DNA of 42,657 bases from a virus, in IMG/VR virus record IMGVR_UViG_3300018059_000021, positions 1-42,657 of that record. One strand, 5' to 3'. Below the pieces are notes generated by a model. That model had not been told where the DNA came from and did not search any database. It was given only the letters and a program-made list of their open reading frames with translations. Below, one piece after another: positions 1 through 42,657 of the stretch (the first letter of the stretch is position 1; every line of letters starts with the position of its first letter). Made by a program: the position numbers and the translations under genes.

Positions 1-61
1 CCCCCGTCCCCGGACCCCCCCCCGCCCCCGCCGGCGTCCCCGGCCCCGAACCCGGCCCCGC
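1..61. other. C-biased degraded left end of the assembly
   Basis: These bases are almost pure C/G and look like the CCCGTA/CCCGTC/CCCGGA hexamer array next to them with many positions changed to C. No gene or signal can be read here. The same drift toward C is seen at the right end, so low-quality read ends are a likelier cause than biology. This is an inference from composition only. Confidence 0.55.
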
Positions 62-194
62 ACCCGTCCCCGGACTCGTACCCTTCCCCGTACCCGTACC
101 CGTCCCCGTCCCCGTCCCCGTACCCGTCCCCGTACCCGGACCCGGACCCGGACCCGGACCCGGACCCGGACCCGTACCCGGACCCGGACCCGCG
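62..194. repeat. Hexanucleotide array CCCG(TA/TC/GA), left copy
   Basis: About 20 tandem six-base units of the form CCCGTA, CCCGTC/CCCCGT or CCCGGA, with the GGA type clustered at positions 137-188. A similar array lies at 42505-42580, and both run into the same unique flank. On the leftward strand one frame reads alternating Gly-Pro and Gly-Thr codons. That frame opens directly after the TAA stop of gene 236-541 and has no start codon of its own, so the array is treated as intergenic. True copy number cannot be known from this assembly. Confidence 0.85.
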
Positions 195-235
195 ACGGCT
201 CGCCGCCCAGACGGGCAGCTCGCCGTGAAGAACCG

Positions 236-541
236 TTACCGGCTCCACGGGGCTTTCTCCCACGCCTCAACCGCAGCTGGCGTGACGGATGCGACGCTGG
301 TGACGTCGCGCAGCTCAAGGTCGGCAGCAGGACCGATGCGGGCACCCTTGACTGGACCTTCGCTGGCAAGCCCCAAGAAGCCTTTCTGCTCAGTCGGCCA
401 GTACACGCAGCAACGCGCCGCGCGCAGCTTGATGATCGCGCCGTCTGTCTGCGTGGCGTAGCCGAAGAACACCCCGCGGTGCTGGGTCGTCACGAGGACA
501 GCGCGTTCGGTGGGCGCCGCTGGTTTGGTGGATGCTGCCAT
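236..541 (-). CDS. DUF6948-type small phage protein
   Basis: This 101-residue protein has the pattern of a small family common in phages (DUF6948), recognised from memory. Conserved pieces are VLVTTQHRGVFFGYATQTDG (18-37), the Arg-Cys-Cys-Val-Tyr-Trp stretch, KGFLGLASEGP, and a C-terminal block with RIGPAAD followed by LRDVTSVASVTPAAVEAWE. Its function is unknown. The ATG at 541 is chosen over the longer reading (628) because AGGAG lies 7 bases upstream and family members start there. It is the first gene of a leftward unit preceded by a promoter-like element at 582-610. On the circular genome the next leftward gene is 42160-42438, beyond the hexamer array. Confidence 0.85.
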   Translation of the reverse strand: MAASTKPAAPTERAVLVTTQHRGVFFGYATQTDGAIIKLRAARCCVYWPTEQKGFLGLASEGPVKGARIGPAADLELRDVTSVASVTPAAVEAWEKAPWSR

Positions 542-581
542 TCGATTCTCCTGATCGGTTGATGAAGTAGGACGCGCGGCA

Positions 582-610
582 AAGGTAGCGCGGGGCGCAG
601 GTTTCCGCAA
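582..610 (-). promoter_or_regulatory. Leftward promoter/operator element, copy A
   Basis: On the leftward strand this 29-base element reads TTGCGG, 17 bases, then TACCTT, and contains AAACCTGCGCC. It matches 4187-4215 at 27 of 29 positions, and the core also occurs at 4676-4701 and 15052-15077. It sits 41 bases before the start of gene 236-541, which suits a sigma70-like promoter or a shared operator. The match is seen directly and the role is inferred. Confidence 0.6.
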
Positions 611-793
611 GTGACCGACGTCACACATTCGCGTCGTGGGTAACTTTGGGCAGAACCTCGGGCACGGCTTTCCCTTCCGTTCCCAGCCAGCCGCGCTTTG
701 TGGCGCGGGGGCAACGGTCTGAGGGGCTGGCTGCTTTAGCTTCGCTACCCCTTACGGGGGTCAGTCGCCCACCGATGGATTAAGGCCACCGGC

Positions 794-874
794 CCTATCC
801 CCTGCCCTCTCCCGATCGAGTTCAACCGATCGAAGATCGTCAGAGAACCCCACCCGAAAAGGGCAGGGGATAGG
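794..874. repeat. 15-base perfect inverted repeat
   Basis: The arms CCTATCCCCTGCCCT (794-808) and its exact complement (860-874) are separated by 51 bases. The spacer holds CGATCG at 813-818 and again near 827-832, which could form an inner hairpin. There is no T-run on either side, so this does not look like a simple terminator. It could be a DNA-binding or replication-related site, or an RNA structure in the leftward transcript. No function can be assigned. Confidence 0.7.
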
Positions 875-1105
875 TGCGAAGTTGTCCGAGTACCGCCAGC
901 ATCTTCTCGGGGGTCGGAAGTCGCGTCGACCTGGTAGCCCGAAGCCCCGGCAGTCGTTACGCGCAAAGTTCCCCGCCTGGATTGCACCAGGGCGCCAGCG
1001 TGTAGCCGCCGGCGGGCGTGTTCGGTTCTGTGTGCGGCGACCCCGAGTCGGGTCCGATGCTTTCGCGGCACGCGCGGAAACATACAACCTGTGGGGGTGG
1101 ACCAC

Positions 1106-1135
1106 TTGGCACGACCCTACCCATTGTGGGATAGT
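1106..1135 (+). promoter_or_regulatory. Candidate rightward sigma70-like promoter
   Basis: TTGGCA (1106-1111) and GATAGT (1130-1135) are spaced by 18 bases. A short dyad, CCCA-TTG-TGGG, lies at 1120-1130 between the boxes and could be an operator. No rightward gene follows, only a terminator about 75 bases downstream, so the promoter would drive a short RNA. Weak evidence by sequence alone. Confidence 0.35.
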
Positions 1136-1141
1136 CTGCGT

Positions 1142-1217
1142 GCCTCCTGACCAGTGGCACCCGATGAAGTTGTTGTGCTTCGACGCCCCCGCCGGTTCGC
1201 GCCTGCGGGGGCGTTTT
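1142..1217 (+). ncRNA. Candidate small RNA of about 75 nt
   Basis: The RNA is inferred from a promoter-like pair upstream (1106-1135) and a strong intrinsic terminator at its 3' end (1183-1217). A first hairpin pairs GTGCC (1140-1144) with GGCAC (1156-1160), and its 11-base loop holds UCCUGACC. With the adjacent bases this makes a CCUCCUG stretch complementary to Shine-Dalgarno sequences. If transcribed, it could pair with ribosome binding sites of phage or host messages. This is purely a prediction from sequence. Confidence 0.3.
1183..1217 (+). terminator. Rightward rho-independent terminator
   Basis: A 10-bp perfect stem (ACGCCCCCGC 1183-1192 with GCGGGGGCGT 1205-1214) encloses a 12-base loop and is followed by TTTTCATT. 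The T-run is on the rightward side only. There is no rightward gene within 500 bases upstream, so the terminator either ends a small RNA or blocks antisense transcription into the leftward operon. Confidence 0.65.
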
Positions 1218-1325
1218 CATTATGGGCATCCGCCGCCGCCGCCGTATACGTTGACCTTTCGAGGGACAAGCGGTATGAGGCGCGGGCCCGCCGGCGCCGT
1301 GTCGGGTTAGTCCCCCGGACCGTCT

Positions 1326-2099
1326 TCAGTCCTTCGTCGCTGCGCCGGCGGGCGCAAGCGGCAACCAGGCGCGGCCGATCCAGCGTGCGAGCTCGGGCGG
1401 AATCTTGGCGATGATCGCCGACGCGTGTTTACGCTTCGTCCCGCTTGATGCGGCCATAGGATCGCGCTGTGACTTCCTGCCGTCCGGGTTCTGGCCGTGG
1501 CCGCTCGCCTTGTTGTGCGCGACGTTGAACCATGAGCCGCCGGTGTTCTTCAGTCCTGCCATGTTCCAGTGCGGCGACTTCTGGCCGGTCTCATTGAAGC
1601 GGTGCCAGTTCTGCCCCGGCACCTTCGGCACCACGTGCGTGATCGGCATCAGTGCCGGCACGTCGCCCCAAAGGTAGAAGCTGCCGTGATGCCAGCGGGC
1701 GCGCCCCACCCATTTCTGGGCGCCCTTCACGTTCTCGACGACCAGCGGAATGTAGCGGCCGGCGGCTTCGATCGCTTCAGCCTGGATCCGGAAGCACGCA
1801 TCGAACAGCGCGGTACTGGGGGGGGGTAGCGCTCGAGCACGCTTCCACGGCATCGAGCGATACGAAAACTCCTGGCACGGGGGAGACGCGACGATCAGGT
1901 CGACGCCGGCGAACTGTCGGCCGTGAAGCGTCAACACGTCCTGCAGCACCATCGGCGCCGGGTAGCGGTGGGCGCCGTAGACGTGCTGCACGTTGTCGAA
2001 GCCGACCACGTCGTACCCTTCGAGTAGCAGCCCTTCTGTCCAGCCGCCGAGCCCGCAGAAGAGGTCGATCGCCAGCGGCTTCTTCAGATCAGCTCGCAT
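1326..2099 (-). CDS. DNA (cytosine-5) methyltransferase
   Basis: Predicted to methylate cytosine at C5 in DNA using S-adenosylmethionine. The 257-residue reading from ATG 2099 has motif I DLFCGLGG (12-19), motif IV PPCQ with the nucleophile Cys75 (73-76), and motif VI ENV (122-124). It is short for the family (300-400 residues is usual), so the target-recognition part is compact or reduced, a form seen often in phages. A GTG at 2117 would add six residues. The ATG overlaps the end of gene 2084-2833 by 16 bases, so the two are co-translated. Likely roles are protection from host restriction or modification of phage DNA together with its neighbour. Confidence 0.82.
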   Translation of the reverse strand: MRADLKKPLAIDLFCGLGGWTEGLLLEGYDVVGFDNVQHVYGAHRYPAPMVLQDVLTLHGRQFAGVDLIVASPPCQEFSYRSMPWKRARALPPPSTALFDACFRIQAEAIEAAGRYIPLVVENVKGAQKWVGRARWHHGSFYLWGDVPALMPITHVVPKVPGQNWHRFNETGQKSPHWNMAGLKNTGGSWFNVAHNKASGHGQNPDGRKSQRDPMAASSGTKRKHASAIIAKIPPELARWIGRAWLPLAPAGAATKD

Positions 2100-2833
2100 T
2101 GTCGGTTTCCGCTCCACACTGGCGGACTGTTCTGGACCTCAATGCGTTCGGCGATGACGGCTGCACGTTGCGCCGCCGTTGGTGGGATGTACTGCCCGAA
2201 GCGATACAGGCTGCCACTGTTCACGCCGGCGTTCGTGCTGTCGCAGGACGTGAAAGGGATGTGGGCGAATATCTCGGTATCCAGCATCCGAAGACCGTGC
2301 AGGCGGCACTTGGGTCTGCCACCCGCATCACACGCGACGCGCATCGCGTCGGCGATTCTCGCCCACCAGCCGGCGGTCTTCGTCTGCGCCCATTGTCCGG
2401 AGCTACCGAAGGCGACGGTTTCAAAGTTGCCGACCAGCCATTCCAGATATTCCAGCGGCTCATGCAGGTGCCACACTGGGACGCCTTTGAACGGCGGCGC
2501 GCAGCGCACCCAATCGCGCACCAGCCGAGCGTTCTGTTCCACGTCCCCATCGATGACGTCTGGAATTAAGCACCAGTCGAACGCCGGGTGTCGGTAGATC
2601 GAGCGGACCCAGTCCATGTAGTCATCGAACGGCACCTCGCCAGCTCCCGCGCGCCAATGAGAGAACGCGGAATTGTCCAGCGTGAAAGACTGGCAGCACT
2701 CCATCACGACAGGCAGATCATCCGGCCGCATGAACGGGACGAGTGCATGGCGCCCGATCAGGAAGCGGGCGACGTCCTGCCGCGCTCCGCCGATCGGGGT
2801 GCCGTGGTAATGAATCACGCGCGAGGGCATCCC
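2084..2833 (-). CDS. Transglycosylase-like (TGT/DpdA-type) phage protein
   Basis: A 249-residue protein whose motif order resembles the TIM-barrel tRNA-guanine transglycosylase superfamily, including phage DpdA proteins that swap guanine for 7-deazaguanines in DNA. Visible pieces are DNSAF (52-56), DVIDGD (91-96), PVWHLHE (118-124), GSSG (142-145), LHGLRML (178-184) and SCDSTN (195-200). The Asp residues in the first and last motifs are candidates for catalysis. The zinc signature of bacterial TGT is not obvious. No 7-deazaguanine synthesis genes are present, so any base would come from the host. The start at ATG 2833 overlaps gene 2815-3036 and lacks a clear Shine-Dalgarno; GTG 2821 is an alternative. 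The gene is certain, the assignment moderate. Confidence 0.6.
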   Translation of the reverse strand, partial: GMPSRVIHYHGTPIGGARQDVARFLIGRHALVPFMRPDDLPVVMECCQSFTLDNSAFSHWRAGAGEVPFDDYMDWVRSIYRHPAFDWCLIPDVIDGDVEQNARLVRDWVRCAPPFKGVPVWHLHEPLEYLEWLVGNFETVAFGSSGQWAQTKTAGWWARIADAMRVACDAGGRPKCRLHGLRMLDTEIFAHIPFTSCDSTNAGVNSGSLYRFGQYIPPTAAQRAAVIAERIEVQNSPPVWSGNRQCELI

Positions 2834-3036
2834 ATGTCGTGCGAGCCGTCGTACCTGCCGCAAATATTGCAGGCGGTAGCGGCGTCGGCGAGCATATCCG
2901 CCTGCGCGCGCGTGATGGCCGCACGGATCGGATCGTCTGCGGGCCGGTGGCAATGGCAGTGGCAGGTCATCAGCGCGAGGCTGCGGGCGTCTGCGCAGCG
3001 CCAGGCGTCGGAGAACAGGCAGCCGCAGGCTTTCAC
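2815..3036 (-). CDS. Cys/His-rich small protein (likely zinc-binding)
   Basis: This 73-residue protein is rich in Cys and His: CGC near the N-terminus, the run TCHCHCH (24-30), then CNIC (56-59) and a final Cys. These residues suggest one or two zinc sites. The GTG at 3036 overlaps the stop of gene 3033-3392 as GTGA, which fits the coupling used across this operon. Its end overlaps gene 2084-2833 by 19 bases. No function is recognised; such zinc knuckles in phage early genes often bind nucleic acid or host proteins. Confidence 0.7.
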   Translation of the reverse strand: MKACGCLFSDAWRCADARSLALMTCHCHCHRPADDPIRAAITRAQADMLADAATACNICGRYDGSHDMGCPRA

Positions 3037-3392
3037 GGGACCAGCCGATCGAGCACGGCATCGCCGCCGCTGCCTTCCTGGGCCGTGCGGAGCTGGCGCT
3101 GCGCGTAGGCGTAGACGTTGGTGTCGTCGAGCCGGTACTTGCGGCCCTGCTTGAACGCCTGGATCACGTACCAAAGTTTATGCACGTGATCGCGCACTGC
3201 GCCGCAGCGCTTGTAGGCGCTGGCGCCGTAGCAGAGCGCCGAGAGCTGGTTGCAGGCGTCGAGCAGTTCGTCCTGCGCGCGCTGCACGTGGGCCATCGCC
3301 GCATCGATGCGGGCGGTCGCCAGGGCTTGCAGCGTTGCGGGCGGAATCGCGGCGACAGCGGCGCGCAATGCGGTCAGTTCTTCGGGCGTCAT
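3033..3392 (-). CDS. Hypothetical protein, mostly helical
   Basis: A 119-residue protein beginning MTPEELTALRAAV, with long predicted helices and no membrane segment. The ATG at 3392 is preceded by AGGAG nine bases upstream, so it is preferred over the longer reading from 3506. It lies in the leftward operon between two small genes. No known domain is recognised. Confidence 0.72.
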   Translation of the reverse strand: MTPEELTALRAAVAAIPPATLQALATARIDAAMAHVQRAQDELLDACNQLSALCYGASAYKRCGAVRDHVHKLWYVIQAFKQGRKYRLDDTNVYAYAQRQLRTAQEGSGGDAVLDRLVP

Positions 3393-3415
3393 GATTGGGA
3401 CTCCTGTGGTGACGA

Positions 3416-3541
3416 TTACAGCCAGCTCGGGTACGTGGTGCAGATCAGCAGCAGCACGCCATCGGCGAAGATGCCGAAGAGCTGGCGGCGTGACGCGCGG
3501 CGGCACATGTAGACGGGCCGGACCTGAATGGCGGCGCTCAT
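3416..3541 (-). CDS. 41-residue protein with hydrophobic C-terminus
   Basis: Too short for most gene finders. It begins MSAAIQVRPVYMCRRASRR and ends with a hydrophobic stretch (about residues 20-41) that could be one membrane segment. Its ATG overlaps the stop of gene 3538-3807 as ATGA, the signature used by most genes in this phage, and it fills an otherwise empty gap. A basic region before the hydrophobic part would favour an N-in orientation. Function unknown. Confidence 0.55.
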   Translation of the reverse strand: MSAAIQVRPVYMCRRASRRQLFGIFADGVLLLICTTYPSWL

Positions 3542-3807
3542 GCCCACACCGCCACCTGGTCGGCGATCATTTCGGCGACGATCGTCTGGGCGAAGGCGTA
3601 GGCGTTGACCATCCCGACCGGCCCTTCGAAGCGCTTGGTGTCCGCGCCGTCGGGCAGCAGGCCGCCGTTGATGAAGACGTGGAACGAGCCGTCGTCATGG
3701 ACGGCCACGACCACGGCGCCGCAGCTATCGTCGATCGCTTCGAGGCCGATCGCCATGATGGCGAGAATTTCGAGGCCCGCCTTGGCCAGGAGCTTGTTCC
3801 TGTTCAT
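3538..3807 (-). CDS. Hypothetical 89-residue protein
   Basis: Begins MNRNKLLAKAGLEILAIMAI and contains alternating short beta-like segments such as GAVVVAVHDDGSFHVFI. The hydrophobic N-terminal helix might be amphipathic rather than transmembrane. It is coupled on both sides by four-base ATGA overlaps, with gene 3804-4154 upstream and the 41-residue gene downstream. No family is recognised. Confidence 0.7.
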   Translation of the reverse strand: MNRNKLLAKAGLEILAIMAIGLEAIDDSCGAVVVAVHDDGSFHVFINGGLLPDGADTKRFEGPVGMVNAYAFAQTIVAEMIADQVAVWA

Positions 3808-4154
3808 GACCGCACCTTACTGGTGGGGACCGTGACGCGGACGCGGCGGCCATCGCCGAGAACGACGCTGCCCGAGTAGCTGGCACGCGAAGCGCGGGCG
3901 GTGGCACGGTCGCGGGTGGCAACCAGCGCATCGAGCACCGACTGGAGCGCGGCTTCGACCTGTTTGGACACCTCGCCCATCGTGCCGGCGTGCGACCAAT
4001 CCAGGTGGCCGCCGGGGGTGCTCGAAATCTCGCGGTCGTACATTTCAACGTGCGCGGGGAGCTGGGCGAGCATCTTCAGGATCTTCGCCTTGTGGGCTTC
4101 GAACGCGGCGAGGGCGGTCTGCGGCGGCGTGGCGGTCTTTGGCTTGCGGTTCAT
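3804..4154 (-). CDS. Hypothetical 116-residue protein, first of a leftward unit
   Basis: A mostly helical, soluble protein starting MNRKPKTATPPQTALAAFEA, with a basic, beta-rich C-terminus (residues about 90-116). It is the first gene after the promoter-like element at 4187-4215, with 33 bases between element and ATG. The ribosome binding site is weak. It is followed by tightly overlapped genes down to the methyltransferase. Function unknown. Confidence 0.7.
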   Translation of the reverse strand: MNRKPKTATPPQTALAAFEAHKAKILKMLAQLPAHVEMYDREISSTPGGHLDWSHAGTMGEVSKQVEAALQSVLDALVATRDRATARASRASYSGSVVLGDGRRVRVTVPTSKVRS

Positions 4155-4186
4155 GGGGCACCCGTGTTGTGGATTCGACGGGGCAC

Positions 4187-4215
4187 AAGGTAGCGTGCGG
4201 CGCAGGTTTCCGCAA
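4187..4215 (-). promoter_or_regulatory. Leftward promoter/operator element, copy B
   Basis: Matches copy A (582-610) at 27 of 29 bases. On the leftward strand it reads TTGCGG, 17 bases, TACCTT, with AAACCTGCGCC inside the spacer. It lies in the only gap between the regulator pair (4244-4659) and the leftward operon starting at 4154. This placement supports a promoter with a bound regulator. Confidence 0.65.
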
Positions 4216-4243
4216 CCTGACGCAGTTCACAGAACGGGAAGAA

Positions 4244-4435
4244 TCAGACCAGAACGGCCTGCGGCTGGGGTGTGGCGCAGCCGTGGTGCAGCCAGCGGTG
4301 GACGATCTTGGGGCGGTATTCGACCAGGTAGGGGAAGAGGTCGCGCCCGACTGTGCCAGGCAGACCGCACGCCTCGCAGTGGCCGGGGGCAGGGGGTGGC
4401 GGGGGTTCGCGTCCCCGCTGCGGTGCGTCGCTCAA
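4244..4435 (-). CDS. Small Cys/His protein downstream of the repressor
   Basis: A 63-residue protein with HCEAC (19-23) and a later WLHHGC (48-53), spaced like an HNH-related zinc knuckle of the type CxxC...HxxC. The ATG at 4435 overlaps the repressor stop as ATGA, so it is made with the repressor. The N-terminal 18 residues are Pro/Arg-rich and disordered. It may be a regulator or a nuclease fragment; no catalytic triad is evident. Confidence 0.6.
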   Translation of the reverse strand: MSDAPQRGREPPPPPAPGHCEACGLPGTVGRDLFPYLVEYRPKIVHRWLHHGCATPQPQAVLV

Positions 4436-4659
4436 TCGCGCGGGCAGTTGCGGGCGTAGAACTCCGGGTCGTAGATCGCGCCCAGCGGCACGGCGCCGCC
4501 GTAGAACTCAAACAGGGAGCGGGCCAGATCGCGCTTCGGCATCTGCTGGCCCTTCTCGACGCGCGACAGGTTCGTCGGGTCGGTCTTCACGTCCGCGGCG
4601 ACCTGGTCGAGCGAGAGCCCGCGGGATTTTCTTGTCTGTGTCAGTAGGGTGGATCGCAT
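4432..4659 (-). CDS. Cro/CI-type helix-turn-helix regulator
   Basis: A 75-residue XRE-family DNA-binding protein. The helix-turn-helix covers about residues 16-37 (SLDQVAADVKTDPTNLSRVE), with the typical Gln-Val-Ala and Leu-Ser-Arg-Val-Glu positions. There is no C-terminal dimerisation or cleavage domain, so it is Cro-sized. It is divergent from the rightward early operon at 4791 and would bind the 131-base region between. The ATG at 4659 has no Shine-Dalgarno; a TTGCAC/CAGACT pair would place the RNA start at or near the ATG, suggesting leaderless translation as for lambda cI. Longer readings to 4770 run through the operator region and are rejected. Confidence 0.82.
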   Translation of the reverse strand: MRSTLLTQTRKSRGLSLDQVAADVKTDPTNLSRVEKGQQMPKRDLARSLFEFYGGAVPLGAIYDPEFYARNCPRD

Positions 4660-4675
4660 GGCGTGGCTAGTCTGT

Positions 4676-4701
4676 CCCGAAACCTGCGCCCCGTGCAACC
4701 T
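4676..4701 (+). promoter_or_regulatory. Shared element, copy C, in the divergent control region
   Basis: Contains the core AAACCTGCGCC followed by CCGTGCAACC, in rightward orientation, between the repressor (4659) and the early operon (4791). Its complement includes TTGCAC, a possible -35 box for the repressor. Its position suggests an operator bound by the adjacent helix-turn-helix protein. Confidence 0.55.
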
Positions 4702-4730
4702 CGCCGCGTCCGATGTGTGACGTGCTACCG

Positions 4731-4760
4731 TTGACGCCAATGCGGAAAGCTGCGCATGAT
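4731..4760 (+). promoter_or_regulatory. Early rightward promoter
   Basis: TTGACG (4731-4736) and CATGAT (4755-4760) with an 18-base spacer give the best sigma70-like match in the region. The transcript would start near 4767, leaving a leader of about 24 bases with GGAGG before ATG 4791. A TGACG direct repeat (4718-4722 and 4732-4736) overlaps the -35 box and may be an operator half-site pair. Confidence 0.55.
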
Positions 4761-4790
4761 GCAGCCGCACTACAACACAGCGGAGGATTC

Positions 4791-5096
4791 ATGGCTACAA
4801 ACGCGCGCGACCTGGTCCGGAACTATCAGCCCCGTCCCGAACTGGCGGAGGTGAAGCAACCCGACACCGGCACCTGGTACATCCTGCTCAGTGCAAGCGC
4901 CACGATTGTCGAGCTGGCGGTGCTCATGGCTGGGCTGGGCTGCAAGGTCGTCGCCGATCACGTCGCCGAGGGAGAATTCTGCGTGCGTCCGCTGGACCCC
5001 GCCGCGCCCCCACCATCGACCGAGCTGATCCACGACATCCTGACGCGCGGCTTCGGCGATCGGCTGCCGGGGCTGCTGTGCAAGCAGGCGGACTAA
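4791..5096 (+). CDS. First early gene, hypothetical 101 residues
   Basis: Begins MATNARDLVRNYQPRPELAE. It is a soluble, alpha/beta-looking protein without a recognised domain. GGAGG lies five bases before the ATG at 4791, the strongest ribosome binding site in the early region. It heads the rightward operon opposite the repressor, a position often taken by anti-host or anti-repressor proteins, but nothing in the sequence shows that role. Confidence 0.75.
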   Translation: MATNARDLVRNYQPRPELAEVKQPDTGTWYILLSASATIVELAVLMAGLGCKVVADHVAEGEFCVRPLDPAAPPPSTELIHDILTRGFGDRLPGLLCKQAD

Positions 5097-5097
5097 G

Positions 5098-5532
5098 GTG
5101 AGCGTGGAAATGCAGGTGGGGCTGCTGCTGTGCGCCGTTGCGTTCGTCATTGGCGTGGCTATGGCCCTTATCGAGTATCAGCGCCGGCGAAAGTGGCGGG
5201 GGCAGATCGATGGCCGGCGCCAGACGCAGGCGCGCGAAAATGCTCAACGCGAAGCGGCGATCGGGCCCAATCAGTACCGCTGCACCGGCTGCAGCAAGGT
5301 CTACGACAAGGGGCGAACCGATGCCGAGGCAATGGCCGAGGCGCTGAAGGTATTCGGCGACGTCCTGAACGCGAACGGTCCGCCCTGCATCCTATGCAGC
5401 GACTGCTACCACGCGATCATGGGCGAGGAACCGCCGCGGCTGGATTCTGCGGGCGGCCAATGCTCCCTCGGCGCCACCACGCACGTTCTCATGGCGCGAA
5501 CACCGGGCGGCTGTCCAGGGTGCAAGCTATGA
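5098..5532 (+). CDS. Membrane-anchored zinc-ribbon protein
   Basis: The 144-residue reading from GTG 5098 starts with one membrane segment (about residues 7-26) followed by a basic stop-transfer region. A cytoplasmic part then carries CTGC (62-65) and CILCSDC (about 96-102), a four-Cys zinc ribbon. More Cys residues lie near the C-terminus. ATG 5110, preceded by AAGGTG, is an equally likely start. It ends in an ATGA overlap with the next gene. Function unknown. Confidence 0.68.
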   Translation: MSVEMQVGLLLCAVAFVIGVAMALIEYQRRRKWRGQIDGRRQTQARENAQREAAIGPNQYRCTGCSKVYDKGRTDAEAMAEALKVFGDVLNANGPPCILCSDCYHAIMGEEPPRLDSAGGQCSLGATTHVLMARTPGGCPGCKL

Positions 5533-5663
5533 CCGACTTCGCAATTCTGGCCGGGCTGGCGATCGGCTACTTCACGACGTTCGGGCGACGTGGCAGCAGC
5601 GGCTGGGAGAAGGTGGCCGGCGTCGTCGTGGTGGGGCTGATCCTGTGGTGGCTGACGCCATGA
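5529..5663 (+). CDS. 44-residue protein with two hydrophobic segments
   Basis: Begins MTDFAILAGLAIGYFTTFGR and has two hydrophobic stretches (about 4-17 and 29-42) separated by a basic, Gly/Ser-rich turn, so it is probably a membrane hairpin. ATGA overlaps join it to both neighbours. Too short for common gene finders. It belongs to a run of three membrane mini-proteins (5098-5902). Function unknown; a minor holin or host-membrane effector is possible. Confidence 0.6.
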   Translation: MTDFAILAGLAIGYFTTFGRRGSSGWEKVAGVVVVGLILWWLTP

Positions 5664-5902
5664 AGCGCGTGTGGACAATTCACGGCGAGTACATCGTCTG
5701 GCCGATCATTCTCGCGCTGCTGGGATGGTTCTTCTGGTGGCTCGCCTTTGTCCCGAACGACGACACCCGCGCGATTAGCTGCCCGAGGCGGGAGAAGCTG
5801 ATCGACCTTTACGGCGGTGTCGAGGCAGACCGTCCCCTGAAGGCGTATGAGCAGCGCCGGCTCGCCGACCATCGCCGCTACGTGGAGAGCTGGTGCCAAT
5901 GA
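5660..5902 (+). CDS. Small membrane protein, 80 residues
   Basis: One strongly hydrophobic, Trp-rich segment (about residues 13-36), then a charged tail of about 44 residues with predicted helix. ATG 5660 is favoured over GTG 5645 because it forms the ATGA overlap with the upstream stop. Function unknown. Confidence 0.65.
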   Translation: MKRVWTIHGEYIVWPIILALLGWFFWWLAFVPNDDTRAISCPRREKLIDLYGGVEADRPLKAYEQRRLADHRRYVESWCQ

Positions 5903-6093
5903 AACCCACGCCATACGAGGTCGAGAAGCTGGCCGGCATGACGCGCAGGAACGAAGCCGAGCTGGCCACGATCAAGGCGGACCGGGCGGCGGGCAAGCCC
6001 ATCGAGCACGGGCGGGTGCGCAATCTGGCACGGGCGGTGAAGGTGCAGATCAAGCTCGAGCGGGACTTGCAGCGTCGCGAGGCGAAACCATGA
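5899..6093 (+). CDS. Small basic helical protein, 64 residues
   Basis: Rich in Lys, Arg and Glu and predicted almost wholly helical, beginning MKPTPYEVEKLAGMTRRNEA. It is coupled by ATGA at both ends. The charge pattern would allow nucleic-acid binding or a coiled coil. No family recognised. Confidence 0.62.
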   Translation: MKPTPYEVEKLAGMTRRNEAELATIKADRAAGKPIEHGRVRNLARAVKVQIKLERDLQRREAKP

Positions 6094-6344
6094 CAATCGA
6101 GTGCGACAACCCGATCACGGCGCTGCATATCGCGATCGTGAAGCTGCGCGAGCTGGCGGGCGAATGTGCTGGCTGTGATGGTCGTGGCGTCAATTCCTGC
6201 ACGTTCGTTAGTCCAGGATCTCGACCAGGGAGCGGCAATAGCATCACTCGGGACGAACCGTGTACAGACTGCGAGGACATCCGCGAAGTGCTGGTGGCCA
6301 TTCAGCCCTACGACGAAATTGTCGACGACCCGGCGGCCACATGA
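6090..6344 (+). CDS. Zinc-knuckle protein with DnaJ-like CxxC pairs
   Basis: An 84-residue protein with CAGCDGRG (26-33), a third Cys at 37 and a CTDC pair (58-61), close to the CxxCxGxG pattern of the DnaJ zinc finger. It is followed by an acidic helix, EDIREVLVAIQ. Similar small proteins are frequent in early operons of siphophages infecting GC-rich hosts. It probably binds one zinc. Partner and role unknown. Overlaps both neighbours by four bases. Confidence 0.68.
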   Translation: MTIECDNPITALHIAIVKLRELAGECAGCDGRGVNSCTFVSPGSRPGSGNSITRDEPCTDCEDIREVLVAIQPYDEIVDDPAAT

Positions 6345-6547
6345 AGCACCGCATCCGAGCGACCTTCAATCCGCCACCAGCTTTCCTGCGGATGGGCGCT
6401 CTGCCCGACCAAGCCGAACGGGTATGCGATGGGCTCGACGAACTGGCCGAGCAGTTACGCGAGCTGGTGTACGCGGGCGACAGACTGCTGAGACTTGGGG
6501 CGCGCGTAGTGATCGAAATTACTCCTGGACAAGAGGGCGACGGCTGA
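6341..6547 (+). CDS. Hypothetical 68-residue protein
   Basis: Begins MKHRIRATFNPPPAFLRMGA; the middle is one long amphipathic helix (about 24-54) and the end is a beta-like stretch ARVVIEITP. ATGA overlap upstream and TGATG overlap downstream. No family recognised. Confidence 0.62.
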   Translation: MKHRIRATFNPPPAFLRMGALPDQAERVCDGLDELAEQLRELVYAGDRLLRLGARVVIEITPGQEGDG

Positions 6548-7131
6548 TGGATGCGGAAAGCGTTTCACGTGGAACAGTGCGGCCGATGCTCTTCCGAAGG
6601 GAAATGCGGGCGGCGAACCTTCAGGGCATCAAGCGCTGCACGCGCCGCATCGTGGCGGCGAATAACTCAGCGGTGCAGCCGGGCGCCTTCGCCGGGCTCG
6701 ACCTGGAAACCGGCCGCGCGCGCCCGTTGCTGCATCCGGAGCTGCGGGCGCGCTGCACGTTCGAATCTGGGCGCGTTCGCGTCGTCACGGTGACGCCGGT
6801 CGTCAAGGTGGGCGACCTCTTCTGGGAGAAGACCGGGCGGTTCGGGAGTCGGGCGCTGTCGAAGATGACGCTGGAGGTGCGGGCGGTGGGCGTCGGGCGG
6901 GTGCAGGACATGAGCGAGCACGACGCGGAAGAAGAGGGCGTGGACCTGGTCGAGCTGCCACCGAAGGCCGCCGCGCGCGTCGTCAATCGGCGCGACCGCT
7001 TCGCATGGCTATGGGACAGCATCAACGGCAAGGGCTCCTGGGCCGCGAACCCGTGGGTCTGGATCTACCGCTACCAGTTCCACCCCTTGAACATCGACGA
7101 CCTGCTGGAGCGGTGGGAGTCGCGTGCGTGA
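6547..7131 (+). CDS. ASCH-like phage protein
   Basis: A 194-residue protein matching, by pattern, a family found in many phages and often labelled ASCH-like or 'morphogenetic'. Visible pieces are a start with RPMLFRREMRAANLQGIKRC followed by TRRIV, a central VGDLFWEKTGRF (about 92-103), the VRAVGVGRVQDMSEHDAEEEGV segment, and a C-terminal WDSINGKGSWAANPWVW. ASCH folds bind RNA or modified nucleotides; whether this member does is unknown. The ATG at 6547 overlaps the upstream stop by one base (TGATG). Confidence 0.72.
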   Translation: MDAESVSRGTVRPMLFRREMRAANLQGIKRCTRRIVAANNSAVQPGAFAGLDLETGRARPLLHPELRARCTFESGRVRVVTVTPVVKVGDLFWEKTGRFGSRALSKMTLEVRAVGVGRVQDMSEHDAEEEGVDLVELPPKAAARVVNRRDRFAWLWDSINGKGSWAANPWVWIYRYQFHPLNIDDLLERWESRA

Positions 7132-7330
7132 GTGGCGATGCTGGCGGGCGGCGTTGGGATTCTTTACCCGGAGGCGGCCTGTGCAGCTTCGAGACAAGTC
7201 GGACACCTGGGCGCCGCCGGTGACACCTGCACCGGATGCAGCCGCCGGCCTGGAGCGGCAACGCCGGGCGCTGGCCTACCAGCCGCGGCGGGGATTCATT
7301 CGCGATCAACCGAAGAAGGGCACCCCATGA
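7124..7330 (+). CDS. Hypothetical 68-residue basic protein
   Basis: Starts at GTG 7124 behind GGGAG and overlaps the previous gene by eight bases. It is Arg/Trp-rich at the N-terminus (residues 1-20) and Pro-rich in the middle. It ends in an ATGA overlap with gene 7327-7653. No recognised domain; moderate confidence from context and coupling. Confidence 0.55.
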   Translation: MREWRCWRAALGFFTRRRPVQLRDKSDTWAPPVTPAPDAAAGLERQRRALAYQPRRGFIRDQPKKGTP

Positions 7331-7653
7331 CTGTGAGCACGCCCGCCGCGTTGCCCGTCTACGTCGGCAGCCAGGAGCGCAAGCGCCTCGCGAGGATCGC
7401 AATGGTCCGAGAGCTGCGCGCCGCGCTGGCAAGTCGCGGGCTGGCGCTGGAGGTCGTGAAGAAGGGCGTCCATGTGGTCGTGCGTGTGGCGCAGGGTGCG
7501 CGCGTCTTCGACTTCTGGCCGGGCACTCGAAACTGGCGGGAGCGGGACACGACGGCGCCGGCGGGCTCACTGCCGGTCCATCGTCAGAGCCTGCGCCGCG
7601 GCTACGGCATCCACGAACTGTTGCGGGCGATCGATGCTTCGGTTCCGGGATGA
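7327..7653 (+). CDS. Hypothetical 108-residue protein
   Basis: Has a helical, basic N-terminal half (SQERKRLARIAMVRELRAAL), then a beta-rich half with VVVRVAQGARVFDFWPGTRN and a final helix YGIHELLRAIDA. The layout of helix, beta hairpin and helix is small-domain-like. ATGA overlaps on both sides. No family is recognised with confidence. Confidence 0.68.
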   Translation: MTVSTPAALPVYVGSQERKRLARIAMVRELRAALASRGLALEVVKKGVHVVVRVAQGARVFDFWPGTRNWRERDTTAPAGSLPVHRQSLRRGYGIHELLRAIDASVPG

Positions 7654-7913
7654 GCCTGCCAAAGCAATTAACGCTGGATGCGTGGGGCGCCAAATTCGAG
7701 GGCGAGGGCGCCGAACTTGAGCTGCGTTTCCTTGCGATGCAGACGACGAAGGGCAGGCGCACGCACCGGACTGTGCTGGTGCTGAAGGTGAACCGCGTCG
7801 AGGTCCGCAAATTGATGGAAGAGGTAGCAGGGATGCAGGTCCGCGACCGCGTGCGCATAGACGGCGAGCTGGAGCGGTTGACGCGAGAGATTGCCCCCCT
7901 GGTGAGGACATGA
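7650..7913 (+). CDS. Hypothetical 87-residue protein
   Basis: Begins MSLPKQLTLDAWGAKFEGEG, followed by beta-rich and helical segments (RRTHRTVLVLKVNRVEVRKL). The first residues (QLTLDAWGAKF) resemble short motifs used to bind sliding clamps (QLxLF-type), but this is only a hint. Four-base overlaps join it to both neighbours. Function unknown. Confidence 0.62.
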   Translation: MSLPKQLTLDAWGAKFEGEGAELELRFLAMQTTKGRRTHRTVLVLKVNRVEVRKLMEEVAGMQVRDRVRIDGELERLTREIAPLVRT

Positions 7914-8596
7914 AGAAATTGGCAGGAATGTTCGGCGGTCTTTTTCGGCGACCTGTGTGGCGCGCAGGTCCAGGGCTGCGGGCCCGCGTCCACAAGATCA
8001 GCATCATCGCCGGCGGCGAAATGTCGGTCGTGCTGCGCTTCGGGCTCGACGAACCCGGCGCGCGGCGGCTTTTGCAGGGCTCGCTGGTGGAGGTCTTCGA
8101 AACGCGCGAGGGCATCCCACCTGCGGAAGTTGGCAAGCTGCGCGTAAGTCTCAAGGCTGATGTGGAGCCGCTTCAGCGGGCGCTCGGGCGGGTCATCAGC
8201 CACACCAGCGGCGTGCAAGAACTGGTTGCGGAAGCGCAGGCGCTGGGCATCGTCATCGGGGACGGCTGCACCTGCGGCGCGCCGGGCGGGCATCCCCACG
8301 AGCCGGACTGCGGCTGGTGGGAGGTTGAGGCAGGACGCAAAGCCTACGAGCGCAATTTAGAGGAACTTCAGATCGGTGACGGGACGGCGTGGGATCAATT
8401 GCCGCCCGCGACGCGCGAGCACTGGATCGGGCTAGCAACTGACAATCGGGAGGCACGCGCTGCCTACGACCGCGAGTCGGCCGGGTATCAGAACCGGACG
8501 AGCTGGGAAGAATTGCATCCCGAGGTGCGGCAACACTGGGTCGATATAGTGGTAGAGAAACGAGAAGCCAGACGCCGCGCGCTGGAGCCGCTGTGA
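7910..8596 (+). CDS. Hypothetical 228-residue protein with CTCGAP...CGWW knuckle
   Basis: The N-terminal 100 residues are alpha/beta. A short CTCG...HEPDC segment (about 119-134) has three Cys and two His, suggesting a metal site. The C-terminal third has two repeats of the pattern TAWDQLPPATREHWI and TSWEELHPEVRQHWV (about 158-172 and 196-210). The repeat TxWxxLxPxxRxHW is directly visible and may be a tandem helical motif. It is coupled by ATGA upstream and GTGA downstream. No family named. Confidence 0.68.
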   Translation: MKKLAGMFGGLFRRPVWRAGPGLRARVHKISIIAGGEMSVVLRFGLDEPGARRLLQGSLVEVFETREGIPPAEVGKLRVSLKADVEPLQRALGRVISHTSGVQELVAEAQALGIVIGDGCTCGAPGGHPHEPDCGWWEVEAGRKAYERNLEELQIGDGTAWDQLPPATREHWIGLATDNREARAAYDRESAGYQNRTSWEELHPEVRQHWVDIVVEKREARRRALEPL

Positions 8597-9153
8597 GCAC
8601 CGCGAACGGGCGGCCGGACATCCTCACCCGGTCGGGCCAGTATTTCGACTTCATCGAGCCGACGCTGTGGAACCTGGACGTCGAGGACATCGCCCACGGC
8701 TTGAGCCAGTGCTGCCGCTTCGTCGGGCAGTGTCGGTCGTTCTATTCGGTGGCCCAGCATTCGGTGTACGTGTCGCGGTGCGTGCCTGCGGCTGACGCGA
8801 TGGCCGGGCTCTTCCACGATGCCGCCGAGGCGTTCCTGGGCGACGTGTCGCGACCGCTGAAGCGGCTGCTGCCCGACTACCGGGCGATAGAGCAGCGGGT
8901 GGAGCGGGCGCTCTTCGAGAAGCTGGGCGTGCCGTTTCCCCTGCCTGAATCGGTCAAGCGGGTCGACATGCAGATGCTGCGCGCCGAGCAGCTTGCACTG
9001 ATGGCGCCGCACTCCGACGCATGGGAGTGCGACGACCACGAACTGCCGCTCGACCTGAACGGCGCCGCCATAGTCATCTGCAGCATTTCCCCCGAGCAGG
9101 CGTTCGACATGTTCATGACACGGTACGACGACCTGCGGGACGGGGCGACCTGA
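8593..9153 (+). CDS. HD-domain phosphohydrolase (YfbR-like)
   Basis: A 186-residue HD hydrolase. The metal ligands fit H56 (SVAQHSVYVS), H75-D76 (LFHDAAEAFLGD) and a later Asp near 125, the pattern of 5'-deoxynucleotidases of the YfbR type. In phages such enzymes adjust nucleotide pools, for example by dephosphorylating dNMPs, sometimes to favour modified bases. GTG 8593 overlaps the upstream stop (GTGA). Cytosolic. The substrate cannot be told from sequence. Confidence 0.82.
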   Translation: MSTANGRPDILTRSGQYFDFIEPTLWNLDVEDIAHGLSQCCRFVGQCRSFYSVAQHSVYVSRCVPAADAMAGLFHDAAEAFLGDVSRPLKRLLPDYRAIEQRVERALFEKLGVPFPLPESVKRVDMQMLRAEQLALMAPHSDAWECDDHELPLDLNGAAIVICSISPEQAFDMFMTRYDDLRDGAT

Positions 9154-9764
9154 TGGGCGAGAACAGCGGCATCGAGTGGACCGACCACACCTTCAATCCC
9201 TGGTGGGGCTGCGCGCGCGTCTCGCCGGCCTGCGACTTCTGCTACGCCCAGACGCTGGCGCACCGGCTCCTACCACACACCGATTACTGGGAGGTCGACG
9301 GGCCGCGCCGCGCGTTCGGCGCCGCTCACTGGCACGAGCCGATCCGGTGGCAGAAGAAAGCCGAGGTCGACGGCACCTTCCCCCGCGTGTTCTGCGCGAG
9401 CATGGCCGACGTGTTCGACAAGAACAGCCCACCAGGCGCGCGCGAGAAGCTGTGGGAGCTGATCCGGCAGACCCCGCGGCTACGGTGGCTGCTGCTGACG
9501 AAGCGCATCGGCAACGCCCCGTCGATGCTGCCGCCGGATTGGGACCGCGGCTATCCGAACGTGGCGATCGGCATCAGTGTCGTCACGCAAAAGGAGGTCG
9601 ACCGCGACGTGCCTAAGCTCCTGGACATCCCCGCGTGGATCCGGACTCGGGGATATTGGGACGCCGTGGCTGCACTACCTGACGTTGAACCAGAACGGCG
9701 AGCCGTCGCATCCTCTGCGCCAGCGCGCCGACCTGAAGCCGACGCAGTGGGATCCGTGTCGTGA
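9153..9764 (+). CDS. DUF5131 (phage Gp37/Gp68) family, C-terminally truncated
   Basis: The N-terminal 165 residues match the Gp37/Gp68 family: GIEWTDHTFNPWWGC (5-19), CDFCYA (27-32, Cys pair), FPRVFCASMADVFD, WLLLTKRIGN and VAIGISVVTQKEVDRD. Full members are about 230-280 residues and continue with a block ending in IVGGES. Here the reading changes near residue 164 to an unrelated Arg/Ala-rich tail and stops at 203. The Cys pattern hints at a metal or radical-SAM-like fold, but the activity is unknown. The truncation coincides with the foreign tail at 9646-9798. Confidence 0.72.
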   Translation: MGENSGIEWTDHTFNPWWGCARVSPACDFCYAQTLAHRLLPHTDYWEVDGPRRAFGAAHWHEPIRWQKKAEVDGTFPRVFCASMADVFDKNSPPGAREKLWELIRQTPRLRWLLLTKRIGNAPSMLPPDWDRGYPNVAIGISVVTQKEVDRDVPKLLDIPAWIRTRGYWDAVAALPDVEPERRAVASSAPARRPEADAVGSVS

Positions 9765-9798
9765 GAAATGGGACGATGGCAATGGTTTCGGCGCATAA
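9646..9798 (+). pseudogene. Out-of-frame remnant resembling a DUF1643 C-terminus
   Basis: In the frame one base off from DUF5131, positions 9646-9798 read a coherent tail with WLHYLTLNQNGEPSHPLRQ and then DLKPTQWDPC. This is the sort of ending seen in DUF1643 proteins, where GxPxHPLY and a Pro-Trp follow. No start or N-terminal part exists. It looks like the 3' end of a gene whose beginning was lost when it was joined to the DUF5131 gene, by recombination or an assembly error near 9640-9655. The family guess is moderate. Confidence 0.45.
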
Positions 9799-10006
9799 CG
9801 GTTCACGGGCAACGGGAGAGTGGCTCACCCCCGGCGCCGACATCAGCGACGCCAAGCACAATCACAAGTGCGGCGGCTGCAAAGCGACCGTGATCCTGGG
9901 CCGCGTGCGTGATGCCGTCGGCACGCTGAAGTGGCGCAACTTCGAGTCCGATCCGATCGAGCGCAACGGGCTCCGCTTCTACCGCAGGCACTTCTGCCCG
10001 CGCTGA
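9761..10006 (+). CDS. Small protein with Cys-rich centre
   Basis: An 81-residue reading from GTG 9761, chosen because GTGA overlaps the DUF5131 stop; ATG 9776 or 9782 are alternatives. It has HKCGGCK (34-40) and a final HFCPR, giving three Cys and two His that could hold zinc. It overlaps the remnant at 9646-9798. Function unknown. Confidence 0.58.
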   Translation: MRNGTMAMVSAHNGSRATGEWLTPGADISDAKHNHKCGGCKATVILGRVRDAVGTLKWRNFESDPIERNGLRFYRRHFCPR

Positions 10007-10010
10007 TTCT

Positions 10011-10038
10011 TGCGCGCGATGCAGGTTCGGGCTATCGT
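10011..10038 (+). promoter_or_regulatory. Candidate promoter for gene 10046
   Basis: TTGCGC (10011-10016), 17 bases, TATCGT (10033-10038). The predicted start of transcription falls on the ATG at 10046, so the message could be leaderless. The spacer carries TGCAGGTT, a weaker relative of the shared AAACCTGCGCC element read on the other strand. Confidence 0.4.
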
Positions 10039-10045
10039 CGGCGCC

Positions 10046-10276
10046 ATGCGTTCTGCCGCCATGAAAATCCGATCCACTACCACCGCCGACTTCGTCGTGT
10101 GCATGACGCACGCGCGATACCGTGCCTGGCGGAAACAGGTCGAGACGTTCAAGGCGATCGAGGGTGCGCGGGCCGTGCTGGAGCACGTGCCGGACGCCGC
10201 ATGGGTCGAGCGCTTCGCCGTGAATGAGGACGCCTTTTCTGCTGTCGTGTCGGAGCTGGCGAAGGTCGCTGACTAG
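10046..10276 (+). CDS. Hypothetical 76-residue protein, last early gene
   Basis: Reads MRSAAMKIRSTTTADFVVCM and continues as a mostly helical soluble protein. ATG 10061 is another possible start. Unlike its neighbours it does not overlap the upstream gene and has its own promoter-like sequence. It ends 142 bases before the convergent lysis cassette. Function unknown. Confidence 0.6.
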   Translation: MRSAAMKIRSTTTADFVVCMTHARYRAWRKQVETFKAIEGARAVLEHVPDAAWVERFAVNEDAFSAVVSELAKVAD

Positions 10277-10382
10277 CACGCAGGGCGCACTGAATACATC
10301 GCAAGGGCGGTCTCTGTTGTGAAACCGAAAGGTACAGAGGAAACCGGCGCCGACCGGCCTGGCCTCCCTGAACACCGTCCGC

Positions 10383-10408
10383 CCCGGCTGGGGAGTTCCC
10401 CAGCCGGG
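10383..10408. terminator. Strong hairpin between convergent genes
   Basis: An 11-bp perfect GC-rich stem (10383-10393 with 10398-10408) around a 4-base loop AGTT, placed between the end of the rightward early operon (10276) and the end of the leftward lysis operon (10419). There is no T-run on either side. It may stop transcription from both directions with help from Rho or by collision. Confidence 0.5.
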
Positions 10409-10418
10409 TGTGGTCTAC

Positions 10419-10667
10419 CTATCGGTCCGAGTGAAGATCAGCACGCGCATCCGCGATGCGTGCGGCGAGGTCATCCCAATCCGCATCCGTGACGGGTCCG
10501 GCCTTCAGCTTCTCAGCTACTAAGGCCATGTGTTCGTCGGTGGCGCGGCCAGCCTCAAGCGCATCGGCGACCGAGTAAAGCGAATCGCTGGCGCGCGTCT
10601 GGCCGGCGATCGACAGGCCCAGCGCAGCGGCGCGCATGGATACAACAGCAAGCAGAACAGGGTTCAT
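10419..10667 (-). CDS. Small lysis-cassette protein
   Basis: An 82-residue protein. A hydrophobic N-terminal segment (about 3-22) is followed by AGQTRASDSLYSVADALEAG and a helical tail ending TDADWDDLAARIADARADL. Similar proteins are known from phage lysis cassettes without a settled role. The N-terminal segment could be a signal or membrane anchor. Its ATG overlaps the holin-like gene stop (ATGA). Likely made with the holin and amidase. Confidence 0.7.
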   Translation of the reverse strand: MNPVLLAVVSMRAAALGLSIAGQTRASDSLYSVADALEAGRATDEHMALVAEKLKAGPVTDADWDDLAARIADARADLHSDR

Positions 10668-11386
10668 GCTGGGCTCCTTTCGAGACGTTCAGCGTCGAAG
10701 AGAATGCGCTGCTCGATTCGAGACGTGGCGACCGATCCGCGCGCAGCTTTCACGGAACGGACAAGATCAGCGATGGCCAGCACCGCGCGGTTGACGGCGT
10801 CCTGCAGCTCCGCTTCAGACGCGGCCGACTGCGTCGCCAGGTAAGCATCGCGCAGCGGACGCAGCGCATCGATTACCGGACCGGCTGCGGTGTCGGCTGC
10901 TTGCATGGCGCTCACCAGCTCCGCACGCGTCGTCGGCCGCGCCTTCAGGTCGGCCGCCTCGCGCACCAGACTGGCGTAGTGCTCCGCCAGCACGAAGGCG
11001 TACTCGTCCGGGCTTTGCGCTTCCTTGTACGCCGCGCGCGTGCCGGTGCATCCCGACACGTAGGCGACCACCGGAACGGTGAAGGCAAGCAACAGCGCCA
11101 GCATCAAAGGATTAGCGACGCCGCCCTGCTTGGGGATTTTGCCGAGGGCCACCAGCCGCTTTTCTTCTTCCTTGGCGGTCTGCGTGAGATTGGGCGCGGG
11201 CTTGAACAAGCGCGTTACGACGGTCCACACGGCCACGCCGGCAGCGACACCGCCAAAGAGCGCCTCGACGGTCGTGCTCCAATCGACGTCGGTAGTGACG
11301 CCGACCAGCGCCAGGCCGGCGATGATGAGTTGAACGATCTGCTGGCGGATGATCGCCGACTTGTACCAGGGGAGAGTGGGGTCCAT
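10664..11386 (-). CDS. Holin-like membrane protein with C-terminal helical domain
   Basis: The 240 residues from ATG 11386 (AGGAG upstream) hold two hydrophobic segments (about 18-34 and 44-60), a Lys/Glu-rich linker, and a third segment (about 91-112) ending VSGC, which resembles a lipobox. A soluble helical domain of about 125 residues follows. The first part looks like a phage holin. The third segment with Cys and the helical tail recalls an outer-membrane spanin or lipoprotein. So this may be a holin-spanin fusion or a pinholin-like protein. It lies between amidase and the small lysis gene. Confidence 0.6.
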   Translation of the reverse strand: MDPTLPWYKSAIIRQQIVQLIIAGLALVGVTTDVDWSTTVEALFGGVAAGVAVWTVVTRLFKPAPNLTQTAKEEEKRLVALGKIPKQGGVANPLMLALLLAFTVPVVAYVSGCTGTRAAYKEAQSPDEYAFVLAEHYASLVREAADLKARPTTRAELVSAMQAADTAAGPVIDALRPLRDAYLATQSAASEAELQDAVNRAVLAIADLVRSVKAARGSVATSRIEQRILFDAERLERSPA

Positions 11387-11420
11387 AGGTGGGCTCCTGT
11401 GAGGTTGATGGGCGGGGGCT

Positions 11421-11888
11421 TTATGCGCCGAGTTCGCGCACGGCGTCAAAGCCGGGGCAGGTCTTCAGCCATTCGGCGGGCGTGATCTTCCCGTCCCGGT
11501 TCGTGTCGGGCGACAGGTCGCGGTGGCCGCAGGTGCGGACGTTCGGGTAGAGCTTGCGCAGGAAGGCCATCAGCACCTTCGCGGTATCCCATTGCTGCGG
11601 CGTGAACTGGGTGGGCGCGTTGTGGAAGCTGCGGCCCATTTCATCGAGCCCACCGACCATGCAGATCCCCACGCTGCCGCCGTTGTGGCCGGCGACGTGG
11701 GCGCCGACCTGGTCGAGCGGGCGGCCGACTTCGAGGTCGCCGGCGCGCGTGATGACGAAGTGGTAGCCGATGCCGGCCCAGCCTTTCGCCAGATGCCATT
11801 CTTCGATCTGCTGCCGGCCGATATGGGCGCTCGGCTTCGTGGCGGAGCAATGCAAGACGATGAGGTCGGTGCGCGTTCGTGCTGTCAT
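11421..11888 (-). CDS. N-acetylmuramoyl-L-alanine amidase (endolysin)
   Basis: A 155-residue amidase_2/T7-lysozyme-type enzyme that cleaves the amide bond between MurNAc and L-Ala in peptidoglycan. Zinc ligands fit H13 (VLHCSAT), H122 (CGHRDLSPD) and C144 (KTCPGFD); GYHFVI (41-46) and GHNGGSVGICMVGG (68-81) are typical. There is no signal sequence, so release would depend on the holin-like neighbour. AGGGGA precedes the ATG at 11888. The cassette runs against the flanking operons, giving it separate control. Confidence 0.92.
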   Translation of the reverse strand: MTARTRTDLIVLHCSATKPSAHIGRQQIEEWHLAKGWAGIGYHFVITRAGDLEVGRPLDQVGAHVAGHNGGSVGICMVGGLDEMGRSFHNAPTQFTPQQWDTAKVLMAFLRKLYPNVRTCGHRDLSPDTNRDGKITPAEWLKTCPGFDAVRELGA

Positions 11889-11900
11889 GGTGTTTTCCCC

Positions 11901-11929
11901 TTGCTAGAACCTGCATAACCCGCAAGAAT
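11901..11929 (+). promoter_or_regulatory. Rightward promoter of the middle operon
   Basis: TTGCTA (11901-11906), 17 bases, AAGAAT (11924-11929). Transcription would start near 11936, leaving a leader of about 29 bases with GGGGAGA before ATG 11965. The region is shared with the divergent amidase gene, so both could be controlled together. Confidence 0.5.
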
Positions 11930-11964
11930 CGGCGGGCACGGCAACATTATCACGGGGAGAATTT

Positions 11965-12831
11965 ATGACCGAGACCGCACCACGCGACGTGGCGCAGGAC
12001 GCGTACGCCATATCGACTGAGACGATGGGCCACGACATCCTCGCCGCGCTGCTGATCGAGCTGCGCCAGATGCCGGATAACTGGGCCCGGCTCAGTGAGG
12101 ACATGCAGCAGAAGGCGATCGAGCGAATCAAAGACAAGGTGCGCGCGACGGTCGAAAAGTGCATCGCCATCCTGATGCGGGGCGAGTTCGCGGCGGTGCC
12201 TGCGGATCTGGAGTTCGTGAACTGCAAGAACGGGATCAGCGCCGGCCTGAAGATTCAGAAGGACGCGCTCTATCGCCACCAGCTCTTCGACGCGCAGGGG
12301 CAGAAAGTCCTGATCGTGCTGGCCAACGCCGACCGCTGGCTCACGCGCATGGACGAAATCAAAGCGAAGGGCAACCAGATCGACCTCTTCGACGGCGACT
12401 ACGACCCCGCCGTGGATCAACCCGCCTACCGGCGCGACCGGGACCGCATGGCGCCGGGCTCGCCCACCTGGGCCGACCTGAAGAAGTCCCTGACCGCTCC
12501 GCCGCCGGACGGTGAGACGAAACCGCCGGAAAGTGAAACGAAGGGCGCAGAGGATGGAACGATCCTGCCCGCCGACGAGACGCCGGGCGAGATAATCTTC
12601 GGGACCGCCGCCACCGAAGAGCAGGAACGCACCGCCACCCTGCGCAGCCTGCAGGAACAGCTTGCAAGCATTGGCGTGGGCATATCGCTGGGCGCGTTGC
12701 AGGCATTCACGGCGGAACAGATCGCGGCTACGACGGGCTGGGCTGCGGCGTATGCAGCCGACCCCGTTTCGTGCAAGATCGCTCGGCCGCTGTGGCTGCC
12801 CATACCTGAACAGAAAGGGGACGAACAATGA
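11965..12831 (+). CDS. Conserved phage protein of unknown role, 288 residues
   Basis: N-terminal 130 residues are a helical/beta domain seen in many siphophages: ELRQMPDNWARLSEDMQQKA (32-51), an ADLEFVNCKNGISAGLKI stretch and VLIVLANADRWLTRMDEI. Then comes a Pro/Glu-rich linker (about 165-220) and a C-terminal helical part. The family sits near recombination or replication genes in other phages, but no activity is known. It opens the middle operon and ends in an ATGA overlap with the secreted protein gene. Confidence 0.72.
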   Translation: MTETAPRDVAQDAYAISTETMGHDILAALLIELRQMPDNWARLSEDMQQKAIERIKDKVRATVEKCIAILMRGEFAAVPADLEFVNCKNGISAGLKIQKDALYRHQLFDAQGQKVLIVLANADRWLTRMDEIKAKGNQIDLFDGDYDPAVDQPAYRRDRDRMAPGSPTWADLKKSLTAPPPDGETKPPESETKGAEDGTILPADETPGEIIFGTAATEEQERTATLRSLQEQLASIGVGISLGALQAFTAEQIAATTGWAAAYAADPVSCKIARPLWLPIPEQKGDEQ

Positions 12832-13436
12832 AGATCCACAACCGAGTGGCGGCCCTTGCGCTGCTGTGTTTGCTCCCGCTCGCCTGGGTGCAGGCGCAGA
12901 CCCTGACGTTCACCGCGGAGACCGTCACCGGCGCCGGCAGTGTCGTGCCCAAGCTCACCTGGGCCACTACGCCGGCAGCGACAGGCTGCACGGCATCAGG
13001 TGACACGGCATGGACGGGCGCGAAGGCGGCGAGCGGCACGGCCACGTTGGCCGCCATCACGGCTTCCAAGACGTACAACCTCACCTGCACATGGCCGGCG
13101 GGTAACACGGCCACGCTGAAGTGGGTGCCGCCGACGTTGAACACGGATGGCACGCCGTACACCGACCCGAAGGGCTTCAGCGTCCACTGGGGAACCGCTG
13201 CGGCGTCATTGACGCAGACGAAGGCGGTGAACACGCCGGCCGCGACGACTGACACCATTACCGGACTCGCCGCGGGCACGTGGTTCTTCTGCGTGAAGGC
13301 CATCAACGCGGCCGACGTTGCCTCGGCGTGCTCCAACACGGCCAGCAAGGCCCTCGTCGCAGGCACGGCGAACCGGACGGTGGGGATCGTCGTGAACCCG
13401 CTGCCCAATGCGCCGACCGGCTTAACCGTCGAGTGA
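12828..13436 (+). CDS. Secreted Ig/fibronectin-III-like protein
   Basis: The N-terminus is a clear signal peptide (basic MKIHNR, hydrophobic ALALLCLLPLAWV, cleavage expected after QAQ near residue 24). The rest is Thr/Ala/Gly-rich beta sandwich: an Ig-like part to about 105, then an FN3-like part with KGFSVHWGTAAASL and a TITGLAAGTWFFCVKAINA stretch typical of FN3 strands. Four Cys could form disulfides outside the cytoplasm. Possible roles are superinfection exclusion, cell-surface binding or host modification; none is proven. Located with early/middle genes, not tail genes. Confidence 0.68.
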   Translation: MKIHNRVAALALLCLLPLAWVQAQTLTFTAETVTGAGSVVPKLTWATTPAATGCTASGDTAWTGAKAASGTATLAAITASKTYNLTCTWPAGNTATLKWVPPTLNTDGTPYTDPKGFSVHWGTAAASLTQTKAVNTPAATTDTITGLAAGTWFFCVKAINAADVASACSNTASKALVAGTANRTVGIVVNPLPNAPTGLTVE

Positions 13437-13442
13437 GGCAAC

Positions 13443-13829
13443 GTGCAGCCGCACGAAGTCTCGATCGCCATTGCGGTGGCGTCGCTGATCGTCATCCCGA
13501 CACTTATCGCGGTCGGCAAGCGTTTGGTCTCCATGTGGAGAGAGTCGCGCCACGCGCGCCTCGTCAAGCTCTTCGTGCCACGGGAGGAAATGGACGTGCA
13601 GTTCGACACTTTGAGCAAGACGCAGGACAGGCAGCACGCGGAGAACCGCGACTTTCTGGACACCATCCGCAGGGAAGCGCACATGCGCGAAGGGAAGATC
13701 CTCGCGAGCATTGAGGGCGTGAGCAATCAGCACCGCGAAGAGTCCCGACGCCTGGGCACCGACGTGGCGCGCGTAGGCACGCGCGTCGACACGCTCTTCG
13801 AGCGTCTGGCAGAGGCCAAGCGCCAATGA
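13443..13829 (+). CDS. Membrane-anchored coiled-coil protein
   Basis: GTG start at 13443 with GAGG upstream. One N-terminal membrane segment (about residues 7-27) is followed by a basic stretch and a long coiled coil (about 45-128). This shape resembles an inner-membrane spanin or a holin-associated protein, though it is far from the lysis cassette. It overlaps the next gene by ATGA. Role uncertain. Confidence 0.62.
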   Translation: MQPHEVSIAIAVASLIVIPTLIAVGKRLVSMWRESRHARLVKLFVPREEMDVQFDTLSKTQDRQHAENRDFLDTIRREAHMREGKILASIEGVSNQHREESRRLGTDVARVGTRVDTLFERLAEAKRQ

Positions 13830-14065
13830 GCTGCAGCCCCGCCACCGATCTAACCGGGCTCACTGCTGCGGTGTTCCTGGACCGCCACGGGCGCTTTGCG
13901 AAGCATCCCGACGACGTCGAGCTGGTGCGCTTGTACTACGGCGCCACCAGCGCCGACATGACCGTCGCCGACTTCAATCTGTTGAGCGAGGCGGACAAGC
14001 TCACGATCCAGGAAAGCGGCTCGGGCGCTGGGCTGATCGTCACCGAAGGGAAGAGCAACGCGTGA
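13826..14065 (+). CDS. Hypothetical 79-residue protein
   Basis: Reads MSCSPATDLTGLTAAVFLDR and is acidic and alpha/beta. It is coupled on both sides (ATGA upstream, GTGA downstream to the RuvC-like gene). No domain recognised. Confidence 0.65.
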   Translation: MSCSPATDLTGLTAAVFLDRHGRFAKHPDDVELVRLYYGATSADMTVADFNLLSEADKLTIQESGSGAGLIVTEGKSNA

Positions 14066-14634
14066 TCGTCGTCGGCATAGACCCAGGCACAGTTACGGGA
14101 TTCGCTACGTGGAGCACGCAACTGCGCGTCCTTCAGCGCGTCGAGTCCATGCCCATCCATCGAGCGATGGACGAAATCAGGAAGCTACGCGCGTCGATCG
14201 ATGAGGGGTGCGCGATGGCGCATTGCGGGTATCTGGTGATCTTCGAAGATGCGCGCACCATGCGGCTCGGCGGCGGCGAGACCTTCGGGCAGAAGTCGAG
14301 GCTGCAGGGCGTCGGCAGCGTCAAGCGCGATTCGTCGATCTGGGAAGACTTCCTCGAGGACGTGGGCATTCCCTACCAAGCGAAGAAGTGGTGCGCAGGC
14401 ACGACCAAGTGGGACGCCGCGCGCTTCAAGCGCGACACCGGCTGGCTACCTCAGACCAACAACCACGGGCGCGACGCGGGTGTTCTGGTTTATGGATTGA
14501 ACGTGCCGATGGCGATGGGCATTGTAGCGGCATGGGAGCAACGCAACACGCGCGGGACTTTGCCATCCTCAAGGAAGGGGCTGCCCAGTGCTGGGATACC
14601 CGCACGTCGATCTACGACTGCCGCAGGCGCATAG
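14062..14634 (+). CDS. RuvC-like Holliday junction resolvase
   Basis: A 190-residue RNase H-fold protein. Acidic catalytic residues fit D7 (VGIDPGTVTGFA), E62-D63 (VIFEDART) and D138 (HGRDAGVLVYG). Phage members cut branched DNA before packaging or during recombination. The GTG at 14062 overlaps the previous stop. The last 40 residues are Ser/Arg-rich and overlap gene 14532-14747, so the functional domain probably ends near 155. Fits its place just before the packaging genes. Confidence 0.78.
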   Translation: MIVVGIDPGTVTGFATWSTQLRVLQRVESMPIHRAMDEIRKLRASIDEGCAMAHCGYLVIFEDARTMRLGGGETFGQKSRLQGVGSVKRDSSIWEDFLEDVGIPYQAKKWCAGTTKWDAARFKRDTGWLPQTNNHGRDAGVLVYGLNVPMAMGIVAAWEQRNTRGTLPSSRKGLPSAGIPARRSTTAAGA

Positions 14635-14747
14635 CCGACCCCGCGCTGGCTGCACGCATCGAGGTGCTGGAGGTCGAGCTGGCGGAGATAGCTGAAGCGC
14701 TCGACCAATATGCCAACACGTCCACCAGTGCATCGGCCAGCGGGTAG
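14532..14747 (+). CDS. Possible small coiled-coil protein, 71 residues
   Basis: Begins MGATQHARDFAILKEGAAQC and has an amphipathic helix ARIEVLEVELAEIAEAL. It lies 103 bases inside the RuvC-like frame, more overlap than usual here, and has only a weak ribosome binding site. Its composition looks like a real protein, whereas the RuvC tail in the same stretch does not. Kept with modest confidence. Confidence 0.45.
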   Translation: MGATQHARDFAILKEGAAQCWDTRTSIYDCRRRIADPALAARIEVLEVELAEIAEALDQYANTSTSASASG

Positions 14748-15114
14748 CAGGCGGGCAGCGGTCCAGCTCCAACAACGGTACGCACGTACACCCGAGCGCC
14801 AGGCGAGGCAATCCCTCTACGACTGGCAGTGGCGCAAGTACAGCAAGGCCAGGCTCACCGAGCACCCGTACTGTGCCCGCTGCTATAGGCTGGGGCGCAT
14901 ACGCTTGGCTGTGGTGACGGATCACATCACCCCACACAAGGGGAGCCCCGTGCTCTTCCGCGATCCTCAGAACCACCAATCACTGTGCAAGCGTTGCCAC
15001 GATCGCAAGACGAGGCTCGAGGATGGCGGCTTTGGCAGCAGTGCAACCTCTAGCGCAAAACCTGCGCCGCGTGCATCATCGTCAAGCACGGCAACGAACA
15101 AGGTCAAACCATGA
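14710..15114 (+). CDS. HNH endonuclease
   Basis: A 134-residue HNH protein of the kind found beside phage terminases and needed with them for end cutting in HK97-like phages. It has CARC (55-58), DHITPHK (71-77, catalytic His) and CKRCHDRKT (about 93-101), forming a zinc-braced HNH fold. The C-terminal 25 residues (Ser/Ala-rich) are read from DNA that also holds the shared element at 15052-15077. ATG 14710 overlaps the preceding small frame. Likely works with the terminase during DNA packaging. Confidence 0.82.
   Translation: MPTRPPVHRPAGSRRAAVQLQQRYARTPERQARQSLYDWQWRKYSKARLTEHPYCARCYRLGRIRLAVVTDHITPHKGSPVLFRDPQNHQSLCKRCHDRKTRLEDGGFGSSATSSAKPAPRASSSSTATNKVKP
15052..15077 (+). promoter_or_regulatory. 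Shared element, copy D, before the packaging operon
   Basis: Carries GCAAAACCTGCGCCGCGTGCATC, aligning with copy C at about 18 of 21 positions around the exact core AAACCTGCGCC. It lies in the tail of the HNH gene, 33 bases before ATG 15111, where a late promoter or operator would be expected. The stretch is also coding, so conservation could be chance. Moderate support. Confidence 0.45.
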
Positions 15115-15455
15115 AGCACCTCACACTCGACGCGCGTGCTGCTGGTCCGTCTGTGACCTGCATCACGCGCAGCCCTCGCCCCACCACGCAGAAATGTGAC
15201 GCACCTCTCATGGCTGGGCATGGCGGGGGGGGAGGGGGGTCCGAAAGTCCGGAGCCTTCACCGCCGCGAGCGTCGCCCCAGTCGAAAAAAGCCGCACGCG
15301 AAATTGGACCAAGGGGGGTCGAATCGTTGTGGGGGCCGGGGTGGGTTCGTTTCGGTCCGCTGCTTATGCGCCCCGAAACCCTGCGCCGCGCGCTGAAAAC
15401 TTTTGCGCGCGACCTGTCGAAAGGCATCAAAGAAATTGCGGACGCCGGGCGATGA
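15111..15455 (+). CDS. Uncertain 114-residue protein beside the terminase
   Basis: The frame starts in an ATGA overlap with HNH and ends in an ATGA overlap with the next gene, which favours a real gene. The middle is low-complexity (a run of six Gly, then Ser/Pro), while the C-terminal helix MRPETLRRALKTFARDLSKG looks protein-like. The Gly run is encoded by a G-rich stretch at 15224-15239. Such G-rich DNA between HNH and terminase genes is common near cos sites of HK97-type phages. Function unknown. Confidence 0.45.
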   Translation: MKHLTLDARAAGPSVTCITRSPRPTTQKCDAPLMAGHGGGGGGSESPEPSPPRASPQSKKAAREIGPRGVESLWGPGWVRFGPLLMRPETLRRALKTFARDLSKGIKEIADAGR

Positions 15456-15790
15456 CGCCGGGCCGCATTCAATTCGCGACGCGCGCGCTCGGTGCGCCCG
15501 CTAACTGGAACCCGGAGAAGCAAGGCGAGTGCGACAGCCTGCAAATTCGCGACCGCGACGGCACGATGGAGTCGGCGTGGTATCCGACGCCTGATGAACT
15601 CGCCGCCATTATGGCCGGACGCCCCGTCATCCTGACCGTGTGGGGGACTGGCCACCCGCCCGTATCGCTGAATGTGCAACCGCAGTCCGCCGACCAGTGG
15701 TGCCCGTTCCACGAACGCTTCGAGAATTCGGCCGAGTGGATGGCTTGCGATGATGAATTGCACCGCCAGGCGACGGAGCAAGACACATGA
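15452..15790 (+). CDS. Conserved phage hypothetical, 112 residues
   Basis: Contains DGTMESAWYPTPDELAAI (about 37-54) and GRPVILTVWGTGHPPVSLNV (about 57-76), a pair seen in a small phage protein often encoded near packaging genes. It is soluble and beta-rich. ATG 15452 overlaps the upstream stop, and it ends in ATGA with the ParB-methyltransferase gene. No function known. Confidence 0.7.
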   Translation: MTPGRIQFATRALGAPANWNPEKQGECDSLQIRDRDGTMESAWYPTPDELAAIMAGRPVILTVWGTGHPPVSLNVQPQSADQWCPFHERFENSAEWMACDDELHRQATEQDT

Positions 15791-17439
15791 AGTGGCCCGC
15801 GGCAACAGTCGAAATCTGGCCGATCGACACCCTCAAGCCCCGGAAGAAGAACCCCCGCACGCACTCCGAAGCGCAGGTCGAACAGATCGCGGCGTCGATG
15901 CGCGAGTGGGGGTGGACGAATCCGATCCTTGCGGAAGAAGACGGGACGATCATCGCCGGCCACGGGCGGCTGCTGGGCGGCAAAAAGAACGGATACCAGG
16001 AAGCGCCGGTCATCGTGGCGCGCGACTGGAGTCCGGAACAGGTCCGCGCCTACGTGATCGCGGACAACAAGCTGGCGCTCAATGCCGGGTGGGACGAGGA
16101 ACTACTGGTCGCGGAGCTTGAAGCCTTGAGCGCAGCCGACTTTCAAATGGAGCTGATCGGATTCAGCGAGGAAGAGCTGCTGGCCCTGAGTGCGGATCCC
16201 GAGCCCGAGCCGGACAACGACGGGCGCGACACCGTCCCCGAGCGCCAGGCAATCGCCATCACGGCGGTCGGAGAGGTGTGGATCTGCGGGCGGCACCGGA
16301 TCATGTGCGGGGATTCGACGATCGCCGACCAGGTCGCGATCCTGATGAACAGCGAAAAGGCGCGGCTGATGCACGCCGACCCGCCCTATGGCATGGGCAA
16401 AGAGGCGGACGGCGTCACGAACGACAACCTCTACGGGGACAAACTCGACCGTTTTCAGATGGCATGGTGGGCCGCGTGGCGCCCGTTCCTGGAGGCGAAT
16501 GCGTCCGCGTACATCTGGGGCAACGCGCCGGACCTGTGGCGGCTGTGGTATCGACGCGGGAGCCCCTACAAGGCCGATGAAAAGACCGCGGCCGGCATCG
16601 GCGGTCTGGAGCAATCCGAAGCGCTGACGCTGCGCAATGAAATCGTGTGGGACAAGAAGTCGATCGCGGGCATGGCGAGCGAAGACCTCACGCAGTTTCC
16701 CGAGGCGTCCGAGCGCTGCCTGTTCTTCCAGATTGGGAAGCACGTCCTGCTGGTGAACCAGACGAAGGACGATTATTGGGAGGGCTGGGAGCCGATCCGG
16801 CGGTGGCTGTGCGAAGAGCGCGACCGCGCCGGCATGAAGCCGGGCGACGTCAAGCGCATCTGCGAAAATCACATGTACGGGCACTGGTTCGGCAAGTCGC
16901 AATGGGTCTTCATCACCCGCGAGAACTACGAAAAGTTGCAGCGCGCCGCCGCCGGCCGCGCCTTCACCCGCGCCTATGAGGACTTGCAGCGCGAGTATCG
17001 AACTGCCGCCGGCGTCTTCAACGGCGAGGTGAAGGATCCGCGCGTGGCGGAATTCAGGCAGGCGCGGCCCTTCTTCGATAACGCGCACTCGATCATGCGC
17101 GACGTGTGGGAATTCTCGCGCGTCACCGGCGAGGAACGCTTCGAGCATGCGACGCCGAAGCCCGTGGACATGGTCGAGCGCATCATGCGCAGCAGCGCCA
17201 GGGAAAACGAACTGGCCGTCGAGCCGTTCATCGGCACCGGGTCCACGCTGATCGGCGCGCACAAATGCCAGCGGCGGTGCTTCGGGATGGAGATAGAACC
17301 GCGCTGGGTGGACGTGACGGTGCGGCGGTGGCAGTCCTACAGCGGGCTGGAAGCGACCCTCGAGGGGGACGGGCGGACGTTTGCGGAAATAGAAAATGAA
17401 AGGCAGAAAGCCAAAGCCGTCCTATCTGCGGGTGCTTGA
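15787..17439 (+). CDS. ParB-domain/DNA amino-methyltransferase fusion
   Basis: A 550-residue protein. Residues 1-130 are a ParB-like N-terminal domain (NPRTHSEAQVEQIAASM, AGHGRLLGG, VIADNKLALNAGWD). Residues about 160-540 are a DNA methyltransferase of the beta order, with catalytic DPPYG (198-202) before the SAM-binding FIGTGST (481-487). Such enzymes methylate adenine N6 or cytosine N4. An unusually long central region (about 230-440) includes WGNAPDLWRLWYRR and a LKPxD-like MKPGDV segment. Its 3' end overlaps the small terminase gene by 44 bases. Likely protects or marks DNA before packaging. Confidence 0.85.
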   Translation: MKWPAATVEIWPIDTLKPRKKNPRTHSEAQVEQIAASMREWGWTNPILAEEDGTIIAGHGRLLGGKKNGYQEAPVIVARDWSPEQVRAYVIADNKLALNAGWDEELLVAELEALSAADFQMELIGFSEEELLALSADPEPEPDNDGRDTVPERQAIAITAVGEVWICGRHRIMCGDSTIADQVAILMNSEKARLMHADPPYGMGKEADGVTNDNLYGDKLDRFQMAWWAAWRPFLEANASAYIWGNAPDLWRLWYRRGSPYKADEKTAAGIGGLEQSEALTLRNEIVWDKKSIAGMASEDLTQFPEASERCLFFQIGKHVLLVNQTKDDYWEGWEPIRRWLCEERDRAGMKPGDVKRICENHMYGHWFGKSQWVFITRENYEKLQRAAAGRAFTRAYEDLQREYRTAAGVFNGEVKDPRVAEFRQARPFFDNAHSIMRDVWEFSRVTGEERFEHATPKPVDMVERIMRSSARENELAVEPFIGTGSTLIGAHKCQRRCFGMEIEPRWVDVTVRRWQSYSGLEATLEGDGRTFAEIENERQKAKAVLSAGA

Positions 17440-17869
17440 TGGCAACGCCGGCAAGCGGCCGATCAACGCCGAAGAACCCCAGCCCGTCGGGGAGCTGGAA
17501 GCGCACGCGCCGCCGTTATGGTTGAGCGATGCGCAGAAAGACGGGTGGCGCTACGCGATGCGGCACGCGCCGCTGGGCATGCTCAAGCGGCTCGACCAGT
17601 CGATCCTGACCGTGTGGGTCGTGGCCGAAGAGCGCCACCAGGACGCCGCGCAACGGGTGTCGAAGATGGGGTCGCTGCTGAAGGGGAAGTCGGGGACGCC
17701 GTACCAGAATCCCTATCTGGCGATCATGAACAAGCAGGCGCAAATCATGATGAAGTCGGCCGCCGAGCTGGGCTTCACACCGTCGAGCCGTAGCCGTGTC
17801 AAGGTCGAACCTCCGAAGCCCGGCGAGGGCAATCCGTTCGCCGACCTCAAAGAACTCACCGACGACTGA
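17396..17869 (+). CDS. terS: Terminase small subunit (P27 type)
   Basis: A 157-residue DNA-recognition subunit of the packaging motor. It opens with MKGRKPKPSYLRVLDGNAGK, the hallmark of P27-family small terminases, followed by the PxxPxHL-like segment and a helical core. The C-terminus GEGNPFADL is also typical. It would bind the packaging site and load the large subunit. The ATG at 17396 lies inside the methyltransferase gene end. Confidence 0.9.
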   Translation: MKGRKPKPSYLRVLDGNAGKRPINAEEPQPVGELEAHAPPLWLSDAQKDGWRYAMRHAPLGMLKRLDQSILTVWVVAEERHQDAAQRVSKMGSLLKGKSGTPYQNPYLAIMNKQAQIMMKSAAELGFTPSSRSRVKVEPPKPGEGNPFADLKELTDD

Positions 17870-19571
17870 CTACGTTTCGATTGCGATTGCCTACGCGGAA
17901 ACCGTCCTCGACGACCGCCGCGGCGCATGGACCGGCCGGCTGCTGCGGCTTGCCTGCCGGCGCTTCCTGCGCGACCTGAACCGCTCGCTGCTCAAGCGTC
18001 CGCCGTTCGTCTTCAGCGCCACCAAAGCCAACGCGCACTGCCGGTTCATCGAGCAATTGCCGCACGTCGAGGGCGAGTGGGAGACGGAAAACATCGTCCT
18101 GCAGCCCGCGCAGATCTTCTTCGTGGCGCAGCTCTTCGGCTTTCGCAAGCACGACGGCACCCGCCGCTACACCGAAGTGGTGTACGCCACGGCCCGCAAG
18201 AACGCGAAGACCACGCTCGCCGCCGCCATCCTGCTGTCGTGCTACTGCCTGGAGCGGGAGAACGGCGCGCAGGTCATCAGCGCGGCGACGACGGGGAGCC
18301 AGGCGCGCATCGTCTGGCGGATCGCGAAGACCATGATCGACAAGCGCCCCGACCTGCGGCACACGTTCGACCTGGAGGCGTTCTCGAATTCGATCGCGCG
18401 TTACGACACCGCGTCGACCTTCAAGCCGATCAACAGCAAGGCCAGCACGCAGGACGGTCTGAACCCCTCGCACGTCAACCTGGACGAAGTGCATGCCCAC
18501 AAGAATAGCGACCTGCTGAACGTGCTGCGCTCCGCCGCCGGCGCGCGGCGCCAGCCGCTGTGGCTGTACACGACGACCGAGGGGTACGAGAGCCCCGGTC
18601 CGTGGCCCGAGCTGCGCGAGTTCGCGAAGCGGGTGCTCGAAGCGGTCGTCGTGGCGGACCATTTCCTGTGCGTGCTGTGGATGCTCGATGACGACGACGA
18701 CGAACTGGACGAGAGCAAGTGGCCGAAGGCGAACCCGCTGATCTACGTCAACCCGATCATCCACGACGAAATGCGCAAGCTGGCCGTCAACGCGGCGAAC
18801 ATGCCCAGCGCGCGCGCCGAGTTCCGGATCAAGCGGTGCAACCTGCCGGCAGCGTCGGCACGCTCCTGGGTCAACCTGCGAAAGTGGAACCGCTGCGCCG
18901 GCGCCGTCGACCTGGACCGGCTGATCGGCGCGCCCTGCTGGGCGGCGTTCGACTTGGCCAACACGATGGACATGAACGCGTGGCGCCTGCTGTGGCTGCT
19001 GGATTCGCAGTGGTACACGTGGGGTCGCTACTGGGTGCCGGGTGAGCAGGTCAAGCAGCGCACCGAAACGAACCGCGTGAGCTACGCGGGCTGGGTGGAA
19101 GCCGGGCTGCTCACCGCGATGGACGGCGATATCACCGACTACGACCGGGTCCAGGCGGACATCCTCGCCGACTGCGCCCGATTCGCGCCGCGCAAAATCG
19201 GTTACGATCCGTGGAATGCGGCGAGTCTGGTCAACAACCTGACCGCCGAAGGTCTGCCGCTGGAGCTATTTGTGCAGGGGTACAAGAGCTACAACCCGGC
19301 GATGAAGGAATGCGAGCGGGCGTATATGTCCGGGGCGCTGCATCATGGGGGCGACCCGATCCTGCGGTGGAACGTCGCCAACGTGGTCCCGAGCTACGAC
19401 ATGAACATGAGCATCAAGCCCGACCGCAAGCGCAGCGCCGACAAGATCGACGGGGCGTGCGCCCTCTTCATGGCGTTCGGGCTGGCCGTGTCCGAACAGG
19501 ACGAGGGCGACGCGGCCGGGTTCTTCGCAGCGCCCGTGCGAAGTGGCGGATCATCGAGGGCGGCGCAGTGA
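17796..19571 (+). CDS. terL: Terminase large subunit
   Basis: The ATPase-nuclease that drives DNA into the prohead. The Walker A-like motif is ARKNAKTT (133-140) and Walker B with catalytic Glu is VNLDEVHAH (227-235). The nuclease part carries Asp residues in AAFDLANTMDMNAW, GYDPWNA and DKIDGACALF. The family usually begins near DYVSIAIAYAE (25-35), but no canonical start lies there. GTG 17796, inside the small-subunit gene, is the only start seen, adding about 24 atypical residues. An ATT start is an alternative. Ends in GTGA with the portal gene. Confidence 0.92.
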   Translation: MSRSNLRSPARAIRSPTSKNSPTTDYVSIAIAYAETVLDDRRGAWTGRLLRLACRRFLRDLNRSLLKRPPFVFSATKANAHCRFIEQLPHVEGEWETENIVLQPAQIFFVAQLFGFRKHDGTRRYTEVVYATARKNAKTTLAAAILLSCYCLERENGAQVISAATTGSQARIVWRIAKTMIDKRPDLRHTFDLEAFSNSIARYDTASTFKPINSKASTQDGLNPSHVNLDEVHAHKNSDLLNVLRSAAGARRQPLWLYTTTEGYESPGPWPELREFAKRVLEAVVVADHFLCVLWMLDDDDDELDESKWPKANPLIYVNPIIHDEMRKLAVNAANMPSARAEFRIKRCNLPAASARSWVNLRKWNRCAGAVDLDRLIGAPCWAAFDLANTMDMNAWRLLWLLDSQWYTWGRYWVPGEQVKQRTETNRVSYAGWVEAGLLTAMDGDITDYDRVQADILADCARFAPRKIGYDPWNAASLVNNLTAEGLPLELFVQGYKSYNPAMKECERAYMSGALHHGGDPILRWNVANVVPSYDMNMSIKPDRKRSADKIDGACALFMAFGLAVSEQDEGDAAGFFAAPVRSGGSSRAAQ

Positions 19572-20989
19572 CATTGATCCCGCCGCGGCTGACCGCCGCA
19601 GAAGCCCGCCAGGTGCAGCGCGCCGGCTACCTAGTCAATCCGCGCCACGCGCGCAGCATCTTCGGCTCGATGTTCTCCTGGTTCCCGTCGGTGCGCTTCG
19701 GCCGCACGACGTTCTGGCCGGTGTCTGGCAGCTCGAAACCGCCGGTGAATGCGGTCGAATCGAACGCCGGGCAGACCGTCACCCCCGCCAGCGCCCTGTG
19801 CATTTCCGCGTTCTGGGCGTGCGTATGGCTCAACGCGCGCACGCTGGCGTCGCTGCCGCTGGAGCTGAAGCGCTACGCCGCGAATGGGGCCAAGGGCGTC
19901 GATGAGACGATGGACCCGTTGTTTGACGTGCTGCGCTGGCGGCCGAACCAGAACATGAATGCGTACAATTTCTGGACCGCCATGTGGGCGTCCGAAATGG
20001 TCTGGGGTGCGGGCTTCGCGCGCAAGCGAGTCAACGCCGGCAAGGTGATCGCGCTGGAGTTCCTGCTGCCGCAGTACATGACCGTCTACCAGGCCAAGCT
20101 GAACGGGCCGCTGCGGTTTCGCTACGACGACCCGATGGACCCGCAGGACTTCGCCGCCGACGAAATCTTCTACCTGTACACGCGCAGCCTGGACGGGCTG
20201 ACCGGGTGCAGCGTCATCGAGTTCGCGCGGCATTCGCTGGGGCTGGCGCAAGCGGGCGAGCTGGCCGCGTCGAAGACCTTCCGCAAGGGCTTGAACGCCA
20301 GCGGCTTCATCAAGGTGGACAAGTTCCTGCGTCCTGAACAGCGCGAGGAATTCCGGACCAGCATCGAAGAGTTTAGCGGCGACGGTCCGAAGGGCGGCGG
20401 CACGATGGTCCTGGAGGGCGGGACCAGCTACACGCAATTGAGCATGAAGCCGCAGGACGCCGAGCTGCTGGCGTCGCGGCAGTTCAGCGTCGAGGACGTG
20501 TGCCGCTGGCTCAACACGCCGCCCATCCTGATCGGCCATAGCAGCCAGGGGCAGACGATGTGGGGCTCGGGCATCGAGCAAATCTTCGCCGGCTGGACCC
20601 GTCTTTCGCTGCGCCCCTACACGACCACGTGCGGGCAGACGATCCGGTTCGCGCTGATCGCGCCGGCCGATCGGAACGAGCTGTACGCAGAGTACGATCT
20701 GGACGATCTGCTGGCCGCCGACAGCCAGGCGCGCGCGGTGCTGTACAGCACGCTCGCCCAGAACGGCATCAAGACGCGCGATGAGCTGCGCGAGAAGGAA
20801 GGGCTGGGTCCGATGCCGGGCGGTGGCGTGCTAACCGTGCAATCGAACCTGGTGCCGCTCGACCAATTGGGCAAGGTCGACGCCGCCGGCGCCACGACCG
20901 GGAACGCCGCCGCGCAAAAACTGCGTAACGCTCTGTTAGAGTTGCTCTCGATCGACCAGCCAGACGCGAAGCCCGAGGGCAAGACATGA
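19568..20989 (+). CDS. Portal protein (HK97 family)
   Basis: A 473-residue portal, forming the dodecamer through which DNA passes. Recognisable blocks are the SALCISAFWACVWLNARTLA helix, PLELKRY, HGxxFxRxR-like WGAGFARKR, the LRPEQREEF helix and FSVEDVCRWLNTPPILIG with GSGIEQ (the portal core). GTG 19568 overlaps the terminase stop as GTGA; ATG 19671 would give a shorter form. A disordered Ala/Gly-rich tail ends the protein. Confidence 0.92.
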   Translation: MTLIPPRLTAAEARQVQRAGYLVNPRHARSIFGSMFSWFPSVRFGRTTFWPVSGSSKPPVNAVESNAGQTVTPASALCISAFWACVWLNARTLASLPLELKRYAANGAKGVDETMDPLFDVLRWRPNQNMNAYNFWTAMWASEMVWGAGFARKRVNAGKVIALEFLLPQYMTVYQAKLNGPLRFRYDDPMDPQDFAADEIFYLYTRSLDGLTGCSVIEFARHSLGLAQAGELAASKTFRKGLNASGFIKVDKFLRPEQREEFRTSIEEFSGDGPKGGGTMVLEGGTSYTQLSMKPQDAELLASRQFSVEDVCRWLNTPPILIGHSSQGQTMWGSGIEQIFAGWTRLSLRPYTTTCGQTIRFALIAPADRNELYAEYDLDDLLAADSQARAVLYSTLAQNGIKTRDELREKEGLGPMPGGGVLTVQSNLVPLDQLGKVDAAGATTGNAAAQKLRNALLELLSIDQPDAKPEGKT

Positions 20990-21669
20990 ACCGCAAGCAC
21001 CGCACGTTCCCCTTCCACGTGAAGGAAGTGAAGGACACCGGAGAGTTCAGCGGCTACGCGTCGGTCTTCGACAAGATCGACTGGTACGGCGACGTCGTGC
21101 GCCGCGGCGCGTTCGCGAAGACGATCGCGGAGTGGAAGGCGAAGGGCAAGCTGCCGCCGCTGCTGTGGCAGCACAACAGCGCCATGCCGATCGGTCCGCA
21201 CCTGGACATGTACGAGGACGAGAAAGGGCTCTTCGTCGTGGGCAAGCTGCTGGTCGACGCGATCGAAAAGGCGCGCGAAGCCTACGCGCTGCTGAAGGCC
21301 AACGTCATCAGCGGCATGTCGATCGGCTTCGACATCCCCGACGGCGGCATGGAGTACGACGGCAAGACGAACGTCTGGAACCTCAACGAGCTGGACCTGT
21401 GGGAAAACTCGCTGGTCACGTTCCCGGCGAACGAAGGCGCGCAGGTGGAGGAAGTGAAATCCATTCTGGCCGCTGGTAAGCTCCCCGCCCCATCCGATTT
21501 TGAGGGGTTCCTGCGAGACGCAGGATTCTCCCGAAAGCAGGCGAAGCACATCGCCGCCTGCGGATACACGAGCCTGCGAGACGCTGGCTTGCCTCTGCGA
21601 GAAGCCGAGGACGAAAAGGCGATCGACCTGTCCGAACTACTCGACTACGTAAAGAGGTATGGCACATGA
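20986..21669 (+). CDS. HK97-type prohead protease
   Basis: A 227-residue serine protease that trims the capsid protein during maturation. Residues fit H63 (LLWQHNSAMPIG), S112 (ISGMSIGF) and a Glu near 140 (LDLWENSLVTFPAN), the HK97 gp4 triad. The core ends near 165; the last 60 residues (SRKQAKHIAACGY and the acidic tail) form the usual scaffold-like C-terminal part. Joined by ATGA overlaps to portal and capsid genes. Confidence 0.93.
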   Translation: MNRKHRTFPFHVKEVKDTGEFSGYASVFDKIDWYGDVVRRGAFAKTIAEWKAKGKLPPLLWQHNSAMPIGPHLDMYEDEKGLFVVGKLLVDAIEKAREAYALLKANVISGMSIGFDIPDGGMEYDGKTNVWNLNELDLWENSLVTFPANEGAQVEEVKSILAAGKLPAPSDFEGFLRDAGFSRKQAKHIAACGYTSLRDAGLPLREAEDEKAIDLSELLDYVKRYGT

Positions 21670-22871
21670 GCGGCACCCCAAGCGAAGAGCTGCAGCGCCA
21701 GGTAAAGGAAATCCTGGATGGCATGAAGAAGCGAGACGGCGACCTGGACGCCGTGCTGAAGAAGACCGGCGAGGACGTCGCTGCCTTCGGCAAAATTCAG
21801 GAAGGCACGAAGGATGCGGTCGCCGACCTGACGAAGAAGGGCCAGGAGCTGCACGGCCGGCTGCACGATCTGGAACAGAAGATGACGACCATCAGCGCCA
21901 CGCCAGCGCGCGAGCTGTCGATCGGTGAGCAGGTCGTAGGCGATGCGAAGTTCAAGGAATTCGCAGCCACGGTCCGTGGTTCGAAGATCAAGGGCAACTT
22001 CCGCCACGAGGTCAAGACGATCACCAGCATCAGCGGCAGCGCCGGCCAGGGTATCTGGAGCACGCGCCTGCCGGGCGTGATCGAAGAGCCGCTGCGTCCG
22101 CTGTCGATACGGGACTTGCTGGACACGGGCACGACCGACAGCAACCTGATCGAGTGGGTGAAGGAAAATGTGTACACGAACGCCGCGGACGTGGTGAGCG
22201 AGGGCGCACTCAAGCCCGAGTCGAACATCACCTACGAACGGGTCGACGTGCCGGTTCGCACGATCGCGCACTGGATTCGTGCGTCGAAACAGGTGCTGGC
22301 GGACTTCAAGCAGTTGCAGACGCTGATCAATGGCCGGCTGCGCTGGGGGCTCAAGATCAAGGAAGAAGACCAGCTCCTGTACGGGGACGGCACGGGCGAG
22401 AACCTTCTCGGCCTGGTGCCGCAGGCGACCGCCTATAACACGGCGCTGAATCGCCCCGGCGACACGCAGATCGACACCATCCGCCACGCGATCTTGCAGG
22501 TGCGGCTGGCGTTCTATCCGGCGTCCGGCATCGTCACCAGCCCGACCGACTGGCACAACATCGAGCTGACGAAGGACAACGAGAATCGCTACATGATGGC
22601 TAGCCCGACGTCCCGCACGCCGCCGATGCTGTGGGGTTTGCCGGTCGTGGAGTCCGACGGTACGAGCCTGGGTGAGTTCCTGGTCGGTGCCTTCCGCATG
22701 GCCGCCACGCTCTTCGATCGCGAAGAGGCGGCGATCCTGTTGAGCACGGAAGACCAGGACAACTTTGTCCGCAACCTGGTGACGATCTTGGCCGAAGAGC
22801 GGCTCGCGCTGGCCGTGTCGCGCCCTCGCGCGTTCGTGCATGGCGGCTTCCCGGCCGGCTCGACCACCTGA
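21666..22871 (+). CDS. Major capsid protein (HK97 fold)
   Basis: 401 residues. The first 75 or so form a coiled-coil delta/scaffold domain (EELQRQVKEILDGMKKRDGD through DLEQKM), expected to be cut off by the prohead protease near residue 100. The HK97-fold core follows: TRLPGVIEEPLRPLSIRDLL, ASKQVLADF, LLYGDGTGENLLGL, AFYPASGIVTSPTDW, SPTSRTPPMLWGLPVVES and AERRLAL-like ending. It is expected to be the most abundant virion protein. A rho-independent terminator follows at once, separating it from the modification island. Confidence 0.95.
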   Translation: MSGTPSEELQRQVKEILDGMKKRDGDLDAVLKKTGEDVAAFGKIQEGTKDAVADLTKKGQELHGRLHDLEQKMTTISATPARELSIGEQVVGDAKFKEFAATVRGSKIKGNFRHEVKTITSISGSAGQGIWSTRLPGVIEEPLRPLSIRDLLDTGTTDSNLIEWVKENVYTNAADVVSEGALKPESNITYERVDVPVRTIAHWIRASKQVLADFKQLQTLINGRLRWGLKIKEEDQLLYGDGTGENLLGLVPQATAYNTALNRPGDTQIDTIRHAILQVRLAFYPASGIVTSPTDWHNIELTKDNENRYMMASPTSRTPPMLWGLPVVESDGTSLGEFLVGAFRMAATLFDREEAAILLSTEDQDNFVRNLVTILAEERLALAVSRPRAFVHGGFPAGSTT

Positions 22872-22878
22872 TAGGCTG

Positions 22879-22947
22879 ATCCCCCCGTTCACCGAGGGGG
22901 ATATCGGCGAGAAGGGCCCGGCGTGCTAACGTGCGCCGGGCCTTTTT
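22879..22947 (+). terminator. Hairpin pair and rho-independent terminator after the capsid gene
   Basis: A first stem pairs ATCCCCC (22879-22885) with GGGGGAT (22896-22902). A second, 9-bp stem (22915-22923 with 22934-22942, GGCCCGGCG/CGCCGGGCC) has a 10-base loop and is followed by five T. The second has the form of an intrinsic terminator. It would reduce expression of the island relative to the capsid gene. Confidence 0.8.
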
Positions 22948-22965
22948 ACTTTGAAGGGGACGTCG

Positions 22966-23397
22966 ATGCCGACTGTCAAAGCGCTGAAGAGTTTCCGCGG
23001 CCGGTACGGGATGATCCGTGCGGGCAGCATCTTCAATTGCGAGCCGGGCTACGCGGAGTCGCTACGCAAGAACAAGCTGATCGAGGTCATCGATGGCGCC
23101 GCGGATGAGAAGCGCCAGGAACCGGGGCCCGAGGCGAACCGCAAGAAACCTGATCCACCGGGGCGCGCGGGAAAAGACCAGCCCGGCGAACAGGGGGAAC
23201 GTCGGGACGCTACGGTGCCCCCACTGGCCGGTGGGCTGGCGCTCACGTCTGCATCATTGCGAGCGGACCTAGCCTCACGAAAGACGACGTCGACCAAGTC
23301 CGCCGCTGGCGCGAAGAAGGCGAAGCCGGTGCCGGCCAAGGGGAAAAAGAAAACCTCGAGTACTCGCGCGAGCGCCCCCCCGCCCCCCGCCACGTAA
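22966..23397 (+). CDS. Small head-module protein with low-complexity tail
   Basis: The first 45 residues (MPTVKALKSFRGRYGMIRAG, then KNKLIEVID) match a small protein often found right after the capsid gene in siphophages. The frame then runs as Pro/Lys-rich sequence to 23397. From about residue 85 the same DNA encodes, one frame back, the conserved N-terminus of the next enzyme. So either the real protein ends in a meaningless tail, or ribosomes shift at GGGAAAA (23169-23175) and make a fusion. AAGGGG precedes ATG 22966. Confidence 0.6.
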   Translation: MPTVKALKSFRGRYGMIRAGSIFNCEPGYAESLRKNKLIEVIDGAADEKRQEPGPEANRKKPDPPGRAGKDQPGEQGERRDATVPPLAGGLALTSASLRADLASRKTTSTKSAAGAKKAKPVPAKGKKKTSSTRASAPPPPAT

Positions 23398-23930
23398 TCG
23401 TCGTCAACACGACGTACGAGGCGGCGCCGTGGGCGGATGTGCTGTACGCCTGCGACGTGACCTGGTGGCGTCACCATTTCCCCCGAGTCGCCACCGGCTT
23501 CGGGGGCGAGCTGTGGACGGTCAGTGAGGTCGCGCGCGACCAGTTCGGGCTGGCGTGGGTGTTCGGCACGGATTACGCAGGACTCTCCGCTGCATCGGAC
23601 TACATCCACACCGGGCGGAACAGCGGATACCAGGCGATCAGCCTCGCTTACCTTTTCGGTGCCGTGCGCGTCGTGCTCCTGGGCTTCGACTTCATGATCG
23701 GTCCGCGCGGTGAGCGGCACTGGCACGGCAACCATCCGAAGGGGCTGGGCAACGGTGGCGAGAGTCGCTACCGATCGTGGGTGCATGCGATGGACGTGCT
23801 GGCCGTCGATCTGAAGCGCACATCCTGCAAAGTGTTGAATGCCAGCCGGCGAACTGCGCTACGATCCTTCCAGCGCGTCACGCTGGAAACCGCACTCAAT
23901 GAAAGACAACAAACCGCCGGTACTGCATGA
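23154..23930 (+). CDS. Phage glycosyltransferase-like enzyme (MptE/DUF115-like), start unresolved
   Basis: The open frame from 23154 reads a conserved enzyme: VCIIASGPSLTKDDVDQVRR (from 23247), then VIVVNTTYEAAPWADVLYAC, DVTWWRHH, NSGYQAISLAYLFGAVRVVL and LLGFDFM, ending VLNASRRTAL and a short tail. This is the phage relative of MptE/DUF115 proteins with a GT-like Rossmann fold. No ATG, GTG or TTG exists in this frame before the conserved part. Translation therefore needs a -1 frameshift from gene 22966-23397, a rare start codon, or a sequence error. It is the first enzyme of the modification island and resembles gene 26712-27335. Confidence 0.68.
   Translation, partial: STGARGKRPARRTGGTSGRYGAPTGRWAGAHVCIIASGPSLTKDDVDQVRRWREEGEAGAGQGEKENLEYSRERPPAPRHVIVVNTTYEAAPWADVLYACDVTWWRHHFPRVATGFGGELWTVSEVARDQFGLAWVFGTDYAGLSAASDYIHTGRNSGYQAISLAYLFGAVRVVLLGFDFMIGPRGERHWHGNHPKGLGNGGESRYRSWVHAMDVLAVDLKRTSCKVLNASRRTALRSFQRVTLETALNERQQTAGTA
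23169..23175 (+). promoter_or_regulatory. Candidate -1 frameshift site GGGAAAA
   Basis: The heptamer is phased as G GGA AAA in the frame of gene 22966-23397, the canonical X XXY YYZ arrangement. A -1 slip moves ribosomes into the frame of the enzyme at 23154-23930, which is open from 23154 and lacks its own start. GC-rich dyads follow within 60 bases (for example CCCAC/GTGGG around 23219-23235). Seen directly; function inferred. Confidence 0.45.
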
Positions 23931-24543
23931 GCGATCCGGGCTCTGGTTTCCCGAATGCACGGCGCGCGTGGATGCCGAATACGACTACATGCTCAAGCGG
24001 GTGACGGACGTCGATCTGGCGGTGAAGGTCTGCCGCAAGCGGCGAGTGGCGGTGCAGGCGGGCGGCAACGTGGGGATGTGGCCGCTGCGCATCGCGAAGT
24101 TCTTCCCGATCGTCCACACATTCGAGGCGGTCCCCTACTACGTTGATGCCCTGCGCCGAAACGTCAGCCACGTGCCGGGGATCACGGTCCACGCCGGGCT
24201 GCTATCGTCCAGCGTCGGCATTGCGGTGCCGTTCAGTGAGCGAGCGGACGGGCGATCGAGAGCTGTCCCGGAAGGCGAGGCGAACGCCACGCCCATTGCC
24301 ACGACGATCGATGCGCTAGAGCTGCCGACCTGCGACGCGCTATTTCTCGACGTTGAAGGGCATGAAATGCACGCGCTGGAAGGCGCGCGGCGAACGATCG
24401 AACGCTGCAGGCCGGTCATCACGATCGAAGTCTGGGAGAAGGACGCAGCGGAGCGGGATCGGTTCTTCCTTGGGCTGAAATATGTGCTGTCCGCCAAGGT
24501 TCACGCCGACCGCATCTACGTGCCCACCGGCGGGAAATCATGA
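23899..24543 (+). CDS. FkbM-family SAM methyltransferase
   Basis: A 214-residue class I methyltransferase. The SAM motif is AVQAGGNVGMW (51-61) with acidic E76 (HTFEAVPYYVDAL). Later ALFLDVEGHEMHALEGARR (about 153-171) and PVITIEVWE are typical FkbM blocks. FkbM enzymes often O-methylate sugars or polyketides. ATG 23899 lies inside the end of the previous gene, and it overlaps the next gene by ATGA. Within the island it would methylate a glycan made by its neighbours. Confidence 0.85.
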   Translation: MKDNKPPVLHERSGLWFPECTARVDAEYDYMLKRVTDVDLAVKVCRKRRVAVQAGGNVGMWPLRIAKFFPIVHTFEAVPYYVDALRRNVSHVPGITVHAGLLSSSVGIAVPFSERADGRSRAVPEGEANATPIATTIDALELPTCDALFLDVEGHEMHALEGARRTIERCRPVITIEVWEKDAAERDRFFLGLKYVLSAKVHADRIYVPTGGKS

Positions 24544-25694
24544 AAATAAACGTCCTCTCTGAAGCGGAGACGCTTGCTTCCTGCCACGACTTCAGCATCG
24601 CGCGCTTCGGCGACGGTGAGCTGCGCCTTGCGATCGGTGGGGGCTGTAGCAGCCAGCAGGCCGAGAAGGGTCTGGCGCGCGAGTTGACCGACATCATGCA
24701 CACCTACCGTGGGTTCCTGGTGGGCGTGCCCAACTTCGAGAAATCCCCACGCGCAAAGAGCTGGGCCAAGTATGCGGAGGGGCAGTTTGCGTCGCTCTAC
24801 AAGCAGGATCTGTACGCCTCAAGTCTGATCACTCGTCCCGACAGCGCTCCCTGGATCGACACCCCGGAGTATTGGCAGAACGTGCGGAATCTGTGGGCGG
24901 GAAAGGACGTGGTGCTGGTGGCTGGCGACCGGAAATCGATCACACCGGAAATGCTGACCGGAGCAAGCAGCGTGCGCCTGGTCGAAGGTCCACGGCAGCA
25001 CGCCTACAGTCAAATCGACCGCATCGAATCGGAAATAGGCACGCCGACCGGACTGGTCATCATGTGCCTGGGTGCCGCAGCGACCGTACTGGCCGCGCGG
25101 TTGGATGCAAAGGGCGTGCATGCGCTCGATCTGGGCCACATGGGGATGTTCATGAAACACGCCGGCGCCTATGCCTACGCTTCGGACGATCTGACCTCGC
25201 CAGACTACAAGCGGCAATTGCAGAAGAAGCACGCCGGCATGAAGTGGGGCAGATCAGGCAACAGCCACGCCGACACCGTGATCGACTTTGCGGCGGCGAT
25301 GAAGGCAACAAGCGTGCTCGACTATGGGTGCGGGCGTGGGACGCTGAAGGCGGCGGTGCCGAAGCTGAAGGTGCTCGAGTACGACCCCGGCATCCCCGGC
25401 AAGGATGATCTGCCGAAGCCGGCGGACATCGTCGTGTCGACGGACGTGCTGGAGCACATCGAGCCGGACAAGGTCAACCGGGTGCTGCGGCACCAGTACC
25501 AGTTAGCGAGAAAGGGTGGATTCTTCGTGATCGCGCTGAGTGCTTCGCGCGAAGTTCTTCCCGATGGACGCAACGCCCACCTGCTGATCCAGTCGCCGGA
25601 CTGGTGGCTGGAGAAGTTGAAGGAAAGCGGGTGGCAGATCATGCGCCATGAGCTGCGAAAAGGTCTTTACGTGTGGTGTTCTAAAACGATCTGA
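24540..25694 (+). CDS. GT-D-type glycosyltransferase fused to methyltransferase
   Basis: Residues 1-215 resemble GT-D fold glycosyltransferases (DUF1792): ARFGDGELRL (21-30), VLVAGDRKS, GLVIMCLGAAATVLAARLD and ALDLGHMGMFM. Residues about 240-384 form a class I methyltransferase with VLDYGCGRGTLKA (259-271), an acidic EYD, and VSTDVLEHI. One chain could thus add and methylate a sugar. ATG 24540 overlaps the FkbM gene stop. This two-domain arrangement in a phage head operon is unusual. Confidence 0.78.
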   Translation: MKINVLSEAETLASCHDFSIARFGDGELRLAIGGGCSSQQAEKGLARELTDIMHTYRGFLVGVPNFEKSPRAKSWAKYAEGQFASLYKQDLYASSLITRPDSAPWIDTPEYWQNVRNLWAGKDVVLVAGDRKSITPEMLTGASSVRLVEGPRQHAYSQIDRIESEIGTPTGLVIMCLGAAATVLAARLDAKGVHALDLGHMGMFMKHAGAYAYASDDLTSPDYKRQLQKKHAGMKWGRSGNSHADTVIDFAAAMKATSVLDYGCGRGTLKAAVPKLKVLEYDPGIPGKDDLPKPADIVVSTDVLEHIEPDKVNRVLRHQYQLARKGGFFVIALSASREVLPDGRNAHLLIQSPDWWLEKLKESGWQIMRHELRKGLYVWCSKTI

Positions 25695-25710
25695 ACCGGA
25701 GAGCGAAGCT

Positions 25711-25995
25711 ATGGGCATAGTTGCGAAATCGATCCGCGTGGCCGTCGATGAATCGACGGAGGTGCAGGTTTGCGCGGCGAATCGATCACGGGTCGGGCTG
25801 GTGCTGCGTGCCGTTGACGGCAATGCCTTTCTGGGCGGCCCGGACTTCGACCATTCGACGTTGAACGGGATGCGGCTGCTGGAGGGCGAGCGGCACCAGG
25901 TCGAAGGGCCCAGCGCAGAGGCCGAGCTGAAGGGGTGCTCGGGCATCGTTGGAACCATCCAGCTCGAAGGACTCGAATTCATCGTCGAGCCTTGA
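25711..25995 (+). CDS. Small beta-rich head protein (possible decoration protein)
   Basis: A 94-residue protein with NRSRVGLVLRAVDGNAFLGG (24-43), NGMRLLEGERHQV and a C-terminal beta strand. This pattern is common in small beta-sandwich proteins encoded next to capsid genes, possibly decoration or head-surface proteins. GGAGAG precedes ATG 25711. It is the only non-enzyme inside the island apart from the leading small protein, so it is a candidate acceptor for the predicted modification. Confidence 0.6.
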   Translation: MGIVAKSIRVAVDESTEVQVCAANRSRVGLVLRAVDGNAFLGGPDFDHSTLNGMRLLEGERHQVEGPSAEAELKGCSGIVGTIQLEGLEFIVEP

Positions 25996-25998
25996 TCT

Positions 25999-26700
25999 AT
26001 GGACTTTCGGATGCGGGTCGACGACGAACACTTCGAATACCTACGGCTGCAGAAGGGCAGCCTCGACCCCTACGCCGGCGACCGCGTGGACTGGCACCGG
26101 CGCTATGAGGAAAGCCTGCGCGAGACGTTCGACCAGATCGCGCCGCACCTGCCGCCGACCTGCTGGGGCATGCTCGACATCGGCAGTGGGCTGGGCGGGA
26201 TCGACGTGCTGATCGGGCGCCACTACTGCGAGCCGCGGCTGGGCGCCGACGTTACGACCGTGGAGGATGCCGACCCCATCTTTCTGCGCCGCCCTGCGCA
26301 GCCGTGGCCCTACACGCATCTGCTCGACGGGATCGACGATCGCCCCGTCATGAAGCTGCACCGCGAGACCTTCAACGACATGCGGGTGGCTAAGGATTTT
26401 CAGGTTAAGAACGGGATGCCGGCGGAGCGCTTCGGGTTCTTCGGCACGCGCGATCAGTTCTACTCGCGCCCCTACGATCTGGTCGTGAGCTTCGGGAGCT
26501 GGTGCTTCCACTACTCACCGGACAAGTATTTGCAGCCGCTGCTGTCCGGCGGCGGGCTGCACCTGGAGTCGGTCATCATCATCGACGTGCGCAAGGGCAA
26601 GCCGGATTACGAGCGGACGCTGTCGCGCGCCCTGGAATGCGTGGCGGTCATCGATCGGCAAAAGAAATACACGCGCGCCGTATTCAGGCGCCGCCAGTGA
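25999..26700 (+). CDS. SAM-dependent methyltransferase-like protein
   Basis: 233 residues with a class I SAM-binding motif LDIGSGLGGIDVLIG (59-73) and a later LVVSFGSWCFHYSPD (about 161-175) in the position of motif IV. The N-terminal 50 residues are helical (YAGDRVDWHRRYEESL). Substrate unknown; the island context suggests sugar or small-molecule methylation. ATG 25999 is four bases after the upstream stop. Confidence 0.75.
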   Translation: MDFRMRVDDEHFEYLRLQKGSLDPYAGDRVDWHRRYEESLRETFDQIAPHLPPTCWGMLDIGSGLGGIDVLIGRHYCEPRLGADVTTVEDADPIFLRRPAQPWPYTHLLDGIDDRPVMKLHRETFNDMRVAKDFQVKNGMPAERFGFFGTRDQFYSRPYDLVVSFGSWCFHYSPDKYLQPLLSGGGLHLESVIIIDVRKGKPDYERTLSRALECVAVIDRQKKYTRAVFRRRQ

Positions 26701-26711
26701 CGGGCGGCGAC

Positions 26712-27335
26712 ATGACGATCATCGGCGGCGGCTGGTCTGTCCTGAACGTGGCGCTCGATGTGCTATGCGGGACGGTGATCGCCGTCAACGACGCGGCCAT
26801 TCTGGCGCCGCGCTGGGATCATGCGTTGAGCATGGACCGCAAGTGGGCAGAGGGCCGGATCGACCAGGTCGTGCTGCGCAGCTCGGAAACCGATCCGCCG
26901 CGGAAAGTGTGGATCCGGCGCAGCGCGCTCCAAAATCTGACGGGCTACGTGAAGGACTGGCCGTGGGTGCAGTCGTTCGAATGCGATCACGAGACGTCGA
27001 TCTTCAGCACGAAACACGGCCACCTCAATGGGACCAATTCGGGCGCCTGCGCGCTGAACCTTGCGTGGCAACTGCGACCGAATCGGCTTTTTCTGCTGGG
27101 ATTCGACATGAACCGCGACGACCACGGGCGGGCGTACTGGTATCCCTCCTACCCCTGGACCAATGGTGCCGGCAGCACCAGCGACGGCAAGTACGCGGGC
27201 TGGGCCAAGCAGTTCAAGACGGCGTCCAGCGCCTTCGCGCGCATCGGCTGCCAGGTGTTCAACGTGAGTCCGGGGTCCGCGATCGATGCTTTTCCGAAAA
27301 TCAGCCCAGCCCAATTTCTGAAGGAGTGCCGGTGA
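26712..27335 (+). CDS. Second MptE/DUF115-like phage enzyme
   Basis: 207 residues with TIIGGGWSVLN (2-12), VIAVNDAAILAPRWDHALSM and NSGACALNLAWQLRPNRLFL followed by LGFDMN. This is the same layout as gene 23154-23930, so the two are paralogues. It may transfer or pyrophosphorylate a sugar-like substrate. GTG 26697 would overlap the upstream stop as GTGA and add five residues; ATG 26712 is chosen for similarity to relatives. Ends in GTGA with the glycosyltransferase. Confidence 0.75.
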   Translation: MTIIGGGWSVLNVALDVLCGTVIAVNDAAILAPRWDHALSMDRKWAEGRIDQVVLRSSETDPPRKVWIRRSALQNLTGYVKDWPWVQSFECDHETSIFSTKHGHLNGTNSGACALNLAWQLRPNRLFLLGFDMNRDDHGRAYWYPSYPWTNGAGSTSDGKYAGWAKQFKTASSAFARIGCQVFNVSPGSAIDAFPKISPAQFLKECR

Positions 27336-28060
27336 CGCCGTTTACGCTGGTGATGGCCTATTACGAGAACGCGGGCATGTTGCTGGCGCAGATGAAGCGC
27401 TGGTGCGAGCTGCCCGCGGACATCCGCGAGGGCTTGAGCGTCGTCGTCATCGATGACGGCAGCCCGGTACGCCCTGCGCTGGAGGTCTGCACGCCGCTGC
27501 GCCTCACCGCGCTTCGCTCGAACCTGGAAGACTTCCAGCTCTGGCGCATGGGGGTCGATGTGCGCTGGAATCAGGACGCGTGCCGCAACGTGGGCGTGCG
27601 CGAGGCGAAAACCTCCTGGGTGCTGCTAACCGACATGGATCACGTCGTACCCGTTCAGACGTGGCAGCGGCTGATGAAGCTGCCGCTGAAAAAGTCGCGG
27701 GTCTATCGGTTCGGGCGGGTGTCGGCGCCGGCGTTGGACCCCTACAAGTCGCACCCGAATTCGTGGGCGCTCACGCGCAACGTGTACTGGCAGATTGGCG
27801 GCTACGATGAGGCGCTGGCGGGCAACTACGGCACCGACGGTGACTTCCTCAACCGAGCGCGCCGCGAGGCGGACCTGATCGAGCTGTCGGAGGTGCTGGT
27901 CCGCTACCCGCGGGAGGTCGTACCCGATGCCAGCACGACGACGCTGGAGCGCAAGCGCCCCGAAGATCGGGAGAACGTCAACCGCATCTGCAAAGCGCGC
28001 GCAGCCGATCCGGACTGGAAGCCGCTGCACTTTTCGTTCCCCTGCGAGCGCCTTGTGTGA
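27332..28060 (+). CDS. Family 2-like glycosyltransferase (GT-A)
   Basis: 242 residues with SVVVIDDGSP (36-45), the metal-binding DMD (101-103) in VLLTDMDHVV, and GGYDEALAGNYGTDGDFLNR (about 162-181), all typical of GT2 enzymes using nucleotide sugars. No membrane segment is seen, so it should act in the cytoplasm on a protein or soluble acceptor. GTG 27332 has AAGGAG upstream and overlaps the previous stop. Overlaps the next glycosyltransferase by four bases. Confidence 0.85.
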   Translation: MTPFTLVMAYYENAGMLLAQMKRWCELPADIREGLSVVVIDDGSPVRPALEVCTPLRLTALRSNLEDFQLWRMGVDVRWNQDACRNVGVREAKTSWVLLTDMDHVVPVQTWQRLMKLPLKKSRVYRFGRVSAPALDPYKSHPNSWALTRNVYWQIGGYDEALAGNYGTDGDFLNRARREADLIELSEVLVRYPREVVPDASTTTLERKRPEDRENVNRICKARAADPDWKPLHFSFPCERLV

Positions 28061-28764
28061 GGGAGTTCGTCACTTTCAAGTGGCGCGCGCCTCAGAATTA
28101 CCGCAGCAAGTTCGGCCCTGAGACGGTCAACACGCTGTGGTCGATGCTCGGTCGCCATCATGACGGGCCGTGCCGTCTCACCTGCATCACGGACGATTCG
28201 GCGGGCATTTCCAGCGAGGTCCGCGTGCTGCCGCTGTGGGACGATTACAGCAAGCTGCCGAGCCCACACGGCCACGGCTACCCGTCGTGCTATCGGCGGC
28301 TGAAGTTGTTCAGCGAGGAAGCCGCCGACATCATCGGCCCGCGGTTCGTGGTGCTGGATCTGGACGTGGTGATCTGCCGGAAGATCAACCCGCTGTTTGA
28401 GGGGGACGAGGACTTCAAAATCTGGGGGGACACTGCGAAGGGCACCCCGTACAACGGCAGCCTGTGGATGCTACGCGCGGGCGCGCGGCGGCATGTGTGG
28501 GACACCTTCGACCCCATAGAGTCGCCGAAGAAGTCGCTGAAGCTGGGCTACATCGGCAGCGATCAGGGATGGATCGGCGCCGCGCTGGGCCCGCACGAGC
28601 CGAAGTGGAGCACGCGCGACGGGGTATACTCGTATCGCAACCACATTCAGCGCACGGGCTATTTGTTGCCCGAGAACGCGCGGATCGTTATTTTCCACGG
28701 GGCCGTCGATCCGTGGGGCATGCAGGCAAAGCGGCTAGGCTGGGTCTCGAAACATTACAGGTGA
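28057..28764 (+). CDS. GT8-like glycosyltransferase
   Basis: 235 residues with an aspartate triad DLD (101-103) in FVVLDLDVVI, PYNGSLWMLRAG (about 129-140) and GSDQGWIGAAL (about 166-176), the order seen in GT-A enzymes of the GT8 type. It is cytosolic, without membrane segments. GTG 28057 forms GTGA with the GT2-like gene. It is the last enzyme of the island; the head-tail connector starts five bases later. Confidence 0.75.
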   Translation: MREFVTFKWRAPQNYRSKFGPETVNTLWSMLGRHHDGPCRLTCITDDSAGISSEVRVLPLWDDYSKLPSPHGHGYPSCYRRLKLFSEEAADIIGPRFVVLDLDVVICRKINPLFEGDEDFKIWGDTAKGTPYNGSLWMLRAGARRHVWDTFDPIESPKKSLKLGYIGSDQGWIGAALGPHEPKWSTRDGVYSYRNHIQRTGYLLPENARIVIFHGAVDPWGMQAKRLGWVSKHYR

Positions 28765-28768
28765 CGCC

Positions 28769-29107
28769 GTGTCCTCCTACGTCGATCTTGCCGAGGCGAA
28801 GGGCTTCCTCAACGTCTACTACGACGAGAAGGACACCGAAATCCAGATGATGATCGACGCGGCGGAAGCCCACGTCGCCACCTGGTTGAACCGGCCGCTG
28901 TCCGAGCTGCTGATCGAAGGCAGCGACAGCCCGCCGCCGGATTCGCCGGGCGTTGCGGAGCTGCAGCCGGACGTGAAGCTGGGCGTGCTCATGTACGTGA
29001 ACGACTTCTGGCAAAACCGCGAAATCACGGTGACGGGCACCATCGTCGCCAACAACCCGACGGCCGATCGCATCCTTCACTTGCACCGCAAGTGCCTGGG
29101 GGTCTGA
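28769..29107 (+). CDS. Head-tail connector (HK97 gp6-like)
   Basis: 112 residues: YVDLAEAKGFLNVYYDEKDT, a helical MMIDAAEAHVATWLNRPL, and KLGVLMYVNDFWQNRE with a C-terminal helix. This is the usual layout of the adaptor that binds the portal ring. GTG 28769 with AGGTGA upstream. Its position right after the island shows the island interrupts an otherwise standard capsid-to-connector order. Confidence 0.85.
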   Translation: MSSYVDLAEAKGFLNVYYDEKDTEIQMMIDAAEAHVATWLNRPLSELLIEGSDSPPPDSPGVAELQPDVKLGVLMYVNDFWQNREITVTGTIVANNPTADRILHLHRKCLGV

Positions 29108-29280
29108 TGGCGTGCGGGACTTGCGCAAAGGTCCGGGCTATTCTGCCGGCGACAGTGCGGGAGCGGCTGGAACAGATCGAGCGGGACCGCGACGCGAGGC
29201 GCGCGAAAAATGCAGAGCGGAAAGTTCGTACACCTGATCAGCATCGAGGCACCCGCCCGGCCACAAGACAGCGGGGGTGA
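29107..29280 (+). CDS. Small Cys-motif protein, 57 residues
   Basis: Starts MACGTCAKVRAILPATVRER and continues with a charged helix; such short proteins occur between connector genes in related phages. It overlaps the next gene by 71 bases, so the last third may not be under selection. TGATG overlap upstream. Role unknown. Confidence 0.5.
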   Translation: MACGTCAKVRAILPATVRERLEQIERDRDARRAKNAERKVRTPDQHRGTRPATRQRG

Positions 29281-29596
29281 CTTCGCCGAGACCTGGGCCG
29301 CGGTGCCGGGCTTCGCGCGCATCATGGGCGAAGTGCTCCCCGATCGGGCCAGCGAGTATTTCGCCGCAAAGCAGATCGTCGCCACACAAAACGCGCTGAT
29401 TCGGCTGTACTACCAGCCCGGCATCGACGCGACCATGCGCGTCGTTCACCACGTCCGACCCGGCCAGGATGAGTATTGGGACATCAACGGCGCCGTGCCC
29501 TTCCAGCATCGGCAGCGCGAGCTGCGGCTGTACTGCATAGCGCGCGAGGCGGAGGGATACCGCCGCGGCGTCGACCTTGAAAACCCGGAGGCATGA
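29210..29596 (+). CDS. Head-tail adaptor (joining protein)
   Basis: 128 residues resembling the phage head-tail joining family: KFVHLISIEAPARPQDSGGD (5-24), TWAAVPGFARIMGEV, a region RLYYQPGIDATMRVVH, and a C-terminal LRLYCIA strand. It would extend the connector below the portal. The ATG at 29210 lies within the small Cys-motif frame. Confidence 0.85.
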   Translation: MQSGKFVHLISIEAPARPQDSGGDFAETWAAVPGFARIMGEVLPDRASEYFAAKQIVATQNALIRLYYQPGIDATMRVVHHVRPGQDEYWDINGAVPFQHRQRELRLYCIAREAEGYRRGVDLENPEA

Positions 29597-29790
29597 TGAA
29601 GATCGACGACATCGACCAGGCGTGGACCGTAGCGTATTCGCTCGCCTTCGCGGTCACGGCGCTGGGCAGTGAAATCAGCGGGGCGCGTAACTCACCGGAA
29701 GACATCGACGCGCGGGCGCGAGCGCTGGCTGACAAGGCAATGGAGACCATCACCGCGCGAGCCGTTGTCGCCGCCCGTCGGAAACAGTAA
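29593..29790 (+). CDS. Hypothetical 65-residue helical protein
   Basis: Two helices with a hydrophobic N-terminal stretch (AWTVAYSLAFAVTALGSEI), then an acidic and a basic segment. ATG 29593 overlaps the upstream stop; ATG 29596 is also possible. Small genes at this place are common in siphophages, without known roles. Confidence 0.62.
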   Translation: MMKIDDIDQAWTVAYSLAFAVTALGSEISGARNSPEDIDARARALADKAMETITARAVVAARRKQ

Positions 29791-30240
29791 ATGGCAAGCC
29801 AGCTCGAGGGCGTCCGCGAACTGACGGGCCAACTGACCGAGCTGGGCGCCAAGCTGGCGGCGCGAGAGCTGAAGGGCACCGTGAAGACGGCGCTGGGCGA
29901 GGCGGAGCATCGAGCGCGCGCGCGCATGCCGCAAGGCACGGAACCGCACAAAACCTACCGCGGACGTCTGGTGTCGCCGGGCTTCGCGCTGTCCACGCTG
30001 CACATTGAGGTCGGGCTGAACAAGCGCACGGGCGCGGTCGTGGCCACGCTGGGCGTCGGGCGCGAGGCGTTCTACGTGGTGCAGTTCGTGGAGCTGGGCA
30101 CCAGCACGACCGCGGCGCAGCCGTGGTTGCGCCCATCTTTCGAGGAAGCCGAGGACGCTATGCTGCGGTCCATTGCCGATGAACTGCGGCAGCGCATCGA
30201 CAAAATCGCCAAGCGCCGGGCGGCCGGTCGGAGACTGTGA
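29791..30240 (+). CDS. HK97 gp10-like tail/neck component
   Basis: 149 residues with the gp10-family pattern: GVRELTGQLTELGAKLAARE, then TVKTALGEAEHRARARMPQG, and FYVVQFVELGTSTTAAQPWL followed by RPSFEE. These proteins lie at the head-tail junction and help complete the tail. It begins directly after the upstream stop and overlaps the next gene by one base (TGATG). Confidence 0.85.
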   Translation: MASQLEGVRELTGQLTELGAKLAARELKGTVKTALGEAEHRARARMPQGTEPHKTYRGRLVSPGFALSTLHIEVGLNKRTGAVVATLGVGREAFYVVQFVELGTSTTAAQPWLRPSFEEAEDAMLRSIADELRQRIDKIAKRRAAGRRL

Positions 30241-30686
30241 TGGAGTTCGAGCAAGCCCTGACCGAGTGGGTCCGCACCGTGCCGGCGCTGGTCGCGATCA
30301 TCGGCGAGCCGAACCGGGTCCGCTTGTTCAAGCTGAAGGTCGAACAGAAATCGAAGATGCCGGCGATAGTGCAGCAGCGCGCCGGCGCCGAGCGCCAGTA
30401 TCTGTCCTGCACCGTTGACGGCGCGGTCCGGCTGTCCATGCAGATCGACCACTACGCGCGCACCTGGGCCGAAATGGCGACCCTCGCGCGCACCTTCCGC
30501 GAAGCGCTGGATCCGGACACGGTGCAGTTCCCGGTGTGGATGGGCGGCGCGCCGACGGACAGCCCCCCCGGCGCCGGCGTGAAGGTGAAAGCCGCGATGC
30601 TCGAGAACGAGTTCGACCTCGACGACCCGGATCCGGGGTTACTCAGGCGGACGCAGTCCTGGACGTTCTGGATATGGGAGCCGTAG
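30240..30686 (+). CDS. Tail completion protein (DUF3168-like)
   Basis: 148 residues: a first helix EQALTEWVRTVPALVAIIG, a central basic strand region, and a C-terminal RRTQSWTFWIW strand. It fits tail terminator/completion proteins that cap the tail tube. GTG 30237 would add one residue. Followed by an 81-base gap before the tail tube gene. Confidence 0.72.
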   Translation: MEFEQALTEWVRTVPALVAIIGEPNRVRLFKLKVEQKSKMPAIVQQRAGAERQYLSCTVDGAVRLSMQIDHYARTWAEMATLARTFREALDPDTVQFPVWMGGAPTDSPPGAGVKVKAAMLENEFDLDDPDPGLLRRTQSWTFWIWEP

Positions 30687-30767
30687 CGCTTCGACCGGCC
30701 GTGTTGCATGATACGAGCGCTCAACGCACACCAGCCGACGGCACTTTGAACCCAACGGGAGCAAGCG

Positions 30768-31199
30768 ATGGCCAGCGAAGACACCTTATTGGGCAATGAG
30801 CTGCGGCTCCAGATCGGCGACGGCAACAGCCCCGAAGTGTTCACCGACTTCTGCGCGGCGAACGATGTTTCGGGCATCGGCGAGACGAAACCGCAGGTCG
30901 ACGTCACCACGCTTTGCGACCTCGCGCGCACCTTCCGCGGCGGTCTGCCCGAAGGCACTGAGGTGACGATCACGGCCAACTTGATCCAGGGCGATGCACA
31001 GACCCGCGCCCTGTTCCAGTCGTACAAGGTCGACGACGTGGTCAACTTCCGCCTGATCATGCTGGGCGTGAGCCCGGAGGAATTCTTCGCTTTCAGCGCG
31101 GCGATTCTGGGCTGGGCCGTGGCGCCGCCGGTCGGCGAGAAGGCGACCATGACGTTCACGACGAAGATCAGCGGCGGCGTGGAGTGGGTCTACACATGA
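30768..31199 (+). CDS. Major tail tube protein
   Basis: 143 residues, beta-rich, with FTDFCAANDVSGIGETKPQV, LARTFRGGLPEGTEVTI, and a final TMTFTTKISGGVEW. It occurs where the tail tube gene is expected, just before the frameshifted chaperone. GGGAG lies upstream of ATG 30768. Predicted to polymerise as rings around the tape measure. Confidence 0.85.
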   Translation: MASEDTLLGNELRLQIGDGNSPEVFTDFCAANDVSGIGETKPQVDVTTLCDLARTFRGGLPEGTEVTITANLIQGDAQTRALFQSYKVDDVVNFRLIMLGVSPEEFFAFSAAILGWAVAPPVGEKATMTFTTKISGGVEWVYT

Positions 31200-31531
31200 G
31201 CCGGTGGACGTACCGGACCGACACCGTCACCGTCGGTCCGAACACTCAGCAAGTGCGGCAATTGACCGCCGGCGAGCGTCAGAAGTTCGCCCAGTTCAGC
31301 AAAGACGAGAAGGCAGGCAAGGCCGACAAGAACGAGCTGCCGGCGTTGATCGCGGGCTTCGGCTGCATCAATCCGACGGTGTCGAAGGAAGAAATGGCGG
31401 ACATGCCGCCGGACCTGCTGGACGCCGTGGTCGCGAAAATCATGGAGCTGACCGGCTTCAAAGGTGACGACGAAAAAAAAGCGGACAGCCCGGCCCAATC
31501 GGCGGAGCGACCGCCCAGCCCGAGTCCGTAG
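31196..31531 (+). CDS. Tail assembly chaperone, short form (gpG-like)
   Basis: 111 residues starting MSRWTYRTDTVTVGPNTQQV with a helical core, ending in an acidic/Pro-rich tail. It is the short product of the chaperone pair that coats the tape measure before tail assembly. An A-run at 31473-31480 near its 3' end allows a -1 shift. ATGA overlap with the tube gene. Confidence 0.85.
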   Translation: MSRWTYRTDTVTVGPNTQQVRQLTAGERQKFAQFSKDEKAGKADKNELPALIAGFGCINPTVSKEEMADMPPDLLDAVVAKIMELTGFKGDDEKKADSPAQSAERPPSPSP

Positions 31532-31995
31532 AACTTCTGACGCCCGACCAGGTGGCGCAATGTCGCATCGCCTGGTTCCTGAGCTGCGCCCCTTCCGAAG
31601 CGCTCGACCTGCCGACCCAAGACTGGGATCTGCTGGTGCGCTACTACGCCGAAGAGCCGTGGGGTCCGTGGCGGGACAACATGCACGCCGCTATCATCAG
31701 TCGGACAGTGTGGCGGGCGCGCTTCCCGCGGGCGCGCGTGGAGCTGAAGGACTTCATGCTCATTCACCCCGAGAAGCGCAGGCTCGGCAACCTGTCCGGC
31801 TTCGTGGGAATGCTCAAGGCGATGGCCGGCGGCGTCCGCAAGCACATTTCGGAGTGGACTCCCCCGAAGAGGCGAAGCAAACGTGGCCGATCTAGCGAAA
31901 CTGGTAGTCCGCCTAGAGGCGCAGTCGGCCCAGCTCCTGACGGAGCTGGAAAAGGCAAACCGAAAGATCGACCGCTTCGCCGCCCAAACCACTAA
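31196..31995 (+). CDS. Tail assembly chaperone, frameshifted long form (gpGT-like)
   Basis: After decoding A AAA AAA (31474-31480) ribosomes can slip -1 and continue from AGC at 31480. The new frame stays open through SVELLTPDQVAQCRIAWFLS, WDLLVRYYAEEPWGPWRDN and KDFMLIHPEKR to 31995, giving about 266 residues. The second part has the usual gpT pattern for this position. The end overlaps the tape measure gene by 113 bases. A GTG at 31552 could also allow separate translation, but the overlap layout strongly favours frameshifting. Confidence 0.82.
31474..31480 (+). promoter_or_regulatory. -1 frameshift slippery site A AAA AAA
   Basis: Eight consecutive A bases (31473-31480) lie in phase for a -1 shift from the gpG-like frame to the gpT-like frame. 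The location, between tail tube and tape measure genes, is where nearly all siphophages carry such a site. Downstream sequence is GC-rich and could pair. Confidence 0.8.
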
Positions 31996-33898
31996 GACGT
32001 TGCAGAAGTGGAGCGGCGGCCTGCTGGCTGCCTTCTCCGCGCGCGCCCTGATCCAGTTCGGCGCCGGCGTCCTGAAGGCGCAGGACAACCTCAAAGACAT
32101 GGCCGAGAAGGCGGGCGTGTCGGTCGAGAATCTGTCGCGCCTGGGCTATGCGGCGTCGCAGTCCGGCACCGACATCGAGGGGTTGGAAACCGGGCTCGCC
32201 AAGCTGTCGAAGACGGCGGTCGCTGCGTCGGAGGGAAGCAAGGAATCGGCCGCCGCCTTCAAAGCGCTGGGCGTCGAAGCCGAGAACGCCGACGGCTCAC
32301 TCAAAGCCACCGACCAATTGCTGCTGGAAATCGCGGACAGCTTCAGCAAGCACGCGGACGGCGCGGCGAAGTCGGCCCTGGCGCAGAAGATATTCGACAA
32401 GTCGGGCGCCGACCTGATCCCGTTTCTGAATCAGGGCGCGGCCGGCATCGAAGAGCTGACGAAGAAAGCCGACGAGCTGGGCATCACGGTGAGCGGCAAG
32501 GCGGCCAAAGCGGCGGACGAGTTCAACGACAGCATGGCCACGCTGGCTGCCGTCACCCGCGGCGTCGTCGGGCAGGCGCTGGGCGAGCTGACGCCGATCA
32601 TGAACAAGTTCAGCGAGGGCATGCTGACGGGCGCCCAGAGTTCGGGCGCATTCGACAAGGCGGCGCGCGTGCTGGCGGCCGGGCTGAAAATCCTGCTGTC
32701 GGCCGGCGTCATCATCGGCGAGGTCTTCGATCGCGTGGGCTCGGCGATCGGCAACACGGCGGCGTCGCTGGCGGCCATCGTGCAGGGGGACTTTCGCCGC
32801 GCCCTGAACATCCAGGTCGACTTCTACCGCGAGAGTGCGGAGAGCGTCGGCAAGACGGCCGACGAACTGGTGACGATCTGGAGCGCGGCCGGCGAGAAGA
32901 TCGCCAAGGAAGCGGCGGCGACGGACGAAGCGCTCAAGGGCAGCTTCAGCTTCGGCGGCAATTCCGACGCGTTGCAGGAAGTGAAGATCGGGCTCGAGAA
33001 GATCGACGTGAGCCCGATGGAGAAGTTTTACGCCGACCTCGACGGGCTGACGGCGACCGCCCAAGAGAAGTCGCTGCGGTCGATTGCCGAACAGCGCGCG
33101 GCGCTGGAAGAGCTGGTGGCGTCGCGCCGGATCAGCGATGAGCAGTACATCGCACGCCTGGACGAAATCAAGGCCGCCGAGAACGACGCCCTCGGGATCA
33201 CGAAGTTGCAGGTCGAGGCGGAGGAACGCCGCACGCAGCTCTTCGCCGACGGCGCGGCCATCTTCGAGGCAACGCGCACTCCGCTGGAGCTGTACGAGCA
33301 ATCGCTGATCCGGCTGAACCTGCTGCTGCAGCAAGGGGCGATCGATCAGGAAACCTACACGCGCGCGGTCGTGGACGCACAGGACAAGCTCGACGAGGCC
33401 GGCGGCAAGATGACCGACTTCGCGGAGCAAATGCGCCGCAACACTCAGGACATTCTGGGGCAGGGGCTGGTCGACGTGATGAAGGGCAGCTCGAGCGATA
33501 TTCTGGAAGTCTTCACCGACATGGTGACGAAGCTGGTGGCGCAGGCGCTGGCTGCGCAGCTCGCCGAGAAGCTCTTCGGCACGGGGACGGGCGGCAGCTC
33601 AAGCGGTGGGTGGGTGGATGCTGCGATCGGGATCTTCAGTTCGTTTGCCGGTGGCTCACGCGACGGTGGCGGGCGGGGCCAGCCGGGTATGGCCTACGCG
33701 ATCGGCACGGGCGCGCAGCCCGAGGTGTACGTGCCAGACCAGCCGGGCACCTTCTACCCGCGCGGGGAAATGGGCGGCGCCGGCGGCAACATCACGCAGA
33801 ACATCAACGTAAGCGGGCGCCCTGACCAGCGCACGGCCAGGCAGATCCAGATCGAGGCTGCGCGGCAGCAGCGCGTCGCCACCGCGAGGTTAGGCTAA
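31883..33898 (+). CDS. Tape measure protein
   Basis: 671 residues, largely helical and coiled-coil (LAKLVVRLEAQSAQLLTELE onward). Conserved start KLVVRLEAQ, mid-region hydrophobic helices (VVGQALGELTPIMNKF, LKILLSAGVIIGEVF), and a C-terminus with YAIGTGAQPEVYVPDQPGTF and a Gly-rich end. By the common rule of about 1.5 Angstrom per residue it would set a tail of roughly 100 nm. GTG 31883 starts inside the gpT frame. Confidence 0.92.
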   Translation: MADLAKLVVRLEAQSAQLLTELEKANRKIDRFAAQTTKTLQKWSGGLLAAFSARALIQFGAGVLKAQDNLKDMAEKAGVSVENLSRLGYAASQSGTDIEGLETGLAKLSKTAVAASEGSKESAAAFKALGVEAENADGSLKATDQLLLEIADSFSKHADGAAKSALAQKIFDKSGADLIPFLNQGAAGIEELTKKADELGITVSGKAAKAADEFNDSMATLAAVTRGVVGQALGELTPIMNKFSEGMLTGAQSSGAFDKAARVLAAGLKILLSAGVIIGEVFDRVGSAIGNTAASLAAIVQGDFRRALNIQVDFYRESAESVGKTADELVTIWSAAGEKIAKEAAATDEALKGSFSFGGNSDALQEVKIGLEKIDVSPMEKFYADLDGLTATAQEKSLRSIAEQRAALEELVASRRISDEQYIARLDEIKAAENDALGITKLQVEAEERRTQLFADGAAIFEATRTPLELYEQSLIRLNLLLQQGAIDQETYTRAVVDAQDKLDEAGGKMTDFAEQMRRNTQDILGQGLVDVMKGSSSDILEVFTDMVTKLVAQALAAQLAEKLFGTGTGGSSSGGWVDAAIGIFSSFAGGSRDGGGRGQPGMAYAIGTGAQPEVYVPDQPGTFYPRGEMGGAGGNITQNINVSGRPDQRTARQIQIEAARQQRVATARLG

Positions 33899-34503
33899 TG
33901 TCGTTCGTCGAAACGCGCCTCCTGGACTGCGTCGCCTACGGCACCGCCGGCGGACCGTCGTGGCTCACCCGCAAGGTCGGGCTGAAGAACGGCATCGTCC
34001 GCCGCAACCCGCAGCGCTCCCGTCCGCTGTATCGGTTCCAGATCGTTTATCGGAACCTGCTCGAGGTCGACCACGTCGCGGTGCTGGATGCCTTCAACGC
34101 GTGCATGGGTGGCGCCTTCGCGTTCCGGATCAAAGACTGGTCCGATTACGTGGCGACCGATGAGCTGATCGGGCTGGGCACCGGCGCGCCGCAGACGGTC
34201 CAGCTTGCGAAGCTGTACACGTTCGGAAACCGCACGGTGTCGCGGCCGATCCGAAAACCCGTCAACAACGGCAGCGTCATCATCACCGCCGACAGCGTGC
34301 CGATCGCGGCCACGATCGACTACACGACGGGCGAGGCGACGTACACCGCGGGCAGCGGGGACGTGGTGCGCTGGTCCGGCGAGTTCGACGTGCCGGTGTG
34401 CTTCATGGATGACGAGCTGCAATTTTCGATCGATGACAAGAACGCTACCGACGGGTTCTTCCTCACCGCCGACGTGGGGCTGGAAGAGGATTTAAGCGCG
34501 TGA
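33898..34503 (+). CDS. DUF2460 distal tail protein
   Basis: 201 residues matching the DUF2460/TIGR02217 tail family: SFVETRLLDCVAYGTAGGPS, the RRNPQRSRPLYRFQIVY block, FRIKDWSDYVA (about 79-89) and a C-terminal EFDVPVCFMDDEL. In gene transfer agents and related phages this forms the distal tail ring. It overlaps the tape measure stop by one base. Confidence 0.9.
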   Translation: MSFVETRLLDCVAYGTAGGPSWLTRKVGLKNGIVRRNPQRSRPLYRFQIVYRNLLEVDHVAVLDAFNACMGGAFAFRIKDWSDYVATDELIGLGTGAPQTVQLAKLYTFGNRTVSRPIRKPVNNGSVIITADSVPIAATIDYTTGEATYTAGSGDVVRWSGEFDVPVCFMDDELQFSIDDKNATDGFFLTADVGLEEDLSA

Positions 34504-35453
34504 CAGGCCACCGCACGATCCCGACCGCGCTGCTGGCCCACCTGCAAGAGTCCACGACGACGACGACGCGGCTGCTGAAGATCATGCTGCGCAGCGGCTT
34601 CAGCTATGGGCTGGCGATGCTCGACCGCAACGTCACCTACGACGACGGCGACGGCGCGCTGATCTACTACGCCACCAACGGCTTCGACCCATCCGCCATT
34701 TCGGCCGACATCGGCTATGCGGTCGACAATGCGGAAGGGTACGCGCTGATATCCGACGCGGTGCCGGGCGTCACCGTGGAAATGGTCGAGGCGGGCGAGC
34801 TGGATGACGCGCAGTGGATCGCCTACCTGGTCAACTACGAAGACACGTCGATGGGTCACATGATCCTGGACGCCGGCGACGTGGGCGAGGTGCGGACCCG
34901 CTACGGCATGGTGTGGATCCCCGAGTTGCTGTCCTACATGGCGCGGCTGCGGCAGCCGGTGGGGTCGGTGTGGTCGCGGACCTGCCGCGCGATCTTCGGC
35001 AGCCCTCGCAGTTCGCAAACAGGCTGCGGCATCGACTTGGCGCCGCTGTGGATCGCGGGCGAGGTGACGGTGCTGGGCGCCGAGACGAATCGCATCTTTA
35101 CCGGCGACGTGGTCATCGGGATCAGCGGCATCAACCCCGCGCCAGGTCGGGTGCAGTTCCTGACGGGCGCGAATGCGGGCCGGGAGTTCTCGACGGAAGA
35201 AGTCGTCGGGCTGCTGGTTACGCTGGAAGAGCCGACGAACTATGCGATCGAGGTGGGGGACACGTACCGCATCCGGCCCGACTGCCGCAAGCGCTACGTG
35301 GAGGACTGCATCACGCTGTACGGGAACGGCGTGAACTTCAAGGGCGAGCCGCTGATCCCGGTCGGGGACGCCACGCAGATCCAGGTGCCCGGCGCTCAGA
35401 TACCGGGCGGTGGTGGGTGGAACAGCGAAGTGACCGAAGGGGAGGGCTCTTGA
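34500..35453 (+). CDS. DUF2163 tail-tip hub protein
   Basis: 317 residues with TIPTALLAHLQESTTTTTRL (6-25), GDVGEVRTRYG, RQPVGSVWSRTCRAIFGSPR, GCGIDLAPL and DCRKRYVEDCITLYGNGVNF; this is the DUF2163/BR0599 layout with paired Cys residues. In GTA-like tails it forms the hub below the distal ring. GTG 34500 overlaps the upstream stop. Confidence 0.9.
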   Translation: MTGHRTIPTALLAHLQESTTTTTRLLKIMLRSGFSYGLAMLDRNVTYDDGDGALIYYATNGFDPSAISADIGYAVDNAEGYALISDAVPGVTVEMVEAGELDDAQWIAYLVNYEDTSMGHMILDAGDVGEVRTRYGMVWIPELLSYMARLRQPVGSVWSRTCRAIFGSPRSSQTGCGIDLAPLWIAGEVTVLGAETNRIFTGDVVIGISGINPAPGRVQFLTGANAGREFSTEEVVGLLVTLEEPTNYAIEVGDTYRIRPDCRKRYVEDCITLYGNGVNFKGEPLIPVGDATQIQVPGAQIPGGGGWNSEVTEGEGS

Positions 35454-35869
35454 GCGCCGCCGCCTTCGTCACCGAAGCCCGCAAGCTCAAGGGCGCGGCG
35501 TGGCGGCATCGCGGGCGCAAGCCCTGGGCTGTGGACTGCATCGGATTGCTGGTCGTGGCGGGCCGTGGGGCTGGCATTACCGCGCCGGATGAGAAGGGGT
35601 ACGGACGGGAGCCTTGGGAGGATCGCCTGTCCTGCGGCCTTAGAGCGCGTTTCGGCGCACCCGTGGCCGATTGGCGGGCGGGCGACATTGCCGTGATCCG
35701 GTGGAAGAAGGGCGAGCCATCGCACGTGGGGGTGCTGGCCGATCATCCCGACGGCGGGCTGTCGATCATCCACGCCCACAACCTGCACGGGGTCATCGAG
35801 CACGCGCTGCGCGGGCAGGTGGCCGGGTGCGTGGTCGAGGTGTACCGACCGTTCCCCGGTGCGCCATGA
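35450..35869 (+). CDS. NlpC/P60 tail peptidase
   Basis: 139 residues; a tail-associated cysteine peptidase expected to cut cell-wall peptides during DNA entry. Catalytic residues fit C30 (WAVDCIGLL), H92 (SHVGVLAD) and a His near 108-110 (IIHAHN). The start is TTG 35450, within TTGA overlapping the upstream stop, supported by GGAGG five bases upstream; no ATG/GTG precedes the domain. The rare start suggests low expression. The neighbours are the usual ones for this gene. Confidence 0.88.
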   Translation: MSAAAFVTEARKLKGAAWRHRGRKPWAVDCIGLLVVAGRGAGITAPDEKGYGREPWEDRLSCGLRARFGAPVADWRAGDIAVIRWKKGEPSHVGVLADHPDGGLSIIHAHNLHGVIEHALRGQVAGCVVEVYRPFPGAP

Positions 35870-36897
35870 GTACACAACAAATCCTGGGGGCAGTGGGCGC
35901 GGTCGTCGGCGCCTACTTCGGAAACCCCCAGCTCGGCTACGCGATCGGATCGGCGATTGGCGGCGCCATCGATCCGGAAATCATCAAGGGCCCGAGCGTC
36001 GGGGACATTGCGACGCAGACCAGCCGGGAGGGCGTGCCGCGCCCGATGGTCTTTGCGCTGTCGCAGCCGATCGCCGGCAACATCATCGCCAGCGGCGCGC
36101 CGCGCGTGGTGCGCAAGCGCAAGTCGCAGGGCAAGGGCGGCCCGAAGGTCGAGACGGAGAGCGTCTACCGCACTTACGCGATCGGAGTGTGCGAGGGCCC
36201 GATCACCCGCTTCGTTCGTATCTGGCGCAACGGCACGCTGGTGTACAACGCCGACGACGCGTTCATGGTGGGCGGCATCGAGCTGGACTTCCTGGGCGAG
36301 ACGATCGTCATATCTGGGGCGAATTCCAGTTTTCTGAACACCGCGCGCCTGTTCCTGGGCGGGTGGGATCAGTCCGCGTCGCCGGACTTGGAAGCCGCGA
36401 TCGGGGTGGGCATCACGCCGACGCACCGCGGCACCGCGTACCTGGTGATGGCGAACGAAGACCTGACCGACCTGCGCGGGGCGATCCCGCAGTACGTCTT
36501 CCAGGTGGAGCGCTGCGAGGGGTACTACCTGACCAGCCGGCCCTATCCGATCGAGGACATTGAGGCGCTGGCGTCGGTGGCGACCGTGCGAGACGCGCCG
36601 CACCCGCTCTTCTTCGAGGCGATGGAAACGCAAGCCACGATCGAGGGCGGCCTGTTGGGCGCGGTGTTGGAAACCTACAGCAATGGACTGCCCGAGGCGT
36701 TGGACACAGCCGCGACGTTCGAATCGGGCGAGCTGCGCGAAGCGCTGCTAACCTACGAAGACGCCCTGCCCGAGGCGTTGGACACAGCCGCGACGTTCGA
36801 ATCGGGCGAGCTGCGCGAGGCGCTTCTGGCCTACGACGACGCGCTACCCGAGGCGTTGGATTCATCTGCGGAACTCATTTCAGGATCGCTCACATGA
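35866..36897 (+). CDS. Tail-tip central protein, N-terminal half (GTA gp15-like) with repeats
   Basis: 343 residues. The first 230 match the beginning of large GTA gp15-type tail proteins: VGAYFGNPQLGYAIGSAIGG, KGPSVGDIATQTSREGVPRP, ALSQPIAGNIIASG and YRTYAIGVCEGPITRFVRIW. Residues about 249-343 are four 26-residue repeats of the form LPEALDTAATFESGELREAL. The rest of the usual protein is in gene 38450-40063, so the hub is split by two other genes. ATG 35866 overlaps the peptidase stop. Confidence 0.82.
   Translation: MSTQQILGAVGAVVGAYFGNPQLGYAIGSAIGGAIDPEIIKGPSVGDIATQTSREGVPRPMVFALSQPIAGNIIASGAPRVVRKRKSQGKGGPKVETESVYRTYAIGVCEGPITRFVRIWRNGTLVYNADDAFMVGGIELDFLGETIVISGANSSFLNTARLFLGGWDQSASPDLEAAIGVGITPTHRGTAYLVMANEDLTDLRGAIPQYVFQVERCEGYYLTSRPYPIEDIEALASVATVRDAPHPLFFEAMETQATIEGGLLGAVLETYSNGLPEALDTAATFESGELREALLTYEDALPEALDTAATFESGELREALLAYDDALPEALDSSAELISGSLT
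36688..36897 (+). repeat. 78-bp coding tandem repeats in the tail protein
   Basis: Units begin at 36688, 36766 and 36844 (the last partial), with a more diverged copy before 36688. The first two units are nearly identical for their first 50 bases, so duplication is recent. Each codes for 26 residues starting LPEALD. Such repeats allow length change by slippage. Confidence 0.85.
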
Positions 36898-37859
36898 ACA
36901 TCTGGGTACCACGCGCGAAGATCATTGAGCCGAAACGGGCGCTGGCGCTACCGACCGGCATGGGCGGCTTCTTCAAGCTGGAAGCGGTCAAGCGGGACGG
37001 GCGCCGACGACTGCTGGCGGACTGGTTTCCGAACCTGATCGTCGATTCTGGGCTCAATGTGATCGGCACGTCGGCGAGCTGGATCGCCGCCTGCGGGGTG
37101 GGCACCGGCAACACCGCGCCGGCGAACGGGCAGACCTCGCTGATCGCGCAGGTGGCGACGGACGCGGGGGCCACCGTCAACGTCAACGGCGCGCAGGGAT
37201 CGGCGCCTTACTTCGGCTACACCACGAAGACGTATCGGTTCGCCGAGGGGGCCGCCGAGGGCAACCTTGCGGAGATAGGCATCGGCACGAACGGCATGGC
37301 GGCCCTGTTCAGCCGCGCGCTGATCCTTGACGGCGGCGGGTCGCCGACGACGATCACCGTCCTCGCGGATGAGTTTCTGGACGCCACCTACCAGATCCGG
37401 GTGTACCCGCCGCTGGTGGACGTGACGGACACGATCAACATCAGCGGCGTCGACTACGACATCACCATGCGGGCGTCCAGCGTAACCAGCGCCGGCAATT
37501 GGTCACCCGGCGGTGGCAACGTCGTTGGCACGGTCGCCGGGTTCTCAGCCATCGCTACGTTCAACGGCGCCATCGGTGCGATCACCGCCTATCCTTCCGG
37601 TGCTCAGGGCACGGGCGGAGTAATCGTCAACGCGGCCTACGGCAACAACAACCTCTACCGCGAGGCGACCGCGACGTGGAGCTTGGCCGATTCAAACCTC
37701 GCCGGCGGCATCCGATGCGTCAACGCGGCCTACGGTCTGACGGTCGGCGCGGGTGGGCTGGGCTCGATGCAGGTGGAGTTCGATCCGCCGATCCCGAAGA
37801 CCTCAAGCGACGTGCTGTCGCTGACCTTCCGGCACACGTGGGCGCGCGGGACCATCTGA
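36894..37859 (+). CDS. Putative tail fibre/tip protein
   Basis: 321 residues, Gly/Ala/Thr-rich and beta-rich. An N-terminal helix-poor region (MNIWVPRAKIIEPKRALALP) is followed by FKLEAVKRDGRRRLLADWFP and LIVDSGLNVIGTS, a start seen in phage tail proteins of unknown role. The rest looks like stacked beta domains. Inserted between the halves of the tail hub, so probably a virion surface protein. Confidence 0.65.
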   Translation: MNIWVPRAKIIEPKRALALPTGMGGFFKLEAVKRDGRRRLLADWFPNLIVDSGLNVIGTSASWIAACGVGTGNTAPANGQTSLIAQVATDAGATVNVNGAQGSAPYFGYTTKTYRFAEGAAEGNLAEIGIGTNGMAALFSRALILDGGGSPTTITVLADEFLDATYQIRVYPPLVDVTDTINISGVDYDITMRASSVTSAGNWSPGGGNVVGTVAGFSAIATFNGAIGAITAYPSGAQGTGGVIVNAAYGNNNLYREATATWSLADSNLAGGIRCVNAAYGLTVGAGGLGSMQVEFDPPIPKTSSDVLSLTFRHTWARGTI

Positions 37860-37860
37860 C

Positions 37861-38448
37861 ATGCTCCCCGACGAAGTACTCTCGTCGCAGGTGATCGCCG
37901 CGCAATTTCGCTTCCCGCGCAACATCCCCAAGCGTCCCCTGATCGACTACGAATACGGCGGCGCGGCGCTGCAAGATGCGTCGCGCGGGCTGCGCGATCG
38001 GGTCTGGAAGGGCGAGGTGATCGGCGAGGACGTGATTCTGTCGGCGCAGGGCGTGGCACCGGAAACCGTGCTCACTGTCGAGGGGATCGCCGACTTCGGG
38101 TTCACGTTCGACCAGAACATGAACGTCTTCGTCACCTATCGGACCGAGGCGGGCGGCTGCTTTTATTACTGGTTCGATTCGCTGGTGAGCGGCTACGTCA
38201 CGACGCAACTGCCGGTGGGATCGATCACGCCGCGCTGCGCGATCGATGACAACCGAACCCTGCAAGTGAGCGTGTCGGACATCATCCTTGCCTACGTGCG
38301 CGCGGGCACGCTGTACTTCAGAGCGCAGCGCGATCGTTACCTGGTGGAATACAATCTGGCCGGCTCTATCGGTCCGGGCGGGCTGATCCAGGTGGGCATG
38401 AACGAAGCCCTGCGTTTTCAGTTCCTGCTTTCCAGCGCATCCTCCTGA
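37861..38448 (+). CDS. Tail protein of unknown role, 195 residues
   Basis: A beta-rich protein with FGFTFDQNMNVFVTYRTEAG, FYYWFDSLVSGYVTTQLPVG and AYVRAGTLYFRAQRDRY, suggesting a propeller-like set of strands. It lies between the hub halves and one base from each neighbour. It is likely part of the tail tip; no family is named. Confidence 0.65.
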   Translation: MLPDEVLSSQVIAAQFRFPRNIPKRPLIDYEYGGAALQDASRGLRDRVWKGEVIGEDVILSAQGVAPETVLTVEGIADFGFTFDQNMNVFVTYRTEAGGCFYYWFDSLVSGYVTTQLPVGSITPRCAIDDNRTLQVSVSDIILAYVRAGTLYFRAQRDRYLVEYNLAGSIGPGGLIQVGMNEALRFQFLLSSASS

Positions 38449-38449
38449 C

Positions 38450-40063
38450 ATGGCCTGCACCTACTCGCTGTCGTCGGTCATCATGGAGCTGGCGATTCGC
38501 GCCGGTGCGGATCCGCGCTTTATCGACGTGGCCCGCTTGGACAGCCAAGTGCGCGGCTTCACCGTCATCAACACCTACCCGTGCGCGGGCGCGCTGCAAT
38601 CGCTGTCGCAGGTGTTCTTCTTCGATCCTGCGAACTACGACGGGGTGCTGCATTTTCTGCCACGCGGCGCCGACACCGTGGCCATCGTCACCGAAGACGA
38701 CATGCTCGAGGACGTTGACCAGGTGGAGGACGAGAAGCGGGCCGACCCGATCGGCATCCCGCGCGTGCTGCACCTGAATTACTTCGACATAGCCGGTGGG
38801 CTGGCGACCGACATTCAGACCAGCGAGCGGGCCGGGGACCGGCGGGCGACGGGCGAGAGTTCGTTGCAGACCCCCGTGCTCATGAACGCGGACGAAGCGG
38901 CGCGCGTCGTGGTCATCAATCACAAGGTGGCGATCGAGGCAGCGCGTGGCGAGCTGAAGTTCCAGCTCCCCGATAGCTGGCTGCACCTGGTCGCCGCGGA
39001 CCCGATCATTCTGCAATGGGAGGGGAAGAGCGAGCGCGTCATGATTCAGCGCGCGTCGATCCTGGACGGGTTCCAGGAGTACATCGGTATCCGCGACCGG
39101 CAGAGCGCGTACACGTCGAACGTCGAGGGCATCCCCGCGGCGCCGCAGACACCGCCAGCGGTGGGCGTGGTCGGGCCGACGCTGCTGGAAATCCTGGACA
39201 TCCACATTCTGCGCGACGCCGACGACAACGTGGGGCTGTTCTACTACGGTGCCGTGTCCGGTCTGCTGCCGGCGTGGCAGGGTGCGCTGATCGAACTGAG
39301 CTTGGACGGCGGCGCGAACTACGTCGACAGCTTGGCGACGCGGGTGGGGTCCGTGATGGGCTCAATCACGACGGCGCTGCCGGATCATCCGCAGGCGTTC
39401 CCGGACCTGATCCACACCGTCCGCGTGCGGATCGACACGCCAAACGCCGAGCTGCTGGACACCGATCTGGCCGGGCTCATGAACCGCGAGAACTTGGCGA
39501 TCATCGGCGACGAGCTGATCGCGTTCGCGCTGCCGGACGAGGTCTCGCCGGGGGTGTGGGATCTGTCGTATCTGCTGCGCGGGCGCAAGGGCACGAGCAC
39601 GGCGCCCCATGTAACGGGCGAGCGCTTCGTTCTACTCGAGCGCGGCTTTCTGGGGCTGATCCCGGCGAGCATCGTGGACGTGGGGCGCACACTCACCTTC
39701 CGCGCCACCAGCTTCGGCACCTCTCCGGAGGATGGGAACGTGGTGTCCATCGTGTACACGGGCCGCAGCCAGATTGAACGCGAGGTCGGCTACCTCACCG
39801 CCCGGCGTGACGGTACGGACGCGATCGTGGAATGGCAGGGGGTAGGGCGCCTGGGTGGAGGTGCGCAGGTCGCACACGGCGCGAGGTTCACCGGCTACCG
39901 CGTCACCTACGACGACGGCGTGCTGCCTGAAATCGTCGTCGACACGCCAGACCAGACGGACACGCAGGACGTGGCGGCGCTGGGCTCGCCGCTTATGATC
40001 CGCGTCCAGCAAATCAACAGCCTGATGGGCGCCGGGCCCGCGGTGGAGGTCGAGCTACTGTGA
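38450..40063 (+). CDS. Tail-tip central protein, C-terminal half (GTA gp15-like)
   Basis: 537 residues matching the C-terminal region of gp15-type tail proteins: SVIMELAIRAGADPRFIDVA, RGFTVINTYPCAGALQSLSQ, VLHFLPRGA, DDMLEDVDQVEDEKRADPIG, RVLHLNYFDI, and later ENLAIIGDELIAFALPDEVS then WDLSYLLRGRKGT. With gene 35866-36897 it would form one hub complex as two chains. ATG 38450. A GTGA overlap follows. Confidence 0.8.
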   Translation: MACTYSLSSVIMELAIRAGADPRFIDVARLDSQVRGFTVINTYPCAGALQSLSQVFFFDPANYDGVLHFLPRGADTVAIVTEDDMLEDVDQVEDEKRADPIGIPRVLHLNYFDIAGGLATDIQTSERAGDRRATGESSLQTPVLMNADEAARVVVINHKVAIEAARGELKFQLPDSWLHLVAADPIILQWEGKSERVMIQRASILDGFQEYIGIRDRQSAYTSNVEGIPAAPQTPPAVGVVGPTLLEILDIHILRDADDNVGLFYYGAVSGLLPAWQGALIELSLDGGANYVDSLATRVGSVMGSITTALPDHPQAFPDLIHTVRVRIDTPNAELLDTDLAGLMNRENLAIIGDELIAFALPDEVSPGVWDLSYLLRGRKGTSTAPHVTGERFVLLERGFLGLIPASIVDVGRTLTFRATSFGTSPEDGNVVSIVYTGRSQIEREVGYLTARRDGTDAIVEWQGVGRLGGGAQVAHGARFTGYRVTYDDGVLPEIVVDTPDQTDTQDVAALGSPLMIRVQQINSLMGAGPAVEVELL

Positions 40064-40968
40064 ACACGCCGAACCGCGACATCCCCTACGTCCCCGAGGG
40101 CACGCTCGACCCCGCGGCCGGGCTGAACCTCGCCCTGGACGTGATCGACGCCGTGATCGTCCCGCGGGTCATCAGCATGGCGCACACGGCGCCGCCTGGG
40201 CTACCGAGCGACGGCGACCTGTACGTCCCGGCATCCCCAGCGACGGGCGCCTGGGCGGGTCTGGAAAACTACCTCGTGCGGTATCGAACGGAGGGCGCGT
40301 TCTGGCAAGCCTACGCACCGGGCGCCGTCTACCTGCTGCTGAATCAAGACGACCTTGGGCTGTACAAACTCGACGACGGCAGCAGCCCCGGCACGTGGAC
40401 ACTGGCCGCAGGGCTTGGAGACGCCCCAAACGACGGCAGCCTATACGCGAGGCGCAACGAATTGTGGGAGGCGTTCCAGGCCGGGCTCTTCGTGATGAAC
40501 GAGGATTCCCCGCCGCTGGTGGAGTCCGAAGCGACGACGTTGATTTTCGGGGACGGGCTCGACTTCACGGTCGAAACGGACGGCGTGGTGCGCGTGTTCG
40601 CGGCGCCGGTTCCCGTGCAGGTCGTCTTCCAGCTTGCAGTCTCTGACCTTGCGACCGACCTGACGACTGGCACCGCCAAGGCCTACTTTCGCGCGCCGCA
40701 CGCGTTCACCGTCACGGCGGTGCGGTCGTCGCTGATCGACGCCAGCAGCTCCGGACTCGTGACGGTCGACATCAACGACGGCGGCACCACGATCCTGTCC
40801 ACGAAGCTGTCGATCGATGCGACGGAGAAGACCAGCACCACGGCGGCGACGCCGGCGGTCATCAGCGACACGGCCATCGCCGACGATGCCGAAATCACGA
40901 TCGACATAGACGCCGCCGGCACGGACGCAAAGGGGCTGATCGTCACGATCATCGGGACGCGCCCGTGA
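40060..40968 (+). CDS. DUF2793-type tail protein with beta C-terminal domain
   Basis: 302 residues. Residues 15-125 follow the DUF2793 pattern (LNLALDVIDAVIVPRVISMA, PGLPSDGDLYV, and GAWAGLENYLVRY with FWQAYAPG). The C-terminal 100 residues are a Thr/Ala-rich beta domain (FQLAVSDLATDLTTGTAKAY) seen in phage tail ends. GTG 40060 overlaps the hub stop. Probably a tail-fibre attachment or adhesin base. Confidence 0.75.
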   Translation: MNTPNRDIPYVPEGTLDPAAGLNLALDVIDAVIVPRVISMAHTAPPGLPSDGDLYVPASPATGAWAGLENYLVRYRTEGAFWQAYAPGAVYLLLNQDDLGLYKLDDGSSPGTWTLAAGLGDAPNDGSLYARRNELWEAFQAGLFVMNEDSPPLVESEATTLIFGDGLDFTVETDGVVRVFAAPVPVQVVFQLAVSDLATDLTTGTAKAYFRAPHAFTVTAVRSSLIDASSSGLVTVDINDGGTTILSTKLSIDATEKTSTTAATPAVISDTAIADDAEITIDIDAAGTDAKGLIVTIIGTRP

Positions 40969-41708
40969 AGCCCTACCTGCTGCCGTGGCGACACCGCCAG
41001 CGGGGGTTCCTGATCAACCCGTACGCGCTTGCGGTGACGGGCGGAGGTCCGACCGATCCGTCCTTCGCGAACGTGGTCTCGCTGCTGCATTTCAACGGGG
41101 CCGACGGCGGCACGACGTTCACCGATCAGAAGGGCAAGACGTGGACCGCGTCGGGCACGCCGACGACCAGCACCGCGCAGTTCGTCTATGGGACCGCCTC
41201 GCTGCTGGATGCGACCGCGCAATCGCACATCGTCACGGCGTCGCATGCCGACTTTGGCTACGGCACCGGGGATTGGACGATCGAGTTCTGGTTCCGGCCC
41301 AGCTCTCTCTCGGGCGGCGCGCAGGGCTTGTACGACCAGCGCACCGCAGGCGGGCAGCCGCGTCCGTGTATTTTCACCCTGGGCGGTGGCGACCTCCGAT
41401 ACCACGCAAGCGGCGCGGATCGGATTACGGCACCGGGCGGCACGATAGTCGTCAACACGTGGGCCCACATTGCCGTGTGCAAAGTGAGCGGCACGACGCG
41501 CATGTTCAAGGATGGGACGCAGGTCGGGTCCAACTACACGGACGCGATCAACTACGAAACGAGCGGCGCCATGATTGGGAACTTCGGCGATCAGCCGGCC
41601 AACACGTTCGGCACGGTCGGCAACTACGACGACTTTCGCGCGACGAAAGGCGTGGGTCGCTACGCCGCCAACTTCACGGCGCCGCCGGCTCAGTTCCCGG
41701 ATTCTTGA
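40965..41708 (+). CDS. Concanavalin A/laminin-G-like tail lectin
   Basis: 247 residues. Residues about 38-247 fit a ConA-like jelly roll (LamG_3): VVSLLHFNGADGGTTFTDQK, FGYGTGDWTIEFWFRP, WAHIAVCKVSGTTRMFKDGT and GNYDDFRATKGVGRYAANF. Such domains bind sugars, so this is the best candidate for the receptor-binding protein. It is the last gene of the rightward tail operon and converges with gene 41690-41896. Confidence 0.82.
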   Translation: MKPYLLPWRHRQRGFLINPYALAVTGGGPTDPSFANVVSLLHFNGADGGTTFTDQKGKTWTASGTPTTSTAQFVYGTASLLDATAQSHIVTASHADFGYGTGDWTIEFWFRPSSLSGGAQGLYDQRTAGGQPRPCIFTLGGGDLRYHASGADRITAPGGTIVVNTWAHIAVCKVSGTTRMFKDGTQVGSNYTDAINYETSGAMIGNFGDQPANTFGTVGNYDDFRATKGVGRYAANFTAPPAQFPDS

Positions 41709-41896
41709 GCGCGCGCTGGGCCGCTGACGACGACCAGCAGCGCTGACTCGCACTTGGCGGCGCGACTGGGAGGGCGCCGCGCTGGCTGCTCATGCCACCG
41801 CACGGCGGCATCGACGCAGTGGTCTTCGGTGTCGTAGTAGCCGGCGGGCTGCTGCGGCACACCGTCGAGGAACAGGATCAGGATCCAGACACGCAT
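41690..41896 (-). CDS. Small protein with N-terminal hydrophobic segment
   Basis: 68 residues from ATG 41896: MRVWILILFLDGVPQQPAGY, then a Cys/Asp/His segment and an Arg/Pro-rich tail. The short hydrophobic start may be a signal or strand. It overlaps the upstream 53-residue gene, and its 3' end overlaps the lectin gene by 19 bases in convergent orientation. Function unknown. Confidence 0.58.
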   Translation of the reverse strand: MRVWILILFLDGVPQQPAGYYDTEDHCVDAAVRWHEQPARRPPSRAAKCESALLVVVSGPARAQESGN

Positions 41897-42039
41897 CGGT
41901 GCTGCCGTGATCCCGTCAAGGTGGCGCGGTAGGACTTGCCCGTGGGGATGCGCTTCGTGAGCGGCACGAAGAACGGGCGGACGATCAGGAAATACAGCGC
42001 GACACCGCCGACGGCGCACGCGAGAAGAACGAAGCCCAT
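41878..42039 (-). CDS. 53-residue membrane protein
   Basis: MGFVLLACAVGGVALYFLIV forms one membrane segment (about 2-20), followed by RPFFVPLTKR and a basic tail. A perfect AGGAGG lies five bases before ATG 42039, just after the leftward terminator, one of the best ribosome binding sites in the window. Too short for common gene finders. Possibly a lysis-related or membrane-stress protein; no family recognised. Confidence 0.62.
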   Translation of the reverse strand: MGFVLLACAVGGVALYFLIVRPFFVPLTKRIPTGKSYRATLTGSRQHRCVSGS

Positions 42040-42052
42040 AAAACCTCCTGGT

Positions 42053-42140
42053 AAAAAAAGCAGTCCGGGCGAGCGTGGGTGCTGGTCTTTGCGGACCTTA
42101 GCGGGTGCATACCGCCAGGGGCCAGCCGCCGCCCGGACTG
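42053..42140 (-). terminator. Structured leftward terminator or attenuator
   Basis: An 11-bp perfect stem (42130-42140 with 42061-42071, CAGTCCGGGCG and its complement) encloses 58 bases and is followed on the leftward strand by seven T (42053-42059). Inside, GCTGG/CCAGC and GGTC/GACC pairs allow branching. A strong ribosome binding site and gene 41878-42039 begin immediately after. The shape suggests a terminator with a large structured loop, perhaps a switch. Confidence 0.65.
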
Positions 42141-42159
42141 TGTGAAAGTTAGGAAACAG

Positions 42160-42438
42160 CTACAGGCACTCGCCGATAATCTCGCGCTCAAGCGCGCCGT
42201 ACTTCTCGTCATCGCCTGCCACCTGACCGAGCAGCGCCACAATCCACCAGCGCTCGCCATTCCATTTTCCCGGCAGCAGGGTTGCGTGAAGGGTTCCGCG
42301 CTCGCACAGATTGAGTGGGCCGCTCACCTTCTGCACTTCTCCAGGCTTCACGGGTGCCCCGCTGCCGCCATTACAGGGTTGTCCCTGGTCATCGGAGCGC
42401 CAAAATGCAACCACGGCGCCAGCGGCTTGGAGTGCCAC
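42160..42438 (-). CDS. DUF7666-like small phage protein
   Basis: 92 residues from GTG 42438. Conserved pieces are KVSGPLNLCERGTLHATLLP (37-56), WNGERWWIVALLGQVAGDDE (59-78) and KYGALEREIIG, the layout recalled for DUF7666 proteins. GTG 42414 would start at the family-like VVAFWRSDD. The upstream region is the hexamer array; on the circle gene 236-541 lies upstream. Function unknown. Confidence 0.65.
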   Translation of the reverse strand: MALQAAGAVVAFWRSDDQGQPCNGGSGAPVKPGEVQKVSGPLNLCERGTLHATLLPGKWNGERWWIVALLGQVAGDDEKYGALEREIIGECL

Positions 42439-42504
42439 TAGACGGGCTCGCTGCGCATCGCTCCATAGCTTTGAGAAAGAGGCGATCGTGGCGAGCCAGT
42501 AGTC

Positions 42505-42580
42505 CCCGTCCCCGTACCCGTACCCGTCCCCGTACCCGTACCCGTCCCCGGACCCGGACCCGTACCCGGACCCGGACCCG
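42505..42580. repeat. Hexanucleotide array CCCG(TA/TC/GA), right copy
   Basis: About 12 units of CCCGTA, CCCGTC/CCCCGT and CCCGGA, ending in the same order of units (GGA, TA, GGA, GGA) as the left array before the same flank. The number of units differs from the left copy, which fits an unresolved repeat at the join of a circular assembly or real length variation. Confidence 0.85.
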
Positions 42581-42657
42581 CGCCCGGTCCCGGCCCAGAC
42601 CGCCGCCCCGCCGTCAAGAACCGTTCCCGGCCCCGCGCGGCTGTCGCCACCGGCCCA
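42579..42657. repeat. Degraded terminal copy of positions 191-269
   Basis: Aligns without gaps to 191-269 (offset 42388), sharing for example GCCCAGAC and CAAGAACCGTT-like stretches, but with many changes, most of them to C. The left copy encodes the end of gene 236-541 correctly, whereas here its stop TAA is lost. So this copy is probably an error-rich contig end, showing that the genome is circular or terminally redundant. Confidence 0.75.

Follow-up and report, generated by a model that had tools for sequence, protein, structure and literature searches.

What do seven enzyme genes do between the capsid gene of a phage and its head-tail connector? In the window, as the whole 42,657-nucleotide stretch of viral DNA analysed is called here, all seven are confirmed at 22966-28764, closely packed among head genes, with the major capsid gene on one side and the head-tail adaptor gene on the other, and the coordinates and enzyme calls of the earlier note that described the block held when each was checked. 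Its view that capsid and connector genes are normally adjacent goes too far: phages commonly have a DUF115 gene in this position (D3, Psp6, S20, many prophages), often accompanied by a methyltransferase or glycosyltransferase. The features are as follows.

21666-22871, + strand: major capsid protein, HK97 type, the left border (80 capsid relatives retrieved)
22915-22947, + strand: terminator-like hairpin between capsid gene and island, a perfect 9-bp stem followed by TTTTT
22966-23397, + strand: P4, small post-capsid protein, zero-frame product 143 aa (phrog_2616)
23169-23175, + strand: proposed -1 frameshift site, slippery heptamer G_GGA_AAA (P4 frame), with a stem downstream
23175-23930, + strand: DUF115/MptE-like enzyme A (DUF115-A), -1 frame, start codon absent (phrog_4603, 4e-45)
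23896-24543, + strand: FkbM-family methyltransferase (TIGR01444, 4.9e-14; PF05050, 2e-10), alternative longer start at 23839
24540-25694, + strand: fusion of a GT-D glycosyltransferase with a class I SAM methyltransferase (PF08759, 6e-24; PF13489, 7e-8)
25711-25995, + strand: small window-specific protein, no family match
25999-26700, + strand: class I SAM-dependent methyltransferase (MT2), assigned by AlphaFold and Foldseek
26712-27335, + strand: DUF115/MptE-like enzyme B (DUF115-B), conserved in 22 loci (phrog_4603, 2.8e-19)
27332-28060, + strand: GT2 (GT-A) glycosyltransferase (PF10111, 1.8e-6), its GTG start overlapping the DUF115-B stop
28057-28764, + strand: GT8-like glycosyltransferase (phrog_1962, glycosyltransferase, 4e-12)
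28769-29107, + strand: head-tail adaptor Ad1/connector, the right border (phrog_40, 2.4e-22)

Hairpins comparable to that behind the capsid gene occur in loci L012, L013, L014, L092, L016, L017, L020 and L022, and a search of 21600-29200 against Rfam gave zero matches.

Five of the enzymes are assigned as glycosyltransferases or methyltransferases on the strength of family matches, active-site motifs kept across relatives, and a fold model. Catalytic motifs, of which the earlier note had pointed out some in the single sequence, are kept across up to 22 relatives: GDGE and LDYGxG of the GT-D/methyltransferase fusion in 19 loci, DDGSP and LLTDxDH of the GT2 enzyme in 20, and DLD of the GT8-like enzyme, the best conserved island member (identity up to 77%), also in 20. 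A GT8 search of four prophage-bearing genomes returned a single weak match (E 4e-5, 31% identity). Against the family cut-offs, the GT-D domain (85.4 bits, cut-off 27 for PF08759) and the FkbM protein (53 bits, cut-off 37.7 for TIGR01444) score above and the GT2 enzyme barely above (28.1 bits, cut-off 27.3 for PF10111). FkbM is the variable member, found in only six of 23 loci, and by this distribution falls outside the conserved island core. MT2 matches neither Pfam nor PHROGs; its AlphaFold model (mean pLDDT 86, pTM 0.84) predicts a Rossmann-like methyltransferase fold with the G-rich motif I present, and Foldseek aligns the model to methyltransferases in the PDB (E 3.8e-6, probability 1.0), in agreement with the call of the earlier note. 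The protein at 25711-25995 fared otherwise. It had been described as a small beta-rich head protein, but no relative is detectable among the island loci or in viral contigs, and the idea of a conserved head protein was dropped.

The two DUF115/MptE-like proteins are consistent with transferases, a weaker case than that for the other five. All 18 aligned members of the DUF115-A family match PF01973 (best 2.9e-7). The window protein itself (E 1e-4, 21.5-22.4 bits) lies below the curated cut-off of 34.6 and is therefore called DUF115-like here, not a PF01973 member. This Pfam family includes the Maf enzymes, which O-glycosylate flagellin inside the cell (PMC11339370); the phage members differ in being short, single-domain and below the Pfam cut-off. 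Invariant positions in DUF115-A comprise GPS, N, D, W, G, HWH and H. Its predicted model (pLDDT 86, pTM 0.85) finds MptE-like phage proteins among its matches in a BFVD fold search (E 4e-6). Against the PDB, the fold search gave nothing significant (best E 4e-3) and a profile search gave only noise, so the PHROGs label "alpha-2,3-sialyltransferase" is without independent confirmation. A CST-I (PF06002) search of the window's record also came back empty, as did its control, which makes it uninformative. Because of the null PDB fold search and the PF01973 score below cut-off, glycosyl transfer by DUF115-A is a weaker proposition than for the other enzymes.

How is DUF115-A translated? In the window, its frame contains no ATG, GTG or TTG upstream of the GPS motif, and it overlaps P4 in the -1 frame. 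Alignment of P4 with its relatives, whose N-termini match DUF7210 weakly, reveals a conserved N-terminal domain and a low-complexity tail overlapping the DUF115 frame. The stem downstream of 23169-23175 is strong in the window (z -2.3), with a mean z of -0.8 over 37 loci. A slip at the heptamer would yield a predicted fusion of 321 aa, made of 70 P4 codons plus 251. Rather than a separate gene, which is ruled out on this reading, DUF115-A looks like a -1 frame extension of P4. That the start is missing, that the phase is always -1 and that a slippery site is present can be read from the DNA itself; these features point to a programmed -1 frameshift that fuses a post-capsid protein to a glycosyltransferase-like enzyme, and frameshifting in vivo is what we infer from them. 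The earlier note's reading of the block did not mention the frameshift.

The same arrangement recurs far beyond the window. In 86 of 117 distinct loci, phage D3 included, a small upstream ORF overlaps the DUF115 frame, which is at -1 relative to it; a missing start due to sequencing error is ruled out because the identical phase is found in all 86. Among the overlapping loci 83 lack any ATG, whereas 18 of the 31 non-overlapping loci have one (Fisher p 2.8e-10). Canonical X_XXY_YYZ heptamers are present in 35 of the 86 loci against 4.6 expected, about 14 times the background density; counted by frame, 38 fall in that of P4, compared with 5 and 9 in the remaining two. Their sequences differ while the slip pattern is kept (GGGAAAA, GGGAAAC, CCCAAAA, CCCAAAG, CCCTTTG, AAATTTC). 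A further 44 loci carry only a C_CCY motif and seven carry neither.

Alternatively, ribosomes could re-initiate at a non-standard start codon to make DUF115-A, or an older start could have decayed and left the overlap behind. Annotators do set starts downstream of the GPS motif in such phages, and a GTG, TTG or ATG does occur upstream in 12 of the 86 loci with the overlap, the other 74 having none within 60 codons. However, the annotated starts are preceded by the GPS motif and by a conserved segment with an R/K-W motif. Read in the DUF115 frame, 62 of 86 loci have this motif ahead of GPS, against none in the P4 frame; in PAJU2, whose enzyme has its own start, this motif stands directly behind the ATG. 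The phase is constant, the heptamers vary in sequence and keep their pattern at a similar distance, and the overlap is mostly absent from loci with their own ATG. Either form of this alternative is thus quite improbable.

The proposed frameshift resembles those of lambda G-GT and retroviral Gag-Pol, where a -1 slip at X_XXY_YYZ likewise gives a protein linked to assembly in a second, longer and less abundant form (PMC5009743). Where those systems append a tail chaperone or a polymerase, the slip proposed here would add a head-module enzyme that resembles glycosyltransferases. Pseudomonas phages D3 (orf6.5/orf7) and Psp6 also have a P4-like ORF followed by a -1-frame DUF115 between capsid and connector, annotated as separate genes; the D3 heptamer is CCCAAAG and its slot holds the DUF115 gene only, while that of Psp6 holds DUF115, a hypothetical gene and one methyltransferase. 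In phage P1 the DUF115 homologue (phrog_4603) lies amid putative morphogenetic genes in the pmgO/pmgP region (hdmB/hdmC in P7) and, unlike DUF115-A, has its own ATG start and no -1 overlap. Homologues of this head-module type include D3 orf7 and the P1 pmg region, together with more than 500 plasmid records. No description of the frameshift was found in the literature searched, which covered few subscription papers, and the arrangement looks widespread in phages and so far unannotated.

Is the block a real module? The synteny search proposed in the earlier note finds about 16 distinct related viral contigs, their capsids 46-79% identical, that keep the order DUF115A-GTD/MT-MT2-DUF115B-GT2-GT8 in the capsid-connector interval, and the island sits between the two genes in those island loci that reach both. 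Because the arrangement is conserved, the block is taken as a real module. A similar one, with changes, occurs between capsid and head closure in the cultured Tetraselmis viridis virus S20/SI1 (NC_020840, HQ632858), in the order DUF115, GT-D, DUF115, methyltransferase, GT2, FkbM-like, GT8; in S20 the GT-D and methyltransferase are separate genes, identity to the window is 42-48%, and several of the genes are annotated hypothetical. Other relatives fill the same slot differently: L022 with an NDP-sugar 4,6-dehydratase-type protein (PF02719, 1e-78) and a UDP-glucose/GDP-mannose dehydrogenase, L020 with a GT25 and a methyltransferase, and L017 with a methyltransferase. The co-occurrence of island and capsid type is not independent evidence, since both clades are related by descent.

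To our knowledge, few phages glycosylate their own particles. From the enzymes, their order and their conservation we infer glycan synthesis, and the phage probably glycosylates a protein of its own particle. Of what the earlier note had argued, the transferase nature and the late head-module setting stand, and the virion target holds as the best reading. A soluble, phage-made target is favored because family searches find no membrane-protein family among the block proteins, the block keeps its place between capsid and connector in the relatives and tracks the capsid clade, and mycobacteriophages offer a precedent. In the account of them given in PMC12619734 (citing Freeman et al., 2023), phage-coded glycosyltransferases likewise modify the virion, at the C-termini of capsid and tail-tube proteins. 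Compared with the systems as described there, the window set is larger, adds methyltransferases and DUF115, is locked between capsid and connector and has other relatives; the glycan here is predicted from genes.

Modification of LPS by phages is well known. The cassette could alter the O-antigen, the capsule or a different glycan on the surface of the host in the style of serotype conversion, blocking superinfection or changing adsorption. Surface polysaccharide loci commonly contain members of the GT2, GT8, GT-D, GT25-like and FkbM families, and PHROGs files phrog_1962 under morons and host takeover. Yet the island proteins include no acyltransferase, flippase, polymerase inhibitor or other membrane family, so that the pairing of a membrane flippase or polymerase-related protein with a glycosyl- or acetyltransferase that characterizes serotype conversion does not occur among them. 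Moreover, the genes overlap tightly inside a late head operon, with no promoter-like site in 21600-30000 (a weak test), and their capsid-connector position is conserved in relatives, whereas conversion genes are mostly located elsewhere. A host-surface target therefore seems unlikely.

Far less probable still is a role against restriction, in which sugars and methyl groups would be added to the phage DNA as hypermodifications. Viral glycosyltransferases are known to hypermodify DNA with a variety of glycans (Pyle, 2024, as reported in PMC12619734), and a ParB-DNA methyltransferase fusion is encoded elsewhere in the window, at 15787-17439. However, the scanned subset of ORFs contained no gene for a thymidylate-synthase-like hydroxymethylase or a base kinase and no TET-like gene, and the enzymes lie in the head operon rather than in a replication module. 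The coupling of the DUF115 enzyme to a post-capsid protein also speaks against this role.

If the virion is the target, which protein carries the glycan? The capsid C-terminus, ...FPAGSTT, a candidate acceptor, is shared by most members of the island clade: in most island phages the capsid ends in a short Ser/Thr cluster. Exceptions are L027, L029 and L005, island loci whose capsids end without it (GETG/GQTG), and a Ser/Thr-rich capsid C-terminus also occurs in L020 and L022, which lack the full island. It is possible, though rather unlikely, that the glycan goes instead onto a protein of the tail or fibres, or onto the tail of P4. A DUF115-methyltransferase block comes after the tail genes in Caulobacter phage CcrSC and after head closure in PAJU2, the mycobacteriophage tail tube is glycosylated too in the account cited above, and the zero-frame tail of P4 is rich in Ser/Thr/Pro/Ala/Lys. 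On the other hand, island-clade and D3-type phages have the block immediately behind the capsid gene, and the composition of the P4 tail is partly dictated by the overlapping DUF115 frame.

With the particle as target, the proposed mechanism is that a late-expressed cassette in the head operon builds a short methylated glycan, in the cytoplasm, on a phage-made protein, most likely the major capsid protein, with FPAGSTT as candidate site, or another particle protein. Host nucleotide sugars would be the donors for the glycosyltransferases, and the methyltransferases, two free-standing and one fused to GT-D, would cap sugar hydroxyl groups. The DUF115/MptE-like (Maf-type, sialyltransferase-like) enzyme would be made as a P4-DUF115 fusion by a -1 slip at G_GGA_AAA. 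The enzyme would then be made in small amount and carry the P4 domain, which may bring it to its target. A Gag-Pol-like logic is conceivable, if tentative: the slip from P4 into a Maf-type glycosyltransferase would let the P4 domain deliver a fixed minor ratio of enzyme to the growing capsid, and the cassette would then add its methylated glycan. Such a function may be conditional, because pmgO and pmgP, which flank the P1 DUF115 homologue, are dispensable for plaque formation (PMC10695390).

If the frameshift is real, the enzyme is mis-annotated in records such as those of Psp6 and D14C, where the annotated gene begins after the GPS motif. A conserved frameshift linking the head-module DUF115 to a post-capsid protein would give a direct handle on DUF115 function, and decoration of the particle would bear on phage immune recognition, stability and adsorption. 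Were the Gag-Pol-like reading true, many phages and prophages of Pseudomonadota would share an overlooked class of conserved frameshift in their head modules.

On its plus strand the window encodes a head module of the HK97 type, together with siphovirus-like tail genes. The capsid-to-adaptor interval of ~5.9 kb, in which genes are tightly packed and some overlap, lies between two borders:

21666-22871, plus strand, major capsid gene, left border of the enzyme block
28769-29107, plus strand, head-tail adaptor or connector (phrog_40), right border of the enzyme block

Matches in Pfam, PHROGs and NCBIfam identify in this block an FkbM methyltransferase, a fusion of GT-D with a class I methyltransferase (GT-D/MT), a GT2, a GT8-like protein and two DUF115/MptE-like proteins (DUF115A and DUF115B). 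The protein at 25999-26700 (MT2) has no family match in these databases; its AlphaFold model (mean pLDDT 86, pTM 0.84) has PDB matches to class I methyltransferases, at E 3.8e-6 and probability 1.0. The seven enzymes listed in the earlier note are therefore correct. A small protein (25711-25995), with no detectable relative and confined to the window, separates two genes of the island that are directly adjacent in relatives. A terminator-like hairpin (22915-22947; perfect 9-bp GC stem and T run) occupies the gap between the capsid gene and the small post-capsid ORF P4 (22966-23397); similar hairpins are present in the nearest relatives, and this one may keep the genes that follow at a lower expression level than the capsid gene. 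Elsewhere, the gene at 15787-17439, upstream of the terminase, encodes a ParB-like domain joined to a DNA N6/N4 methyltransferase. The tail genes (33898-40063) include a glycoside hydrolase (phrog_2913), and a tail fibre gene lies between two ORFs (35671-36897 and 38450-40063) that match a single long tail family, phrog_4271, at opposite ends.

The synteny search suggested in the earlier note recovered the same block between capsid and connector. IMG/VR was scanned with the GT-D/MT fusion, the capsid and MT2 as queries, and loci were mapped by tblastn. The order DUF115A, GT-D/MT, MT2, DUF115B, GT2, GT8 recurs in about 16 distinct contigs, bounded by capsid and connector in those reaching both; in more distant contigs the connector is too diverged to match and a head-closure or neck gene serves as border marker. 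Cassette-bearing phages have capsids 46-79% identical to that of the window, and no cassette match was detectable in more distant capsid relatives (L030-L091). Catalytic motifs conserved throughout the family are GDGE (GT-D), DDGSP and LLTDxDH (GT2), DLD (GT8), LDYGxG and LD[IV]G (methyltransferases) and GPS...NSG...HWH (DUF115A); only 6 of 23 loci have a detectable FkbM. Two viral contigs hold large clusters of GT8, GT2, GT-D and FkbM homologues (L008:1-5222 and L009:5457-10940), with no matched capsid or connector nearby.

The cultured phage S20 has a similar block at the same genome place. Sister phages carry other sugar enzymes in this slot: L022 has a UDP-glucose/GDP-mannose dehydrogenase alongside a PF02719 protein of the NDP-sugar 4,6-dehydratase type (1e-78), L020 has a GT25 enzyme and a methyltransferase, and L017 has a methyltransferase weakly similar to rhamnosyl O-methyltransferase. 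A methyltransferase also occupies this position in several D3-type prophages. Glycan and methylation genes thus occur repeatedly in this slot. In L022 the nucleotide-sugar genes (PF02719, UDPG_MGDP_dh; 8153-9897) immediately follow DUF115A, in the head module.

What do these enzymes modify? The location of the block, the absence of membrane-protein families in it and a FPAGSTT-type capsid C-terminus conserved in most island phages are evidence for a virion target, and action on the host surface or on DNA appears less likely. The same C-terminus is nevertheless found in L020 and L022, whose slot holds different enzymes. Mycobacteriophage glycans have been reported at the C-termini of capsid and tail-tube proteins (PMC12619734, citing Freeman 2023).

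PF01973 is matched by all 18 aligned DUF115A members (best 3e-7); the window protein scores below cut-off. In structural comparison, also suggested in the earlier note, the AlphaFold model of DUF115A (pLDDT 86, pTM 0.85) matched MptE-like phage proteins in BFVD but nothing significant in the PDB. PF01973 includes the Maf enzymes, which O-glycosylate flagellin and have a central domain similar to the sialyltransferase Cst-II (PMC11339370). Glycosyl transfer by DUF115A is thus plausible. The pmgO and pmgP genes of P1 are reported non-essential (PMC10695390).

In the window, the DUF115A gene, ending at 23930, has no ATG, GTG or TTG from the upstream stop to its conserved GPS motif. It lies in the -1 frame with respect to P4; the P4 ORF extends beyond that motif, and within the permitted stretch the P4 frame contains G_GGA_AAA (23169-23175), of the same class as the lambda G/GT slip site. 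The stem 3' of this site is strong (z -2.3), and only mild when averaged over loci. The expected product is a P4-DUF115 fusion of 321 residues.

Relatives of DUF115A from bacterial genomes and viral contigs comprise 117 distinct loci, 86 of which share the overlap in the same phase. Within 60 codons 5' of GPS, ATG is missing from 83 of these 86, and ATG, GTG and TTG from 74; loci without the overlap have an ATG in 18 of 31 and any start in 23 (Fisher p 2.8e-10 and 1.6e-9, respectively). In 35 overlapping loci the P4 frame contains a canonical heptamer, where codon shuffles predict 4.6, and heptamer density is 14-fold that of the long ORFs in these loci; over all 117 loci, 38 have one in the P4 frame, and 5 and 9 in the other frames. 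Their sequences vary around a constant pattern (GGGAAAA, GGGAAAC, CCCAAAA, CCCAAAG, CCCTTTG, AAATTTC and others), and a C_CCY codon is present in 44 further loci, often right at the opening of the DUF115 frame. An R/K-W motif 5' of GPS is found in the DUF115 frame of 62/86 loci and in the P4 frame of 0/86; the PAJU2 protein, which has its own ATG, begins MADKRWTG, so this segment belongs to the DUF115 protein. The loci are related and the counts are therefore not independent events; the argument for a putative programmed -1 frameshift from P4 into DUF115 is that the shared phase, the lack of starts and the variety of slip sites agree. In Psp6 (L204, 3022) and D14C (L207, 3106) the annotated gene starts 3' of GPS, so the annotated protein lacks the conserved motif, and orf7 of D3 (L097, 4010) appears to be the same case. 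The putative frameshift seems to be undescribed, no account of it having been found in the literature searched, and it gives a better reason for experimental work than the glycosylation claim by itself.
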